NCBI RefSeq assembly: GCF_000384235.1
Contig: NZ_KB913033.1
Span: 751,164 to 815,163 of the forward strand
Length of the DNA stretch: 64,000 nucleotides
Direction: 5' to 3'
Source: Hydrogenovibrio halophilus DSM 15072
GTDB taxonomy: Bacteria > Pseudomonadota > Gammaproteobacteria > Thiomicrospirales > Thiomicrospiraceae
Shown one piece after another: positions 1 to 64,000 of the stretch; the stretch's first letter is position 1, and every line of letters begins with the position of its first letter. The notes beneath the pieces are model-generated. The model made no database searches, was not told the DNA's origin, and worked only from the letters and a program-made list of their open reading frames with translations. The translations under genes and the position numbers were made by a program.

Positions 1-371
1 AGCCGCTGGAAAAAAATCAACTGGCACTGCTGACCGCGGCCACCGAACACCGAGGCTGGGTCAAACAACTGGAAGACCATCTATTGGAGCGAACGCCCAC
101 GCCACCGCCAATGGCGATCGATGCCTGCCAGTTCGGACACTGGCTGACGCATCATGGTTTTGAACATTTTCACAAAACCGAAATGTATCAGCTGCTGCAG
201 CAGACCCACGGACAAGTGCACCAACTGGGGCAATCGTTGCTTGAACTCAAACAGGAAGGCGCCGACCGTGCCCGGATCGAGACCGGCCTGAACGAACTGC
301 AATCACTCAAACAAACGCTTCTCAAACAACTTCAGGCCCTCTCCGACACCACGCCTTTGTACTTGCAGTAA
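1..371 (+). CDS. CZB (chemoreceptor zinc-binding) domain protein, 3' part only
   Basis: Open from the window edge, so the N-terminus is missing; about 122 codons are visible. The residues fit the CZB signature in order: HRGW (HxxW), then CQFGHW (CxFGxW), then HGQVH (HxxxH), the His/Cys set that binds zinc in chemoreceptors and some diguanylate cyclases. CZB is normally a C-terminal sensor module, so the missing part could be a methyl-accepting or GGDEF domain, or the protein could be a stand-alone CZB protein. The domain call is secure; the whole-protein role is open. Confidence 0.75.
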   Translation, partial: PLEKNQLALLTAATEHRGWVKQLEDHLLERTPTPPPMAIDACQFGHWLTHHGFEHFHKTEMYQLLQQTHGQVHQLGQSLLELKQEGADRARIETGLNELQSLKQTLLKQLQALSDTTPLYLQ

Positions 372-397
372 TCATGCGTTCAGGCAGTGCCTGTCCC

Positions 398-423
398 CTT
401 GAAATCGCACTTTTCGCCCCCAT
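398..423 (+). promoter_or_regulatory. Sigma-32 (heat-shock) type promoter for cbpA
   Basis: CTTGAAA at 398-404, a 13-base spacer, then CCCCAT at 418-423. This matches the RpoH consensus CTTGAAA-N13/15-CCCCATNT closely, 36 bases ahead of a J-domain chaperone start. Not experimentally shown. Confidence 0.7.
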
Positions 424-458
424 AAAACGGGCATTGCAAAATCCAGACACGGTGACTT

Positions 459-1418
459 ATGGAATACAAAGATTATTACGACATTCTCGGGGTGGAACGC
501 GGGGCCTCGGAAGCCGAGATCAAAAAAGCCTACCGCAAACTGGCGGGCAAATACCACCCGGACAAACCCACCGGGGACGAAACCAAATTCAAGGAAATCA
601 GCGAAGCCTACGAGGTGCTCGGCGACAAGGAAAAACGCCGCATGTTCGATCAGCTGGGCCCCAACTACCACAACGGCCAGAACTTTACCCCGCCACCGGA
701 CTTTGAAGACATGTTTGGCGGTGGTTTCGGTGGCCAGGGCGGCTTTGGCGGTCAGGGCGGTGCCGATTTCAGCGACTTTTTCGAATCGCTGTTCGGTGGC
801 GGCTTCGGCGGCCAGCACGGAGGCCAGCAACAGGGATTTGGCGGCGGTTTCCAACAAAAGGGTGAAGATCAATCGGTCAAGGTGCTGATTTCACTGGAAG
901 AGGCGGCCAAGGGCGTGGAAAAATCGCTGACCCTGCAGGTCCCCACCGCCGGGCTACAGGGACAGGTCACTCAGGAACGCAAACAACTGAAGGTCAAGAT
1001 TCCGGCCGGGGTCAAACAGGGATCACGCATCCGCCTCAAGGGCAAGGGCGCGCCCGGATTTGGCGGCGGACCCAATGGCGATCTGTATCTGGAAATCGAT
1101 CTGCAGAGCCACCCGCTTTACAAAGTGGAAGATAAGGATGTGCAGTTGAATCTGCCTTTGACTCCGTGGGAAGCGGCGCTTGGCACCAAAGTGTCGGTCC
1201 CGACCCTGCATGGCAGCGTCAGCCTGAACATTCCCGCTAGCACCCAGTCCGGGGCCAAGCTGCGCCTCAAAGGCCGGGGACTGGGCAAGGGCACCAGCGC
1301 CGGGCACCAGTATGTGGTGGTGCAGATTCATACCCCGCCGGCCGACACGGACGAGGCCAAAGCCTTTTATGAAAAAATGGCCGACACCCTGCCCTACAAT
1401 CCTCGCTCCCATTTTTAA
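459..1418 (+). CDS. cbpA: DnaJ-class co-chaperone, CbpA type
   Basis: 319 residues. The J domain occupies about residues 4-70 with the HPD tripeptide (YHPDKPTG) that stimulates DnaK ATPase. A Gly/Phe-rich linker follows (about 75-135), then two beta-barrel client-binding domains. There is no CxxCxGxG zinc finger, so it is a type II (CbpA/DjlA-like) rather than canonical DnaJ. The ATG has GGTGA just upstream. A heat-shock-like promoter precedes it and one copy of the ACCAGGCCTGGT palindrome lies 12 bases after the stop. It converges on proB. Confidence 0.9.
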
Positions 1419-1430
1419 GACCTGAAACCC

Positions 1431-1442
1431 ACCAGGCCTGGT
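1431..1442. repeat. ACCAGGCCTGGT palindrome, copy 1
   Basis: Exact 12-bp palindrome with an A-run on its right side, between the convergent cbpA and proB genes, 12 bases past the cbpA stop. Confidence 0.9.
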
Positions 1443-1483
1443 AAAAAAGACAGCCGCTGACGACAAACGCCACCCACCAGGCG

Positions 1484-3708
<2,225 letters not shown>

Positions 3709-3740
3709 CACGCGTCTGACACTCTTACATCTGCGTCAAA

Positions 3741-3998
3741 TCAAGCCGATTTGATGCTCACATACGTGCGCATGGGCTTGCCGCGAGTCACAAAGGCCAC
3801 TTCGCCATCGGACTTGGCAAACAAGGTATCGTCTTTGCCGCGCCCAACGTTGTCGCCTGCGTGAAACTTGGTGCCACGCTGACGCACCAGAATGCTACCG
3901 GCGGAAACCTGCTGACCACCGAAGCGCTTCACGCCCAGGCGTTTGGCATTGGAATCGCGACCGTTTTTTGTACTACCTGCAGCTTTTTTATGAGCCAT
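3741..3998 (-). CDS. rpmA: Ribosomal protein L27
   Basis: 85 residues starting [20 protein letters not shown], the conserved L27 N-terminus that reaches the peptidyl-transferase centre. AGGAG lies upstream of the ATG; a longer in-frame extension is not L27-like. Second gene of rplU-rpmA. Confidence 0.97.
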
Positions 3999-4141
3999 GG
4001 TGTTACTCTCCTGTTGATCTAGGCTGCTCCCTTTTGAAGAAGCAGCGCAGATGTTCTGTCTGTTTTTGCCAGTTCGTTCGATTGCTGGCGTCTTGCCTAA
4101 CCAGGCGCGACGGCTGAGCCGACCGCGCATTCACCTTTCAA

Positions 4142-4456
4142 TCAGGCGGTGATTTTGGAAATTTCAACTTCCGTAAAGTTCTGACGGTGGCCTTGCTTGA
4201 GACGTGAACGGTTCTTACGACGACGGAACTTGATGATGGTAACCTTGTCACCACGCCCGTTGCTCTTGACGGTGGCGGCCACTTTGGCGCCTTCCACCAC
4301 GGGGGCACCGACTTTCACGTCTGCGCCTTCGCCGACCATCATGACCTGGTCGAATTCAACGGTTTCGCCTTCGTTTGCATTCAATGATTCAACACGTAAA
4401 ACATCGCCTTCTTGCACACGATATTGCTTGCCACCGGTTTTGATAACTGCGTACAT
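4142..4456 (-). CDS. rplU: Ribosomal protein L21
   Basis: 104 residues, [18 protein letters not shown] at the N-terminus and [17 protein letters not shown] near the end, both typical of L21. First gene of the rplU-rpmA unit, transcribed from a near-consensus sigma-70 promoter upstream. Confidence 0.97.
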
Positions 4457-4556
4457 ACTTGGAAACTCCCGGTCTTTTCAGTTATATAATTTAAGTTTCT
4501 TTCTGAGCCTCTGGCACAAACCAGCGGTTTTTTGCTACAGAAACAGCAAAAGCGGG

Positions 4557-4585
4557 ATTATAGCGCCGTCAAAACACCAGGTCAA
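4557..4585 (-). promoter_or_regulatory. Sigma-70 promoter of rplU-rpmA
   Basis: Minus strand TTGACC (4580-4585), 17-base spacer, TATAAT (4557-4562), about 100 bases ahead of rplU. Confidence 0.8.
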
Positions 4586-4676
4586 ATTTATTCCCCAAAT
4601 TTTAGCAAGCAAGCAATTGAAAAGCCACCGATTTCGTCGTCGTCATAAACCAGCAGAGACTGGTGCGGCTCTGCCA

Positions 4677-4694
4677 TTGACCAGGCCTGGTCAA
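4677..4694. repeat. ACCAGGCCTGGT palindrome, copy 2
   Basis: An 18-bp perfect palindrome, TTGACCAGGCCTGGTCAA, followed by AAA; 89 bases upstream of the ispB start. Confidence 0.92.
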
Positions 4695-4783
4695 AAACGC
4701 ACCGGGGTTTTTTGCCTCCGCCCTTTGTTTCTGCCCCGATTCATACTAAACTTAACGTCATTTTCTTGCAGAGCGCGGATTTT

Positions 4784-5749
4784 ATGACGCTTGACGACAT
4801 TCGAACCCTGATGGTCGACGACCTCAGAGCCACCGATGCGCTGATACTGGAACGACTGGCTTCGGACGTGGTACTGATCAACCAGATTGGCCATTACATC
4901 ATCCACAGTGGCGGCAAACGGTTACGCCCTTTACTGCTGCTGCTTTCGGCCAAAGCCTGCGGCTATCAGGGCCAGCAGCATCACACTCTGGCGGCGGTGA
5001 TTGAATTCATCCACACCTCCACTCTGCTGCACGACGATGTGGTGGACGAGTCCAGCGTCCGCCGCGGACGCGACACCGCCAACGAAGTCTGGGGCAATGC
5101 CGCCAGTGTGCTGGTCGGGGATTTTCTGTATTCGCGTTCGTTTGAAATGATGGTCGAACCCGGCGACATGCGGGTGATGGAAATTCTGTCGGAAGCCACC
5201 AATGTGATCGCCGAAGGCGAAGTGCTGCAACTGCTCAACTGCCATAATCCCGATGTGACCATGGCCACGTACATGGACGTGATCCACCGCAAAACCGCCA
5301 AACTGTTTGAAGCCGCCACCCGTCTGGGCGCGGTGCTGGGACAGCAACCGCAATGGGAAAGCCCGCTGGCCGATTACGGCCGCCATGTCGGAGCCGCCTT
5401 TCAGTTGATTGATGACGCGCTGGATTACACGGCTGACGCCGAAACCCTGGGCAAAAGCCTGGGCGACGATCTGGCCGAAGGCAAGCCGACGCTGCCGCTG
5501 ATCTATCTGATGGAAAATGGTTCGCCGGAAGATGTGGCGCTGGTACGTAAGGCGATTGAACAAGGTGGTCTGGATCAGTTGACACAGATCACGCAGCGCA
5601 TCCAGCAATCCGGCGCGCTGGAACACACCCGTCGAGAAGCGGAAAAACAGGCCGCGCTGGCTCAGGCGGCGCTCAAGGATCTGCCGGATAGCCCGGTCAC
5701 ACAAGCCCTGCACAGCCTCGCCGATCTGGCCGTCCAGCGCACCCACTGA
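4784..5749 (+). CDS. ispB: Octaprenyl (polyprenyl) diphosphate synthase
   Basis: 321 residues. Trans-prenyltransferase making the side chain of ubiquinone/menaquinone. First Asp-rich motif DDVVDE inside LLHDDVVDESSVRRG and second DDALD inside QLIDDALDYT, followed by GDDLAEGKPTLPLI. Start placed at MTLDDIRTLM, which matches IspB length (E. coli 323); a longer frame opens upstream but its extra residues are not IspB-like. The chain length made cannot be read from sequence. Confidence 0.93.
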   Translation: MTLDDIRTLMVDDLRATDALILERLASDVVLINQIGHYIIHSGGKRLRPLLLLLSAKACGYQGQQHHTLAAVIEFIHTSTLLHDDVVDESSVRRGRDTANEVWGNAASVLVGDFLYSRSFEMMVEPGDMRVMEILSEATNVIAEGEVLQLLNCHNPDVTMATYMDVIHRKTAKLFEAATRLGAVLGQQPQWESPLADYGRHVGAAFQLIDDALDYTADAETLGKSLGDDLAEGKPTLPLIYLMENGSPEDVALVRKAIEQGGLDQLTQITQRIQQSGALEHTRREAEKQAALAQAALKDLPDSPVTQALHSLADLAVQRTH

Positions 5750-5760
5750 ACGCAGCAGCG

Positions 5761-6384
5761 TTAACGGGTCAGACGAGCGGCCGGAATTTTGTGCTTGCTG
5801 CCTTTGAAATGCTTGTGCAGCGTCTGCTGCAATTCCTCTTCCTTGCGATCTTCTTCGTCGCGGGCAATCGCCTCTTCCAGCTCCTTACGTTCCTGCTCGA
5901 CAAATTTCTTGTAAAGCTCAAGGTTGTGGATTTTGGTTTTCTCCCAATCAATGCGACGCATCAACCAGTTAATGAAATAACGGATCACGTGGCATTCGTC
6001 GTAGCTGGCATACAAAACTTCCGGCTTGGGTCGATAGCCGTGCAGACGTTCCACCAATATCAACTGCAACTGCGAGTCCGGCCGGATGCGGAGAAAGCCC
6101 TGCCGACGGTCGTCCAGACTGATGCTGTAATACAGGCGCACCACTTTGTTGATGCTGAACATCGCCTTGGTCAGGATCGTGGATTCGGGCTTGCCATTGA
6201 GCCCGACCGTAAAGATAAAAATATTCTGACTCATGATGGCGCGCACAAACTGCTCCAGCCGATCAAACGGCACTGGCTGCCCCTGCTGTGCCTTGACTTC
6301 TACCTCACTGCGCAGCGCTTCGGCACGCGTCTCCATTTTCTTGAAGAAATAACGCAGGCTGGGAGTGACTTCCGTTTTATCCAT
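5761..6384 (-). CDS. Uncharacterised cytoplasmic protein
   Basis: 207 residues; family not recognised. No signal peptide or membrane segment. The N-terminal 130 residues look globular. Residues about 150-190 are very charged (EQERKELEEAI, EDRKEEELQQ) and probably form a long helix or coiled coil, with a basic tail. Good AGAGG ribosome binding site. Convergent with ispB, 11 bases apart, and followed upstream by ssb on the same strand behind a terminator. Confidence 0.75.
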   Translation of the reverse strand: MDKTEVTPSLRYFFKKMETRAEALRSEVEVKAQQGQPVPFDRLEQFVRAIMSQNIFIFTVGLNGKPESTILTKAMFSINKVVRLYYSISLDDRRQGFLRIRPDSQLQLILVERLHGYRPKPEVLYASYDECHVIRYFINWLMRRIDWEKTKIHNLELYKKFVEQERKELEEAIARDEEDRKEEELQQTLHKHFKGSKHKIPAARLTR

Positions 6385-6507
6385 AAATAGCTACCTCTAT
6401 TCAAACATAACGGCGAAGCCACCGAAATATTAAGCACAAGCCGGCCTTTTTGCATGCATTCTTATGCAGATAGTCGTTTCTTCTGCACGCCAACCATCCC
6501 CAGAAAG

Positions 6508-6533
6508 AAAAAAACCTGCTAAAAAACAGGTTC
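6508..6533 (-). terminator. Intrinsic terminator behind ssb
   Basis: Minus strand AACCTG, 8-base T-rich loop, CAGGTT, then seven T residues; 37 bases after the ssb stop. Confidence 0.8.
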
Positions 6534-6569
6534 TTGAGAGGCTTTCTACATTATTCGTTTTTGTAACCG

Positions 6570-7181
6570 TTAAAAGGGTACGTCATCGTCGTCAAAATCA
6601 TTGGGCGAATAGGCCGGAGCCTGTTGCGCCGGTGCGCCCTGCGCGGGCTGGTTGAAGTCCGGCTGACTCTGAGCAGGCCGTTGTGGCTGAGCAGGCTGTG
6701 ATGGCGCTGGTTGCCCCTGGCCGGGCTGGAAACCGCCCTGAGCGCCCATGCCTGCGGCCGCCCCGGCGTTCATACCAGGGTTTGGCGCGCCGCCGCCTTG
6801 CTGCCAAGCGGTGTCCTGTTGCCCCTGACGGTTGCCACCACCCAGCATTTGCATCACACCATTAAATGGGTCCAGCACAATTTCGGTGCTGTAGCGGTCC
6901 ATACCCGTATTCTGATCCTGCCATTTTCGGGTCTGCAGCTTGCCTTCCAGATACACCTGCGAACCCTTGGTCAGATACTGGCCAGCGATTTCGGCCAGTT
7001 TGCCGAAAATCACCACCCGGTGCCATTCGGTCTTTTCCTGACGTTCGCCGGAGTTGCGATCATTCCATTGCTCACTGGTGGCCACGCTCAGGTTGGCAAT
7101 CGGATTGCCATTGGCGCTGTATTTCACTTCTGGGTCGCGCCCCAGGGTTCCGACGATGATTGCTTTGTTGACACCACGCAC
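6570..7181 (-). CDS. ssb: Single-stranded DNA-binding protein
   Basis: 203 residues. OB fold about 1-112 ([37 protein letters not shown]), then a disordered Gly/Gln/Pro linker, then the acidic tip DFDDDDVPF that docks partner proteins. The start is GTG (GTG CGT GGT GTC AAC) with AAGGAG 8 bases ahead; the next ATG is too far inside the OB fold. Longer linker than E. coli SSB (178). Confidence 0.95.
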
Positions 7182-7229
7182 GTTCTTTACTCCTTCGGTT
7201 CCATTGACAACGGGCTTGCACCCGGTTTT

Positions 7230-7245
7230 TGACCAGGCCTGGTCA
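7230..7245. repeat. ACCAGGCCTGGT palindrome, copy 3
   Basis: TGACCAGGCCTGGTCA preceded by a T-run. The TGA stop codon of the MFS gene (minus strand) is its outer TGA. Confidence 0.92.
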
Positions 7246-8646
7246 GGCCCGTAGCCCTTTTTCCAGATAATCGATCAATCCGACTTCATCAATTTGCTTG
7301 CGGTCGATTTTGAAATACACTCGTTGGTCGTCCTGACTCACCACGGCTTCGTAGACGCCCTCATAAGAAAGCAACGTCTGGGTCAATTGCGCCTGCTCCG
7401 TTTCGGTCAGAGTCTGATCAAAATGCACGGAAGCGATGCTCAAGGGCTTGGGCTCGGCCATGGTCAAGGCCACCACGCCCCAAAGAGATCCCGCCAGGGC
7501 CGTAAACACAAACACGCCTTCGATGCCGTAGACGTCATAGCTTAAGCCCCCCAGCACGCCACCGATGGCCGCACCGAGAAACTGGCTGCTGGAATAGACG
7601 CCGCTGGCGGTGCCTTTTTTATCGGCTGGCGACAGCTTAACCACCAACGAAGGCAGGGTGGCTTCCAAAAGATTAAAAGCGGTAAAAAACACCAACAATA
7701 ACACAAACAGTGACCAAAAACCGTCCGCCAGAAAAATAAACGCCAACTGCATCAGCACCAGCGTCCAGACCGCGCCCACAAACATGGATTTCATCCGCCC
7801 CTTGGATTCGGCCTGAATCACAAACGGCACCATCAGCACAAACGAGAGCAACATCACCGGCAGATACAACTCCCAGTGATGCATCGAGCCCAGCCCGGCT
7901 TCGTCCCGGATCAACAGTGGCACCACCACAAACATGGCGGTCAGAATCGCGTGCAACACAAACACACCCAGATCCAGGCGCAGCAATTCCGGGTGCTTGA
8001 GCACGTCCCGGAACTGGGCCGGATCGGCCTGGGTTTCACGCTGATAAGCGGGCTGGGTGATGGGCGGCACACTGTAGATCACCAGCGCAATGGCGGCCAG
8101 CCCCAGCAGCGCCGTGATCCAGAAAATGCCCCGCACGCCGAACCACTCACTGAGCAGAGGCCCGGCCACCAACGAAAGAGTAAACGACAGACCGATGGTA
8201 ATGCCCACCACCGACATGGCCCGCAGGCGAAAGCGCTCTGAGACCAGATCGGCCACCGACGCCATCAACACCGCTGCGACCGCGCCCATGCCCTGAACCG
8301 CACGGCCCACGATCATCCATTCAATGGTCTCAGCCATCGCACAGATCACTGACCCCAGCATGAACACCAGCAAACCGATCACAATCAGAGGCTTGCGCCC
8401 AAACCGGTCGGAAAGCATGCCATAAGGAATCTGCAACGCCGCCTGGGTCAGGCCGTAAATGCCCATCGCAATCCCGATCATCAGCCCGGTGGCCTCGGCA
8501 AAGGCGTCTTCGGCAAACAGAGCAAACACCGGAAAGATCATGAACAACCCGAGCATGCGGGTGGAAAAAATGCCGGCAATCGACAGGGTGGCACGCTTTT
8601 CCAGCGCCGACATTTGTCGCGGAGCTTCGGGCACGGGTTGGGTCAT
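7243..8646 (-). CDS. YajR-type major facilitator superfamily transporter
   Basis: 467 residues with twelve predicted membrane helices and the MFS loop motif [14 protein letters not shown] after helix 2. The last 65 residues form a soluble alpha/beta extension ([18 protein letters not shown] to [20 protein letters not shown]), matching the C-terminal YAM domain of E. coli YajR. Drug/proton antiporter-like; substrate unknown. Divergent from the SIMPL gene. Confidence 0.85.
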
Positions 8647-8662
8647 ACAGGTTTCCTGACGT

Positions 8663-8692
8663 TTGTGATTTTGGAAAATGCGTTATTATAAC
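8663..8692 (+). promoter_or_regulatory. Possible promoter of the SIMPL-domain gene
   Basis: TTGTGA (8663-8668), 18-base spacer, TATAAC (8687-8692). Imperfect, but correctly placed between divergent genes. Confidence 0.35.
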
Positions 8693-8761
8693 ATCATTGC
8701 ACGACCTGTCGCGGCGACAGGCCGGAAGCGCTTCCCAAAACTCAAATCAGGAGAAACCGGC

Positions 8762-9481
8762 ATGCCAATGAAACGGATCGCTCGAACAGGTGTGGTTCTG
8801 AGCCTGTTATCGACCAGCTTGCTGTGGACCGTGTGGGCGGGTGCCAGCTCGGCCCAGCATGAACCCCATCGTGTCCACTTTGAAGCCAGTGTCACCGAAA
8901 CCGTGATGCCTGACACCTTTGTTGTGACCCTGCGTGCCAACGAAGAAGGCAAGGACCCCACTCAAGTCAGCCGGGAAATCAACCGCCGGATGCAACGCGC
9001 GCTCAATCAGCTGCAGTCGTTTGATGCCATTCGTGTTCAGACCGAACGCTATCGGGTCAACCCGATCTACGACCGCCATCAATCCATCAGTCACTGGCGC
9101 GGCCAGCAAACCCTGCGCCTGACCACCAGCGACCCGGAACAACTGGGCAAGCTGTTGCCAAAACTGGAAGACAGCCTGCAATACCAGCATCAGACCTATC
9201 AGCTGTCTCCCGCCTTGCGACAGAAAACTCAGGCGCAATTACTGGCCAAGGCCACCGAACATTACCAGCAGAAAGCCAAAACGCTGGCCAAACTTCTGGG
9301 ACAGGGGGCTTACCGGCTGATTGAAACCCACATTGCCCCGATACAGGATCCGTCGCCCCGTCCCATGCTTTCACGCACGACCAGCCAGAGCAGCGCCCCG
9401 GACAGCGCGCCCCCTGCCATCCAGGCTGACAAGGTGACACTGACCCAGACCCTTCGGGGCGTGCTGGCCTTGCAAGAGTAA
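8762..9481 (+). CDS. Periplasmic SIMPL (DUF541) domain protein
   Basis: 239 residues. Signal peptide at the N-terminus (hydrophobic [18 protein letters not shown], likely cut after SSA). The body matches the SIMPL/DUF541 fold: [20 protein letters not shown] opening, then a YRVNPIYD strand region and a closing [14 protein letters not shown] strand. Family members are periplasmic or outer-membrane proteins of unclear role, some linked to oxidative stress. The start uses AGGAG upstream; a longer frame to 8678 would spoil the signal peptide. Confidence 0.8.
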
Positions 9482-9512
9482 GCCTCTGTCAGCGTTTTTT
9501 GACCAGCAGGTT

Positions 9513-9521
9513 TGTTATAAT
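9513..9521 (+). promoter_or_regulatory. Extended -10 promoter of uvrA
   Basis: TGTTATAAT fits the TGnTATAAT extended -10. TTGACC upstream is only 11 bases away, so it is not a usable -35. No LexA box (CTGT-N8-ACAG) was seen. Confidence 0.55.
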
Positions 9522-9549
9522 CGATGCTTTGATTCACTGCAGGTCACCC

Positions 9550-12366
9550 ATGCTCGAAAACATCATTGTCCGTGGCGCACGAACACACAACCTGAAAAAC
9601 ATTGACGTCACGCTGCCCCGGGACAAGCTGATTGTCATGACCGGACTTTCCGGCTCCGGCAAGTCCTCGCTGGCGTTTGACACCATCTACGCCGAAGGGC
9701 AGCGCCGCTACGTTGAATCCTTATCGGCTTACGCCCGCCAATTCCTGTCGGTCATGGAAAAGCCCGACATCGATCACATTGAAGGGCTGTCGCCGGCGAT
9801 TTCGATCGAGCAAAAATCGACCTCCCACAATCCGCGCTCGACCGTGGGCACGGTCACTGAAATCTACGATTACCTGCGCCTGCTCTATGCCCGGGCCGGC
9901 ACCCCGCGCTGCCCCACACATGACTGTGATCTGGAAGCCCAGACCGTCAGCCAGATGGTTGACCACACTCTGACGCTGCCGGAAGGCAGCAAGTGCCTGC
10001 TGATCGCCCCGGTGGTTCGCGGCAAAAAAGGCAGCCACCAGAACCTGCTGGACGAGCTGCAGGCGCAAGGCTTTATCCGGGCCCGCATTGACGGCAAGCT
10101 GCAGGAACTGGGCGGCGGGATCGAGCTGGACAAAAACCGGGAGCACACCATCGATGTGGTGATTGACCGCTTCAAAATCCGTCCGGATTTGAAACAGCGT
10201 CTGGCCGAATCCTTTGAAACCGCCCTGCACCTGGCCGATGGATTGGCGCAGGTGGTGCCCATGTCGGACGAAGACGATTTTGAGCTGTTGTTTTCGGACC
10301 GTTTTTCCTGCCCGCATTGCGGCTACGCCGTCACCGAACTGGAGCCGCGCATTTTCTCCTTCAACAATCCGCGCGGAGCCTGTCCCACCTGTGACGGTCT
10401 GGGGATGAAACAGACGTTTGACCCCGAACGGGTGGTGATTCACCCGGAATTGAGCCTGGCCGGCGGCGCGATTCGCGGCTGGGATCGACGCCACAAATAC
10501 TATTACGACCTGCTCAAAGCCGTGGCCGATTTTTATGAGTTTGACATGGAAACGCCCTGGGAATCACTGTCCCAGAAACAACAGGACCTGATTCTGTGGG
10601 GATCGGGGCGTAAAAAACTGCCGCTGCCCCATGGCCGCTACAGCGCCACCCGTCGCTTTGAAGGGGTGATCCCCAATATGGAACGGCGTTACCTGGAAAC
10701 CGAAAGCAAAGCGGTTCGCGACGAGTTGGAACGCTATCGGGTCTCCCATATTTGCCAGGCCTGCCATGGCACGCGCCTGAACGAAGCCGCGCGCCATGTG
10801 TTCGTGGCGGAGCGCACCCTGCCTTCGCTGACCGAACTGCCGGTGGGCGAGCTGCACGACTTTTTTGAAACACTGGCGCTCGAAGGCAGCAAAGGCCAGA
10901 TCGCGGAAAAAATCATCAAGGAAATCCACGAGCGCCTGTCGTTTCTGGTGAATGTCGGACTCAATTACCTGAATCTGAATCGCAGTGCCGACACCCTGTC
11001 CGGCGGCGAAGCCCAGCGCATCCGCCTGGCCAGTCAGATCGGCGCGGGCCTGGTGGGCGTCATGTACGTGCTGGACGAGCCTTCCATCGGCCTGCACCAA
11101 CGCGACAACGACCGCTTGCTCAACACCCTGACCCGCCTGCGCGATCTGGGCAACACGGTGATCGTGGTCGAGCACGACGAGGATGCGATCCGTGCCGCCG
11201 ATTATGTGCTGGACATCGGCCCCGGGGCCGGCCTGCATGGCGGCCAGATCATGGCCAGCGGCACGCCGGACGACATCATGCAGACCCCGGCCTCTCTGAC
11301 CGGACAGTATCTTAGCGGGAAACGCCGCATTGCGATTCCTTCGGAACGCCTGGCACCGAAGGACGCATTCCTGGTGATCGAAGGTGCCTCGGGCAATAAT
11401 CTGCAGGATGTCACACTCGAGTTGCCTGCCGGGCTTCTGACCTGCATCACCGGCGTGTCCGGCTCGGGCAAATCCACTCTGATCAACGAAACCCTTTACA
11501 AAATCACGGCCAATGCCCTGAACCGGGCGCAGTTACAGCCTGCCCCCTACCGAAAGGTGAAGGGACTGGAACATTTCGACAAGGTGGTCAACATCGACCA
11601 AAGCCCGATCGGGCGCACTCCCCGCTCCAACCCGGCGACCTACACCGGACTTTTTACCCCGATCCGTGAATTGCTGGCCGCCACCCCGGAGGCCCGAACC
11701 CGAGGCTATACGCCGGGGCGTTTCAGCTTTAACGTCAAAGGCGGCCGCTGTGAGGCCTGTCAGGGCGACGGCGTGCTCAAAGTCGAAATGCACTTTCTGC
11801 CGGACGTGTTTGTGACCTGCGACGTCTGCCACGGGGCGCGATACAATCGCGAGACCCTGCAGGTTCAGTACAAAGGCCACAATATCCGCGATATTCTGGA
11901 AATGACGGTGGAGGATGCGCGGGCCTTCTTTGACGCCATTCCGATGCTGGCACGCAAGCTGCAAACCCTGATGGACGTCGGGCTGGGTTACATCAAACTG
12001 GGCCAGAGCGCCACCACCCTGTCAGGGGGGGAAGCCCAGCGAGTGAAGCTGGCCCGAGAGCTGTCCAAGCGCGACACCGGAAGCACCCTCTATATTCTGG
12101 ATGAACCCACCACCGGCCTGCATTTTCATGACATCGACCTGTTGCTGAAAGTGATCCGCCACCTGCGTGACCAGGGCAATACGGTGGTGGTGATCGAACA
12201 CAATCTGGACGTGATCAAAACCGCAGACTGGCTGATCGACCTGGGGCCGGAAGGGGGTTCGGGCGGGGGGCACATCATCGCCACCGGGACACCGGAAAAC
12301 GTGGCGCAAACGTCCGCATCCCACACCGGTAACTACCTCAAAACCCTGCTGGAAAAGCAAAAATGA
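9550..12366 (+). CDS. uvrA: UvrABC excinuclease subunit A
   Basis: 938 residues (E. coli 940). Damage-recognition ATPase of nucleotide excision repair. Two ABC modules: Walker [15 protein letters not shown] near residue 31 and [14 protein letters not shown] near 637; signatures LSGGEAQRI in both halves; Walker [10 protein letters not shown] and ILDEPTTGL. Zinc sites CPHCG...CPTC and CEACQGDG...CDVCHG are complete. Start chosen at [17 protein letters not shown]. Its TGA lies in palindrome copy 4 and overlaps the next start (ATGA). Confidence 0.98.
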
Positions 12367-13190
12367 CCAGGCCTGGTCAAAAACAGACTTTGCGTCGCTG
12401 TGACTGGCGATTTCTGATTCTGGCCGGGCTTTTGTTTTCAGGACTGACAGGCACGGTTGTGGCCCAGACCGACCCCTTACTGCACTGGCAGGACAAAACT
12501 TATATCGAACGGTCGTTTTACAAAATTGCGCTCAACAATGAATATGAGAGCGGCCAACAGCCACTGCGACGCTGGGAAGAGCCCATTCGCTATCACCTTC
12601 TGTTTGAAGACCTGCCGAACAATGCGATGGTGCAGACACTGGTCAAAACCCATTTTGACCATCTGGCCGCGATCACGGGCGTGACGATCCGCCCGGTGGA
12701 AACCCAGCGCCAGGCCAACTTTCTGGTGGTGCTGACCCGGGACCGCCACTATCAGAAATCGATCCAAACCCATACCCGAGCACGAGAGCCGGGGTTGCAT
12801 ACCGACAGCCACTGCATGGCCAGCATTCAGGTCAGAGGAGATGGGCGCTTGAGTCAGGCACAGGTCGTGATCCCACTGGACCATGCCATGCAAAGAGGGG
12901 TACTGCCAGCCTGCGTGGTCGAAGAAACGACCCAGGCCATGGGACTGCCCAATGACGCCGACGATGTGACCCCAAGCATTGCCAACGATGCCAGTCGGCT
13001 GGACCTGCTCACGGGACTGGACTATGTGTTTTTGAAACTGCTGTATCATCCGCAATTGCAGGCCGGGATGAGCCAGGCCGCATTGCAGCAACGCCTCCCG
13101 GCCATTCTTGACGAATTCGAACAGCAAGGCCTGATTGAGAACGCGGCGCAGGCCGTGAACCGCAAAGGACTGTACCGTCTGCTTTATTGA
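12363..13190 (+). CDS. Exported DUF2927-family protein
   Basis: 275 residues. N-terminal signal peptide (about 16-34, ends TVVAQ). The core fits DUF2927: [15 protein letters not shown] with the Zn-protease-like EExxQ helix, then [17 protein letters not shown] and [11 protein letters not shown]. Function unknown. Starts in the palindrome, so its first residues are MTRPGQ. Overlaps the uvrA stop by 4 bases and the convergent tcdA by 7. Confidence 0.75.
12364..12379. repeat. ACCAGGCCTGGT palindrome, copy 4
   Basis: TGACCAGGCCTGGTCA followed by AAAA. The first three bases are the uvrA stop and the next gene starts one base earlier. Confidence 0.92.
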
Positions 13191-13918
13191 CCTTCGGTCA
13201 ACGACTGAACGACGTAGCCCGCCAGCATCAGCCCAAAAATACCAGGCATATAGCTGGCCGTGCCATTGACCACACGCCCTCTGGCCCCTTCAATCGTTTC
13301 CATCGGCCCTGGCGGCTTGGGGACTTCTTCCGAAAACACCACTGGAACCCCTTTTTTGATCCCGCGTTTGCGCAAACGCTGCCGGATCTGACGGGCCAGA
13401 CCACAGGAATGGGTCTGAAAAAGATCGGCAATCCGTATCGCACCGGGATCAACCCGACGGCCTGCCCCCATACTGGAAGCAATCGCAACCGGATGCCTCA
13501 CCGCTGCTTCAATCAAAGCCACCTTGCAGTTGAGACTATCAATGGCGTCCACCACGTAATTGGGGGAGACCTCATTCAGCAAATCGCTCATGGCATCGGC
13601 TTCCAGAAAACGGGATTGCGTGACCACCTCACAGTCAGGATTGATGGCCTGAATCCGCTCGGCCATAACCTCGGTTTTCGGTCGTCCCAGGGTATTGGTC
13701 AAAGCCACCAACTGACGATTGAGGTTGGACGCGGACACCCGATCATGGTCAATCAATGTGATTCGACCCACGCCCGCCCGTGCAATGGCTTCGGCGGCGA
13801 AACCACCGACACCACCGACCCCGGCGATCAGCACATGAGAATCTCTCAATGTTTCCAATGCTTCGGGGGAAAACACCAGCGCACTGCGTTCGAACAACCC
13901 TTTCACGGTTTCATTCAT
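13184..13918 (-). CDS. tcdA: tRNA threonylcarbamoyladenosine dehydratase
   Basis: 244 residues of the E1-like ThiF/MoeB fold. Cyclises t6A37 of tRNA to ct6A using ATP. The nucleotide site VLIAGVGGVGGFAAEAIARAG, then LIDHDRVSASNLNRQ and VVDAIDSLNCKVALI are present. Cys in FQTHSCGLARQ corresponds to the CsdE-linked region. Start at MNETVKGLFERSALVF; an upstream extension to 13999 lies within the TatD gene and is not conserved-looking. Overlaps that gene by 8 bases, suggesting coupling. Confidence 0.92.
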   Translation of the reverse strand: MNETVKGLFERSALVFSPEALETLRDSHVLIAGVGGVGGFAAEAIARAGVGRITLIDHDRVSASNLNRQLVALTNTLGRPKTEVMAERIQAINPDCEVVTQSRFLEADAMSDLLNEVSPNYVVDAIDSLNCKVALIEAAVRHPVAIASSMGAGRRVDPGAIRIADLFQTHSCGLARQIRQRLRKRGIKKGVPVVFSEEVPKPPGPMETIEGARGRVVNGTASYMPGIFGLMLAGYVVQSLTEGQ

Positions 13919-14693
13919 AATGATTTGCCTGTTTGAATATTTCACAACTGTTGCGCCAGACCTGCGCTTCAACCGATTCTCTGGAACGGGACAATGCACG
14001 GGAAACCGTTTCCAGCAATTCTGTCAGCTGAGACAGCTGTTGCCGGCAGGCCGGGTCTGCCTCATTTGGCTGTGCGTCCGTTTCCAGCACTATGTGATCG
14101 ACGCCAACGGCTTTCACCGTATCATGGTATCGACGCGCATTCTGGTTGAGGAAAATGGGACCTACCCCAATCAGAAACCCTTCATCAACAAACTGTTTGG
14201 CCATTTCCGGGCCACCAGAAAAGCCGTGCATGACGCCACGAACCGAGGTGTACGCTTCGGATTTGAAAAGGCGCAGCATTTCATTCCAGGCCTTGAAACA
14301 ATGCAGAGAAACAGGCAGATCAAACTGGACCGCCAGTTTTAACTGGGCTTCAAACCACGCCTGTTGCACGCCGAGGTCGGTCTTGTCCGCACGGGCCTTA
14401 TCCAGTCCTATTTCACCCAGCGCTGTAATTTTTTGTTTCTCAACGAGCTGAGACAGCTTTTGCATGGCATCGTCAAGAGTGTCATTGGACTGATCGATAA
14501 ACCAGGGGTGAATGCCAATCGCTGATCGGATTCCAGGGAATCCCTTGGCCATTGCCAATGTCTGAGCGCTGTCTGCCAACGTGGTGCTGACGGCCAAAAA
14601 ACAATCGATTTCAGAATCTGACGTAGGTGTCTGAGCTGGGTGCGTGTTCGAGTCGAAGCACCAGGTGAGGTGGGCGTGGGTATCAAATAACAC
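13911..14693 (-). CDS. TatD-family metal-dependent hydrolase
   Basis: 260 residues. Metal ligands expected for TatD are visible: DTHAHL at the N-terminus, GEIGLD, SLHCFKAW, MHGFSG and the late ETDAQPNE. TatD proteins are Mg-dependent DNases or D-aminoacyl-tRNA-type hydrolases; the substrate here is unknown. The start codon is GTG with no clear Shine-Dalgarno, only about 10 bases after the rplQ terminator T-run, so expression may come from read-through. Confidence 0.82.
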   Translation of the reverse strand: MLFDTHAHLTWCFDSNTHPAQTPTSDSEIDCFLAVSTTLADSAQTLAMAKGFPGIRSAIGIHPWFIDQSNDTLDDAMQKLSQLVEKQKITALGEIGLDKARADKTDLGVQQAWFEAQLKLAVQFDLPVSLHCFKAWNEMLRLFKSEAYTSVRGVMHGFSGGPEMAKQFVDEGFLIGVGPIFLNQNARRYHDTVKAVGVDHIVLETDAQPNEADPACRQQLSQLTELLETVSRALSRSRESVEAQVWRNSCEIFKQANHYE

Positions 14694-14703
14694 AGGATAA
14701 AAA

Positions 14704-14729
14704 TGAAAAAGCCAGCTTGCGCTGGCTTT
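14704..14729 (-). terminator. Strong terminator at the end of the alpha operon
   Basis: Minus strand AAAGCCAGC, loop GCAA, GCTGGCTTT plus T-run, directly after rplQ. Confidence 0.92.
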
Positions 14730-14732
14730 GAA

Positions 14733-15122
14733 TTATGCTTCTTCCTGACTGTCGTCGTCAGCGATCGGACGATCCACCAACTCAACAAAAGCCATTGGCG
14801 CATTGTCGCCAGGTCGGAAGCCGCATTTCAGAATGCGAACATACCCACCCGGACGCGACTCATAGCGCGGACCCAATTCAGAAAAAAGTTTGCCCACGGC
14901 AGCCTTGTCGCGCAAGCGAGAAAAGGCCAGACGTCGGTTATGCACCGAGTCTTCTTTTGCCAGGGTAATCAGTGGTTCCGCAACACCACGAAGTTCCTTG
15001 GCCTTGGCGACCGTTGTCTTGATCATCTCATGTTCAAACAGAGATGCCGACATGTTTCGGAACATCGCTTTACGATGGGAACTGTTTCGGTTTAATTTAC
15101 GACCACTTTTACGATGACGCAT
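14733..15122 (-). CDS. rplQ: Ribosomal protein L17
   Basis: 129 residues. [17 protein letters not shown] is the near-invariant L17 N-terminus. Last gene of the alpha operon (rpsM-rpsK-rpsD-rpoA-rplQ), followed directly by the terminator. AAAGGA precedes the ATG. Confidence 0.97.
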
Positions 15123-15136
15123 GGTTTATCCTTTAA

Positions 15137-16126
15137 TTACGCTGTCTCTCTGCTCACCAGGCTGGAAGGCGGCCAATTTTCAAGCTTGGTGCCCAGTCCG
15201 AGCCCGCGTTGAGCCAACACATCCTTGATTTCCTGCAGAGATTTTTTACCGAGATTCGGTGTCTTCAACAGGCTTGATTCGGCTCGTTGAACCAGATCTC
15301 CGATGTAATAGATCTGCTCGGCTTTCAAACAGTTGGCGGAACGAACGGTCAATTCCAGATCATCAACAGGTTGCAGGAAGATCGGATCAAATTCACTCTC
15401 TTCCTCTTCATGAACCACAATTTCCTTGTGCTTCAAATCCACAAACGCAACCAATTGATAATGCAGAACCGTCGCTGCCTGCTTGATGGCTTCCTCCGGT
15501 CCCAGTGTGCCGTCGGTCACAACATTCAGAATCAACTTATCCAAATCTGTTCGCTGTTCGACACGGGCACTTTGCACTTCATAGCTTACGGTTTTCACCG
15601 GGCTGTAACTGGCGTCCAGTTTCAGCACACCAATGCTTGAGGAATCGTTGTCGATATCCTGAACCGCTGCTTGATAGCCAATGCCTTTCTGAACTTTCAA
15701 TGTCATGTTCAGCTCGGCTTCGTCGCTCAAATGCGCGATGACCAGATCCGGGTTCATGATTTCGGTGTCATGGTTAAGCTGAATGTCTGCAGCGGTGACA
15801 ACAGCCGGTCCTTTTTTGGACAGGCTGAGCTCCGCGGAATCAGATTCATTGAGCTTGATCGCCACCTCTTTGAGGTTCAGCATGATCTCCATGACATCTT
15901 CACGAACCCCTTCAATGCTTGAGTATTCGTGCAAGACACCATCAATCTGGGCTTCAACAATGGCCGCACCTGGCATGGAAGACAAAAGAATTCTTCTTAA
16001 TGCATTCCCCAGAGTGTGACCGAATCCACGCTCCAATGGTTCAAGCGTTACACGGCTATGAAACTCACTGACTGTTTTAATGTCTACTAAACGTGGCGTT
16101 AGTAGCTGCTCTAACATCTCTTGCAT
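15137..16126 (-). CDS. rpoA: RNA polymerase alpha subunit
   Basis: 329 residues, equal to E. coli. N-terminal dimerisation domain contains [17 protein letters not shown]; acidic linker EEEESEFDP near 240; the C-terminal domain (about 250-320) carries [12 protein letters not shown] and the DNA-contacting region [29 protein letters not shown] is taken as start (GGAG upstream); a longer frame adds seven residues. Confidence 0.97.
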
Positions 16127-16154
16127 TAGAAGTTTTCTCCGTGTCAAAGGGGTT

Positions 16155-16775
16155 TTACTTAGAGTAAAGCTCTACAATCAGGTGTTCAGCAATATCCGCT
16201 GAAAGATCAGAACGATCTGGCACCGATTTGAAAACACCTTCGAACTTGGAGGGATCAACTTCTACCCAGTTTACCTGACCACCTTGAGAAGCCAATTCCA
16301 TTGCAGCCGCGATACGGTTCTGATTGCGTGACTTTTCACGAATGCTGATCACGTCGCCGGCATTAACTTCGTATGAAGGAATGTTGACCGACTGACCGTT
16401 AATCATCACCGACTTGTGTGAAACCAATTGTCTGGCTTCCGCTCTGGTGGAAGCAAACCCCATGCGATAAACAACGTTATCAAGGCGGCTTTCCAGCAAT
16501 TGCAACAGAATCACACCGGTTGAGCCTTTACGACGATCGGCTTCTTTGTAGTAAGAACGGAATTTCTTTTCCATCACACCATACATGCGACGGACTTTCT
16601 GCTTCTCACGAAGCTGAAGTCCGTACTCAGTGACACGCTTACGGCCTGCACCATGCTGACCGGGCAACTGATCGATCTTACACTTTGATTCGATGCTGCG
16701 AACACCGCTTTTCAAGAAAAGATCTGTGCCCTCACGACGTGACAGTTTACATTTTGGACCAATATATCTAGCCAT
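16155..16775 (-). CDS. rpsD: Ribosomal protein S4
   Basis: 206 residues. [16 protein letters not shown] start and the S4 RNA-binding domain ([19 protein letters not shown]). Only one Cys pair remnant, so it is the zinc-free form. In E. coli S4 represses this operon; no matching pseudoknot was verified here. Confidence 0.97.
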
Positions 16776-16790
16776 CTTTTACCTCTGAAT

Positions 16791-17180
16791 TTATACGCGA
16801 CGTTTTTTTGGCGGACGGCAGCCGTTGTGAGGAATGGGGGTCACATCCGCAATGGATGTGATTTTAAAGCCCACACTATTCAAGCCACGAACAGCCGAAT
16901 CACGGCCTGGGCCGGGGCCTTTCACCATCACATCCATGTTTTTAACGCCATAATCGGTCGCCATCTGCCCAGCACGTTCCGCCGCTACCTGAGCTGCAAA
17001 CGGGGTGCTTTTTCGTGAACCACGAAAACCGCTGCCGCCAGAAGTAGCCCAACACAATGCATTACCCTGACGATCTGTGATCGTGATAATGGTGTTGTTA
17101 AAGGTTGCGTGAACATGGGCAACGGCGTCAGTTACGACCTGTTTCGTCTTCTTTTTAACTCGTGAATTTGCTTTTGCCAT
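16791..17180 (-). CDS. rpsK: Ribosomal protein S11
   Basis: 129 residues ending [13 protein letters not shown], the typical S11 C-terminus. The core [19 protein letters not shown] is diagnostic. Confidence 0.97.
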
Positions 17181-17201
17181 ATGTCATCTCTAAATTTGTG
17201 C

Positions 17202-17558
17202 TTATCGCTTGATCGGTTTCTTAGGACCCTTGCGAGTACGCGCATTGTTCTTGGTGCGCTGACCTCTCAAAGGTAAGCTACGACGATGGCGGATACCGCG
17301 ATAGCAGCCCATGTCCATCAGACGTTTAATGTTCATGGTCACTTCTCGGCGCAAGTCGCCTTCAATTCTGTAACTCGTGACTTCTGAACGAATGGCTTCG
17401 AGTTGTTCTTCTGTCAGTTCTCGAACTTTGGTAGTGGGTTCAATTTTGACGGCCTCACAGATTTTCTGCGAAGTTGTCTGCCCGACACCGTAGATCGATC
17501 TCAATCCAATAACGATGTGTTTGTTTACTGGAATGTTTACGCCGGCAATACGTGCCAT
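17202..17558 (-). CDS. rpsM: Ribosomal protein S13
   Basis: 118 residues. [17 protein letters not shown] start and C-terminal [15 protein letters not shown] tail that enters the decoding area. First gene of the alpha operon; rpmJ, which usually sits just before it, is absent. Confidence 0.97.
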
Positions 17559-17597
17559 GTTGCGCTCCTTAACTATCCATCTACCGAAAAACGAGCG

Positions 17598-17626
17598 ATT
17601 ATACTCATTTCAGGAATTAATTACCA
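17598..17626 (-). promoter_or_regulatory. Probable alpha-operon promoter
   Basis: Minus strand TGGTAA (17621-17626), 17-base spacer, TATAAT (17598-17603), in the 98-base gap between secY and rpsM. The -10 is perfect, the -35 weak. Confidence 0.55.
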
Positions 17627-17656
17627 GTAGTAACTTAAATTTGCATGAAATTTATG

Positions 17657-18967
17657 TTACCGCCCTTTCAAATTTGCTTTTTTCATCATGCTTTCGTATT
17701 GACCCGATTGCAAATGGGCCTGGATATTGGTCATAAAATCCATTACCACGATCACAATAATCAACAACGATGTTCCGCCAAAGTAAAACGGAACGTTCCA
17801 ATAAAGGATCAAAAATTCCGGCAGCAGACAAACAAGCGTAATGTAAATCGCACCGGCCAACGTCAGTCGGCTCATAATCGTATCGATCTTACGCGCCGTT
17901 TGCGGCCCCGGTCTAACGCCTGGCATAAACGCACCAGACTTACGCAGATTATCCGCTGTTTCATGGGGATTGAAGACAATCGCCGTATAAAAGAAACAGA
18001 AAAAGATAATCGCCATTGCATAAAAGGCAATGTAAAGTGGCTGACCGGGGGACATGGTTGTTGCGATGTCCTTGAGCCAACCCATGTTCTCTGCCGTACC
18101 GAACCATCCGCCCAGCGTGGCCGGGAACAGAATGATACTGGAAGCAAAGATGGGGGGAATCACACCCGCCATATTGAGTTTCAAAGGCAGGTGACCTTCC
18201 TGACCACCGTACATTTTACGGCCACGCATTCTTTGGGCATAGTGAATCGGAATCCGACGTTGGCCACGCTCGACAAAGACAACAAAAGCGATGACGGCAA
18301 ACACCAGCGCCAATAGCACAAACGCCGTAATCGCATGCAGTGCCCCCGTACTCACTTGTTCAAACGTGCCACCCAATGCGGCGGGCAAACCGGCAACAAT
18401 CCCTGCAAAAATGATCAGAGAAATGCCATTACCAATGCCACGCTCGGTAATCTGCTCACCCAGCCACATCAAAAAGATGGTGCCACTGACCAGTGTGGTG
18501 ACCGCAATCACCTTGAACAAAAAGCCTGGGCTGACCACCACAGACATACCGTTCACGTTCTGCGATTCCAGAGCGATGGAAACCCCAATCGCCTGAAACG
18601 TCGCCAGAACAACGGTGCCGTAACGTGTGTACTGAGTGATTTTGCGCCGTCCGGACTCACCTTCTTTCTTTAGCTGCTCAAGCTTGGGTGATACCACCGT
18701 CAGCAACTGCATGATGATGGCTGCTGAAATGTAGGGCATGATCCCAAGTGCCAGTATCGACAAACGTTCAAGCGCCCCACCGGAAAACATGTTGAACATG
18801 TCAAGGATCGTTCCTTGCTGCTGTTCGAACATGGCGGCCAGCGCAACCGGGTCAATCAAAGGAACCGGAATATGCGTCCCCAGTCGATAGACGATCAGAG
18901 CGCCGAGTACAAAAAAGATTTTATGACTTAGGCCGCTGCCAGCGGCGGTGTCCGGAGCCTGACTCAT
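17657..18967 (-). CDS. secY: Sec translocon subunit SecY
   Basis: 436 residues, ten predicted membrane helices. Forms the protein-conducting channel with SecE and SecG. Conserved GLGNGIS-like segment appears as [14 protein letters not shown]. The cytoplasmic loop [18 protein letters not shown] and the pore region GGVIPPIFA-like [16 protein letters not shown] are intact. Last gene of spc before the alpha promoter. Confidence 0.98.
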
Positions 18968-18969
18968 AA

Positions 18970-19404
18970 TTACGCTTCTACTGATCCACCAGCGGCTTCA
19001 ATCGCAGCTTTTGCCCCAGCAGTGGCTTTCAAACCTGCTACTTTGACCGCTTTATTGATCTCGCCGCTGTTAATGATTTTGACGGTTTTGATATTGTGGT
19101 TCACAACATTTGCCGCCTTGAGAGCTGTCAGATCAACCACATCCGCTTCGACTTTGGACAAAGTGTCCAGACGAATTTCTGTGGTTGTCAACGCCATTTT
19201 GGACGTAAAACCAACTTTGGGCAAACGACGCTGCAAAGGCATCTGGCCACCTTCAAAACCAACCTGCGGCTTACCACCACTACGTGATTTCTGACCTTTG
19301 TGACCACGCCCGGCCATTTTTCCATTGCCCGAACCTTGACCACGACCTTTACGTTTCGCGTCTTTTTTTTCACCTTCGGCCGGTGAGAGAGTATTTAAAA
19401 ACAT
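18970..19404 (-). CDS. rplO: Ribosomal protein L15
   Basis: 144 residues. [18 protein letters not shown] then the basic Gly-rich [19 protein letters not shown], a standard L15 N-terminus. Stop is 2 bases ahead of secY. Confidence 0.97.
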
Positions 19405-19406
19405 TA

Positions 19407-19595
19407 TTACGCTTCCTCAACTTTCAGCAAATAGGAAACTTTATTGATCATGCCGCGATTTTCCGGCGTGTCAACAACGGTTACCGAGTGATTCATTTTT
19501 CGTAACCCCAGACCTGAAACACAAGCCTTATGCGAAGGAAGGCGACCAATTATGCTTTTGACCAGAGTTACTTTCACTGATTTTTTTTCCGACAT
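19407..19595 (-). CDS. rpmD: Ribosomal protein L30
   Basis: 62 residues from [24 protein letters not shown] upstream lies at the rpsE end. Short L30 family length and [16 protein letters not shown] core agree. Confidence 0.95.
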
Positions 19596-19596
19596 A

Positions 19597-20106
19597 TTAT
19601 TCACCTAAAATTTCTTCAACCGACTTGCCGCGTTTGGCAGCAATCGACTCTGGGCTTCGCATTCCGGTCAGAGCATTGACTGTGGAACGAACCACGTTGA
19701 CCGGGCGGGTTGTGCCGACACATTTCGCCAGAACATCTTTTACGCCAGCCGCTTCAAGCACCGCACGCATCGCACCACCGGCGATGATTCCGGTACCATC
19801 TGATGCTGGCAGCAACACGATGTTCGCCGCCCCTTGTTTAAAGTTGATCGGATACTGCAGCGTGCCATTGTTGAGGTGCACCGGCTTCATATTGATGCGG
19901 GCTTTTTCCATGGACTTTTTGATTGCCACGGGCACTTCATTGGCTTTGCCGCTGCCATAACCGACTTTGCCTTCGCCATCCCCAACGACTGACAGGGCAG
20001 AAAAGCCAAAGACTCGGCCACCTTTGACAACCTTTGCGACACGACGAACAGAGACCAGTTTTTCTACCAGCCCTTCTTGACCATCCTGTAATTCTCTTGA
20101 AGACAT
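19597..20106 (-). CDS. rpsE: Ribosomal protein S5
   Basis: 169 residues. Double-stranded RNA-binding half ([37 protein letters not shown]) and the C-terminal [12 protein letters not shown] half. The spectinomycin-site loop looks wild type. Confidence 0.97.
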
Positions 20107-20121
20107 TGTGATCCCTTCTTC

Positions 20122-20475
20122 TTAAAACTTAAGACCGTTTTCCCGTGCGGCATCTGCCAGCTCGAGAACGCGACCGTGATATTTGAAGCCAGAGCGATCA
20201 AAGGCAACTTTTTCAACGCCTGCAGCCTTGGCTTTTTCCGCAATGGTTTTACCCACGACTTTTGCCGCATCTTTGTTGCCGGTCGCGGCCACTTGTTTCT
20301 TGATGTCAGCCTGTACGGTAGAGCAGGAAGCCAGGATTTTCGAACCGTCCTGATCAATCAACTGCGCATAGATATGCTTGGGAGTGCGATGCACACAAAG
20401 ACGCACCGCTCCTTGGCTGGCCAACTTTGCCCGAAGCTTTTTCGCTCTACGCAGTCGGGTTGTTTTCTTTTCCAT
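20122..20475 (-). CDS. rplR: Ribosomal protein L18
   Basis: 117 residues. [18 protein letters not shown] matches the L18 basic N-terminus that binds 5S rRNA. Two ATGs are adjacent; the second has better spacing to GGGA. Confidence 0.96.
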
Positions 20476-20490
20476 CATCTGTCCCAACCT

Positions 20491-21024
20491 TTATTTCTTC
20501 TTAGCTTCTTTTCGCAGGATGTACTCGTCCACATATTTGATGCCTTTGCCTTTATAAGGTTCAGGCGGACGGTAACTGCGAATTTCGGAAGCAACCTGAC
20601 CGACGGCTTGTTTGTCGGCACCCTTTACAACAATTTCGGTATTGCTGGGTGTCTCGACGGTAATGCCAGCCGGCAATTGATGCGCCACCGGGTGTGAAAA
20701 CCCTAGCGTCAGATTCAGAACACTGCCCTGTGCCTGTGCGCGATAACCCACACCAACCAGCTGCAGTTTCTTTTCAAATCCTTCAGTGACACCTAGCACC
20801 ATATTATTGATGTTTGCACGGGCAGTACCGGCTTGAGCCCAGGCTTTTTTGCTGTCATCGTTTGGATAAACACTGATGACGCCTGAGTCTTCCTTGACCG
20901 TGACAATCTTGTTGAACAGATTCGTCAGGTTGCCCTTGCTGCCTTTGACGGAAATCGAATTTCCATCAATAGACACTTCCACACCCGAAGGAATGGTGAT
21001 AGGAGATTTAGCGATTCTAGACAT
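20491..21024 (-). CDS. rplF: Ribosomal protein L6
   Basis: 177 residues; duplicated L6 fold with the C-terminal [18 protein letters not shown] motif near the sarcin-ricin loop. Confidence 0.97.
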
Positions 21025-21033
21025 ACGATTCTC

Positions 21034-21429
21034 CTATGCGACGTAACACATGATTTCACCGCCAATACCAGCTTGACGTGCTTCACGGTCGGACATAATT
21101 CCCTTGGATGTGGACACTACGGCCACACCAAGCCCACCGATCACTTTCGGCAATTCATTTTTGTTTTTGTAAACACGCAAACCAGGACGACTCACACGCT
21201 TCAACATTTCAATCACCGGTTTGCCTTCAAAATACTTCAGGTCAACCGTCAATTGTGCGAGGCCGTTATCATCACTGATATCGTAGGCATTTACGTAACC
21301 TTCATTAGCCAATACTTGCGCCACTGCCTTTTTCACTTTGGAAGATGGCATCGATACTTTCGCGTGTCCAGCAAGCTGGCCATTGCGAATACGGGTTAGC
21401 ATATCAGCTATTGGATCAGACATACTCAT
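21034..21429 (-). CDS. rpsH: Ribosomal protein S8
   Basis: 131 residues, [19 protein letters not shown]-terminal [20 protein letters not shown] binds helix 21 of 16S rRNA. S8 is the autogenous repressor of spc in E. coli; the target near rplE was not modelled here. Confidence 0.97.
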
Positions 21430-21441
21430 AAATATTTATCC

Positions 21442-21747
21442 TTACCAACTTGCTTTTCTTAGTCCAGGAACGTCACCTTCCATTGCGAGTTTTCGCAACA
21501 TGTTACGTGACAAACCAAATTTTCTGTAAACGCCATGCGGACGACCTGTCAGACGGCAGCGGTTTCGCTGACGAACAGGGGATGCATTACGTGGCAGCTT
21601 TGCAAGCTTGTCCATCGCATCCATTCTTTCCTCATAACTCAAAGACATATCTACCGATGCCTTCTTGAGCTCCGCACGCTTCGTGGCATATTGCTCCACC
21701 ATTTTGGCGCGTTTCTTTTCTCTTTCTATCATTGATCGTTTTGCCAT
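21442..21747 (-). CDS. rpsN: Ribosomal protein S14 (zinc-free form)
   Basis: 101 residues, the long form. [19 protein letters not shown] carries a single Cys instead of the CxxC pairs of the short zinc-binding S14, so no zinc is expected. Confidence 0.96.
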
Positions 21748-21756
21748 AAGAAACCT

Positions 21757-22299
21757 CTACTGTTTTTTGAATGGGAAATTAAAGGCTTCCAAAAGCGCAA
21801 GGGCTTCATCATTGTTTTCCGCCGTTGTGGCAAAACTGATGTCCATGCCACGGATCTTATCGACCTGCTCAAACTCAATTTCCGGAAAAATGATTTGCTC
21901 TTTAACACCCAAATTGTAGTTGCCACGTCCATCGAATGCGGTGCGCTTCACGCCCTGAAAATCCCGAACACGCGGCAAGGCTATATTGATCAATCTGTCC
22001 AGGAATTCGTACATTTTTGCGCCACGCAAGGTCACCTTGCAGCCCAATGGATACCCATCACGGACTTTAAAGCTGGCAACCGATTTGCGAGCAATGGTTT
22101 TTAGAGGTTTTTGACCTGTGATGGTTTCCATATCGGAAATCGCGTTTTCAAGCACTTTCTTATCACCGATCGCCTCACCGACACCCATGTTAACGGTAAT
22201 TTTTGTCAACTTGGGTGCTTGCATGACAGATTTGTAGCCAAATTTTTCAACCAGGCTGGGAACAATCTGCTCTTGATATAATTTTTGTAGTCGTGCCAT
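21757..22299 (-). CDS. rplE: Ribosomal protein L5
   Basis: 180 residues. [20 protein letters not shown] start, [12 protein letters not shown] core, [21 protein letters not shown]-terminal. Binds 5S rRNA. Confidence 0.97.
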
Positions 22300-22311
22300 A
22301 TTTCAACCTGC

Positions 22312-22626
22312 TTATTGGTCTACCGCGTTGCCATTGGATTTGAAGAAACGAACTTTGTTCCCTTCTTCAGACCGAAAGCCCACGCGATCCGCTTTTTTGG
22401 TTTCTGGATTGTACAAAGCGACATTTGAAGCATGAATCGGCATTTCTTTTGAAACAATGCCACCTTGCTCCCCTGTCATAGGGTTCGGCTTTACATGCTT
22501 TTTCGCCAGATTGATACCATCCACTAGTAATTTATCGTCCTGCATGACTTGAGAAACCGCACCACGCTTTCCCTTGTCTTTCCCAGCAATCACGATAACC
22601 TCATCACCTTTTCTTAGACGATTCAT
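22312..22626 (-). CDS. rplX: Ribosomal protein L24
   Basis: 104 residues from [20 protein letters not shown] (KOW motif). A longer frame to 22665 runs into rplN and is rejected. Confidence 0.96.
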
Positions 22627-22636
22627 TATTCGTTCC

Positions 22637-23005
22637 TTATATAACTTCTGGGGCCAGTGAAACAATCTTCATAAACTTATCGTTTCGCAACTCACGGGTC
22701 ACTGGTCCAAAAATACGTGTTCCAATTGGCTCATCTTTCGTATTAAGTATCACCGCAGCATTGCCATCAAACTTAATCTTTGAACCATCCGGCCGTCTGA
22801 CACCTTGCGCGGTTCTGACGACGACGGCATTGTACACATCGCCCTTTTTCACTTTTCCGCGCGGCGCAGCTTCTTTGACCGCCACCTTGATGACATCACC
22901 AACACCGGCATACCGGCGCTTGGACCCGCCGAGCACTTTGATGCACTGGACTTTTCTAGCACCACTGTTATCGGCGACATCCAGAACTGTTTGCATTTGA
23001 ATCAT
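22637..23005 (-). CDS. rplN: Ribosomal protein L14
   Basis: 122 residues, [20 protein letters not shown]. First gene of the spc operon, behind its own promoter and a hairpin-bearing leader. Confidence 0.97.
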
Positions 23006-23039
23006 GATGGAACTCCATCCAAATTAAATAACACGAAAA

Positions 23040-23084
23040 CCGCCAAAACAGCCAGTCCCAAATTTGGCTTAGCTGTTAAGGCGG
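23040..23084 (-). promoter_or_regulatory. Hairpin in the spc-operon leader
   Basis: CCGCC + AACAGC pair with GCTGTT + GGCGG across a 2x2 mismatch, enclosing the palindrome CCAAATTTGG. On the minus strand it is followed by TTTTCGTGTT, so it may act as a leaky terminator or leader structure between promoter and rplN. Confidence 0.6.
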
Positions 23085-23098
23085 TAATTATTTCGACT

Positions 23099-23126
23099 AT
23101 TATATCAGCAATTACTTGCGATGCAA
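23099..23126 (-). promoter_or_regulatory. spc-operon promoter
   Basis: Minus strand TTGCAT (23121-23126), 16-base spacer, TATAAT (23099-23104) with TGA ahead, giving an extended -10. Located between rpsQ and rplN, the same place as E. coli Pspc. Confidence 0.82.
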
Positions 23127-23130
23127 GTAA

Positions 23131-23394
23131 TTACAACTTAGCCTTTTCATCAACAGAAACGAGCGTCCAGGATTTGTTCTTGGAAATTGGCGCGCATTCT
23201 GAAATCGTTACCTGGTCACCAACACCGCAAGTGTTATCGGCATCATGTGCCATGATTTTGGTCGACTTTCTAACGAATTTTTTATACTTCGGGTGCTTGA
23301 TGAATCGATCGGTCTTGACGACGATTGATTGCTGCATGCCATTGCTGACAACCACACCTTGAAGTGTACGAGGTTTCTTTTCTGTAGCAGCCAT
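23131..23394 (-). CDS. rpsQ: Ribosomal protein S17
   Basis: 87 residues with [20 protein letters not shown], the S17 OB-fold opening. Last gene of the S10 operon. Confidence 0.97.
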
Positions 23395-23395
23395 C

Positions 23396-23584
23396 CTACT
23401 TACTCACTTTCTCACGAATGATGGTTTTAACACGTGCAACATTGCGACGTACCTTTTTTAACTCTGCTGTATTGGAGAGTTGGCCGGTTGCATGCTGCAT
23501 TCTCAGGTTGAATTGTTCTTTTGCCAGCTCATTCAACTGACCGCGTAACGCTTCAACGGACTTTTCTCTTAACTCAGACGTCAT
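23396..23584 (-). CDS. rpmC: Ribosomal protein L29
   Basis: 62 residues, helical; ELRGQLNEL-like [19 protein letters not shown] is the L29 signature. One base from rplP. Confidence 0.96.
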
Positions 23585-23998
23585 TTACATCACCGTTCTA
23601 GTTACGAATTGTGTTTTAAAAGGCAGTTTGGCAGCGGCCAAATCAAAGGCTTCACGTGCGACCTTCTCATCAACGCCCTGCATTTCATACAAGACGCGAC
23701 CAGGCTGAACCTGAGCGACCCAGTATTCAACACTCCCTTTCCCTTTACCCATACGGACTTCCAACGGTTTGTTGGTAATAGGCTTATCCGGAAAAACGCG
23801 AATCCAAATTTTGGCGCCACGCTTTACCTTACGGGTCATAACGCGTCGAGCGGCTTCAATCTGACGCGAAGTCATACGTCCACGCTCCATAGCCTTGAGG
23901 CCGTATTCGCCAAAACTGATTTTGTTTCCAACATTGGCCAGACCGCGGTTACGTCCTTTTTGCACCTTTCTGAATTTGGTTCTTTTAGGCATCAACAT
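23585..23998 (-). CDS. rplP: Ribosomal protein L16
   Basis: 137 residues. [39 protein letters not shown] is the L16 core. The Arg81 region modified by RoxA in E. coli ([13 protein letters not shown]) is conserved. Confidence 0.97.
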
Positions 23999-24013
23999 AA
24001 CTAAATATTCCTT

Positions 24014-24697
24014 TTATTTACGGCCCTTCTTACCTTTGCCTTTATTGTCAGAATCGACCATGGAGATTTTTTCAAGTTTCTCACCATTGAAGATCCAGAC
24101 CTTTACCCCAATGATCCCATAGGTCGTATGGGCTTCAAATGCAGCGTAATCGATGTCTGCACGCAGGGTATGCAAAGGCACACGGCCTTCTCGATACCAT
24201 TCGGCCCGGGCGATTTCAGCACCGTTCAGACGCCCTGAGACATGCACTTTGATGCCCTGAGCGCCCAAACGCATGGCGTTGCCCACAGCGCGTTTCATTG
24301 CACGACGGAATTGAATCCGTTTTTCCAGCTGCTGGGCAATGCCCTCTGCAACCAGGCGACTGTCAAGCTCAGGCTTTTTGATTTCTTCAATATTAATATT
24401 GACTGGCAGACCCGTCTTGGCGACCAGAAGTTGCTTCAACTTTTCGATGTCTTCACCTTTTTTGCCGATGACGACACCCGGTCTTGCCGTGTGGATGCTG
24501 ATGCGAATCCCGTTCGCAACGCGCTCAATATTAATCTTGGAAACAGAGGCATGCTTGAGCTTTTTTCTCAACATGTCACGAATTTCGACATCACTGACCA
24601 GAAAATCTGAATAGGTCTTGCTGTCTGCATACCAACGGGCATTCCAATCTTTGGTAATGCCCAGTCGGATGCCAACGGGTTGAACTTTTTGTCCCAT
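24014..24697 (-). CDS. rpsC: Ribosomal protein S3
   Basis: 227 residues. KH domain with [15 protein letters not shown], then the C-terminal S3 domain ([19 protein letters not shown]), ending in a basic tail. Confidence 0.97.
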
Positions 24698-24709
24698 GCT
24701 TAAATCTCC

Positions 24710-25042
24710 TTACTTTTCGCCAACGGCAACTGTAATATGACTGATTCGCTTAAGAATGCGATTTCCACGTCCTTTCGCACGTGCCCGCATGCGCTTCATA
24801 ATCGGCCCTTCGTTGACGTAAGCCTGGGTCACTTTCAACTCGTCAATATCCGCCCCTTCATTGTTCTCAGCATTTGCAATCGCAGAGTTGAGAACTTTTC
24901 CAATCAAGTCGGCAGCCTTTTTATCACTGAATGTCAACATATTGACCGCAGTTTCGACATCTTTCCCACGGATCATATCAGCCACCAATCTCGCTTTTTG
25001 AGGAGAAATTCGGGCAAAACGATGTGTTGCGCTAACTTGCAT
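24710..25042 (-). CDS. rplV: Ribosomal protein L22
   Basis: 110 residues. [20 protein letters not shown]; the exit-tunnel loop [18 protein letters not shown] is intact, as in macrolide-sensitive strains. Confidence 0.97.
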
Positions 25043-25053
25043 GACCTTTCTCC

Positions 25054-25326
25054 TTATTTCGATTTTTTGTCGGCAGCATGACCGCGGTAAGTACGGGTCA
25101 TTGAAAATTCACCCAGCTTATGTCCGACCATGTTCTCGGAGATATAAACAGGAATGTGCTCTTTCCCATTATGAACCGCGATGGTCAAGCCAATCATGTC
25201 CGGCAGGATCATGGAACGACGAGACCAGGTCTTAATGGGACGTTTATTACCAGATTCTTGTGCCTCAATCACCTTTTTCGCAAGGTGATGATCTACAAAA
25301 GGTCCTTTTTTAACTGAACGTGGCAT
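25054..25326 (-). CDS. rpsS: Ribosomal protein S19
   Basis: 90 residues, [19 protein letters not shown] and the C-terminal [19 protein letters not shown]. Confidence 0.97.
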
Positions 25327-25337
25327 GGTGTCCTTCC

Positions 25338-26165
25338 TTATTTGTTTCGACGGCGTACGATCATATTCTCCGTACGCTTGTTACTACGGGTCTTCTTGCC
25401 TTTGGTTGGTACACCCCATGGCGTCACAGGGTTTCGGCCACCAGAAGTACGACCTTCACCACCACCATGTGGGTGGTCCACCGGGTTCATGGCAACACCA
25501 CGAACCGTTGGACGAACACCCTTCCATCGTTTGGCACCGGCCTTGCCCAGTTTTTTCAGTGAGTGTTCTGAATTGCCCACTTCACCAATCGTAGCCCGAC
25601 AATCTGCCAGAATTTTGCGCATCTCACCGGATCGCATTTTAATCAGAATGTAAGAACCATCCCGACCGGCAATCTGAGCAGATGCCCCTGCTGAGCGGGC
25701 AATCTGTGCACCTTTACCTGGGCGCATCTCCACAGCGTGGATGATTGCACCCACTGGAATGTTGCGCAAAGGCAGAGCATTACCGGCACGAATCGGCACA
25801 TGCAGACCGGAAACCAGTTCATCGCCCACCTTGACGTTGCGTGGCGCCAGAATATAACGACGCTCACCGTCTGCATATTTCAGCAAGGCAATGTGCGCTG
25901 TACGGTTCGGATCGTATTCAAGGCGCTCAACCACGGCTGAAACACCGTCCTTGTTACGCTTGAAATCAACCTTACGATAATGCTGTTTGTGACCACCACC
26001 TTTGTGACGCACAGTAATACGGCCGCTTGAGTTGCGTCCGCCTTTTTTGGATTTCTTTTCAAGAAGTGGAGCATGAGGCTTACCTTTATGGAGGTCAGGC
26101 TCAACCACACTTACCACAAAACGACGTCCTGGTGAAGTTGGTTTGGATTTTTTAATAATCGCCAT
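25338..26165 (-). CDS. rplB: Ribosomal protein L2
   Basis: 275 residues. [18 protein letters not shown] contains the conserved His close to the peptidyl-transferase centre; [19 protein letters not shown] is the second core motif. Confidence 0.98.
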
Positions 26166-26176
26166 CGTTATCCCCT

Positions 26177-26473
26177 TTATTCTGCCCCTGCGAAGTCAAT
26201 TTCTTGACCCGGCGCCAGACGCACAACCGCTTTTTTTGTACCGTTTCGCTTACCAGCACGTCCTCGGAAAAACTTGGTTTTTCCTTTGATGTTGATCATA
26301 TTGACCGACTGAACTTTCACTTCAAAAAGTTGTTCAATGGCTTTTTTGACTTCTGGCTTTGTCGCGTCAGGCGTGACTTTAAAAATATACTGGTCCGAAG
26401 CGTCAGCCATATTGGCTGATTTTTCTGATACATGAGGAGCCAGCAACACTTTCATCAATCGTTCGTTTGTCAT
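26177..26473 (-). CDS. rplW: Ribosomal protein L23
   Basis: 98 residues. [19 protein letters not shown] core; docking site for trigger factor and SRP at the tunnel exit. Overlaps rplD by 4 bases. Confidence 0.96.
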
Positions 26474-27090
26474 CCCAATCTCTCCTCAAGCTGTTTCAGG
26501 GCGCCTTGAGTCAGCACCACAGATCGATACCCAACCAAGCTGACTGGATCAATGGATGCGACATCGCTCACTGCGGCTTCATACAGATTACGTGACGACA
26601 AAAACAGATATTCGTCAAAACTTTCGGTCACGACCAATGCATCCTGAAGATTCAGCGTCGATAATTTGGCTTTAAATTCTTTGGTCTTGGGGGCAGAGAC
26701 CTTAAAGTCATCTACCACAACCAATCGCTCGGTACGCGCCAGTTCAGAGAGAATGGAACGCATGGCACCCCGGTACATTTTCTTGTTCAATTTCTGTGAA
26801 AAGTCTCGATTATGCCCTGGGAACGCACGGCCACCACCGACCCATAACGGGCCACGCGTGGTGCCGGCACGAGCTCGACCTGAGCCCTTCTGAGCCCATG
26901 GTTTTGCGCCACCACCGCTTACAGCGGAACGGTTCTTCTGCGCTTTCGTACCCGAGCGTGCACCGGCCATATAAGCATTCACAACCTGATGCACCAATGA
27001 TTCATTGAACGGGATCCCGAAGACGGCTTCGGAAACATCCAGTGAACCTGATGACTTGCCAGTTTGGAGTTCAATTAATTCTAAATTCAT
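26470..27090 (-). CDS. rplD: Ribosomal protein L4
   Basis: 206 residues from [20 protein letters not shown]. The tunnel loop is [20 protein letters not shown]4 is the autogenous regulator of S10 operons in Enterobacteria. The start is the second of two adjacent ATGs. Confidence 0.96.
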
Positions 27091-27100
27091 CATGCTCACC

Positions 27101-27739
27101 TTACTTAATTGCCTTACGAACAATAACAGTGCTGCCTTTTGCTCCTGGCAACGCGCCTCTGATCAAAAGCAGTGACTTGTCAGAATCCACCTTTACCAGC
27201 TCAAGATTCTGCGTTGTCTGACGGACATTACCCATCTGACCAGCCATTTTCTTACCTTTGAAGACACGGCCAGGCGTTTGGTTTTGACCAATCGAGCCAG
27301 GCGCGCGGTGAGCAAGTGAGTTACCGTGCGTTGCGTCCTGCATATTGAAGTTGTGACGTTTGACACCACCAGCAAAGCCCTTGCCTTTCGTGGTGCCGGT
27401 GACATCAACCATTTTGGCCTCTGCCAACTGATCTACCGAGACTTCAGCGCCGACTTCAAGACCTTGAAGATCGGAATCAGACACCATACGGAATTCCCAA
27501 AGACCAAGGCCAGCTTCTACACCTGCTTTGGCAAAGTGACCAGCCATTGGCTTGTTCACACGACCAGCATGTTTTTGACCCATTGTCACCTGAACAGCAT
27601 CGTAACCATCAACGTCAGACGTTTTGATCTGAGTGACGCGATTGTTGTCCACTTTTACAACGGTGACCGGAATAGAAACCCCATTTTCATCAAAAACACG
27701 AGTCATGCCTTCTTTGGTTCCTACTACACCAATACTCAT
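27101..27739 (-). CDS. rplC: Ribosomal protein L3
   Basis: 212 residues. [20 protein letters not shown] includes the Gln methylated by PrmB in E. coli. Confidence 0.97.
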
Positions 27740-27808
27740 TTTGTTACCTCATTATTATGTAACTATTAACTATTTCGATTGATAGTTAACTTGAAACAGC
27801 TCAATGAC

Positions 27809-28120
27809 TTATCTGAGCTCTAACTGCACATCCACACCCGCAGCCAAGTCCAGCTTCATCAATGCATCAACGGTTTTATCCGTTGGATCAACGATGTCCA
27901 GAAGGCGCTTATGGGTACGCAGCTCGTATTGATCTCGCGCATCTTTATTGACGTGCGGAGAAATCAATACAGTAAAACGCTCTTTACGGGTCGGCATTGG
28001 AATCGGCCCTCTTACTTGAGCACCAGTTCGCTTTGCAGTTTCCGTAATTTCACGAGCAGACTGATCAATCAAACGATGATCAAATGCCTTCAAGCGAATA
28101 CGTATATTTTGGGTCGCCAT
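27809..28120 (-). CDS. rpsJ: Ribosomal protein S10 (NusE)
   Basis: 103 residues from [19 protein letters not shown]; also acts as NusE in antitermination. A frame extended to 28162 lies in the leader hairpin region and is not S10. First gene of the S10 operon. Confidence 0.97.
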
Positions 28121-28136
28121 AATCTTTTTCTCATAT

Positions 28137-28176
28137 TTCAAAAAAAGAAAAGCAGTGGCCAAGAATTACCACTGCT
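28137..28176 (-). terminator. Terminator-type attenuator in the S10 leader
   Basis: Minus strand AGCAGTGG, 10-base loop, CCACTGCT, then TTTCTTTTTTT. It is downstream of the S10 promoter and upstream of rpsJ, so it can stop transcription early. Confidence 0.75.
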
Positions 28177-28190
28177 CATTGAGGTTGCGG

Positions 28191-28219
28191 ATTCTAGCAA
28201 TTTAGATACTAGAAATCAA
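28191..28219 (-). promoter_or_regulatory. S10-operon promoter
   Basis: Minus strand TTGATT (28214-28219), 17-base spacer, TAGAAT (28191-28196), followed by a GC-rich CCGC discriminator typical of stringently controlled promoters. Confidence 0.75.
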
Positions 28220-28240
28220 GCATTTATCATCGAGCTTTCA

Positions 28241-29431
<1,191 letters not shown>

Positions 29432-29455
29432 AATAAGTTTCCTTCCTTAAAGTTA

Positions 29456-31558
29456 TTACTCACCTTTCTGAGATTTATTGATAATCTCTTCCTGGACGTT
29501 ATTTGGGGCGTCTGCATACTTGTCAAAGAACATGGTATAGGCTGCGCGACCTTGAGACAGAGAGCGAAGCTGTGTGGCATAACCAAACATTTCGGCCAAT
29601 GGCACTTCCGCCTTCAGTTTTTTGCCGGTCGGAATGTCTTCCATGCTCTGCACCAGACCACGACGACGGTTCAAATCCCCCATCACATCGCCCATATACT
29701 CTTCGGGCGTGGTCACCTCTACAGCCATCATCGGCTCCAGGATCACCGGACTGGCTTCTCTGACCCCGCTCTTGATCCCCATGGTGGCCGCAACCTTAAA
29801 GGCTGTTTCATTGGAATCCACATCATGATAGGACCCATCAAACAAGGTCACTTTCACATCCACCATTGGATAGCCGGCAATCACACCATTCTCAAGCTGC
29901 TCTTTACAGCCTTTTTCGACGGCCGGAATGTATTCTTTCGGAACCACACCGCCAACGATCTTGTTCACGAACTCAAAACCTTCACCCGGCTCTTGAGGCT
30001 CGATCTTCAGAACCACGTGACCGTATTGACCACGACCACCTGACTGACGAACGAACTTGCCTTCGGCCTCAACGCCTTTCTTGATGGTTTCGCGATAGGA
30101 AACCTGCGGAGCACCGACATTGGCTTCAACGTTGAACTCACGCTTCATCCGATCCACCAATACATCCAGGTGCAACTCACCCATGCCGGACATGATTGTC
30201 TGGCCGGTTTCTTCATCGGTTCTAACCTGGAATGACGGATCTTCCTGAGCCAATTTTTGCAGTGCAATCCCCATTTTTTCCTGATCGGACTTGGTTTTTG
30301 GCTCCACCGCAATCGAAATAACGGGATCCGGAAACTCCATCCGTTCAAGAATGATCTTCTCTTTCGGATCGCACAAGGTATCACCCGTTGTTGTGTCTTT
30401 CAGACCGACCGCACATGCGATATCACCGGTGCGAACTTCCTTGATCTCTTCTCGGGAGTTGGAGTGCATCTGCAGAATACGACCGACGCGCTCACGCTTG
30501 TCCTTGACCGTATTGTGAACCGGGCTACCCGCTTCCAGCATACCGGAATAAACGCGGAAAAAGGTCAGTGTACCGACGTATGGGTCGGTCATAACCTTGA
30601 ACGCCAGCGCAGCGAAAGGCGATTTATCGGATGGCTCACGCGTACTCGGAGTGCCATCTTCAAGCTCACCTTCAATCGCCGGAACATCCATTGGAGAAGG
30701 CATGTAATCAATCACAGCATCCAACAATGCCTGGACGCCTTTGTTCTTGAAAGCCGAACCACAGAACATGGGGACGATTTCAACGTCCACGCAACGCTTG
30801 CGAATACCGGATTTGATATCCTCTTCAGACAAATCACCTTCTTCCAGATATTTGTCCATCAACTCTTCTGAAGATTCCGCTGCCGCTTCAAGCATGGCTT
30901 CGCGATATTCATCGGCCTTGTCTTTCAGATCATCAGGGATCTCTTCGTAATCGAATTCGACCCCCATGTTTTCTTCTTTCCAATAGATGGCTTTCATTTT
31001 GACAAGGTCAACAACGCCACGGAATTCGTCTTCCGCACCAATTGGAATCTGCATCGGCACCGGGAATGCGCCCAAACGCTCCCGAACCTGATCAACCACG
31101 TTATAGAAGTTGGCGCCGGCACGGTCCATCTTGTTGACAAACCCCATACGAGGGACACCATACTTATCGGCCTGACGCCACACGGTCTCTGACTGGGGCT
31201 CAACACCGCCAACGGAACAGAAACACGTTACTGCGCCATCCAGAACACGCAATGAACGCTCCACTTCAATCGTGAAGTCAACGTGACCGGGGGTATCAAT
31301 GATATTCACACGATGCTCAGGATACTGTTGTGCCATCCCTTGCCAGAAGGTTGTGGTCGCAGCCGAGGTAATGGTAATGCCTCGCTCCTGCTCCTGCTCC
31401 ATCCAATCCATAACGGCGCCGCCATCATGAACTTCGCCAATTTTGTGTGAAATGCCGGTGTAAAACAGAATGCGTTCTGTTGTTGTAGTTTTACCGGCAT
31501 CAATGTGTGCCATGATGCCGATATTACGATATCTCTCTAGGGGAGTACGACGTGCCAC
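29456..31558 (-). CDS. fusA: Translation elongation factor G
   Basis: 700 residues. G1 [14 protein letters not shown]3 DTPGHVDF, G4 NKMDR; domains II-V follow to the C-terminal YGYATQLRS-like [17 protein letters not shown]. Drives translocation. The start codon is GTG (GTG GCA CGT), AAGG upstream. A terminator-like hairpin lies between rpsG and this gene. Confidence 0.97.
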
Positions 31559-31580
31559 TTTTATAAACCTTTTTGTTGAA

Positions 31581-31611
31581 TGAAAAAAACAAAGGCCCGA
31601 TTAAGGGCCTT
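31581..31611 (-). terminator. Terminator-like hairpin between rpsG and fusA
   Basis: Minus strand AAGGCCC, loop TTAATC, GGGCCTT, then TGTTTTTTT. Eight bases after the rpsG stop and 22 bases before fusA. Confidence 0.8.
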
Positions 31612-31618
31612 GATCGGA

Positions 31619-32113
<495 letters not shown>

Positions 32114-32165
32114 TTACACAATGATTGCAAAACGTATGTTTAAGCCGTTATTCCATTAAAAGGAA

Positions 32166-32540
32166 TTAACCCTTAGGACGCTTCGCACCGTACTTAGAAC
32201 GACCTTGTTTACGTCCATCCACGCCTGCGCAATCCAGAGAACCGCGAACCGTATGATAACGCACACCAGGTAAGTCTTTTACACGACCCCCGCGAATAAG
32301 AATCACGGAGTGCTCTTGCAGGTTGTGCCCCTCACCGCCAATGTATGAAGAAACTTCATAACCATTGGTCAAGCGGACACGTGCAACTTTACGTAGGGCA
32401 GAGTTTGGCTTTTTCGGGGTTGTTGTATAAACGCGCGTACAAACACCACGTCTCTGAGGACAGGCTTCAAGCGCCGGTACATTGGACTTCTTTGGCTTGT
32501 CTTTACGCGGCTTACGCACCAACTGGTTAATAGTAGCCAT
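32166..32540 (-). CDS. rpsL: Ribosomal protein S12
   Basis: 124 residues. The streptomycin-site motifs [12 protein letters not shown] and [14 protein letters not shown] are wild type. First gene of the str operon. Confidence 0.98.
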
Positions 32541-32618
32541 TAATCTTTACTCCATCATAAAAACTGATTGTTTTACCAATATTTGAGGCGATCTGCCCCT
32601 ATTAAATAAGGTTGTGGG

Positions 32619-32647
32619 ATTTTAGTGACCCCACAGCCTCGTGTCAA
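32619..32647 (-). promoter_or_regulatory. str-operon promoter
   Basis: Minus strand TTGACA (32642-32647), 17-base spacer, TAAAAT (32619-32624), 140-base gap between rpoC and rpsL. No clear rpoC terminator was found in the same gap. Confidence 0.85.
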
Positions 32648-32680
32648 GCATAAGTTTTTGAATTATCGAAGACAATCCAA

Positions 32681-35600
32681 TCACTCAGTGGCATCGCCTT
32701 CCGGGTTTTCCGCTTCCGAGACCGAAGCGTCTGCCTCAGCCATTTCAGATGCAGAGGCTTCCATCTCAGCATTTTCTTCCGCAGCCGCCATGAACGCGGC
32801 CAACTCTTCTTGCGTTTTTTCCTGAGCGGTTTTCCGCGCCTGATGATAGGCAAAACCGGTACCGGCTGGAATCAAACGACCAACGATCACGTTCTCTTTC
32901 AAGCCAACCAGCTTGTCTTCCTTGCCACTGACAGCGGCCTCGGTCAGAACGCGGGTGGTTTCCTGGAAAGACGCGGCCGAGATAAAGGATTCGGTCGCCA
33001 ATGACGCTTTGGTGATCCCCAGCAGCACACGAACATAAGTAGCCTCAACCTTGCCTTCTTCGCGGAGACGCTCATTCTCTTCAAGCACCCGGGCATATTC
33101 CGCCTGTTCCCCACGAATAAAGCTTGAATCCCCTGGGGATTTGATTTCGACCTTGCGCAACATCTGACGCACCACCGTTTCGATGTGCTTGTCGTTGATG
33201 CGCACACCTTGGAGACGGTACACATCCTGCACTTCGTCCACGATGTACTCGGTCAACTTTTCCACTCCCAGCAGGCGCAGAATATCGTGTGGATTGGCGT
33301 TGCCGTCCACGACAACGTCCCCTTTCTCCACGCGCTCACCTTCGAACACATCCACCGATCGCCATTTCGGAATCAGGGTTTCATGTTGCTCGCCGGTGTC
33401 CTGAGTCACCACCAGTCGTTGCTTGCCCTTGGTTTCCTTGCCAAAACCGATGACACCGCTGACCTCAGCCATAATTGCGGGTTCTTTGGGCATACGCGCT
33501 TCGAACAGATCGGCCACACGTGGCAGACCACCGGTAATATCCTTGGTTTTGGACGACTCCTGTGGAATCCTTGCCAGAATGTCACCGGCGCCAACGGGAT
33601 CACTTTCATTCACCACGATCACGGAATTTTCCGGCAGGTAATACATGGCCGGCGTCTGGGTTCCGGGGAAGCAGACACCTTTGCCGTCAGCACTGACCAG
33701 CTCAATGTATGGACGCAGGTCTTTTGACGCGCTGGTGCGCTCTTTGGCTCCTTTGACCACATAAGTGGTCAAGCCGGTCAATTCATCGGTATGCTCTTCA
33801 ACGGTCCCGTCAAAGTTACCAAACTGAATCACCCCCTCGGCTTCGGTGATCACTGGATGTGTGTGCGCGTCCCAAGTGGCCAGTACGGCACCGGAAGTCA
33901 GCTCGACACCGTCTTCCACGTTCAGAGCCGCCCCATAAGGAATCTTATAGCGCTCTTTCTCGCGTCCCATTTTGTCCAGAATCGAGATTTCGCCGGAACG
34001 GGCGGTAACCAGAAGCTGGCCTTCCGAGTTTTTAATGGTTTTCAGGTTATCAAACTTGACCTTGCCTTCGTGCTTGACTTCAACCTGGCTTTGCGCGGTT
34101 GAGGCTGACGCGGTCCCACCAATGTGGAAGGTCCGCATGGTCAACTGTGTACCAGGTTCACCGATTGACTGTGCTGCCATCACACCAACGGCTTCGCCGA
34201 TATTGACCTCATGACCTCGAGCCAAGTCGCGGCCATAACACTTGCGGCAAATACCGAAGCGGGTTTCACAGGTAATCGAAGAACGTACCTGAACCATGTC
34301 CACACCGGAGGCATCGATTTCACTGACCAGACGCTCATCCAGCATCGTGCCTTTTTCGACAACCAGCTTGCCTTCATGGTCGATCACGTCCTCGGCCACG
34401 ACACGACCAAGGATTCGCTCCTGCAGCTCCTCGACCACTTCACCGCCTTCGACATGCGCTGTCATGCGGATGCTGCGATCGGTGCCACAGTCATCTTCGG
34501 TGACCACCACATCCTGAGCCACATCCACCAGACGACGGGTCAGATAACCTGAGTTGGCGGTCTTCAGTGCGGTATCGGCCAGACCTTTACGCGCACCGTG
34601 CGTCGAAATAAAGTACTGCAAGACGTTCAGGCCTTCTCGGAAGTTGGCCGTAATCGGGGTTTCGATGATGGAACCATCCGGCTTGGCCATCAGGCCACGC
34701 ATACCACCCAGCTGACGCATCTGCGCCACCGAGCCACGCGCGCCGGAATCGGCCATCATGTACACCGAGTTAAACGAGGTCTGACGGACTTCGTTGCCTT
34801 CAGCATCGATCACGGTTTCATATTCCAGGTCGTCCATCATGGACTGGGTGACCAGTTCATTGGTATGCGACCAAATATCAACGACCTTGTTGTAACGCTC
34901 GCCTTCGGTCACCAGCCCCTGAGCAAATTGCTTCTGAATTTCCGTCACCTGCCCGTGCGCACGTTCAATGATTTCTTCTTTGTTGTCCGGCACCAGCATA
35001 TCGCCTGAACAGAAAGACAGACCCGCCAGGGTAGACCATTTGAAACCGGCGTACATCAACTGATCGGCAAAAATCACGGTCTCTTTCGGCCCCAGAATCC
35101 GATAACACGCATTCAGAGCGTTGGAAATGTTCTTTTTGGTCAGATTGGTGTTGATCAGATCAAAACTCAACCCTTCCGGCAGAATCCGCAGCAGCATGGC
35201 ACGGCCCGCTGTGGTATCAACCATGTCACGAACCACCGACTCCACACCTGTATCGTCTTTCACTGTCTGTTCCAGCTTCAGTTTGACCCGGGTGTGGGGA
35301 TGCACAACCTTGGCTTCCAGCGCCCGTTCCACTTCCATCCAGTTGGTGAACGCCTTGCCTTCCCCCTTGGCGTTAATCGCCTCGCGGGTAATGTAATACA
35401 AGCCAAGCACCACATCCTGCGACGGCACAATGATCGGATCACCGTTGGCTGGTGACAGCAGATTGTTGGTCGACATCATCAAGGTACGAGCTTCCAGCTG
35501 CGCTTCCAGCGACAACGGTACGTGAACCGCCATCTGATCCCCATCAAAGTCGGCGTTGAAAGCGGAACAGACCAATGGGTGCAGGTTGATGGCTTTGCCT

Positions 35601-36928
35601 TCGATCAAAACCGGTTCAAAAGCCTGGATCCCCAGACGGTGCAGGGTGGGGGCACGGTTCAACAATACCGGGTGTTCGCGAATAACCTCGTCCAACACAT
35701 CCCAAACCTCGGGCAGACTCTGCTCAACCATCTTCTTGGCGGCTTTGATGGTTGACGCCATACCACGCTTCTGCAGCTTGCTGAAGATGAATGGCTTGAA
35801 CAGTTCCAACGCCATTTTCTTGGGCAGACCACACTGGTGCAGACGCAGAGAAGGCCCGACCACGATCACAGAACGACCGGAGTAATCGACACGCTTGCCC
35901 AGCAGGTTCTGACGGAAACGCCCCTGCTTGCCTTTGATCATATCGGCCAGTGATTTCAACTGCCGCTTATTGGTGCCGGTGACAGCACGGCCACGACGAC
36001 CGTTGTCCAGCAGGGAGTCCACCGACTCCTGCAACATGCGCTTTTCGTTGCGCACGATGATGTCCGGTGCCATCAGATCCAACAGACGCTTCAAACGGTT
36101 ATTTCGGTTGATCACCCGACGATACAGATCGTTCAGATCCGAGGTCGCAAAGCGACCGCCATCCAGCGGCACCAACGGACGCAATTCCGGTGGCAACACC
36201 GGCAGAACGTCCAGAATCATCCATTCCGGCTTGTTGCCTGACTGCAAAAACGAGTCAATCAGTTTCAGGCGTTTGGAGATTTTCTTTTGCTTGGTTTCGG
36301 AATTGGTCGCATCCATCTGTTCACGCAAGCTGGCCGCTTCCGCATCCAGATCAATGGACTGCAACATCTTCTTGATGGCTTCGGCACCCATTTGTGCTTC
36401 AAACTCGTCGCCATATTCGTCCAACGCATCCAGATACTCTTCTTCACTGAGCAGCTGCCATGGTTCAAGCGGCGTCAGACCCGGATCCACCACCATAAAC
36501 GCTTCGAAATACAGAACCGCTTCGATTTCCTTCAGCGTCATGTCCAGAATCAGACCGATCCGCGACGGCAGGGATTTCAAGAACCAGATATGGGCGACCG
36601 ACGTGGCCAGATCAATGTGCCCCATGCGCTCGCGACGCACTTTGGACTGCGTGACTTCCACCCCGCATTTTTCACAGATGACGCCGCGATGCTTCAGACG
36701 CTTGTATTTGCCGCAAAGACACTCGAAATCGCGAATCGGGCCAAAAATCTTGGCACAGAAAAGCCCGTCGCGCTCCGGTTTGAAAGTGCGATAGTTGATG
36801 GTTTCCGGCTTTTTCACCTCGCCATAGGACCAGGAACGAATCTTCTCAGGTGAAGCAAGCGTGACTTTGATCGTATCGAAATCGTTCGACACATTCTGTT
36901 TTTTCAAAAATCCTAATAAATCTTTCAT
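32681..36928 (-). CDS. rpoC: RNA polymerase beta' subunit
   Basis: 1415 residues (E. coli 1407). Catalytic [16 protein letters not shown] with the three Asp that hold Mg; zinc ribbon 1 [20 protein letters not shown] and zinc site 2 [16 protein letters not shown]. Start overlaps the rpoB stop by one base (TAATG). The extreme C-terminus is an acidic Ala/Glu/Ser tail. Confidence 0.99.
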
Positions 36929-39900
36929 TATTCTTGCTCCAACTCAATATCAATCCCCAAGGCACGAATCTCTTTGCGCAGAACGCTGAAGGACTCCGGA
37001 ATTCCGGGCTCCATATATTCGTTGCCATCGACAATATTTTTGTACATGCGCGTCCGCCCGGCGAGGTCGTCGGATTTCACCGTCAGCATCTCCTGAAGGG
37101 TAAAGGCCGCACCATAAGCTTCCAGTGCCCACACTTCCATTTCACCGAAGCGCTGGCCGCCAAACTGGGCTTTCCCGCCCAATGGCTGCTGTGTGACTAG
37201 GCTGTAAGGCCCGGTGGAACGCGCGTGCATCTTGTCATCGACCAGATGGTTCAGCTTGAGGTAATACATGTAACCAACGGTCACAGGACGGTCGAATGCA
37301 TCGCCGCTAATGCCGTCATACAAGGTCATCTGCCCGGACTCGGGCAAATCCGCCAGTCGTAGCAGGGATTTGATCTGATCTTCCGAAGCCCCATCAAACA
37401 CGGGCGATGCCATTGGCACCCCGTTTCTGAGGTTTCCGGCCAGCTCCATGACTTCGTCGTCCGTGAGCTGGTCAAAATCCACTTTCTGACCCTGTGACTC
37501 GTTGTAGACCTGGTGCAGGAAGCCACGCAGGGTTTTGAGATCCTCCTGCTGCTTGAGCATGGCATCGATCTTCTCGCCCAGACCGGCGGCAGCCAGCCCC
37601 AAATGCGTTTCCAGAATCTGACCGACGTTCATCCGCGAAGGCACCCCAAGCGGGTTCAGGCAGATGTCCACGGGACGCCCGGTTTCGTCAAACGGCATGT
37701 CTTCCACCGGACAAATCCGTGAGATGACACCTTTGTTACCGTGACGGCCAGCCATTTTATCGCCTGGCTGAATGCGACGCTTGACCGCCACATAAACCTT
37801 GACCATTTTGGAAACACCTGGCTGCAGATCGTCTCCCTGAGTCAGTTTCTTTTTCTTGACGTCAAACGCTTCGTTCAGCTCTTCTTTCTTATCCGTCAGC
37901 TGCTTTTCAAACGTTTCCAGTTGCGCGGCCAAAGCCTCATCCTTCACATTGGCCTTCAACCATTGATCGCGATCGGTCTTTTTTAACCAGGCCTGGTTGA
38001 TTTTGGTGCCATCCACCAGTTCCTGGCCGTTGAGCAACTGCTCAACCCGGGCGTGAATGTCTTCGAACAGAATGCGGTATTGCTCATCGATGTCCTTGCG
38101 GACCGCCTGCAACTCGTCTTCCTGGATCGACAGGGCACGGGCATCTTTTTTCACGCCTTCACGGGTGAAGACCTGAACATCGATCACCGTGCCTTCCACG
38201 CCTTTGCCCACGCGCAAAGAGGTGTCTTTCACGTCCGACGCTTTTTCACCGAAAATGGCTCGCAGGAGCTTTTCTTCAGGCGTCAGCTGAGTTTCCCCTT
38301 TTGGCGTTACTTTCCCAACCAGAATGTCGCCCTGCTTGACTTCGGCACCGACATACACAATCCCCGACTCGTCCAGACGTGACAATGCCGATTCACCAAC
38401 ATTGGGGATATCAGAAGTGACTTCTTCCGGCCCCAGTTTGGTATCACGCGCCAGACAAGTCAGTTCTTCGATGTGAATACTGGTGTAGCGGTCATCGCGC
38501 GCCACTTTTTCGGAGACCAGAATCGAATCCTCGAAGTTGTAACCATTCCACGGCATAAAGGCGATGCGCATATTCTGACCAATGGCCAGTTCGCCCAGAT
38601 CGGTGGAGGGCCCGTCGGCCAGTACGTCACCACGGACCACCACGTCACCGGATTTGACAATCGGCTTCTGGTTGATACAGGTGTTCTGGTTGGAGCGCTG
38701 ATATTTCACAAGATTGTAAATATCCACACCGGTTTCGCCTTCGGCAATCTCGTCATTATTGGCGCGCACCACAATACGGGCCGCATCGGAAGAAATGATC
38801 TCTCCACCACGCTTGGCGACCACCGTCACCCCGGAATCAATCGCCACCGTTTTTTCGATGCCAGTCCCTACCAGCGGCTTGTCGGCACGCAGTGTCGGCA
38901 CAGCCTGACGCTGCATGTTCGAGCCCATAAGGGCACGGTTGGCATCGTCGTGCTCCAGAAACGGAATCAAGGCCGCAGCCACCGAAACGATCTGCTTCGG
39001 CGACACATCCATGTAATTGATTTCATTGGATGGCGACAGGGTAAATTCGTTCTGGTGACGACAGGAAATCATCTCATCCACGAACTTGCCTGATTTGTCG
39101 ACCTTGGCGCTCGCCTGAGCGATCACAAACTGTGATTCATCAATGGCCGAGACGTATTCGACCTCTTCGGTTACCTTGCCATTGACCACCTTGCGGTAAG
39201 GGGTCTCCAAAAAACCGTATTCATTGGTTTTGGCGTAAATCGCCAAGGTATTGATCAGACCGATGTTCGGCCCTTCCGGCGTTTCGATCGGGCAAACACG
39301 GCCATAGTGAGTCGGGTGAACGTCCCGGACTTCAAACCCGGCACGTTCGCGGGTCAGACCGCCCGGCCCAAGCGCCGAAACACGGCGCTTGTGCGTGACT
39401 TCGGACAACGGATTCACCTGATCCATAAACTGAGACAGCTGACTGGAGCCAAAAAACTCCTTGATCGCAGCCGAAACCGGCTTGGCGTTGATCAGATCCT
39501 GCGGCAACAGATTGTCGGTTTCAGCCTGGTTCAAACGTTCTTTTACAGCACGCTCAACTCGAACCAGCCCCACACGGAAAGCGTTCTCGGCCATCTCACC
39601 CACGGCACGGATACGACGGTTACCCAACGTATCAATGTCATCCAGTGAGCTCAGACCATTACGGATATTGATCAGCTCTCTGACCACTTCCATAACGTCG
39701 TCGTTTTCCAGCACCAGAGAGCCATCGTTTTTCTTGCGCCCCAGTCGACGGTTCAGCTTCATGCGACCGACGGAGGACAGGTCGTAACGCGCTTCATCAA
39801 AGAACAGGCTCTGGAACAGCGCTTCGGAGGACTCCTGTGTTGGCGGCTCGCCCGGTCGCATCATGCGATAGATTTCGATTTGCGCATCGGTCGGCGAAGC

Positions 39901-40989
39901 CGTGGTATCCAGATTCAGTGTGTCCGAAATATAGGAACCGTTTTCCAGGTCGTCCACAAAGAGACAACGGAAAGAAAAGTCCTTGATTCCCTTGATTGTT
40001 TCCAGCAATTCCGGCTGAATCATTTCGTTGGCACGAGCCACCAGCTCCCCGGTTTCCTCGTTCATGATACCGGAAGACAAAATCCTCCCAACCATAAAGT
40101 CGTCCGGCACTTCTACCTGATCAACACCGGCCTCACGGATTTTCTTGACGTCACGTGCGGTGATCTTCTTGCCTTCCTTAACCACCACATCGCCTTCGGC
40201 ATTCATCAGATCAAACGGGGCGTTCTGACCTTTCAACTTGCTCGCGTCAATGTCATGCAGCACTTTGCCTTTTTTGACATGGAACTGCAGGTGATCGAAA
40301 AAAGTGTCCAGAATTTCTTCGTTGGAGTAACCCATCGCCCGGAACAGAATCGAAACCGGAAGTTTGCGACGACGGTCGATCCGGACATACAGGCAATCGT
40401 TGTGGTCGAACTCAAAGTCCAACCAGGAACCACGATAAGGAATGATCCGCGCATTGAACAGCGTCTTGCCGGAAGAATGGGACTTGCCTTTGTCGCTGTC
40501 AAAGATCACACCGGGAGAACGGTGAAGCTGAGTCACGATGACCCGCTCGGTACCATTGATGACAAAGGTTCCGTTTTCCGTCATCAGAGGCACATCGCCC
40601 AGATACACTTCCTGCTCTTTCACGTCCTTGACCGGACGCTTGCCAGCCGGTGCGTCCTTATCGAACAGAACCAGACGCATCTTCACGCGCAATGGCGATG
40701 AATAGGTCACGCCGCGCTGCTTACATTCTTTTACATCAAATTCCGGTTGCCCCATGGTATAGCTGACGTACTCCAAGTCGGCGGTACCCGCCACACCATG
40801 AATGGGAAAGACAGAAGAAAACGCAGCATGCAAGCCCATCATCTGGCGTTGAATCGGCTTTTTTTCTTTTTGCAGGAATTCATTGAAAGACTTTTTCTGC
40901 AGAGAGAGCAGATACGGCACATCAAGAATGGACGGTTGCGTTGCAAAATCCTTGCGGATGCGTTTCTTTTCGGTCAAAGAATAGGACAT
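36928..40989 (-). CDS. rpoB: RNA polymerase beta subunit
   Basis: 1353 residues (E. coli 1342). The rifampicin pocket [20 protein letters not shown] with [10 protein letters not shown] is wild type. Later landmarks: [35 protein letters not shown] and [20 protein letters not shown] copy of the ACCAGGCCTGGT palindrome is embedded near residue 1000 (reads QAW in [10 protein letters not shown]). Confidence 0.99.
37986..37997. repeat. ACCAGGCCTGGT palindrome, copy 5 (inside rpoB)
   Basis: AACCAGGCCTGGTT, 14-bp perfect palindrome, with a T-run on its left. In rpoB frame it codes NQAW in a lineage-variable segment. Confidence 0.9.
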
Positions 40990-41116
40990 CGGTTACCCCA
41001 ACATTCACATATAAGATACGAAACCGGAATCAGATCGGGTTTCAGCCAATGCATAAAAGAGTAATAACAGCATCAACCAGCGGTTGCGATTCATTACACT
41101 TTTACACACTTATAAA

Positions 41117-41147
41117 CAAGAAAAGGCCGGCGTCAGAAACGCCAGCC
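41117..41147 (-). terminator. rplL-rpoB attenuator
   Basis: Minus strand GGCTGGCGT, loop TTCTG, ACGCCGGCC, TTTTCTTG. Lies in the 185-base gap after rplL, as the partial terminator does in E. coli. Confidence 0.82.
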
Positions 41148-41174
41148 AAATCGTTAGAAAAACGGATTTAATGC

Positions 41175-41549
41175 TTACTTGATTTCGACTTCAATGCCGG
41201 CTTCTTTCAGCTCTGCTACCAGTTTTTCTGCTTCTTCTTTGTCCACACCTTCTTTCAGTGCAAACGGCGCAGATTCAACAGCGGCCTTGGCTTCTTTCAA
41301 GCCCAGGCCTGTGGCACCACGCACGGCTTTGATCGCCGCAACCTTGTTGTCACCAGGACCGGTCAGAATCACATCAAACTCAGTCTGTTCTTCGGCTGCT
41401 GCTGCACCATCACCAGCGCCACCACCAGCAACGGCTACGGCCGCAGCGGAAACGCCAAATTTTTCTTCCATTGCTTCTACCAGCTCAACCACTTCCATGA
41501 TTGACATGTTCGCAACGGCTTCCAGAATATCGTCTTTAGAAATTGCCAT
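41175..41549 (-). CDS. rplL: Ribosomal protein L7/L12
   Basis: 124 residues. N-terminal dimer helices, an Ala/Gly hinge ([17 protein letters not shown]) and the C-terminal factor-binding domain ([20 protein letters not shown]). Confidence 0.98.
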
Positions 41550-41604
41550 CTTATTACTTCCTTAAATTAATCACGTTCGCAAGATTACAAGCCAGCGCTG
41601 TCTA

Positions 41605-42102
41605 TCAGGCGGCTTCTTCTTTTTGCTCTTTGACTGCGTTGAGACCACGTGTCAACTTGGCCACAGGCTCTTTCATCACAAACAACAGCTTGCTGACTGC
41701 TTCGTCGTAAGTCGGCAGTGCGGCAATGCTTGCCAAGTGTGACGCATCCAGAGCGCCTTCTCCAATTGACAGAGAACGAACCACCAGGGCTTCGTTATCC
41801 TTTGCAAAGTCTTTGAACACACGCGCGGCTTTCCCAAGCTCTTCACCCGAAAAGGCAAAGACCAAAGGTCCGCTGAATGTGTCCGCCATATCTTCAAATG
41901 GCGTTCCTTGCACAGCGCGCTTGGCCAAGGTATTTTTTACAACCTGAACGGTTACCTTTTCCTCACGTGCCTTGATACGAAGGTTAGTCATCTGTTCAAC
42001 AGTCAATCCGCGATATTCAGCTGCCACCATCGAGCCGGATTCTGCAATGATTGCAGAGAGCTCTTCGACGACGGCTTTTTTACCCTCGATATTGAGTGCC
42101 AT
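41605..42102 (-). CDS. rplJ: Ribosomal protein L10
   Basis: 165 residues from MALNIEGKKAVVEELSAI. Stalk base; the C-terminal helix binds L7/L12. An upstream extension to 42141 falls in the regulatory leader. Preceded by GGAGG. Confidence 0.96.
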   Translation of the reverse strand: MALNIEGKKAVVEELSAIIAESGSMVAAEYRGLTVEQMTNLRIKAREEKVTVQVVKNTLAKRAVQGTPFEDMADTFSGPLVFAFSGEELGKAARVFKDFAKDNEALVVRSLSIGEGALDASHLASIAALPTYDEAVSKLLFVMKEPVAKLTRGLNAVKEQKEEAA

Positions 42103-42262
42103 ATAACCTCCAAAACAGCTTGAATCATCAAGCTCTTCCATCTACGCAGGCCAAAACCATTAAGAGTACGGCTCGTACTCACCTGCGGTCTGAGATGGGC
42201 ACTCACTCAATCAAGTCGTACTTAATTCAAGGAGACCCAACTCTTTTGCCGAAGCAAAACTT
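42103..42262 (-). promoter_or_regulatory. L10 leader (autoregulatory mRNA region)
   Basis: The 160-base rplA-rplJ gap contains the segment CATCTCAGACCGCAGGTGAG, typical of the kink-turn site where the L10-L7/L12 complex represses translation. A hairpin TTTTGC-TTCG-GCAAAA follows rplA, and AGCTTGA/TCAAGCT sits just before the rplJ ribosome site. The fold was not computed. Confidence 0.65.
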
Positions 42263-42952
42263 TTACAAACTGGACTGATCGACCTGAATGCCAGGCCCCA
42301 TCGTACTGGAAATGGAAATCTTTTTCAGATAAGTGCCTTTCGCAGCGGATGGCTTGGCTTTGACCAGGTCTTCCACCAGAGCGTCCAGATTTTCTTTCAG
42401 TTTTTCCGGTGCAAAATCCACTTTGCCAATGGCCGCGTGCACAATCCCGGCTTTGTCGGCACGGAAACGCACCTGACCGGATTTGGCGTTTTTGATGGCC
42501 GTGGCCACGTCCGGGGTCACAGTACCGGTTTTTGGGTTCGGCATCAGGCCACGTGGGCCCAAAACCTGACCCAGCATCCCGACAACGCGCATCGCGTCCG
42601 GCGAAGCAATCACAACATCAAAATCCATCATGCCGCCTTTGACTTCGTCGGCCAGATCTTCCATCCCGACCAGATCCGCACCGGCATCTTTTGCAGCCTG
42701 TGCGTTTGCATCACCGGTAAAAACGGCAACACGTACGTCTTTGCCTGTGCCATTTGGCATCACGGTCGCGCCACGAACAACCTGGTCCGATTTACGTGGA
42801 TCAATCCCCAAACGAACCGCCACTTCAACGGACTCGTTAAACTTGGTATTGGACAATTCCGAAATCAGGGAAAAGCCCTCCAGTACTGGGTAAGCTTTGG
42901 TTGTGTCCACTTTTTCCGCGAACACTTTTTGTCTTTTCGTCATTTTCGCCAT
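42263..42952 (-). CDS. rplA: Ribosomal protein L1
   Basis: 229 residues. [20 protein letters not shown] and GRLMPNPK-like [18 protein letters not shown] motifs. Regulates rplKA mRNA in E. coli. Confidence 0.97.
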
Positions 42953-42956
42953 GCCA

Positions 42957-43385
42957 TTACCCCTCTACTACTAAGCCCATGCTGCGAGCCGAGCCCGCAA
43001 TGATATTTACGGCCGCTTCCAGGTCGTTCGCATTCAAATCCGCCATTTTGGTATTGGCGATTTCTTCCAGTTGCGCACGGGTCACGGTACCGACTTTGTC
43101 CAGGTTAGGCACACCCGAACCGCTCTTGATCCCAGCGGCCTTCTTCAGAAGAATGGACGCGGGCGGGGTTTTGGTCACAAAAGTAAAACTGCGGTCGCTG
43201 TAAACCGTAATCACCACAGGAACCGGCAGGTTTTTTTCAACCGACTGGGTCTCTGCGTTGAACGCTTTACAGAATTCCATGATATTCACACCATGCTGAC
43301 CCAGCGCCGGACCAACCGGCGGACTTGGGTTCGCATTGCCTGCAGGCACCTGCAGTTTGATATAGGCTTCTATCTTCTTAGCCAT
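42957..43385 (-). CDS. rplK: Ribosomal protein L11
   Basis: 142 residues. The [20 protein letters not shown]-terminal loop (thiostrepton/RelA site) is intact. Confidence 0.97.
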
Positions 43386-43437
43386 AACATCTCCTTTTGG
43401 GTCCGAACGTCTTTCGACTCCCCGTTTTCACTAACAC

Positions 43438-43971
43438 TCAGTCTTTTTCGACTTGAGTGAACTCCAACTCAACAGGGGTCGAACGCCCAAAAATCAGCAC
43501 CGACACCTGAAGCTTGTTCTTGTCATAATCCACACGATCCACAACCGCTTCAAATTCCTTGAAAGGCCCGTCCGTGACGCGCACCATCTCGCCTGGCTCG
43601 TAGATCACTTTCGGCTTGGGCTTGTCTACGCCGTCCTCAACCTTTTGCAGAATGCGATCGACTTCTTTGTTGGAAATTGGCGCGGGTCGGTCAGACGTCC
43701 CGCCAATAAAGCCCATTACCTGAGGCACACTCTTGACCAGATGCCAGGTTTCGTCGTCCATATCCATTTGAACCAGCACATAGCCTGGAAAGAACTTGCG
43801 CTCAGACGTGCGTTTTTTGCCATCCCGAATCTCAACCACTTCTTCCGAAGGGACCAGAATCTGACCAAACCGATCTTCCAGACCGGCACGTTCGATGTAC
43901 TCGCCAAGGCTCTTTTTTACTTTGTTTTCATAACCGGAATACGCGTGGACCACATACCATCTTTGAGCCAT
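43438..43971 (-). CDS. nusG: Transcription factor NusG
   Basis: 177 residues. NGN domain [30 protein letters not shown]-terminal [19 protein letters not shown] that contacts Rho or S10. TGATATG junction with secE. Confidence 0.97.
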
Positions 43972-43972
43972 A

Positions 43973-44365
43973 TCAACCACCTTGTCCTGTTAACAACTGA
44001 ACTGCCCACAAAAAGAACATATCAACCAGCCACAAAAAAATGCCCATCAGAATCACGACCACAAACACGATCAACGTCATTTGCACCGTTTCCTGTCGTG
44101 TGGGCCAGATGACCTGCTGCACTTCCTTTTTGGCCAAAGTGGCATAACGAAACCAGGACTTGCCTTTGTCAGACTGATAAAACACCCAGGTGGCAACGGC
44201 CAAGCCAGCCAGCAACCCAAGCACTCGCACAACCGCATGCTGCTCGGCATAGTAGTAATAGCCCACCACGCTCAGCGCAAGAATCGCCAACGCCAGCAAT
44301 ATCTTTGGCTTCTCCATGGCAGACAGATCACTCTGATCGTTCGATTTTTGACTCATATGACTCAA
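43973..44365 (-). CDS. secE: Preprotein translocase subunit SecE
   Basis: 130 residues with three predicted membrane helices, the long enteric form. The conserved amphipathic helix and hinge [17 protein letters not shown] precede the essential third helix. A second ATG gives 127 residues. Confidence 0.95.
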
Positions 44366-44408
44366 TCTTGAAATAAAAACGACCTGTAAAAACAGGCCGC
44401 TGAAATAA

Positions 44409-44485
44409 TGGCAGGGGCAGAGGGACTCGAACCCCCAACACTCGGATTTGGAATCCGATGCTCTACCAATTGGAGCTATACCCCT
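44409..44485 (-). tRNA. trpT: tRNA-Trp (CCA)
   Basis: 77 bases with encoded CCA end. Acceptor AGGGGTA/TGCCCCT, anticodon loop ATTCCAAAT contains CCA, T-loop TTCGAGT. Upstream of secE, as in many gammaproteobacteria. Confidence 0.97.
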
Positions 44486-44505
44486 AAAAACGGTAGCATC
44501 TTGCG

Positions 44506-44534
44506 AAAAAAAAGGGGATTATACATCCCCTTTT
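44506..44534 (-). terminator. Terminator behind tufB
   Basis: Minus strand AAAAGGGGA, loop TGTATAA, TCCCCTTTT plus further T residues. Confidence 0.88.
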
Positions 44535-44546
44535 CATTAATCGCAA
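44518..44546 (-). promoter_or_regulatory. Promoter of tRNA-Trp-secE-nusG, overlapping the tufB terminator
   Basis: Minus strand TTGCGA (44541-44546), 17-base spacer, TATAAT (44518-44523). The -10 falls in the loop and closing pair of the terminator hairpin. Confidence 0.7.
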
Positions 44547-44556
44547 GCGGCTTTCA

Positions 44557-45747
44557 TCACTCGATGATTTTTGCGACCACACCGGCACCAACGGTACGTC
44601 CACCTTCGCGAATCGCGAAGCGCAGACCTTCGTCCATGGCAATCGGCGCAATCAGTTCAACCGTCATCTGCACGTTGTCGCCTGGCATGACCATTTCAGT
44701 ACCAGATGGCAGTTCACAGGCTCCGGTCACATCCGTGGTACGGAAGTAGAACTGTGGGCGATAACCTTGGAAGAATGGGGTGTGACGCCCACCTTCGTCT
44801 TTGGACAGTACATAGACTTCGGCTTCGAACTTGGTGTGCGGGTTGATGGTGCCTGGCTTGGCCAGTACCTGACCACGCTCGATGTCTTCGCGCTTGGTAC
44901 CACGCAACAGAATACCAACGTTGTCACCGGCTTCACCCTGGTCCAGCAGCTTGCGGAACATTTCCACGCCTGTGACGGTGGTTTTCTGGGTGTCACGAAT
45001 ACCAACGATTTCGATCTCTTCACCGGTCTTGACCACACCGGATTCAATACGACCGGTGGCAACGGTACCACGACCCTGAATAGAGAAGATGTCTTCGATC
45101 GGCATCAGGAAGTCTTTGTCGGTGTCACGCTCAGGTGTCGGAATGTATTCATCCAGTGCGTCGACCAGACGGCCGATGGATGGTTCACCGATTTCTGAGG
45201 TGTCGCCTTCGATGGCTTTCAGAGCGGAGCCCATGATGACTGGTGTGTCGTCACCGGGGAAGTCGTACTCGTCAAGCAGTTCGCGCACTTCCATTTCGAC
45301 CAGTTCCAGCAATTCTTCGTCGTCAACCATGTCGGCTTTGTTCAGGTAGACCACGATGTAGGGAACGCCTACCTGACGTGACAGCAGGATGTGCTCACGC
45401 GTCTGAGGCATTGGGCCGTCGGCTGCGGAACAGACCAGGATGGCGCCGTCCATCTGGGCGGCACCTGTGATCATGTTCTTAACGTAGTCGGCGTGGCCCG
45501 GGCAGTCAACGTGGGCGTAGTGACGCGACTCGGACTCGTATTCCACGTGAGCGGTTGAGATGGTAATACCACGCTCACGCTCTTCCGGTGCGTTATCAAT
45601 ACCGGCATAGTCCTTGGCTTCGCCACCGAACTTCTTGCCCTGTACAATTGTCAGTGCCGCTGTAAGAGTTGTCTTACCATGGTCAACGTGACCAATCGTA
45701 CCAACGTTTACGTGCGGCTTATTACGTTCAAACTTTTCCTTTGCCAT
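44557..45747 (-). CDS. tufB: Translation elongation factor Tu, copy B
   Basis: 396 residues, identical protein to tufA. Co-transcribed with the upstream tRNA genes, the classical tRNA-tufB operon. Bases from about 45086 to the ATG match tufA exactly; the remaining 3' half differs only at silent sites, which points to recent gene conversion. Confidence 0.98.
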
Positions 45748-45812
45748 GATGCAAACTCCGTTAAACAGCGACAGACTTCAAGCCACGTCCGCCAGATTTA
45801 GTGTCGAAAAAA

Positions 45813-45888
45813 TGGAGCTCTCAATCGGAATCGAACCGATGACCTCATCCTTACCATGGATGCGCTCTACCGACTGAGCTATGAGAGC
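45813..45888 (-). tRNA. thrT: tRNA-Thr (GGT)
   Basis: 76 bases with CCA. Acceptor GCTCTCA/TGAGAGC, anticodon loop ATGGTAA, T-loop TTCGATT. Confidence 0.97.
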
Positions 45889-45950
45889 AAATATCAAAAG
45901 GTCCCCATATCAACCACCCTGACGGTGATCAACGATGGGAACCTGAAATC

Positions 45951-46025
45951 TGGAGCGGGTAAGGGGAATCGAACCCCTATCATCGGCTTGGAAGGCCGAG
46001 GTAATAGCCTTTATACGATACCCGC
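45951..46025 (-). tRNA. glyT: tRNA-Gly (TCC)
   Basis: 75 bases with CCA. Acceptor GCGGGTA/TACCCGC, anticodon loop CTTCCAA. Confidence 0.97.
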
Positions 46026-46034
46026 AAATTAAAT

Positions 46035-46119
46035 TGGTGGAGGGTAGAAGATTCGAACTTCTGAAGGCAATGCCAGCAGATTTACAGTCTGCCCCCTTTG
46101 GCCGCTCGGGAAACCCTCC
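46035..46119 (-). tRNA. tyrU: tRNA-Tyr (GTA)
   Basis: 85 bases with CCA and a long variable arm. Anticodon loop CTGTAAA in stem GCAGA/TCTGC. Confidence 0.97.
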
Positions 46120-46137
46120 AATCAAATTGTGTGGAGT

Positions 46138-46165
46138 ATTCTATCGGTTCTTATGCCCATGTCAA
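46138..46165 (-). promoter_or_regulatory. Promoter of the tRNA-tufB operon
   Basis: Minus strand TTGACA (46160-46165), 16-base spacer, TAGAAT (46138-46143), 18 bases ahead of tRNA-Tyr. Confidence 0.8.
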
Positions 46166-46222
46166 CCATCTGGTCAATTTTTTTGCAATGGCCCTGATTG
46201 CGGCGCCTTGACCCCTAAAACA

Positions 46223-46708
46223 TCACATCGCAAAGTCCAGCCGATCCTGAAACTGATCCAACGCGGCCTGCGCACAGCGCTCGTCCTTTTCACCACCCGG
46301 AGCTCCGCTCACGCCAATCGCGCCAATGGTGGTGCCACCCGCCACAATCGGCAACGCGCCGACCATCACAATCAGACCGTCAATGTGGTTGAGCTCCTGG
46401 CGTATGTCTTCGCGCATCTGCCGGAACTGGCCCGACTTCAGCCCGGACATGATGGTCATATTGGCCTTTTCCTGAGCAATCTGCAGGGTGTATTTGGCCG
46501 CCAGATCATCGCGCATGGCCGTGCGTAGAATGCCATGACGGTCCACCACCACCGCGCTGACCTGATACCCATCTTGCCGACAGACTTCCACACTGGCCTC
46601 GGCCAAATCGTTGGCCAACCCCAGGCCGATGGTTTTGCTTGTGACCACGTCCGTTGCCATCGCCGGTATCCCCAGCAGGGCCAATGCCATCCACCACCAT
46701 TTTTTCAT
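46223..46708 (-). CDS. Exported GlcG/HbpS-like (DUF336) protein
   Basis: 161 residues. Signal peptide MKKWWWMALALLGIPAMA, cut near AMA-TD. The GlcG/HbpS fold is seen in VSAVVVDRHGILRTAMRDD, SGLKSGQ and the glycine-rich GTTIGAIGVSGAPGGEKDE. Relatives bind haem or act in glycolate loci; the ligand here is unknown. GAGGAGA upstream fixes the start. Divergent from truC, 48 bases apart. Confidence 0.82.
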   Translation of the reverse strand: MKKWWWMALALLGIPAMATDVVTSKTIGLGLANDLAEASVEVCRQDGYQVSAVVVDRHGILRTAMRDDLAAKYTLQIAQEKANMTIMSGLKSGQFRQMREDIRQELNHIDGLIVMVGALPIVAGGTTIGAIGVSGAPGGEKDERCAQAALDQFQDRLDFAM

Positions 46709-46756
46709 ACCTTTCTCCTCGGTATCCGTTGTCTCGGTTTGATCTATAATAGGCGC

Positions 46757-47512
46757 ATGCAAACCCACTGTCAGCTTGAAAATTTGAAAATATTGCACAA
46801 TGACGCCTGGCTGGTGGCCATTCACAAACCGGCCGGACTGCTGGTGCATCGTACCCATCTGGACAGACAGGCCACCCATTTTGCGCTGCAGATGACCCGC
46901 GACGCCATTGACGCACCGGTTTGGCCGGTTCACCGACTGGACAAGGCCACTTCCGGTCTGATGGTGTTTGCCAAATCGCCGGAGGCGGCCCGTCGACTCA
47001 GCGCCGATTTCACTTCCAGGCAGGTATCAAAACGCTATCTGGCCATTTGCCGTGGCTGGCTGCCTGACAGCGGTCAGATCGACCGCCCCCTGAAACCCGA
47101 CCGCGATTCAAAAGGCCCGGCCCAATCTGCGCAGACAGACTATCAATGTCTGGCCCATGCTCAGGTGGCGCACCCAATGGGGCGCTTTTCACACCAGCGC
47201 TACAGTCTGGTGTCTTTGCGGCCGGTCACCGGGCGCAAACACCAACTGCGCCGTCACCTCAATCACATCGGTCACCCCATCGTCGGCGACGTTGCGCATG
47301 GCGACCGCCATCACAACCACTTCTTTCATCAATGGCTGGGCCAGCACCGCCTGTATCTGGCCGCCACGAACCTCTGGCTGCCGCACCCGGAAACCGAACA
47401 GCCCCTCCACCTCCAGTCCCCGCTGGAACCCAGCTTTCAAACCGGTCTTCAGGCACTGGCTTGGGCTTCAGACCCCAACCTGACCGATGGGTCTTTTGAC
47501 CAGGCCTGGTGA
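46757..47512 (+). CDS. truC: tRNA pseudouridine(65) synthase TruC
   Basis: 251 residues of the RluA family. The catalytic Asp lies in PVHRLDKATSGLMVF; VAIHKPAGLLVHR and TGRKHQLRRHLNHIGHPI match TruC better than RluA/RluC. Modifies U65 of tRNA. TATAAT ends only 6 bases before the ATG and no Shine-Dalgarno is visible, so the mRNA may be leaderless. Its last codons and stop (FDQAW, TGA) lie in a copy of the palindrome. Confidence 0.88.
   Translation: MQTHCQLENLKILHNDAWLVAIHKPAGLLVHRTHLDRQATHFALQMTRDAIDAPVWPVHRLDKATSGLMVFAKSPEAARRLSADFTSRQVSKRYLAICRGWLPDSGQIDRPLKPDRDSKGPAQSAQTDYQCLAHAQVAHPMGRFSHQRYSLVSLRPVTGRKHQLRRHLNHIGHPIVGDVAHGDRHHNHFFHQWLGQHRLYLAATNLWLPHPETEQPLHLQSPLEPSFQTGLQALAWASDPNLTDGSFDQAW
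47499..47510. repeat. ACCAGGCCTGGT palindrome, copy 6
   Basis: Covers the DQAW codons of truC; its last T begins the TGA stop codon. Preceded by TTTTG. Confidence 0.9.
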
Positions 47513-47528
47513 TTTTGCACCGTCTCTA

Positions 47529-47854
47529 GCAGCCTGTCTGACTTAACCCGAATATTTCATAAATTTGCACCGATCTCGCTTGCCCCTTGATTCCACAAGA
47601 AATATTTTCTCAGTCGGTCGTAATCATGGATACGACGCTCCTTCGAAAATTTCCTTGTGAAAACAAGTTCCTGCGCGATTTCAGCACAGATTCATGAAAC
47701 ATCCGGGTTAAATGATCGAAGCGAAAAAAGTCTGACTTGAGACAGTTTTTGTTCAATTTTGAGGCGAATAGCCTCGCTATTTAACGAAAAATTGGACAAA
47801 AAATGGCCAAGTTCAGGTTTTTTGCAGCCGATTGGCTTAAGTCCGACAGGCTGC
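47529..47854. mobile_element. MITE-like non-coding element with terminal inverted repeats
   Basis: 326 bases between truC and bioA with no gene. Ends are inverted repeats: GCAGCCTGTCTGACTTAA on the left and the complement of GCAGCCTGTCGGACTTAA on the right (1 mismatch in 18), each flanked by TA, which suits an IS630/mariner-type target duplication. Inside are two more imperfect inverted repeats (around 47578-47665 and 47743-47803). No transposase, so it would need one in trans. Confidence 0.8.
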
Positions 47855-47866
47855 TAAACGTATAAT
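47837..47866 (+). promoter_or_regulatory. Possible bioA promoter at the element edge
   Basis: TTAAGT in the right terminal repeat, 18-base spacer, TATAAT just outside. The element may supply the -35. Confidence 0.4.
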
Positions 47867-47895
47867 GGGTTTTTGTTTTTCACCTGGGGAGCACT

Positions 47896-49197
47896 ATGAC
47901 TGACTGGCCACGCCTGCAAGCGTTTGATCGGGACCACATTTGGCACCCCTATGCCAAAATGCCCAACCCGCAACCGCCTCTGGCGGTCACATCCACCCAG
48001 GGCAGCCGAATCACCCTGGCCAACGGGCGGGAACTGATCGACGGCATGAGTTCCTGGTGGGCCGCGATCCATGGTTACAACCACCCTGACATCGTGCGCG
48101 CCATGCATGCCCAGATCGACACCATGCCCCACATCATGTTTGGCGGCCTCACCCACGAACCGGCGATTCAATTGGCGCAACAACTGGTCAAACTCAGCCC
48201 CGAAGGCCTGGAAAAGGTCTTTTTTGTGGATTCGGGTTCGGTGGCAATGGAAGTGGCGATCAAAATGGCGCTGCAATACCAGATCAGCCGTGGCAAGCCC
48301 TCAAAGAGCCGCTTGCTCAGCATCAAGGGCGGCTATCACGGCGACACCTTTGCCACCATGGCCCTGTGCGACCCCGACAACGGCATGCACACCACCTTCG
48401 GCCCCTTACTGCCCCGGCACTTTTTTGCTCCCAGACCCAATCCGGGCATGGACAACACCGACAACAGCGACATCGAGGCGCTGGAAACCATGCTGGCAAA
48501 ACACCACGACCAGATTGCCGCGATCACGCTGGAACCCATCATCCAGGGCGCGGGCGGCATGCGCCCGTATCGACCCGCCTACCTGAAACAGGTTCGCGCC
48601 TTGTGCGACCGGTTTGATGTGTTGCTGATTGCCGACGAAATCGCCACCGGCTTTGGGCGCACCGGCGAATTATTCGGCTGTGACTGGGCCGGGATCACAC
48701 CCGACATCATGGCGCTGGGCAAAACCCTGACCGGCGGACACATCACGCTGGCCGCCACTCTGGCCACTGAGGCGGTCAGTGACACCATCAGCCAGGGTGA
48801 GCCCGGTCTGCTCATGCACGGCCCGACCTACATGGCCAACCCCTTGGCCTGTGCTGCGGCCAGCGCCAACATTGACACGCTGCTCGCCAGCCCCTGGCGA
48901 GACAACATTGCACGCATCCAACGGCATTTCGAAACCCACCTGCGGCCCTTGAACGAACAGGATTCGGTCAAGGACGTGCGCATTTTGGGTGCGATTGCGG
49001 CGGTCGAGCTGACACGGGCCGATCTGGGGCCTCGCATTCAGGACCTGGCCGTGGAACAGGGTGTCTGGCTGAGGCCCTTTGGCGCATTGATCTACACCAT
49101 GCCCGCCTACAACATCGGGCACAGTGACCTAACCCGCCTGACCGACGGCATGAAAACCGCCATCGACCAAGCCCTTCAAGAGAGTGCGACCCCATGA
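47896..49197 (+). CDS. bioA: DAPA aminotransferase (biotin synthesis)
   Basis: 433 residues. Adenosylmethionine-8-amino-7-oxononanoate aminotransferase, PLP-dependent class III. Starts with the substrate-site RDHIWHPYAKM; GGYHGDT, ADEIATGFGRTG and the PLP lysine in MALGKTLTGGHI are present. Other bio genes are not in the window. Overlaps the next gene by 4 bases. Confidence 0.94.
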   Translation: MTDWPRLQAFDRDHIWHPYAKMPNPQPPLAVTSTQGSRITLANGRELIDGMSSWWAAIHGYNHPDIVRAMHAQIDTMPHIMFGGLTHEPAIQLAQQLVKLSPEGLEKVFFVDSGSVAMEVAIKMALQYQISRGKPSKSRLLSIKGGYHGDTFATMALCDPDNGMHTTFGPLLPRHFFAPRPNPGMDNTDNSDIEALETMLAKHHDQIAAITLEPIIQGAGGMRPYRPAYLKQVRALCDRFDVLLIADEIATGFGRTGELFGCDWAGITPDIMALGKTLTGGHITLAATLATEAVSDTISQGEPGLLMHGPTYMANPLACAAASANIDTLLASPWRDNIARIQRHFETHLRPLNEQDSVKDVRILGAIAAVELTRADLGPRIQDLAVEQGVWLRPFGALIYTMPAYNIGHSDLTRLTDGMKTAIDQALQESATP

Positions 49198-50276
49198 ACC
49201 AACCCAATCTGCCCGACGACGCCAACCGGTTTGGCGACTTTCTGGATTTGCTCAAGGCCCTGATACGTCAGCCCAGCGTGGTCGGTGCCGAGCATGCGTT
49301 TTTTCGAGTATTGCAACGCGAGCTGGAAGAACGCGGTGCCAGAATTACCTGGTATGAAGGCCTGCTGGTCGCTCAGGGCAACAAACCGGACAGCTGCCAT
49401 TTTTCGGCCCACATCGACCGCCACGGCCTGATCTGCACCGGCCCCAACGAATTCCAGTTCGCCGCCTTTGTCGCCGGAAAGCGCACCAATCTGCTTGGCA
49501 CCGACGTCGACAACGAACTCAAAGAAACCCTGATGAACCGTTTTGACAACACCCCGGTGCTGGCGTACGAACCCTGGTCCGGCGCATACCGTGGTGCGGG
49601 GCTGATCGACAACGCCTACATCTGCGAATACCGCAACAACCTGATTTTCGAAGTCGAAGGGCTGGAACATCTGGTCGCAGGGACGCCGGTGGGGTTTTCC
49701 GATCGGCTGAAAGTGGATCAGGGCCTGCTCTCCGGACAGCTGGACAATGTGCTCACCGCCGCCATGCTGGTGCATTTGTTCAGTCTGGGCTATGAAGGCA
49801 CCGCCTTTTTCACCGCCGAAGAAGAATCCGGCGGCAGCTGGCGCTTTTTGCTGGAATGGTATCGTCGTTTCGGCAAGCCGACCAACCAGCTTTATGTGGT
49901 CGACACCAGCCCCTATCGCAACCGGGAAGAAGCCGACAAACAGCTGATCACCCTGCGCAACCGGGACGAACATGCCCGTTTCAATACCGACACCACCCAG
50001 CAGGTGACCCAACTCTGTCACCAACTGGGCATTTCATTCGGGTTCAAGGACCAATACATCGAACAGCTCAATCAACAGCGGCTGGGGTCCGAACGCCCCG
50101 CACAAAGTCTGGGCCGCACCGAACTGGGACGCATTCTCGCCAACGCCGACGGGCTGGTCGATGGCACCACCATCCAGATCCCCACCACCGGCTATCACAC
50201 CATGAGCGAAACCGCGACCGTGCAAGCCTGCCAGGCGTTTTTAACCCTGTTACGCACCATTGAACAGCAAGCCTGA
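49194..50276 (+). CDS. M42-like zinc aminopeptidase
   Basis: 360 residues of the M20/M42 metallopeptidase clan. Metal and catalytic residues visible in order: HID in FSAHIDRHG, bridging Asp in SGQLDNVLTA, Glu pair in FTAEEESGGS, Asp in YVVDTSPY, His in TGYHTMSE. Substrate unknown. Translationally coupled to bioA, though a biotin role is not implied. Confidence 0.75.
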   Translation: MNQPNLPDDANRFGDFLDLLKALIRQPSVVGAEHAFFRVLQRELEERGARITWYEGLLVAQGNKPDSCHFSAHIDRHGLICTGPNEFQFAAFVAGKRTNLLGTDVDNELKETLMNRFDNTPVLAYEPWSGAYRGAGLIDNAYICEYRNNLIFEVEGLEHLVAGTPVGFSDRLKVDQGLLSGQLDNVLTAAMLVHLFSLGYEGTAFFTAEEESGGSWRFLLEWYRRFGKPTNQLYVVDTSPYRNREEADKQLITLRNRDEHARFNTDTTQQVTQLCHQLGISFGFKDQYIEQLNQQRLGSERPAQSLGRTELGRILANADGLVDGTTIQIPTTGYHTMSETATVQACQAFLTLLRTIEQQA

Positions 50277-50330
50277 AAAGCGACCACCCAAGAAAAACTA
50301 TGACCTAAAGAAAAACCAGCCCTGAAAATC

Positions 50331-50342
50331 ACCAGGCCTGGT
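50331..50342. repeat. ACCAGGCCTGGT palindrome, copy 7
   Basis: Between the convergent peptidase and osmC-like genes, 5 bases after the latter's stop. Confidence 0.9.
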
Positions 50343-50347
50343 AAGTT

Positions 50348-50764
50348 TTAGGCCTTGGGCGGATGAATGTGATAATCGTGGGTCAGTTCGACGCTGTTTT
50401 CCAGCATTTTGGAGACCGAGCAATACTTTTCCGCTGACAGGTTGACGGCACGAGCGACCTTTTTCTCATTCAGGTCTTCGCCGTAGACGTGAAACCGCAC
50501 GTGAATCCGGGTAAACACTTTGGGGATGGTCTCGGCCCGCTCGCTGGTCAGTTCCACCTCGCAGTCGGTTACGGCCTGTTTGCTTTTTTGCAGCATCATC
50601 ATCACATCAATGCTGGTGCAGCCGCCCAGACCCAACAGCACCATTTCCATGGGTCTGGGCCCTTTGTTTTCACCGCCCACTTCCGGGGCCGCGTCCATCA
50701 CCACCTCATGGCCACTGTCTGTGTGACCGCAAAACCGCATGTTCTTCTGCCAAGTGACTTTCAT
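50348..50764 (-). CDS. OsmC/YhfA-family protein
   Basis: 138 residues. Two redox Cys in GLGGCTSIDVMMM and AEKYCSVSKML, the OsmC peroxidase arrangement, best fitting the YhfA branch. The island begins within its start region: the present upstream sequence has only a poorly spaced AAAGG, while the rejoined empty site gives AAGGAAACGAT before the same ATG. Confidence 0.85.
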   Translation of the reverse strand: MKVTWQKNMRFCGHTDSGHEVVMDAAPEVGGENKGPRPMEMVLLGLGGCTSIDVMMMLQKSKQAVTDCEVELTSERAETIPKVFTRIHVRFHVYGEDLNEKKVARAVNLSAEKYCSVSKMLENSVELTHDYHIHPPKA

Positions 50765-50765
50765 A
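50761..50765. other. Left junction of the island (short core TCATA)
   Basis: Host sequence GACTT-TCATA meets AT-rich island DNA here. TCATA recurs at the start of both 33-bp repeats at 59152 and 61095. Confidence 0.6.
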
Positions 50766-50768
50766 AAT

Positions 50769-50838
50769 TATACAACCTTTGTAAGACTTACATTAAAGCA
50801 AGTAGTTGAAATTATTGACTTACAACCACTGTAAGACT
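50769..50838. repeat. TACAAC...GTAAGA motif pair at the left island end
   Basis: Two copies of TACAAC-N4-TGTAAGACTT-like sequence within 70 bases, adjacent to the junction; related TTACAAC and GTAAGA motifs recur at 59130-59146. Candidate recombinase binding sites. Confidence 0.5.
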
Positions 50839-50868
50839 TTTTCTGTTTTTTCATGGTTATAAAACCCT

Positions 50869-51258
50869 CTAATTTTGATTAATTCTTACAACTTTTTTAC
50901 TGGCCATTTCAGCTTTGAGTTGAGCATTTTCGTTGCTCAAAGTGGCGTTGATGGAGGTCAGCTTGCGAATGTCAGACTCAAGCTGTTCGATATGTTCTCG
51001 AAGCTCTCTGTTCTTAGATTTCTCAAGCTTAAGCTTTTCGATCTTTTCATCCCGTTGAGCTTTATGCTCTTTGCCCATGATTTCACGAACTTCTGCCGCT
51101 ATTTCAGAATAACGATTATGTATGGTGGAATCAGATACACCCGCTTCTTCTGCAAGAGCTGAGATGCTTAATTTTCGCTTTTTATCGACTACCTTAGGGC
51201 GACCATGCTTTAGTCGAATTAGTGCATTAATGATCTCTTTCTCTGTCGATGTACCCAT
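50869..51258 (-). CDS. Small HTH plus coiled-coil protein, possible recombination accessory (TnpC-like)
   Basis: 129 residues from MGTSTEKEIINALIRL (AAAGGAT upstream; a frame to 51330 has no such site). A helix-turn-helix, ISALAEEAGVSDSTIHNRY, occupies about 32-55, followed by a basic heptad-rich coiled coil (LELEKS-type, ELREHIEQLESDIRKLT). Size and layout recall TnpC of Tn554 (about 125 aa), but identity is inferred. Located at the opposite end from the recombinases. Confidence 0.6.
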   Translation of the reverse strand: MGTSTEKEIINALIRLKHGRPKVVDKKRKLSISALAEEAGVSDSTIHNRYSEIAAEVREIMGKEHKAQRDEKIEKLKLEKSKNRELREHIEQLESDIRKLTSINATLSNENAQLKAEMASKKVVRINQN

Positions 51259-51401
51259 TAGGCTTATCCTTTTATAAGGGCGGATAACTTTTTTGCTTAA
51301 GTCAGTTTTTGTGTGGTTTTTAAATAGCATTAAAGTCTATACTTCAAGATAACACTAAAGCTTGTTAGATTGAGTAAACTAATAATAAGCGCTTCTCAAA
51401 C

Positions 51402-52445
51402 TTAACCTTCAAAATAGTTAAGATACTGCTTACGTTTCTGATATTCTAGATTCATCATATATTGCTCCATATATTCAAAATCAGGGCTTTCGTCCTCTTT
51501 GATAGGAAGCATGACTTTATCTCTTGAAATGCGCTTGTCGTTAATCTCTCTGTTAAAGTTATATTTGCCCGACAACCTGTTTGTTAAAGTCGCTATGAAC
51601 AGGTAGATATGGCGGTCGAACTTATCTTTTTGTAAATGAGTCACGTGGTCACTTGCGATAAACGCATATGGATGATAGAAGCTTGAGCCGACGCTACCAC
51701 TGTTTGCTATAGTCAAACACTTTGAGAATATGCGCACACCACTTTCATTTCCAATAAAGTTATCTACCCCATTATTTGATGCTGTTGATGAAATATAAGG
51801 GTGACTACCTTCAGTTTGATTTGCTTTGGTTAAACGTTTTCCACGCTGAACAATTTCAAAAATATCTTTTAGGAAAAACTCATGCCACTCTTTTTCTTCA
51901 AGTTTCTCAATCTTTTTTGGCGTTAGTTTTTCCAACTCTTTACGGCAAAAATCAATATACTTAGCCTTTTTATTTTCCATCAAGGCTTTTGTATAGCTTT
52001 CCATTAATTGCCAGTTTGGTATCCCATCGTCTCCAATTGGTAGCATAACCTTTTGACGTTTTAGCCTACCAGTTCCCATTTTATAACCATAACTGTACTT
52101 TTGGCGTTGCGAAGTTATTTGGCTAGATAGGAAAAAAGCAATATAATCAGATTTAACTTTAGGTCGAAGCTTTCGACAATCGTTAGAAAACAGACCTTGA
52201 TAGGGGTGATAAAATGAGTAGCCTACTGAGCCGTTTCGGTTCACCGAAAGGCAATTACGCTCCAATGTATTATTGTTGTTACCAACAAAATGGCCAATCC
52301 CATTATTTTTAGCTGTGGCGGAAATATAAGGAATTTTCCCTTCAAATCTCTCGGCATCATAAATATCTCTACCAGAAATAATTTCTGCAATATCTTCAAT
52401 AAAAAACTCATGCCATTCAATATCTTCTAGGTTGTTCACCGACAT
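51402..52445 (-). CDS. BcgIB-like DNA specificity subunit
   Basis: 347 residues with two target-recognition domains, each opening WHEFF(I/L)(E/K)DI and containing PYIS(A/S)TA.NNG and SVG.SFYHPY. BcgI-B is about 341 residues with the same two-TRD plan. Directs the fused nuclease-methylase to a bipartite site. ATG is 1 base after the upstream TGA (TGATATG) with GGGAGG upstream. Confidence 0.82.
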   Translation of the reverse strand: MSVNNLEDIEWHEFFIEDIAEIISGRDIYDAERFEGKIPYISATAKNNGIGHFVGNNNNTLERNCLSVNRNGSVGYSFYHPYQGLFSNDCRKLRPKVKSDYIAFFLSSQITSQRQKYSYGYKMGTGRLKRQKVMLPIGDDGIPNWQLMESYTKALMENKKAKYIDFCRKELEKLTPKKIEKLEEKEWHEFFLKDIFEIVQRGKRLTKANQTEGSHPYISSTASNNGVDNFIGNESGVRIFSKCLTIANSGSVGSSFYHPYAFIASDHVTHLQKDKFDRHIYLFIATLTNRLSGKYNFNREINDKRISRDKVMLPIKEDESPDFEYMEQYMMNLEYQKRKQYLNYFEG

Positions 52446-52446
52446 A

Positions 52447-54366
52447 TCAGACCTCCCTAGAATAATCTGATTCAAAAAGATATTCACGATTCTGCATAAT
52501 CATCGAAAATTCAAATGTCAGATAATCACCGATAGTTTTTTCAAAGTCAGCATCACTTGGTAGCTCATCATTGAAGTAATAGAAGCTATGAAGCCATTCA
52601 TCATCTTCTTCAATTGTTGTTTTTACACAGAACTTACTTTCCGCTTCAATACGGTCAAACCAAACATCTAAAAGGTGCTGTTTTCTATCTTTAGCCTGTT
52701 CTGTTTCAATTAGTCCAACATGTGGACTGACTTTAAAGCCATCTTCTCTAAAATCAATGAACTTACATTCTTTGTACTCTGGATGAGGCTCTCCAGCCGT
52801 AAAGATTGCAATGCATGGGATGGTTCCTACGCCATAAAATGTGTCTTTATTGAGCGAAATAACCCCTTCTAAAGTATGTTTCTTTAGGATATTCGCTTTA
52901 ATTGCTTTTTCTTCTCTGGATTTCCCTGTTAAAGAGGATTGCGGGATGATTACAATTGCACGACCACCTTCTACTAATGAATCTAGTAAATGCTCTGTAA
53001 AGGCTATTTCATATAAGTCTGGATTCTTCTTTGAGCCTTGCGAATACGGCGGGTTCATCATTCCAACCGTTGCGCCGTTAAGCTGGATCTTACCAGGGCT
53101 CTCTTTCAGGAAGTTGTGATTGACCAAGTTGGATTTGCCATCACCCCGCAAAATCATGTTCGTGGTAGCAATGGTGAACATGTAGGGTTGCAGCTCCAGC
53201 CCGTGAAGCTGCTTTTGACGAATGTCCTTTTTCTGCTCCTCGGTATCCGCCTTAGCAATCATGTGGTGCATAGCGGCGATGAGAAAGCCCGCTGTTCCCG
53301 CACAAGGATCAAAGACGATATCATCGGGCTGAATATCCAACAATTCACAGAACAGATCCGTTATGTGTTTCGGAGTCAGAACAATGCCGAGGGTTTGGCC
53401 ATCCCCACCCGAGTAGGACATAAACTCGCCGTAGAACCGTCCCAGATAATCCTCGGAAGAGCTAGTGTAGCGAATACTCCTATATATCCGGTGGTTCAAA
53501 AATTCGGTGAAATGCTTCAGAGGGGTCTTGCCGAGCGTGGTATTAATTTCGTTCAGGATTTGAGTATCTTTGATAATCGCAAATTGGCTGAGGATTTTAT
53601 CACGCTTAACATCAGGCCGAACGTTAGAGCGCTTGAGGTTCGATGCAATGGCTTTGAAGATTTTATCGCCATCGGTGCTAACGGTGTCCTCGCCAATCAG
53701 ATCATCAGTGGAAAAGTTTTTATATTCTGACTCCCGAAGGGCTAGCAAAATACCTGATACGACAAGCGGTTTGTCTATATCTTTCAGGTTACCGTAGTTC
53801 CGCAAATCTTCGTGAAGCTCTGCGGCATCCTTCAGGATTTCATGAAGCTCTTTATCGTAATCAGTTTCTTCTTCCAGAATTTCTCTAGTGTAATATTCTT
53901 CGATATTCTCTTCATTGAATGAAATGAAAGATTCTACATCAGGCAATTCTCGGTAGTATTCAGTTTCATCAATGAAAATCGGACTAATATAATGCTGCTT
54001 TTGATCGCCAGATATACCAAAGGCAATGATCTTGTTATAACTCGTATTTTTGGCTAAATGTTTGCCATAAAATAAGGCTCCATTCACGGCGCAGTCTTTT
54101 ACGTCCTTCACAGCCGTGCTGATCGTGTCTCCTTTGGTTCTTTTAACGTGTTTGGCAACGTCCGCTTTGTTTTCAATAATCAACAAGAAATCTTTAACCA
54201 GCCCGACGAATTCGGGGAAACCGACCTTGCCAGATCCAGCCTTTGACGCAGTTTTCAGAGCGTCATTGATTTCTTTGATAGAGCTTCCTTGTGGTTCAAG
54301 TTCAATGTCTGCTTCTGTGAGAAGCCCATAAACCCAGAAATCTGTTTTTGCTTCCTTTTTTGCCAT
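52447..54366 (-). CDS. BcgIA-like fused restriction nuclease / N6-adenine methyltransferase
   Basis: 639 residues. N-terminal PD-(D/E)xK-like module: PE at 51-52 and ENK at 65-67, spaced as in BcgI. The methylase has motif I DPCAGTAGF (353-361) and motif IV NPPY (438-441), type I HsdM-like. BcgI-A is about 637 residues. Expected to cut both sides of its site (type IIB) with the S-like partner. The start is the ATG at MAKKEAK (AGGA upstream), not the earlier GTG. Confidence 0.82.
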   Translation of the reverse strand: MAKKEAKTDFWVYGLLTEADIELEPQGSSIKEINDALKTASKAGSGKVGFPEFVGLVKDFLLIIENKADVAKHVKRTKGDTISTAVKDVKDCAVNGALFYGKHLAKNTSYNKIIAFGISGDQKQHYISPIFIDETEYYRELPDVESFISFNEENIEEYYTREILEEETDYDKELHEILKDAAELHEDLRNYGNLKDIDKPLVVSGILLALRESEYKNFSTDDLIGEDTVSTDGDKIFKAIASNLKRSNVRPDVKRDKILSQFAIIKDTQILNEINTTLGKTPLKHFTEFLNHRIYRSIRYTSSSEDYLGRFYGEFMSYSGGDGQTLGIVLTPKHITDLFCELLDIQPDDIVFDPCAGTAGFLIAAMHHMIAKADTEEQKKDIRQKQLHGLELQPYMFTIATTNMILRGDGKSNLVNHNFLKESPGKIQLNGATVGMMNPPYSQGSKKNPDLYEIAFTEHLLDSLVEGGRAIVIIPQSSLTGKSREEKAIKANILKKHTLEGVISLNKDTFYGVGTIPCIAIFTAGEPHPEYKECKFIDFREDGFKVSPHVGLIETEQAKDRKQHLLDVWFDRIEAESKFCVKTTIEEDDEWLHSFYYFNDELPSDADFEKTIGDYLTFEFSMIMQNREYLFESDYSREV

Positions 54367-54392
54367 TTTTTTCACTTCCTATTCGGACTTAA

Positions 54393-54435
54393 TAGGTTTT
54401 GATAAAATATTTCTAAAAATATTAAGCAAAACCTA
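54393..54435. repeat. Nested 43-bp palindrome ahead of the R-M genes
   Basis: Outer arms TAGGTTTTG / CAAAACCTA, inner arms AATATTT / AAATATT around CTAA. Lies in the 96-base gap between recombinase 3 and the R-M operon; no T-run, so more likely an operator than a terminator. Confidence 0.65.
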
Positions 54436-54462
54436 AATCTTTAAACTGCAACTCAACTGCCC

Positions 54463-56331
54463 TTAAGAAACAAAGTCTTTTACTTCATCCCACATACCAA
54501 GGTCTTTCAATACACGCTCACAGCGCTCAATATCACGCTCTACACGCTGTTTTCCCGCCTCACCAATATCATCTATCTGTCTTAGTTCTAATTGCTGTAT
54601 ATAGATGCCTTTGAAGTATTCACCGTGACGCTTCTTCTCGATAATCGATTCATCACAATCAACGCAAGCCGTTCCCTCAATCACAGAACGTCCACCACAG
54701 CCTGAATTATCAGAGGTACACCATGAATGCCCTGTTGAACGTAAATGAACCGTATCAGAGATGCGTTCAGCCATCGCCGCACGACTATCAAAGGTCTTAA
54801 CCGGTTCGTTGTTTGAACGGTACGAGATTAACTTGTTGGCAAGACCGCCTGTAATAATCGTATCTTCATCTAAAAACTCTTCGACTCGTGCAACCTTGAA
54901 GCTTTTAATCTGTACCGCAATTTCATCGTAGAGTTCTTCGTCCTGCGATTTATTAGCAGCATATAGCAAGGTCATATCCATGCCCCAATGCTTAAAGTGC
55001 TGCTTGAGGTAGCGTAAATCTCCATAAGCCGATTGTGCGACATAGACAGCAAAAGTGCGTCTAAAACGGTGTGCAGTTAATCCCTTAACACCCAATGCAT
55101 TTCCAAAATCTTTTAAACGCTCACTAAACGCAAAATGGCTCAAGGGATTAATCTGATTTCCTTGTTTCATTGAATTAGTTAAGAACAGATGATGTTTGAA
55201 GTTCTCTATTTTTAACCCTCTTGAGTCATGCGGGTCTTGAGCGAACCGTTCAGCTTGTTCTTGCCACAATCTTTGTTGAAAGGATTTTACATAATTTTTT
55301 TGCACTTCAATGGCTTGGACAACGATTTCGGGTACAAGCCATTCGGTGTAGCCCTCATAAGTCTTACTCGAATGGGATTTTAGCCAGTAATAGACTTCAT
55401 CTTGATTATCTTCGACACGGTAGGCATCGATTTGAATCGCACTGAGTTCGTGGATACGAATACCACTGAAGGTTAGGATAATGATTGCCATGGCATCAGG
55501 GATGTCACTATACAAAGCACTAAATCCTTTCAGCCCAGAATAGCCTTTAGGCTTTAAAAATTGTTTGGTAATGGCGGTACCGATACCATTTTGAGAGTTA
55601 ATCTTTTCAGCCAATTTCTCCCGCTCAAGTTCAATCTCTGCTTGAAGCTGTATAAGCTCATTGGCTTGCTCTAAAACCTTGTTGCAGTCATTGATTAATA
55701 CCTTGAGTTCGTCATCAGGAATGACTTGGGTTTTGGCTGTTTTTTTACCTTGAGAATGAGCACCCGCCAAGTAACTTGCCGAACTCTCAACCCATGGGTG
55801 TTCAAACGCCCATTGAGTGCCTTTGAGGTTGTAATACAAGAACTCAATAGCTGAAAATCGATGTGTTAGGGAGATTTTAGATAACGTTTTTTTGGTTTGT
55901 TTCGATACTTCTTGTTTGCACTGGTGGACGTAATTCGCACAGTGCAAAGGGGTAATATTTGATGTGCTTTGCACATTGATATTGTCTAAAAAATTCAAAA
56001 AAGGTTTTAAATCGTTGAATTTTTTTAATATCGTACCACCCGATGGCGTGTGTTTGATGTCGTAGTGTTTTAAGGCAAACTTTACCGCCTCCACAAATTG
56101 ATTTGGAATGGTCTTAAAACGGAGTTTCTTTTTATTATCTGGAGTGTTCGAGGGAAAGCGAGCGTCTTCTAGTCGCCATGTATCATCACCGTATTGGCTG
56201 ATAGCATGATGGGTTCCATCCGTTAACTGATAAGACGACACAGGCAAGGTTTGAAGAACTGAATCTTCAAGTTCATGCAGTTTTTGAGGACGACAATAAT
56301 CGATTGCGCTGATTAGCATTACTTGACTCAT
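54463..56331 (-). CDS. Tyrosine recombinase 3 of a trio
   Basis: 622 residues. Catalytic positions: R in LTFSGIRIHELS, HxxR in TAHRFRRTF, H and Y in KHWGMDMTLLYAA. A Cys cluster near the C-terminus (CTSDNSGCGG ... CVDCDE) may bind zinc. Overlaps recombinase 2 by 4 bases. Family not named with certainty; large size recalls TnpB of Tn554. Confidence 0.82.
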   Translation of the reverse strand: MSQVMLISAIDYCRPQKLHELEDSVLQTLPVSSYQLTDGTHHAISQYGDDTWRLEDARFPSNTPDNKKKLRFKTIPNQFVEAVKFALKHYDIKHTPSGGTILKKFNDLKPFLNFLDNINVQSTSNITPLHCANYVHQCKQEVSKQTKKTLSKISLTHRFSAIEFLYYNLKGTQWAFEHPWVESSASYLAGAHSQGKKTAKTQVIPDDELKVLINDCNKVLEQANELIQLQAEIELEREKLAEKINSQNGIGTAITKQFLKPKGYSGLKGFSALYSDIPDAMAIIILTFSGIRIHELSAIQIDAYRVEDNQDEVYYWLKSHSSKTYEGYTEWLVPEIVVQAIEVQKNYVKSFQQRLWQEQAERFAQDPHDSRGLKIENFKHHLFLTNSMKQGNQINPLSHFAFSERLKDFGNALGVKGLTAHRFRRTFAVYVAQSAYGDLRYLKQHFKHWGMDMTLLYAANKSQDEELYDEIAVQIKSFKVARVEEFLDEDTIITGGLANKLISYRSNNEPVKTFDSRAAMAERISDTVHLRSTGHSWCTSDNSGCGGRSVIEGTACVDCDESIIEKKRHGEYFKGIYIQQLELRQIDDIGEAGKQRVERDIERCERVLKDLGMWDEVKDFVS

Positions 56332-57923
56332 GCGACTTCTTCCAACTGATTACGATGCTTCCATGCAGGGTGCGGATTGGCTTGGGCTTCGGCTTTAATG
56401 TTGGCCACATAGTCGGCATCGAATTGCGGGGCGATGTCTTTATCAATGATACGAATAATATGAGCAAAGTATTTGCTCCAACGCTTTGCGCCAATCTGTC
56501 CACGCTCATAGACAATCAACCAGTAGAACGAGAAGAGGCGATAGAGGTCTTCTTTTGTGACTACCATGTTGCGACAACGCACACAGCTTAAAAAGTTGGT
56601 GCAGTAGATTTTATTGCCGCTCTTGTCAGTACGATTTGGAATATCTGAACACTTTGAAACAGGGGTGTTGTTTTCTATCACCTCTACATTGGAGAGTAGC
56701 TCTTTGGTTCGTACCTTTCCCATGTAATTAAAGTTCTTTTCGGCCTCTTTCGGCGCTTCAAGGTAGTGAGTTTGCGATACTTTTACCGAATGATTCGCTA
56801 AAGCAGCGGTTACAAAAGGGTCTCCACCAGAGAGTTCCCAAATACTGTTTTCAAAGGTTTTTCTGAAACGAGAGACATTGACTTGTAACGGTTCGCCATT
56901 GTCGTTTTTCAGGTCTTTTTCTTTCACCCATTTTTTTGTATTTGTTTTCAGTAAGCTATTTGTGATAGTAGTGATTCCACCATTATTTAAGACTCCGGTG
57001 GTTCGATAAGAAAGCACTAAATCGGTTCCGCTTTCAGCTCGTAAAGACTGGTTCATGTCGATGACGTGCTGAATCATTACAGTGACATCTGCCAGTACCG
57101 TTTGAACATTCTCAACATTGGTTGAGTGACGAAGATTTTGAATGTGGGTTGCATTGCCACGACGTTTATACAGCACCAATAGCTTGCGGTTTTCTTTTAA
57201 TGGATGCTCTTGAATCGAGTCCGTAGTCATTTCCAAAAGTGGCGTGGTATTCATGCCTGAACGCAGTGCTATCGCCAATAAAAAGATAGTTAACTCATAA
57301 CTATTTAATGGCTCGTTTTTTTCAAGAATCTTGTTTACATCGACTTTTAGGGCATGAGCTACACGCTTACGCTCAGCTTTTGAAAACGCAGTTTGACCTT
57401 TCACTTTCCGGTTGGAGTTTGGAAATGGATTCTTTGGGAAATCAAACCGCTCCAACCAGCCCATTCCTTGCATTTTGACCAGAATCGATTTGGTATTAGT
57501 GTATATTGTTTTGGCTGAAGCGCTATTTGGATAATTTGTTTTTAGATTCTGGATATAGTTTTCAATCAACTCAAAAGTAATATCCGATAACACCAATTCA
57601 CGATTCATAGCTTTTGCATAAATTGCCAAATAATGAGCAAAATCTTTAAACCCAGAGTGGCAGTAATGAGAAATGGTTGAAGGCTCCACTAACGACTCAG
57701 AGAGCATGATTTCAATAGTTTGTTGAGCCGCACTGGTAATCGCATCAAAGCCCTGCCTATAATGTTTCTCGAAGTCGTAAGTCCGATAACTCGTAGGATT
57801 CACACCAAGCGAAACAAGTGTATTTTTAGGTATGCCTGTTTTTAAAACAGGTTGGGTGATAACTACCCCATTTCGGTCTGAAACAGATAAAGGGGCTTGA
57901 TTAAAATCTTTACGTTTTTTCAT
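56328..57923 (-). CDS. Tyrosine recombinase 2 of a trio
   Basis: 531 residues. R in IALRSGMNTTPLLEM, RFRK box in NVSRFRKTF where the usual His is replaced, H and Y in LANHSVKVSQTHYLEA. C-terminal Cys cluster CTNFLSCVRC. Overlaps both neighbours by 4 bases (ATGA), so the three are one translationally coupled unit. Confidence 0.82.
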   Translation of the reverse strand: MKKRKDFNQAPLSVSDRNGVVITQPVLKTGIPKNTLVSLGVNPTSYRTYDFEKHYRQGFDAITSAAQQTIEIMLSESLVEPSTISHYCHSGFKDFAHYLAIYAKAMNRELVLSDITFELIENYIQNLKTNYPNSASAKTIYTNTKSILVKMQGMGWLERFDFPKNPFPNSNRKVKGQTAFSKAERKRVAHALKVDVNKILEKNEPLNSYELTIFLLAIALRSGMNTTPLLEMTTDSIQEHPLKENRKLLVLYKRRGNATHIQNLRHSTNVENVQTVLADVTVMIQHVIDMNQSLRAESGTDLVLSYRTTGVLNNGGITTITNSLLKTNTKKWVKEKDLKNDNGEPLQVNVSRFRKTFENSIWELSGGDPFVTAALANHSVKVSQTHYLEAPKEAEKNFNYMGKVRTKELLSNVEVIENNTPVSKCSDIPNRTDKSGNKIYCTNFLSCVRCRNMVVTKEDLYRLFSFYWLIVYERGQIGAKRWSKYFAHIIRIIDKDIAPQFDADYVANIKAEAQANPHPAWKHRNQLEEVA

Positions 57924-59086
57924 GCCACTCCCTCGGACCCAAGGCAGATTTGGTCAATATCCTGGTCGTATTCGGTCATTAAATCGCCTTCCAAATCTTC
58001 GAGATAATGCAGATAAACTTGTGTTGTTAAGATGCTTGAATGACCTAAACGATCTTGGACGTACACCAATGGATCGCCTCGATAATTTGGGTTGTGTCGA
58101 AGTCCATAGAGCTTAAAAGTTGCGTAGGTGTGTCGAAGCTTATGCAGGCTTATTTCTTTTCGACCAACAATTTTTTTCAACTCTGTATTTAGTATCGTGC
58201 CTTTGATGGAATAAGGTTTTGCAAATCGGTTCAACAGCAGAGTTTTTTGCTCGCTGACTTCATTTTTCAACAGTAACTCATTTCGCTCATGCAGCTTGTA
58301 TTGCCACAGTCGTTCATACAGTGATATGGGAATATGAATCGTGCGTTCCTTATTTCCTTTTGTGCCACCCTGACCACTTTTTACTTCCATATCTTTGGTA
58401 CTCAGCACAACAGGCACAATCGCTTTACCCCGCTTCGTTCTTGGGTCTTGGATATAGCTTTCAGGAAAGGTTAGCAATTCCTCTTTGCGCATCCCTGTTT
58501 GTAGGGCTAGACGATAGATTAGATGTTGAGAGATAAAGCATGGATGTGCCATCAGGATTTTGACTTCTTGCTTGGTCAAAACCTGCAATGCCGCCACTTT
58601 TTCTTTCAGCATTACATTGACTGCATTTTTTTGATTACCCGACCTATCCGTATGAGCCAAGAAGCCCTTACCTTTATTGATAATCACAGTCTCAATGTCA
58701 TAGGGTACGGATTCGATCCAATGCTTTCTTTGAGCGAACTCATAAAATTGGATAATGGTTCTTAAACGCCCATTGATCGTCTTTGAGGATAGACCCAAGC
58801 TGACTGACCAATCACGATAAGCAGCAATGACTGAATGTTGAGTGTCGGCCATCTTTGAACGCCAATCCAGTCCATTACCCTCCAAATAACCAAAGTAGTC
58901 ATACAGGTCTTGCCCGTAACGCCACCATGTATTCTTACTCTCGACTCGTCCTCTAGTGATACAGAAGTAAATTAAGAATTGGTGGACTTCAGTCTCCAAC
59001 TCCATTTCTGAATTAACGATTAACGGAAAGTCCTCATAGGAATGACCATGCAGTTTAAAGTCATTCGTTGCTCTTATTAATCTCAT
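57920..59086 (-). CDS. Tyrosine recombinase 1 of a trio
   Basis: 388 residues with a SAM-like N-terminal domain and complete catalytic set: R in LQTGMRKEELLTF, K in the beta-hairpin KGNKERTIHIP, HxxR in LHKLRHTYATF, H in DRLGHSSILTT and Y in QVYLHYLEDL. Start at ATG (GGGAG upstream), preceded in frame by TTG. Promoter overlaps element-end motifs. Confidence 0.88.
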   Translation of the reverse strand: MRLIRATNDFKLHGHSYEDFPLIVNSEMELETEVHQFLIYFCITRGRVESKNTWWRYGQDLYDYFGYLEGNGLDWRSKMADTQHSVIAAYRDWSVSLGLSSKTINGRLRTIIQFYEFAQRKHWIESVPYDIETVIINKGKGFLAHTDRSGNQKNAVNVMLKEKVAALQVLTKQEVKILMAHPCFISQHLIYRLALQTGMRKEELLTFPESYIQDPRTKRGKAIVPVVLSTKDMEVKSGQGGTKGNKERTIHIPISLYERLWQYKLHERNELLLKNEVSEQKTLLLNRFAKPYSIKGTILNTELKKIVGRKEISLHKLRHTYATFKLYGLRHNPNYRGDPLVYVQDRLGHSSILTTQVYLHYLEDLEGDLMTEYDQDIDQICLGSEGVA

Positions 59087-59115
59087 CAAGCCACTCCCGT
59101 TAAGGCAATGGTTTA

Positions 59116-59144
59116 ACTATAAATTAACTGTAAGAGCATTACAA
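59116..59144 (-). promoter_or_regulatory. Promoter of the recombinase operon
   Basis: Minus strand TTGTAA (59139-59144), 17-base spacer, TATAGT (59116-59121). Sits on the TTACAAC/GTAAGA motifs, so recombinase binding could autoregulate it. Confidence 0.6.
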
Positions 59145-59151
59145 CTGCATA

Positions 59152-59184
59152 TCATATCGTTTCCTTCTTATTTGCGTCGCTGCA
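59152..59184. repeat. 33-bp direct repeat, inner copy (att-like)
   Basis: Begins TCATATCGTTTCC and ends TTGCGTCGCTGCA; identical to 61095-61127. Its last 17 bases duplicate the 3' end of the 687-codon gene. Confidence 0.88.
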
Positions 59185-59218
59185 GCCGGACTCATGTAGT
59201 TAACGACTAACATTAAAA

Positions 59219-59860
59219 CTAAACTCGATACTGTCCTAAAGAAGCAGCGTTCTCAATGTCGGTTTTGAACCAACGCAACATACTCAAAACTTCATCAGCC
59301 AAACCTCGAAACCCTTCCGCCTCCACATCTAGGAATTCACCATGAGCAATGTAATTTCGACGATTAAGCAAACTTTCATCAATGAGATTGAACCTAGCTT
59401 CATATTTTTCAGTGTCGATATTTATTGACTTCAATATATTTACAAAAACTTTCGAACTGAGGTTAAATTCAGTTCTTATAGCTGAATCCGCTTTCAACTT
59501 AGCAGTTTCACCAAGCTCATTTAACAAAAACTCGATGGTTTCAATTGATACTTTAGACTGTTTTGATTTCGAAAGATCATTTATCTTCTTCTTCAAACCA
59601 AAGACAATAAAACAGCTAACCAGCTCACGATATTTCAAAGATTGCCCATTAATAAACTCTACATAATGTGTGGCGGTATTTTTTATAAACCCCTCCCAAT
59701 GACCATATAAAAGCGGGATGGCGGCTCTTACCGCAGTACTGCTCGTAATATTATCTGCTCTGCGAACTAATATTTTTAGGCTAGCAATCTCTTTAAAACG
59801 CCAAGAGAGCTCTTGATCTAGCGTGTTCTGGAGTTCATTTATCGTTCTTATTTTACTCAT
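59219..59860 (-). CDS. HEPN-domain RNase candidate (MAE_28990-type)
   Basis: 213 residues, all-helical. The HEPN Rx4H motif is RNYIAH in LNRRNYIAHGEF. Resembles the MAE_28990/MAE_18760 HEPN family, commonly paired with DUF262 proteins. Its ATG overlaps the partner stop (ATGA), suggesting a two-protein system; target RNA is unknown. Confidence 0.78.
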   Translation of the reverse strand: MSKIRTINELQNTLDQELSWRFKEIASLKILVRRADNITSSTAVRAAIPLLYGHWEGFIKNTATHYVEFINGQSLKYRELVSCFIVFGLKKKINDLSKSKQSKVSIETIEFLLNELGETAKLKADSAIRTEFNLSSKVFVNILKSINIDTEKYEARFNLIDESLLNRRNYIAHGEFLDVEAEGFRGLADEVLSMLRWFKTDIENAASLGQYRV

Positions 59861-60960
59861 GGCCTAAAAAAACCTTGGGCCATTGGTAAAAGATTGGTTA
59901 GCCGTGACGTACCTCTAACCCCAGCCCCTGAATTCTTTTCGAATGTAGCGTCAGACCAGAGTTCTTTAGCCTTTCGAACCAACAAGTCTTTTTGCTCATC
60001 AGGAGGTAAACTTTCGTAATCATTAAGATTTTTAGACAAACCAAATGCTATTGTTTCGTACAGAGACATCAAAAATTTTCCGGAAAATGAAGCTCCATCC
60101 CATCTTTTGAAAGCATCACTACCCATCGCATGATTAAGAAGATCAAATGTTTTCTTGAAAACTCTCTTCTCTTCATCCCAGTCGATTTCATCACTTCTTG
60201 AAATCTCGATCAAAGCTTCGTCTAAGTATTCATGGACATCTAATCCTCTAGTGTATGTGTGATTTCGAAAAGCGAAAAAACGAAGAACAAGTTCCATCCC
60301 GACTTGTTTTTCTAATGCAGTACTTGTCTGGTTAGTGGTTGCTTCAAAGGCTTCGTAGTGCGAAAGATCTTTTAATAAATTATAGAATGTTGTATTTATC
60401 ATGACCGCAACACAGTTTCTTACTTCCTGCTCAGATAACTGTGCCCCACCAGTATTGAGTCTTTGGAAAAGCTCATACTTAGCATTCTCATCACTCTCCT
60501 TCAACAAAATTTCGACACGCAACCTTGCACGTTTAACCTGTAACTGCATCGGTCTGTCGATAGCTTCTTGACCTTCTTCCGATACTTGCCAGCGCTTATC
60601 TGCCAAACTAGGGAGAAAATTCGTTCCTTCTAGAACACTTGGTTCAACTTGTCGACCCTCAGAATCTTTGAGAACACCAACAAATTCTAAAATAGTAGAT
60701 AACCTCTGAAGGCCATCTATTAACTCCCATCCACCATCTTCATCTTGAAATACAAATATCGGAGGAATCGGAATACCTAATAGAATCGATTCAATAAACC
60801 GTGTTTTTCTCGTAATATCCCAACGAAAGAGCCTTTGAAATTCTGGATTAATTTTTAATTCATCATCCTTATATAGATTAATAACTTCACCGACAGACAT
60901 ATCATACCCATCAGAAACTATTTCTTTTCGAGCATTTTTAATTTCATCTTCTAATCCCAT
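59857..60960 (-). CDS. DUF262 (ParB/GmrSD-N type) protein
   Basis: 367 residues. N-terminal DUF262 signature: NPEFQRLFRW, ESILLGIPIPPIFVF and the DGxQR box in WELIDGLQRLSTIL, an NTP-dependent nuclease or regulator module as in GmrS. No C-terminal HNH (DUF1524) domain, unlike GmrSD fusions; the HEPN partner may supply the effector. GGAG upstream of ATG. Confidence 0.82.
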   Translation of the reverse strand: MGLEDEIKNARKEIVSDGYDMSVGEVINLYKDDELKINPEFQRLFRWDITRKTRFIESILLGIPIPPIFVFQDEDGGWELIDGLQRLSTILEFVGVLKDSEGRQVEPSVLEGTNFLPSLADKRWQVSEEGQEAIDRPMQLQVKRARLRVEILLKESDENAKYELFQRLNTGGAQLSEQEVRNCVAVMINTTFYNLLKDLSHYEAFEATTNQTSTALEKQVGMELVLRFFAFRNHTYTRGLDVHEYLDEALIEISRSDEIDWDEEKRVFKKTFDLLNHAMGSDAFKRWDGASFSGKFLMSLYETIAFGLSKNLNDYESLPPDEQKDLLVRKAKELWSDATFEKNSGAGVRGTSRLTNLLPMAQGFFRP

Positions 60961-61094
60961 TTCAACTCCACACCATGATATTTTTACTTTTTAAGACGAC
61001 AAAAAACCAGATTAACTTTACTAAACAAAAAACTTAATTTTTAGTTTTCATCACCTAAATCCAGATCATAAAATGGCAGCCAAAAAATGAAGAT

Positions 61095-61127
61095 TCATAT
61101 CGTTTCCTTCTTATTTGCGTCGCTGCA
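61095..61127. repeat. 33-bp direct repeat, outer copy / right island junction
   Basis: Identical to 59152-59184. Includes the stop and final codons of the 687-codon gene and the ancestral intergenic sequence. Confidence 0.88.
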
Positions 61128-63174
61128 ACAGGGTTTCCACCAGAAAATAGACAATGATCAGTGCCATCAGCCCCACGGTGATTTCGATTTCCAGAAACGG
61201 CGGCAGTGACACGCCCGAGCCTTTGAGCATGCCAAACAAATCGCTGAGGGCCGAGACCGACAGCAACACCCCCACCACGCCCATCACCAGATTCATCCGT
61301 TCGCTGGCCTGCTGCTGAATTTTGTCCACCGCCAGGTGAACCCGCTCCTGCAACCAGCCAATGGTTTCCCGCGATTCGGCCAGAATCGCCTGCAGCCGAG
61401 TTTGTTGTGCGTTCACGCCCACGGCCTGAAACAGGGTCTGAATAAACCGATTGTGATCGGGAAAGCGCATCAATCCCCCCGAATCCATGAGATGCACCAG
61501 CTTTTTCACCTCCTGATTGAGGTCGTGCAACTGGCGAATTTGCGCGCGATAGGCATCGGCCTGGGCGCGTAATTGACTGGGGCGGACATCACTCAATGAC
61601 GAATCGTCAAACGGCCTGGCCTGATAGCGCTGCAACCGCTCAAACAACAGCTGATGCAATTGCTGAAAATAATAGCGGGCACTGGTGGCCACCTGCACAT
61701 TCTCCAGCGCCTGATCGGTGACCCAGCTGGGCTGGTCGAGCATCACCAACAGCGCAAAATGGCCATCGGCCTGAACCCAGTTGTGCTGGTGATACAGGTC
61801 TGCCCCCAGGTTCCCCACCCCGGCATGGGGTTGCTGCAAGCGCCAGTTTTCAAAATGACTGCGTACTTCGCGTGGTGGCGTGGTCAGACCCTGCCAGTCG
61901 CCGTGCGCCTGAGCCTGGGCAAAACTCAAAGGCCGCTGGGACTGAGGCGTGCAGAATTGTTCGATCAGCACACTGGTGGCGACGTGTTCACTGGTATTGG
62001 CCTGCAATGCCTGCGCATGCCCCAACCAGTCTCTGATCGTCGCGAACACTTCGTCGGCGATCTCGCGCAAATAGGCATAGGCGTGATCGCGCCAATCCAT
62101 CCGCTCGTCCACCGCGTTTTCCAGCGGCAGGTTGTTCAGATGCCGCAACGCATTGACGTCCATGCCGTCCAGATCGGTCTGCAACAGACACTGCACACTG
62201 CCCAGATTGTTCAAGCGCACCGACAGCGCCAGCGTCAAGGCCTCGCCTCTGAAATCGGAAACGCGGACCGAAGGCAGGTCAAACTGCCACAGACGAAACG
62301 GGTCGGACAGAGACAGGTCCGACAACACATCGGCCGGTTCCGGTTGGTAAAACGCTTCCGCCCCCAGTGCCTGCTCCAGCAAAAGGCGTTTGGGCGCGTC
62401 CTGCAAAAAACCCGACAGACAATCCACCGACAAGGCATTCAGGGTGGCATAAAAAGCCGTGCTCCATTGCCCCGAATGAATCACCAGTTTGTCGGTGGAG
62501 GGCTGACGCAAGATGGCCACGCTGGCCCAGTGCGCCCTGAGCATGGAGGCAAACACGCGTTGCGACCGGTTTTTTAACCAGGCCTGGTACAAATCGGATT
62601 CGACCTGATCCCAATCGGCTTCCGACACCCCCTGGCCCTGATCGCGTCGCTGCAGGGTTTCACTGAGCACGAGCATGGCCTGCAGGTAAGCCTGCCAGGC
62701 ACTCAGTTGCGATTGGCAGGCCGCCGTTTCGGCCAACCAGCTCAGTTGCTCACGGCAGGCGTCGGCGCACTGGGCAAAGGCATTGTTGTGCATGCCGCGA
62801 TCCACATCCACCGAGGCCACAGCCAGCTGATGATGCAGACACACACAGTCCTGTGGCCGCAAAGCCGCATCCCACACCTGTGCCAGACACTGTTCGCCCC
62901 AAGCAAACAGGGCTTTGGCGTCAATAAAATCATAACTTTGTTCAATCTTCAGGCGCGCGCCGAAATAAGCCAGCCAGTAGGCGGCGACCAGCGCTTCGTC
63001 CGAGCCGGACAGGTTGGCCATTTGCTCGACCTGCGGCCGCTGATGCGCCGAGTCCACAGAACAGCCCAACGCCTGCAGACGCGCCTGCATCTGCTCGCGC
63101 CCGACTTCAAACGCTTCGTCCTGATCCAGACGCTGGCCCAGTTCGTTGACGTTCCCCCGTTCATGAACGCTCAT
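61111..63174 (-). CDS. Large uncharacterised membrane-anchored protein
   Basis: 687 residues; family not recognised. Mostly helical soluble body; the last 65 residues hold two membrane segments (MGVVGVLLSVSALSDLFGML and VGLMALIIVYFLVETLL), preceded by a coiled-coil-like stretch. Layout resembles a tail-anchored CorA-like shape but no GxN motif is seen. Overlaps the GNAT gene by 4 bases. Contains palindrome copy 8 near residue 200. Confidence 0.7.
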   Translation of the reverse strand: MSVHERGNVNELGQRLDQDEAFEVGREQMQARLQALGCSVDSAHQRPQVEQMANLSGSDEALVAAYWLAYFGARLKIEQSYDFIDAKALFAWGEQCLAQVWDAALRPQDCVCLHHQLAVASVDVDRGMHNNAFAQCADACREQLSWLAETAACQSQLSAWQAYLQAMLVLSETLQRRDQGQGVSEADWDQVESDLYQAWLKNRSQRVFASMLRAHWASVAILRQPSTDKLVIHSGQWSTAFYATLNALSVDCLSGFLQDAPKRLLLEQALGAEAFYQPEPADVLSDLSLSDPFRLWQFDLPSVRVSDFRGEALTLALSVRLNNLGSVQCLLQTDLDGMDVNALRHLNNLPLENAVDERMDWRDHAYAYLREIADEVFATIRDWLGHAQALQANTSEHVATSVLIEQFCTPQSQRPLSFAQAQAHGDWQGLTTPPREVRSHFENWRLQQPHAGVGNLGADLYHQHNWVQADGHFALLVMLDQPSWVTDQALENVQVATSARYYFQQLHQLLFERLQRYQARPFDDSSLSDVRPSQLRAQADAYRAQIRQLHDLNQEVKKLVHLMDSGGLMRFPDHNRFIQTLFQAVGVNAQQTRLQAILAESRETIGWLQERVHLAVDKIQQQASERMNLVMGVVGVLLSVSALSDLFGMLKGSGVSLPPFLEIEITVGLMALIIVYFLVETLLQRRK
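62577..62588. repeat. ACCAGGCCTGGT palindrome, copy 8 (in a gene)
   Basis: T-run on the left. On the minus strand codes YQAW within LYQAWLKNRS. Confidence 0.9.
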
Positions 63175-63800
63175 AAGGAAAACACGCTATGTGGGCAGCG
63201 CGCAAGCGCCTGCATCTGCCAGACAAACCGCGGGTCTGCCTCCTTAAGGCCATAACTGCTCAGAAACAGTTCGCGCACAAACGCCGTCACCGCCGCTTTA
63301 TCAATCTGTTCCACGCCGGCATGAGGATGAATCAACAGGCCCATTCTTTCGGAACCGCTGGCATGGAATTCGGGAATCCGAAAATCGAAATCCAGCACCC
63401 GGAAGCCCAGATGCCGATAAAACGGCCACAATTTGGGAGCGGCCTCGAGCCAGAAATAAGGATGACGGCGACTCAAATAGGTCGCCAGTTGCGCGCGCAC
63501 CAGTTCGCCTGCCAGGCCTTTCCCCTCATAGGGTTTGGCCGTCGCCAGATACGAGAGCAAGGTGCCCTGTTGCAGATATTCGACCATGGAAAACGCTGCC
63601 CAGTCGCTGTCGGGCGTCATCAAACCCAATATCACGGCCTGATGGTCGCGTAAGGATTGTTCGATCCCGCTCAAAGGGGCCAGTTCCTGATAGGGAAAAC
63701 GCCGATGGTACAAGGCCGCCCAGCGACGAAACCGCATGCTGTCGGGATGGCTCAGCAACACGGGGGTCAGCCCGTCGGCCCGCTCAAACAATCGCTCCAT
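63171..63800 (-). CDS. GNAT-family acetyltransferase
   Basis: 209 residues. The acetyl-CoA loop is visible as PYEGKGLAGELVRAQL (Q/RxxGxG/A type), followed by LEAAPKLWPFYRHLGFRV, the usual beta-alpha end of the fold. Substrate unknown. GGGGGAGA precedes the ATG; between trpC and the 687-codon gene. Confidence 0.85.
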   Translation of the reverse strand: MERLFERADGLTPVLLSHPDSMRFRRWAALYHRRFPYQELAPLSGIEQSLRDHQAVILGLMTPDSDWAAFSMVEYLQQGTLLSYLATAKPYEGKGLAGELVRAQLATYLSRRHPYFWLEAAPKLWPFYRHLGFRVLDFDFRIPEFHASGSERMGLLIHPHAGVEQIDKAAVTAFVRELFLSSYGLKEADPRFVWQMQALARCPHSVFSL

Positions 63801-63845
63801 TGTCTCCCCCTTTGTTGTTTTCGCCCGATCGCCAGACGGCCGCCC

Positions 63846-64000
63846 TTACTGAAAAATGGCCTGCAGAGCCGCGCCCGGATCCTCCGCGCGCATAAAGGCT
63901 TCGCCGACCAGAAAGCTGTTGACCTTGTGCGCACGCATCCGCGCCACATCGTCCGGCCCCAGAATCCCGCTTTCGGTGATCACAATCCGGTCTTGCGGAA
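63846..64000 (-). CDS. trpC: Indole-3-glycerol-phosphate synthase, C-terminal part
   Basis: 51 codons to the window edge. [17 protein letters not shown] and [14 protein letters not shown] match the end of the TrpC barrel, which closes the indole ring in tryptophan synthesis. N-terminal part lies outside. Confidence 0.88.

Follow-up and report, generated by a model that had tools for sequence, protein, structure and literature searches.

A tyrosine recombinase triad in Hydrogenovibrio halophilus as the core of a small SE/GInt-class integrative element with restriction genes between its third and fourth core genes

Three tyrosine recombinase genes of unequal length lie in a row in the genome of Hydrogenovibrio halophilus DSM 15072, and they raise the question of which kind of mobile element they belong to. 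We analyzed a 64,000-nucleotide stretch that contains them (NCBI RefSeq assembly GCF_000384235.1, contig NZ_KB913033.1, positions 751,164 to 815,163 of the forward strand), which we call the window and in which positions are counted from the first letter. An earlier note had described three overlapping recombinases of increasing size (388, 531, and 622 aa), each start overlapping the previous stop by ATGA, had likened them to recombinase-in-trio (RIT) elements, Tn554, and the gamma-mobile trio, and had concluded that they fit no one described group exactly. The genes read as described, on the minus strand at 57920-59086, 56328-57923, and 54463-56331, and both overlaps are ATGA. The span given for them, 54463-59086, holds as the recombinase operon; the element to which they belong is wider, 50765-59152. 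On sequence grounds, the triad is the core of a small integrative element of the class that comprises SE (intA-tfp-intB-srap; PMC10214605, PMC9345347) and GInt (ginABCD; PMC5385486). This type of element is already known, and its unusual feature here is that the cargo lies between core genes three and four.

The limits of the element follow from ends that are shared across four copies, and they vary in their exact position with the side on which the ATG is counted. Six genes lie within these limits, none of them a transfer gene, and all four core ORFs are open. The features are as follows.

50765-59152, minus strand: whole integrative element, 8,388 bp, ends from the four-copy comparison
59153-59155, minus strand: host ATG at the left junction, in the 6-bp core GATATG at 59153-59158
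59152, minus strand: intA end of the element, from the four-copy comparison of ends
57920-59086, minus strand: IntA, tyrosine recombinase, 388 aa, with complete R200-H315-R318-H349-Y358
56328-57923, minus strand: Tfp-like degenerate tyrosine recombinase, 531 aa, from its active-site residues, C-terminal Cys cluster, and weak Cre/Xer fold match
54463-56331, minus strand: IntB, tyrosine recombinase, 622 aa, with R292-H421-R424-H448-Y457 and C538/C545/C556/C559
52447-54375, minus strand: cargo, BcgI-A-like restriction-methyltransferase subunit, 642 aa (Pfam N6_Mtase; PADLOC REase_MTase_IIG, E = 4.6e-171)
51402-52487, minus strand: cargo, specificity subunit, 361 aa, two target-recognition domains (Pfam Methylase_S in two stretches; PADLOC Specificity_II)
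50869-51258, minus strand: fourth core gene, Srap/GinD/TnpC-like, helix-turn-helix (HTH) and coiled coil, displaced behind the cargo; a longer ORF extends to 51330
50765, minus strand: right end of the element, from the four-copy comparison of ends
50762-50764, minus strand: osmC ATG at the right junction, in the 6-bp core TTTATG at 50762-50767

IntA and IntB have the complete active sites listed above. The second protein, which according to the earlier note lacks the His of HxxR, indeed has Ser351 in its place (the motif reads SRFR) and, in addition, Asn225 in place of the first catalytic Arg; it retains K253, R354, and Y387. Asn225 and these three residues are invariant in 28 of 28 aligned sequences, and the Cys clusters that had been seen at two C termini, C425/C441/C447/C450 in the second protein and the cluster listed above in IntB, are likewise invariant across 28 sequences. 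These 28-row Tfp and IntB alignments consist of the window and 27 of 80 genome loci, the best 80 of 181 relatives; the protein sets omit locus L055 of Agrobacterium, which has no annotated first recombinase ahead of the second, as well as L139 and L154, and L140 and L141 were brought in only at a later stage. The Pfam integrase domain occurs in IntA, lies slightly under the cut-off in IntB, and was not found in the second protein. A search of solved structures with a model of IntB (pLDDT 81.9) gave XerA, the integron integrase, and Cre as matches (best E = 1.6e-7); the model of the second protein is poor (pLDDT 73.2, below 50 for residues 355 to 391), with weak Cre/Xer matches (best E = 3.7e-4). 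By its residues, the second protein is a degenerate tyrosine recombinase. Among viral contigs, the Tfp alignment produced 234 pattern matches, 0 of which were confirmed.

The TnpC-like protein noted at the far end corresponds by homology to the product of the fourth core gene in related elements. Its ORF (50869-51330) encodes 153 aa, and an AAGGA stretch and the relatives favor a start at 51258. Small proteins encoded immediately after intB on plasmids of Vibrio, Methylophaga, and Marinobacter match the window protein at 45 to 49% identity across ~80% of the length of the latter. In a genome search with the IntB alignment, the fourth gene adjoined intB in 76 of 80 loci (the best 80 of 181), including both Thiomicrospira microaerophila copies, in which it overlaps the end of intB; it lay elsewhere in two loci (Thiomicrospira sp. 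WB1, and L106 with a gap of ~0.5 kb), was not found in one (L069), and was out of range in one (L133). In the window it lies 3.2 kb from intB, behind the cargo and uncoupled from intB, and has its own ribosome-site-like AAAGGA. Searched with an alignment of the fourth protein, 369 genomes of the class yielded it in four, the window genome included. A DUF6262 label (21.4 bits versus a Pfam cut-off of 29) is below threshold and serves as a hint only.

The cargo is a restriction system that we take to be BcgI-like. It sits between intB and the fourth gene, with the same junctions, in both the window and Thiomicrospira sp. WB1, and the two T. microaerophila copies are without it. In the window the system is split into a 642-aa methyltransferase-nuclease and a 361-aa specificity protein with two domains, whereas in WB1 (11866-14480 of locus L058, corresponding to 51402-54375 of the window) it is fused into one 816-aa frame with one recognition domain. 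It is possible that the split and fused forms reflect switching of the recognition sequence. Because the fourth gene is next to intB in 76 of the best 80 of 181 loci and the cargo separates them in the window and WB1, the window layout appears to be derived; within this sample, separation of the fourth gene from intB by cargo is a derived state of one small clade.

Comparison of the four copies, which occupy four loci in three genomes, defines the ends. The window genome has a single copy, WB1 has one (L058, genome G008), and T. microaerophila ASL8-2 has two (L059 and L061, genome G054), the two sites of the latter having been pieced together from four separate contigs on the basis of reading frame. 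In the orientation that puts intA first, the window has the left core GATATG, WB1 has GTTATG, and T. microaerophila has TTTATG and GAAATG; ATATGCAGTTGTAAT follows in each case. The right end is GGTTGTATAATTTATG in all four copies, with host sequence beyond it, and the right cores are all TTTATG. The element therefore has an ATG on both sides, and the core is NNNATG at each of the four sites. Compared by eye, the ends (ATATGCAG.. and, as the reverse complement, TTATACAA..) look imperfectly inverted beside these 6-bp cores. A 6,239-bp contig of Spongiibacter pelagi begins at an ATG and finishes in GGTTGTATAAA, as though breakage had occurred at these ends. Inside the left end, at 59134-59137, a 4-nt spacer between TTGTAAT and TTACA varies by lineage (GCTC, AGGC, AATC), with both of its sides conserved. 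A right-end-like stretch, 73% identical over 98 bp and without a Tfp match, occurs in another genome of the genus of T. microaerophila (L044, G055:C1:616171-616268) and is probably a decayed copy.

When the flanks are joined across the element, they restore the start codon of osmC in the window, of a lipoprotein-like gene in WB1, and of aroC in T. microaerophila, each behind a purine-rich stretch; at the second T. microaerophila site they give an open dUTPase-like frame that the element cuts in its middle. The target names were read off the translations rather than taken from a database search. Insertion is in the sense of the target gene at all four sites, and since one of the four insertions is inside a gene, the preference for start codons amounts to three cases only. 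Sister sites are empty in both directions: the osmC locus of WB1 lacks the element, and its alignment with what lies beyond the island in the window resumes 38 bp past osmC; the window genome is empty at its counterpart of the WB1 site, where the start codon is GTG. In other lineages, an ATG lies within a few bases of the left boundary in 15 of 56 loci versus 4.2 expected, by a crude test in which related rows are not independent and many boundaries may mark divergence instead of a true end; under a stricter choice of partners the counts were 10 of 48 (3.6 expected), 6 of 38 (2.8 expected), and 9 of 28 (2.3 expected). Neither start codons nor ATG are mentioned in the main texts of PMC10214605 and PMC5385486, and ATG appears in the available text of PMC9345347 only in a primer. 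A scan for consensus promoters gave one site at the left end versus 0.6 expected by chance and no site at the right end.

The window and WB1 elements, which occupy different loci, are 95.2% identical over 6,654 bp and 86.2% identical over 1,159 bp, with ~0.6 kb of the specificity gene unaligned; intA, tfp, and the fourth gene are 98 to 99% identical. The chromosome adjoining the window copy is 80.6 to 82.9% identical to WB1. An element 95% identical over most of its length, against 81 to 83% for the chromosome, points to recent transfer between the two lineages.

The DNA next to the intA end holds further genes. A HEPN gene and a GmrSD/DUF262 gene (59219-60960) lie between 38-nt direct repeats (59152-59189 and 61095-61132; 36 of 38 positions identical) that contain the 3' end of a 687-aa gene and a ribosome-site/ATG stretch like that of osmC, and this segment is a second, separate insertion beside the element. 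The DUF262 protein is NsnA-like and PD-T4-2-like in PADLOC and has a match at E = 1e-40 in 1 of 61 other genomes of the order. The 687-aa protein (61111-63174), which adjoins the island, has a hydrophobic tail and host-like G+C content; a search of 10 further genomes of the genus gave no match to it at E = 1e-5.

To place the element within its class, profiles from ten members of its lineage (window included) were run against the proteins of SE-6283 and SE-6945. The IntA profile reached both (E = 3.1e-28 and 4.8e-26, respectively), as did the IntB profile (E = 1e-21 and 2.2e-19). The Tfp profile reached the SE-6945 Tfp weakly (E = 2.9e-5) and the fourth-gene profile reached the SE-6945 Srap marginally (E = 0.043); neither detected its counterpart in SE-6283. 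In an IntB tree (a quick method, with long branches), the window groups with WB1, T. microaerophila, and Spongiibacter (SH-aLRT 100). This group is nested in a large clade that also contains elements from Pseudomonas, Marinobacter, and Burkholderiales and elements on plasmids; the SE references fall outside that clade. Among the best 80 of 181 loci, the hosts of the relatives are Gamma- and Betaproteobacteria. One relative, on Vibrio plasmid pVb1796 (L008), has the same four genes (annotated int/tfp/int/TetR) beside blaVMB-1, with protein 3 38% and protein 2 41% identical over >90% of length; it differs in that its fourth gene overlaps the end of intB and further genes come after the fourth. 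Related elements at L050, L051, L115, and L141 lie next to or within genes of the umuD/umuC type, on plasmids as well as chromosomes (L115 read from translation). Plasmid pBT2436 did not help to connect the lineage with a published SE: the stretch examined has a matching element followed by mer genes and shows neither of the protein identifiers given for SE-PaeBT2436.

We leave the choice between the names SE and GInt open, since the gene order is of the SE type, both reference SEs are far removed from the lineage in sequence, and GInt was compared by its published description. The earlier view that no described group fits thus stands for the cargo position and fails for the architecture, which SE (PMC10214605) and GInt (PMC5385486), as described, share. 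That the element is a true SE is slightly less likely than not. As an SE it would move by copy-out, exchanging a single strand; it would take 6 bp from the flank on the left of the donor site, place them on the right of the new site, and leave no empty donor site. Like an SE it has overlapping intA-tfp-intB genes in the order catalytic, degenerate, catalytic, together with a small fourth protein, with RHRY complete in IntA and IntB and incomplete in the second protein, and it has no transfer gene. SEs are described as having 13- to 19-bp imperfect inverted ends and a 6-bp spacer exchange (PMC10214605); the window element has a 6-bp core beside ends that, by eye, look imperfectly inverted. In T. 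microaerophila, TTTATG stands to the left of the aroC copy and to the right of the dut copy, the pattern expected of copy-out from aroC to dut, but TTTATG is the right core of all four copies, as it would equally be if the element encoded it. The sequence distance from SE-6945 and SE-6283, above all in Tfp, weighs against a true SE, and the second protein, keeping R354 and Y387, is less degenerate than the SE Tfp as described. The small gene directly follows intB in both reference elements, in contrast to the window, where the cargo intervenes. The lineage also occurs in Betaproteobacteria, and this element in a Thiomicrospira relative, whereas the SE survey found none in Betaproteobacteria or in Thiotrichales (PMC10214605). 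A GInt by the published definition, with cut-and-paste movement through the 6-nt staggered cuts proposed for that group, is a possibility we regard with some doubt. Three recombinases with a small essential fourth protein are common to both, restriction-modification systems are described as frequent GInt cargo (PMC5385486), and the Gamma- and Betaproteobacterial hosts of the relatives fit the GInt range as given in PMC10214605. However, in the description of ginABCD the protein without the first Arg is GinC, the third rather than the second, and the cargo begins at the ginD end, after a contiguous four-gene operon, rather than ahead of the fourth gene (PMC5385486); the window element measures 8.4 kb versus a GInt median of 34.9 kb (PMC10214605). 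A scan for neighboring ABC transporters, meant to recognize GInts, returned nothing.

RIT recombinase genes overlap, and so do the three in the window, which also has one ordinary and one large recombinase and a TnpC-like protein, as would a Tn554-type transposon. We nevertheless consider a RIT element or a Tn554-type transposon very improbable. The published RIT elements have three tyrosine recombinase genes in a row, but their proteins are 315 to 410 aa long, all with the catalytic Tyr, and they consist of three coding regions only, with 34-bp inverted ends; the window proteins reach 622 aa, the second is degenerate, and there is a fourth gene. Tn554, for all the likeness of its two recombinases, small protein, and 6-bp footprint, is described as lacking the middle protein that in the window is 531 aa long (both from the descriptions in PMC10214605). 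For the gamma-mobile trio, GmtX, GmtY, and GmtZ gave no NCBIfam match at E = 0.1, in a collection that may not include these models. It is also unlikely that the element is a decayed, immobile island retained for its restriction system. The single copy in the window genome and the uncoupled fourth gene would suit such an island, but all four core ORFs are open, and the 98 to 99% identity of the core genes at another locus in WB1, against 81 to 83% for the chromosome, argues for recent movement of the present form, cargo included.

We consider it highly probable that the three recombinases drive the recombination of a self-contained SE/GInt-class element with an NNNATG core, start-codon insertion, and presumably BcgI-like cargo. 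In the mechanism that we propose, IntA and IntB would cut and join DNA at the 6-bp core, and the degenerate second recombinase would bind the ends without full catalysis and shape the synapse together with the small HTH/coiled-coil protein, which would itself assist by binding the ends. The two ends would be joined into a circle that inserts at a further NNNATG site, with a preference for start codons and for the direction of the target gene. The restriction-modification system would have entered between intB and the fourth gene in an ancestor common to the window and WB1 elements. All four core proteins are likely needed, by analogy with published deletion experiments in which intA, intB, and srap of SE-6283 were required and a tfp deletion was not obtainable (PMC10214605) and in which all four gin genes of GInt were required (PMC5385486). 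Plasmid-supplied srap restored circle formation in the SE experiments (PMC10214605), which fits a fourth gene that is uncoupled in the window.

More tentatively, and as something that may well not hold, the element could be specialized for start codons. Its core would be the host ATG, whose asymmetry would fix the sense of insertion; the host promoter and ribosome-binding site would lead into the recombinase operon, the far end would give the gene its ATG back, and the restriction-modification system inside the recombination operon would act as an addiction module. With insertion at a start codon in the sense of the gene, the gene would keep an ATG and the host promoter could read through the element. 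Because an asymmetric core would always place the element in the sense of its ATG target, a host transcript could cross the whole element, in the order recombinase operon, restriction genes, fourth gene, and target gene.

SE and GInt elements are described as carrying drug-resistance, toxin-biosynthesis, and restriction genes (PMC10214605, PMC5385486). The lineage described here offers sharp ends, an ATG-bearing 6-bp core at four of four sites, cargo-free relatives, and a naturally uncoupled fourth gene, so that one can test directly how the core is used, whether the fourth gene must be coupled, and what the degenerate recombinase does.
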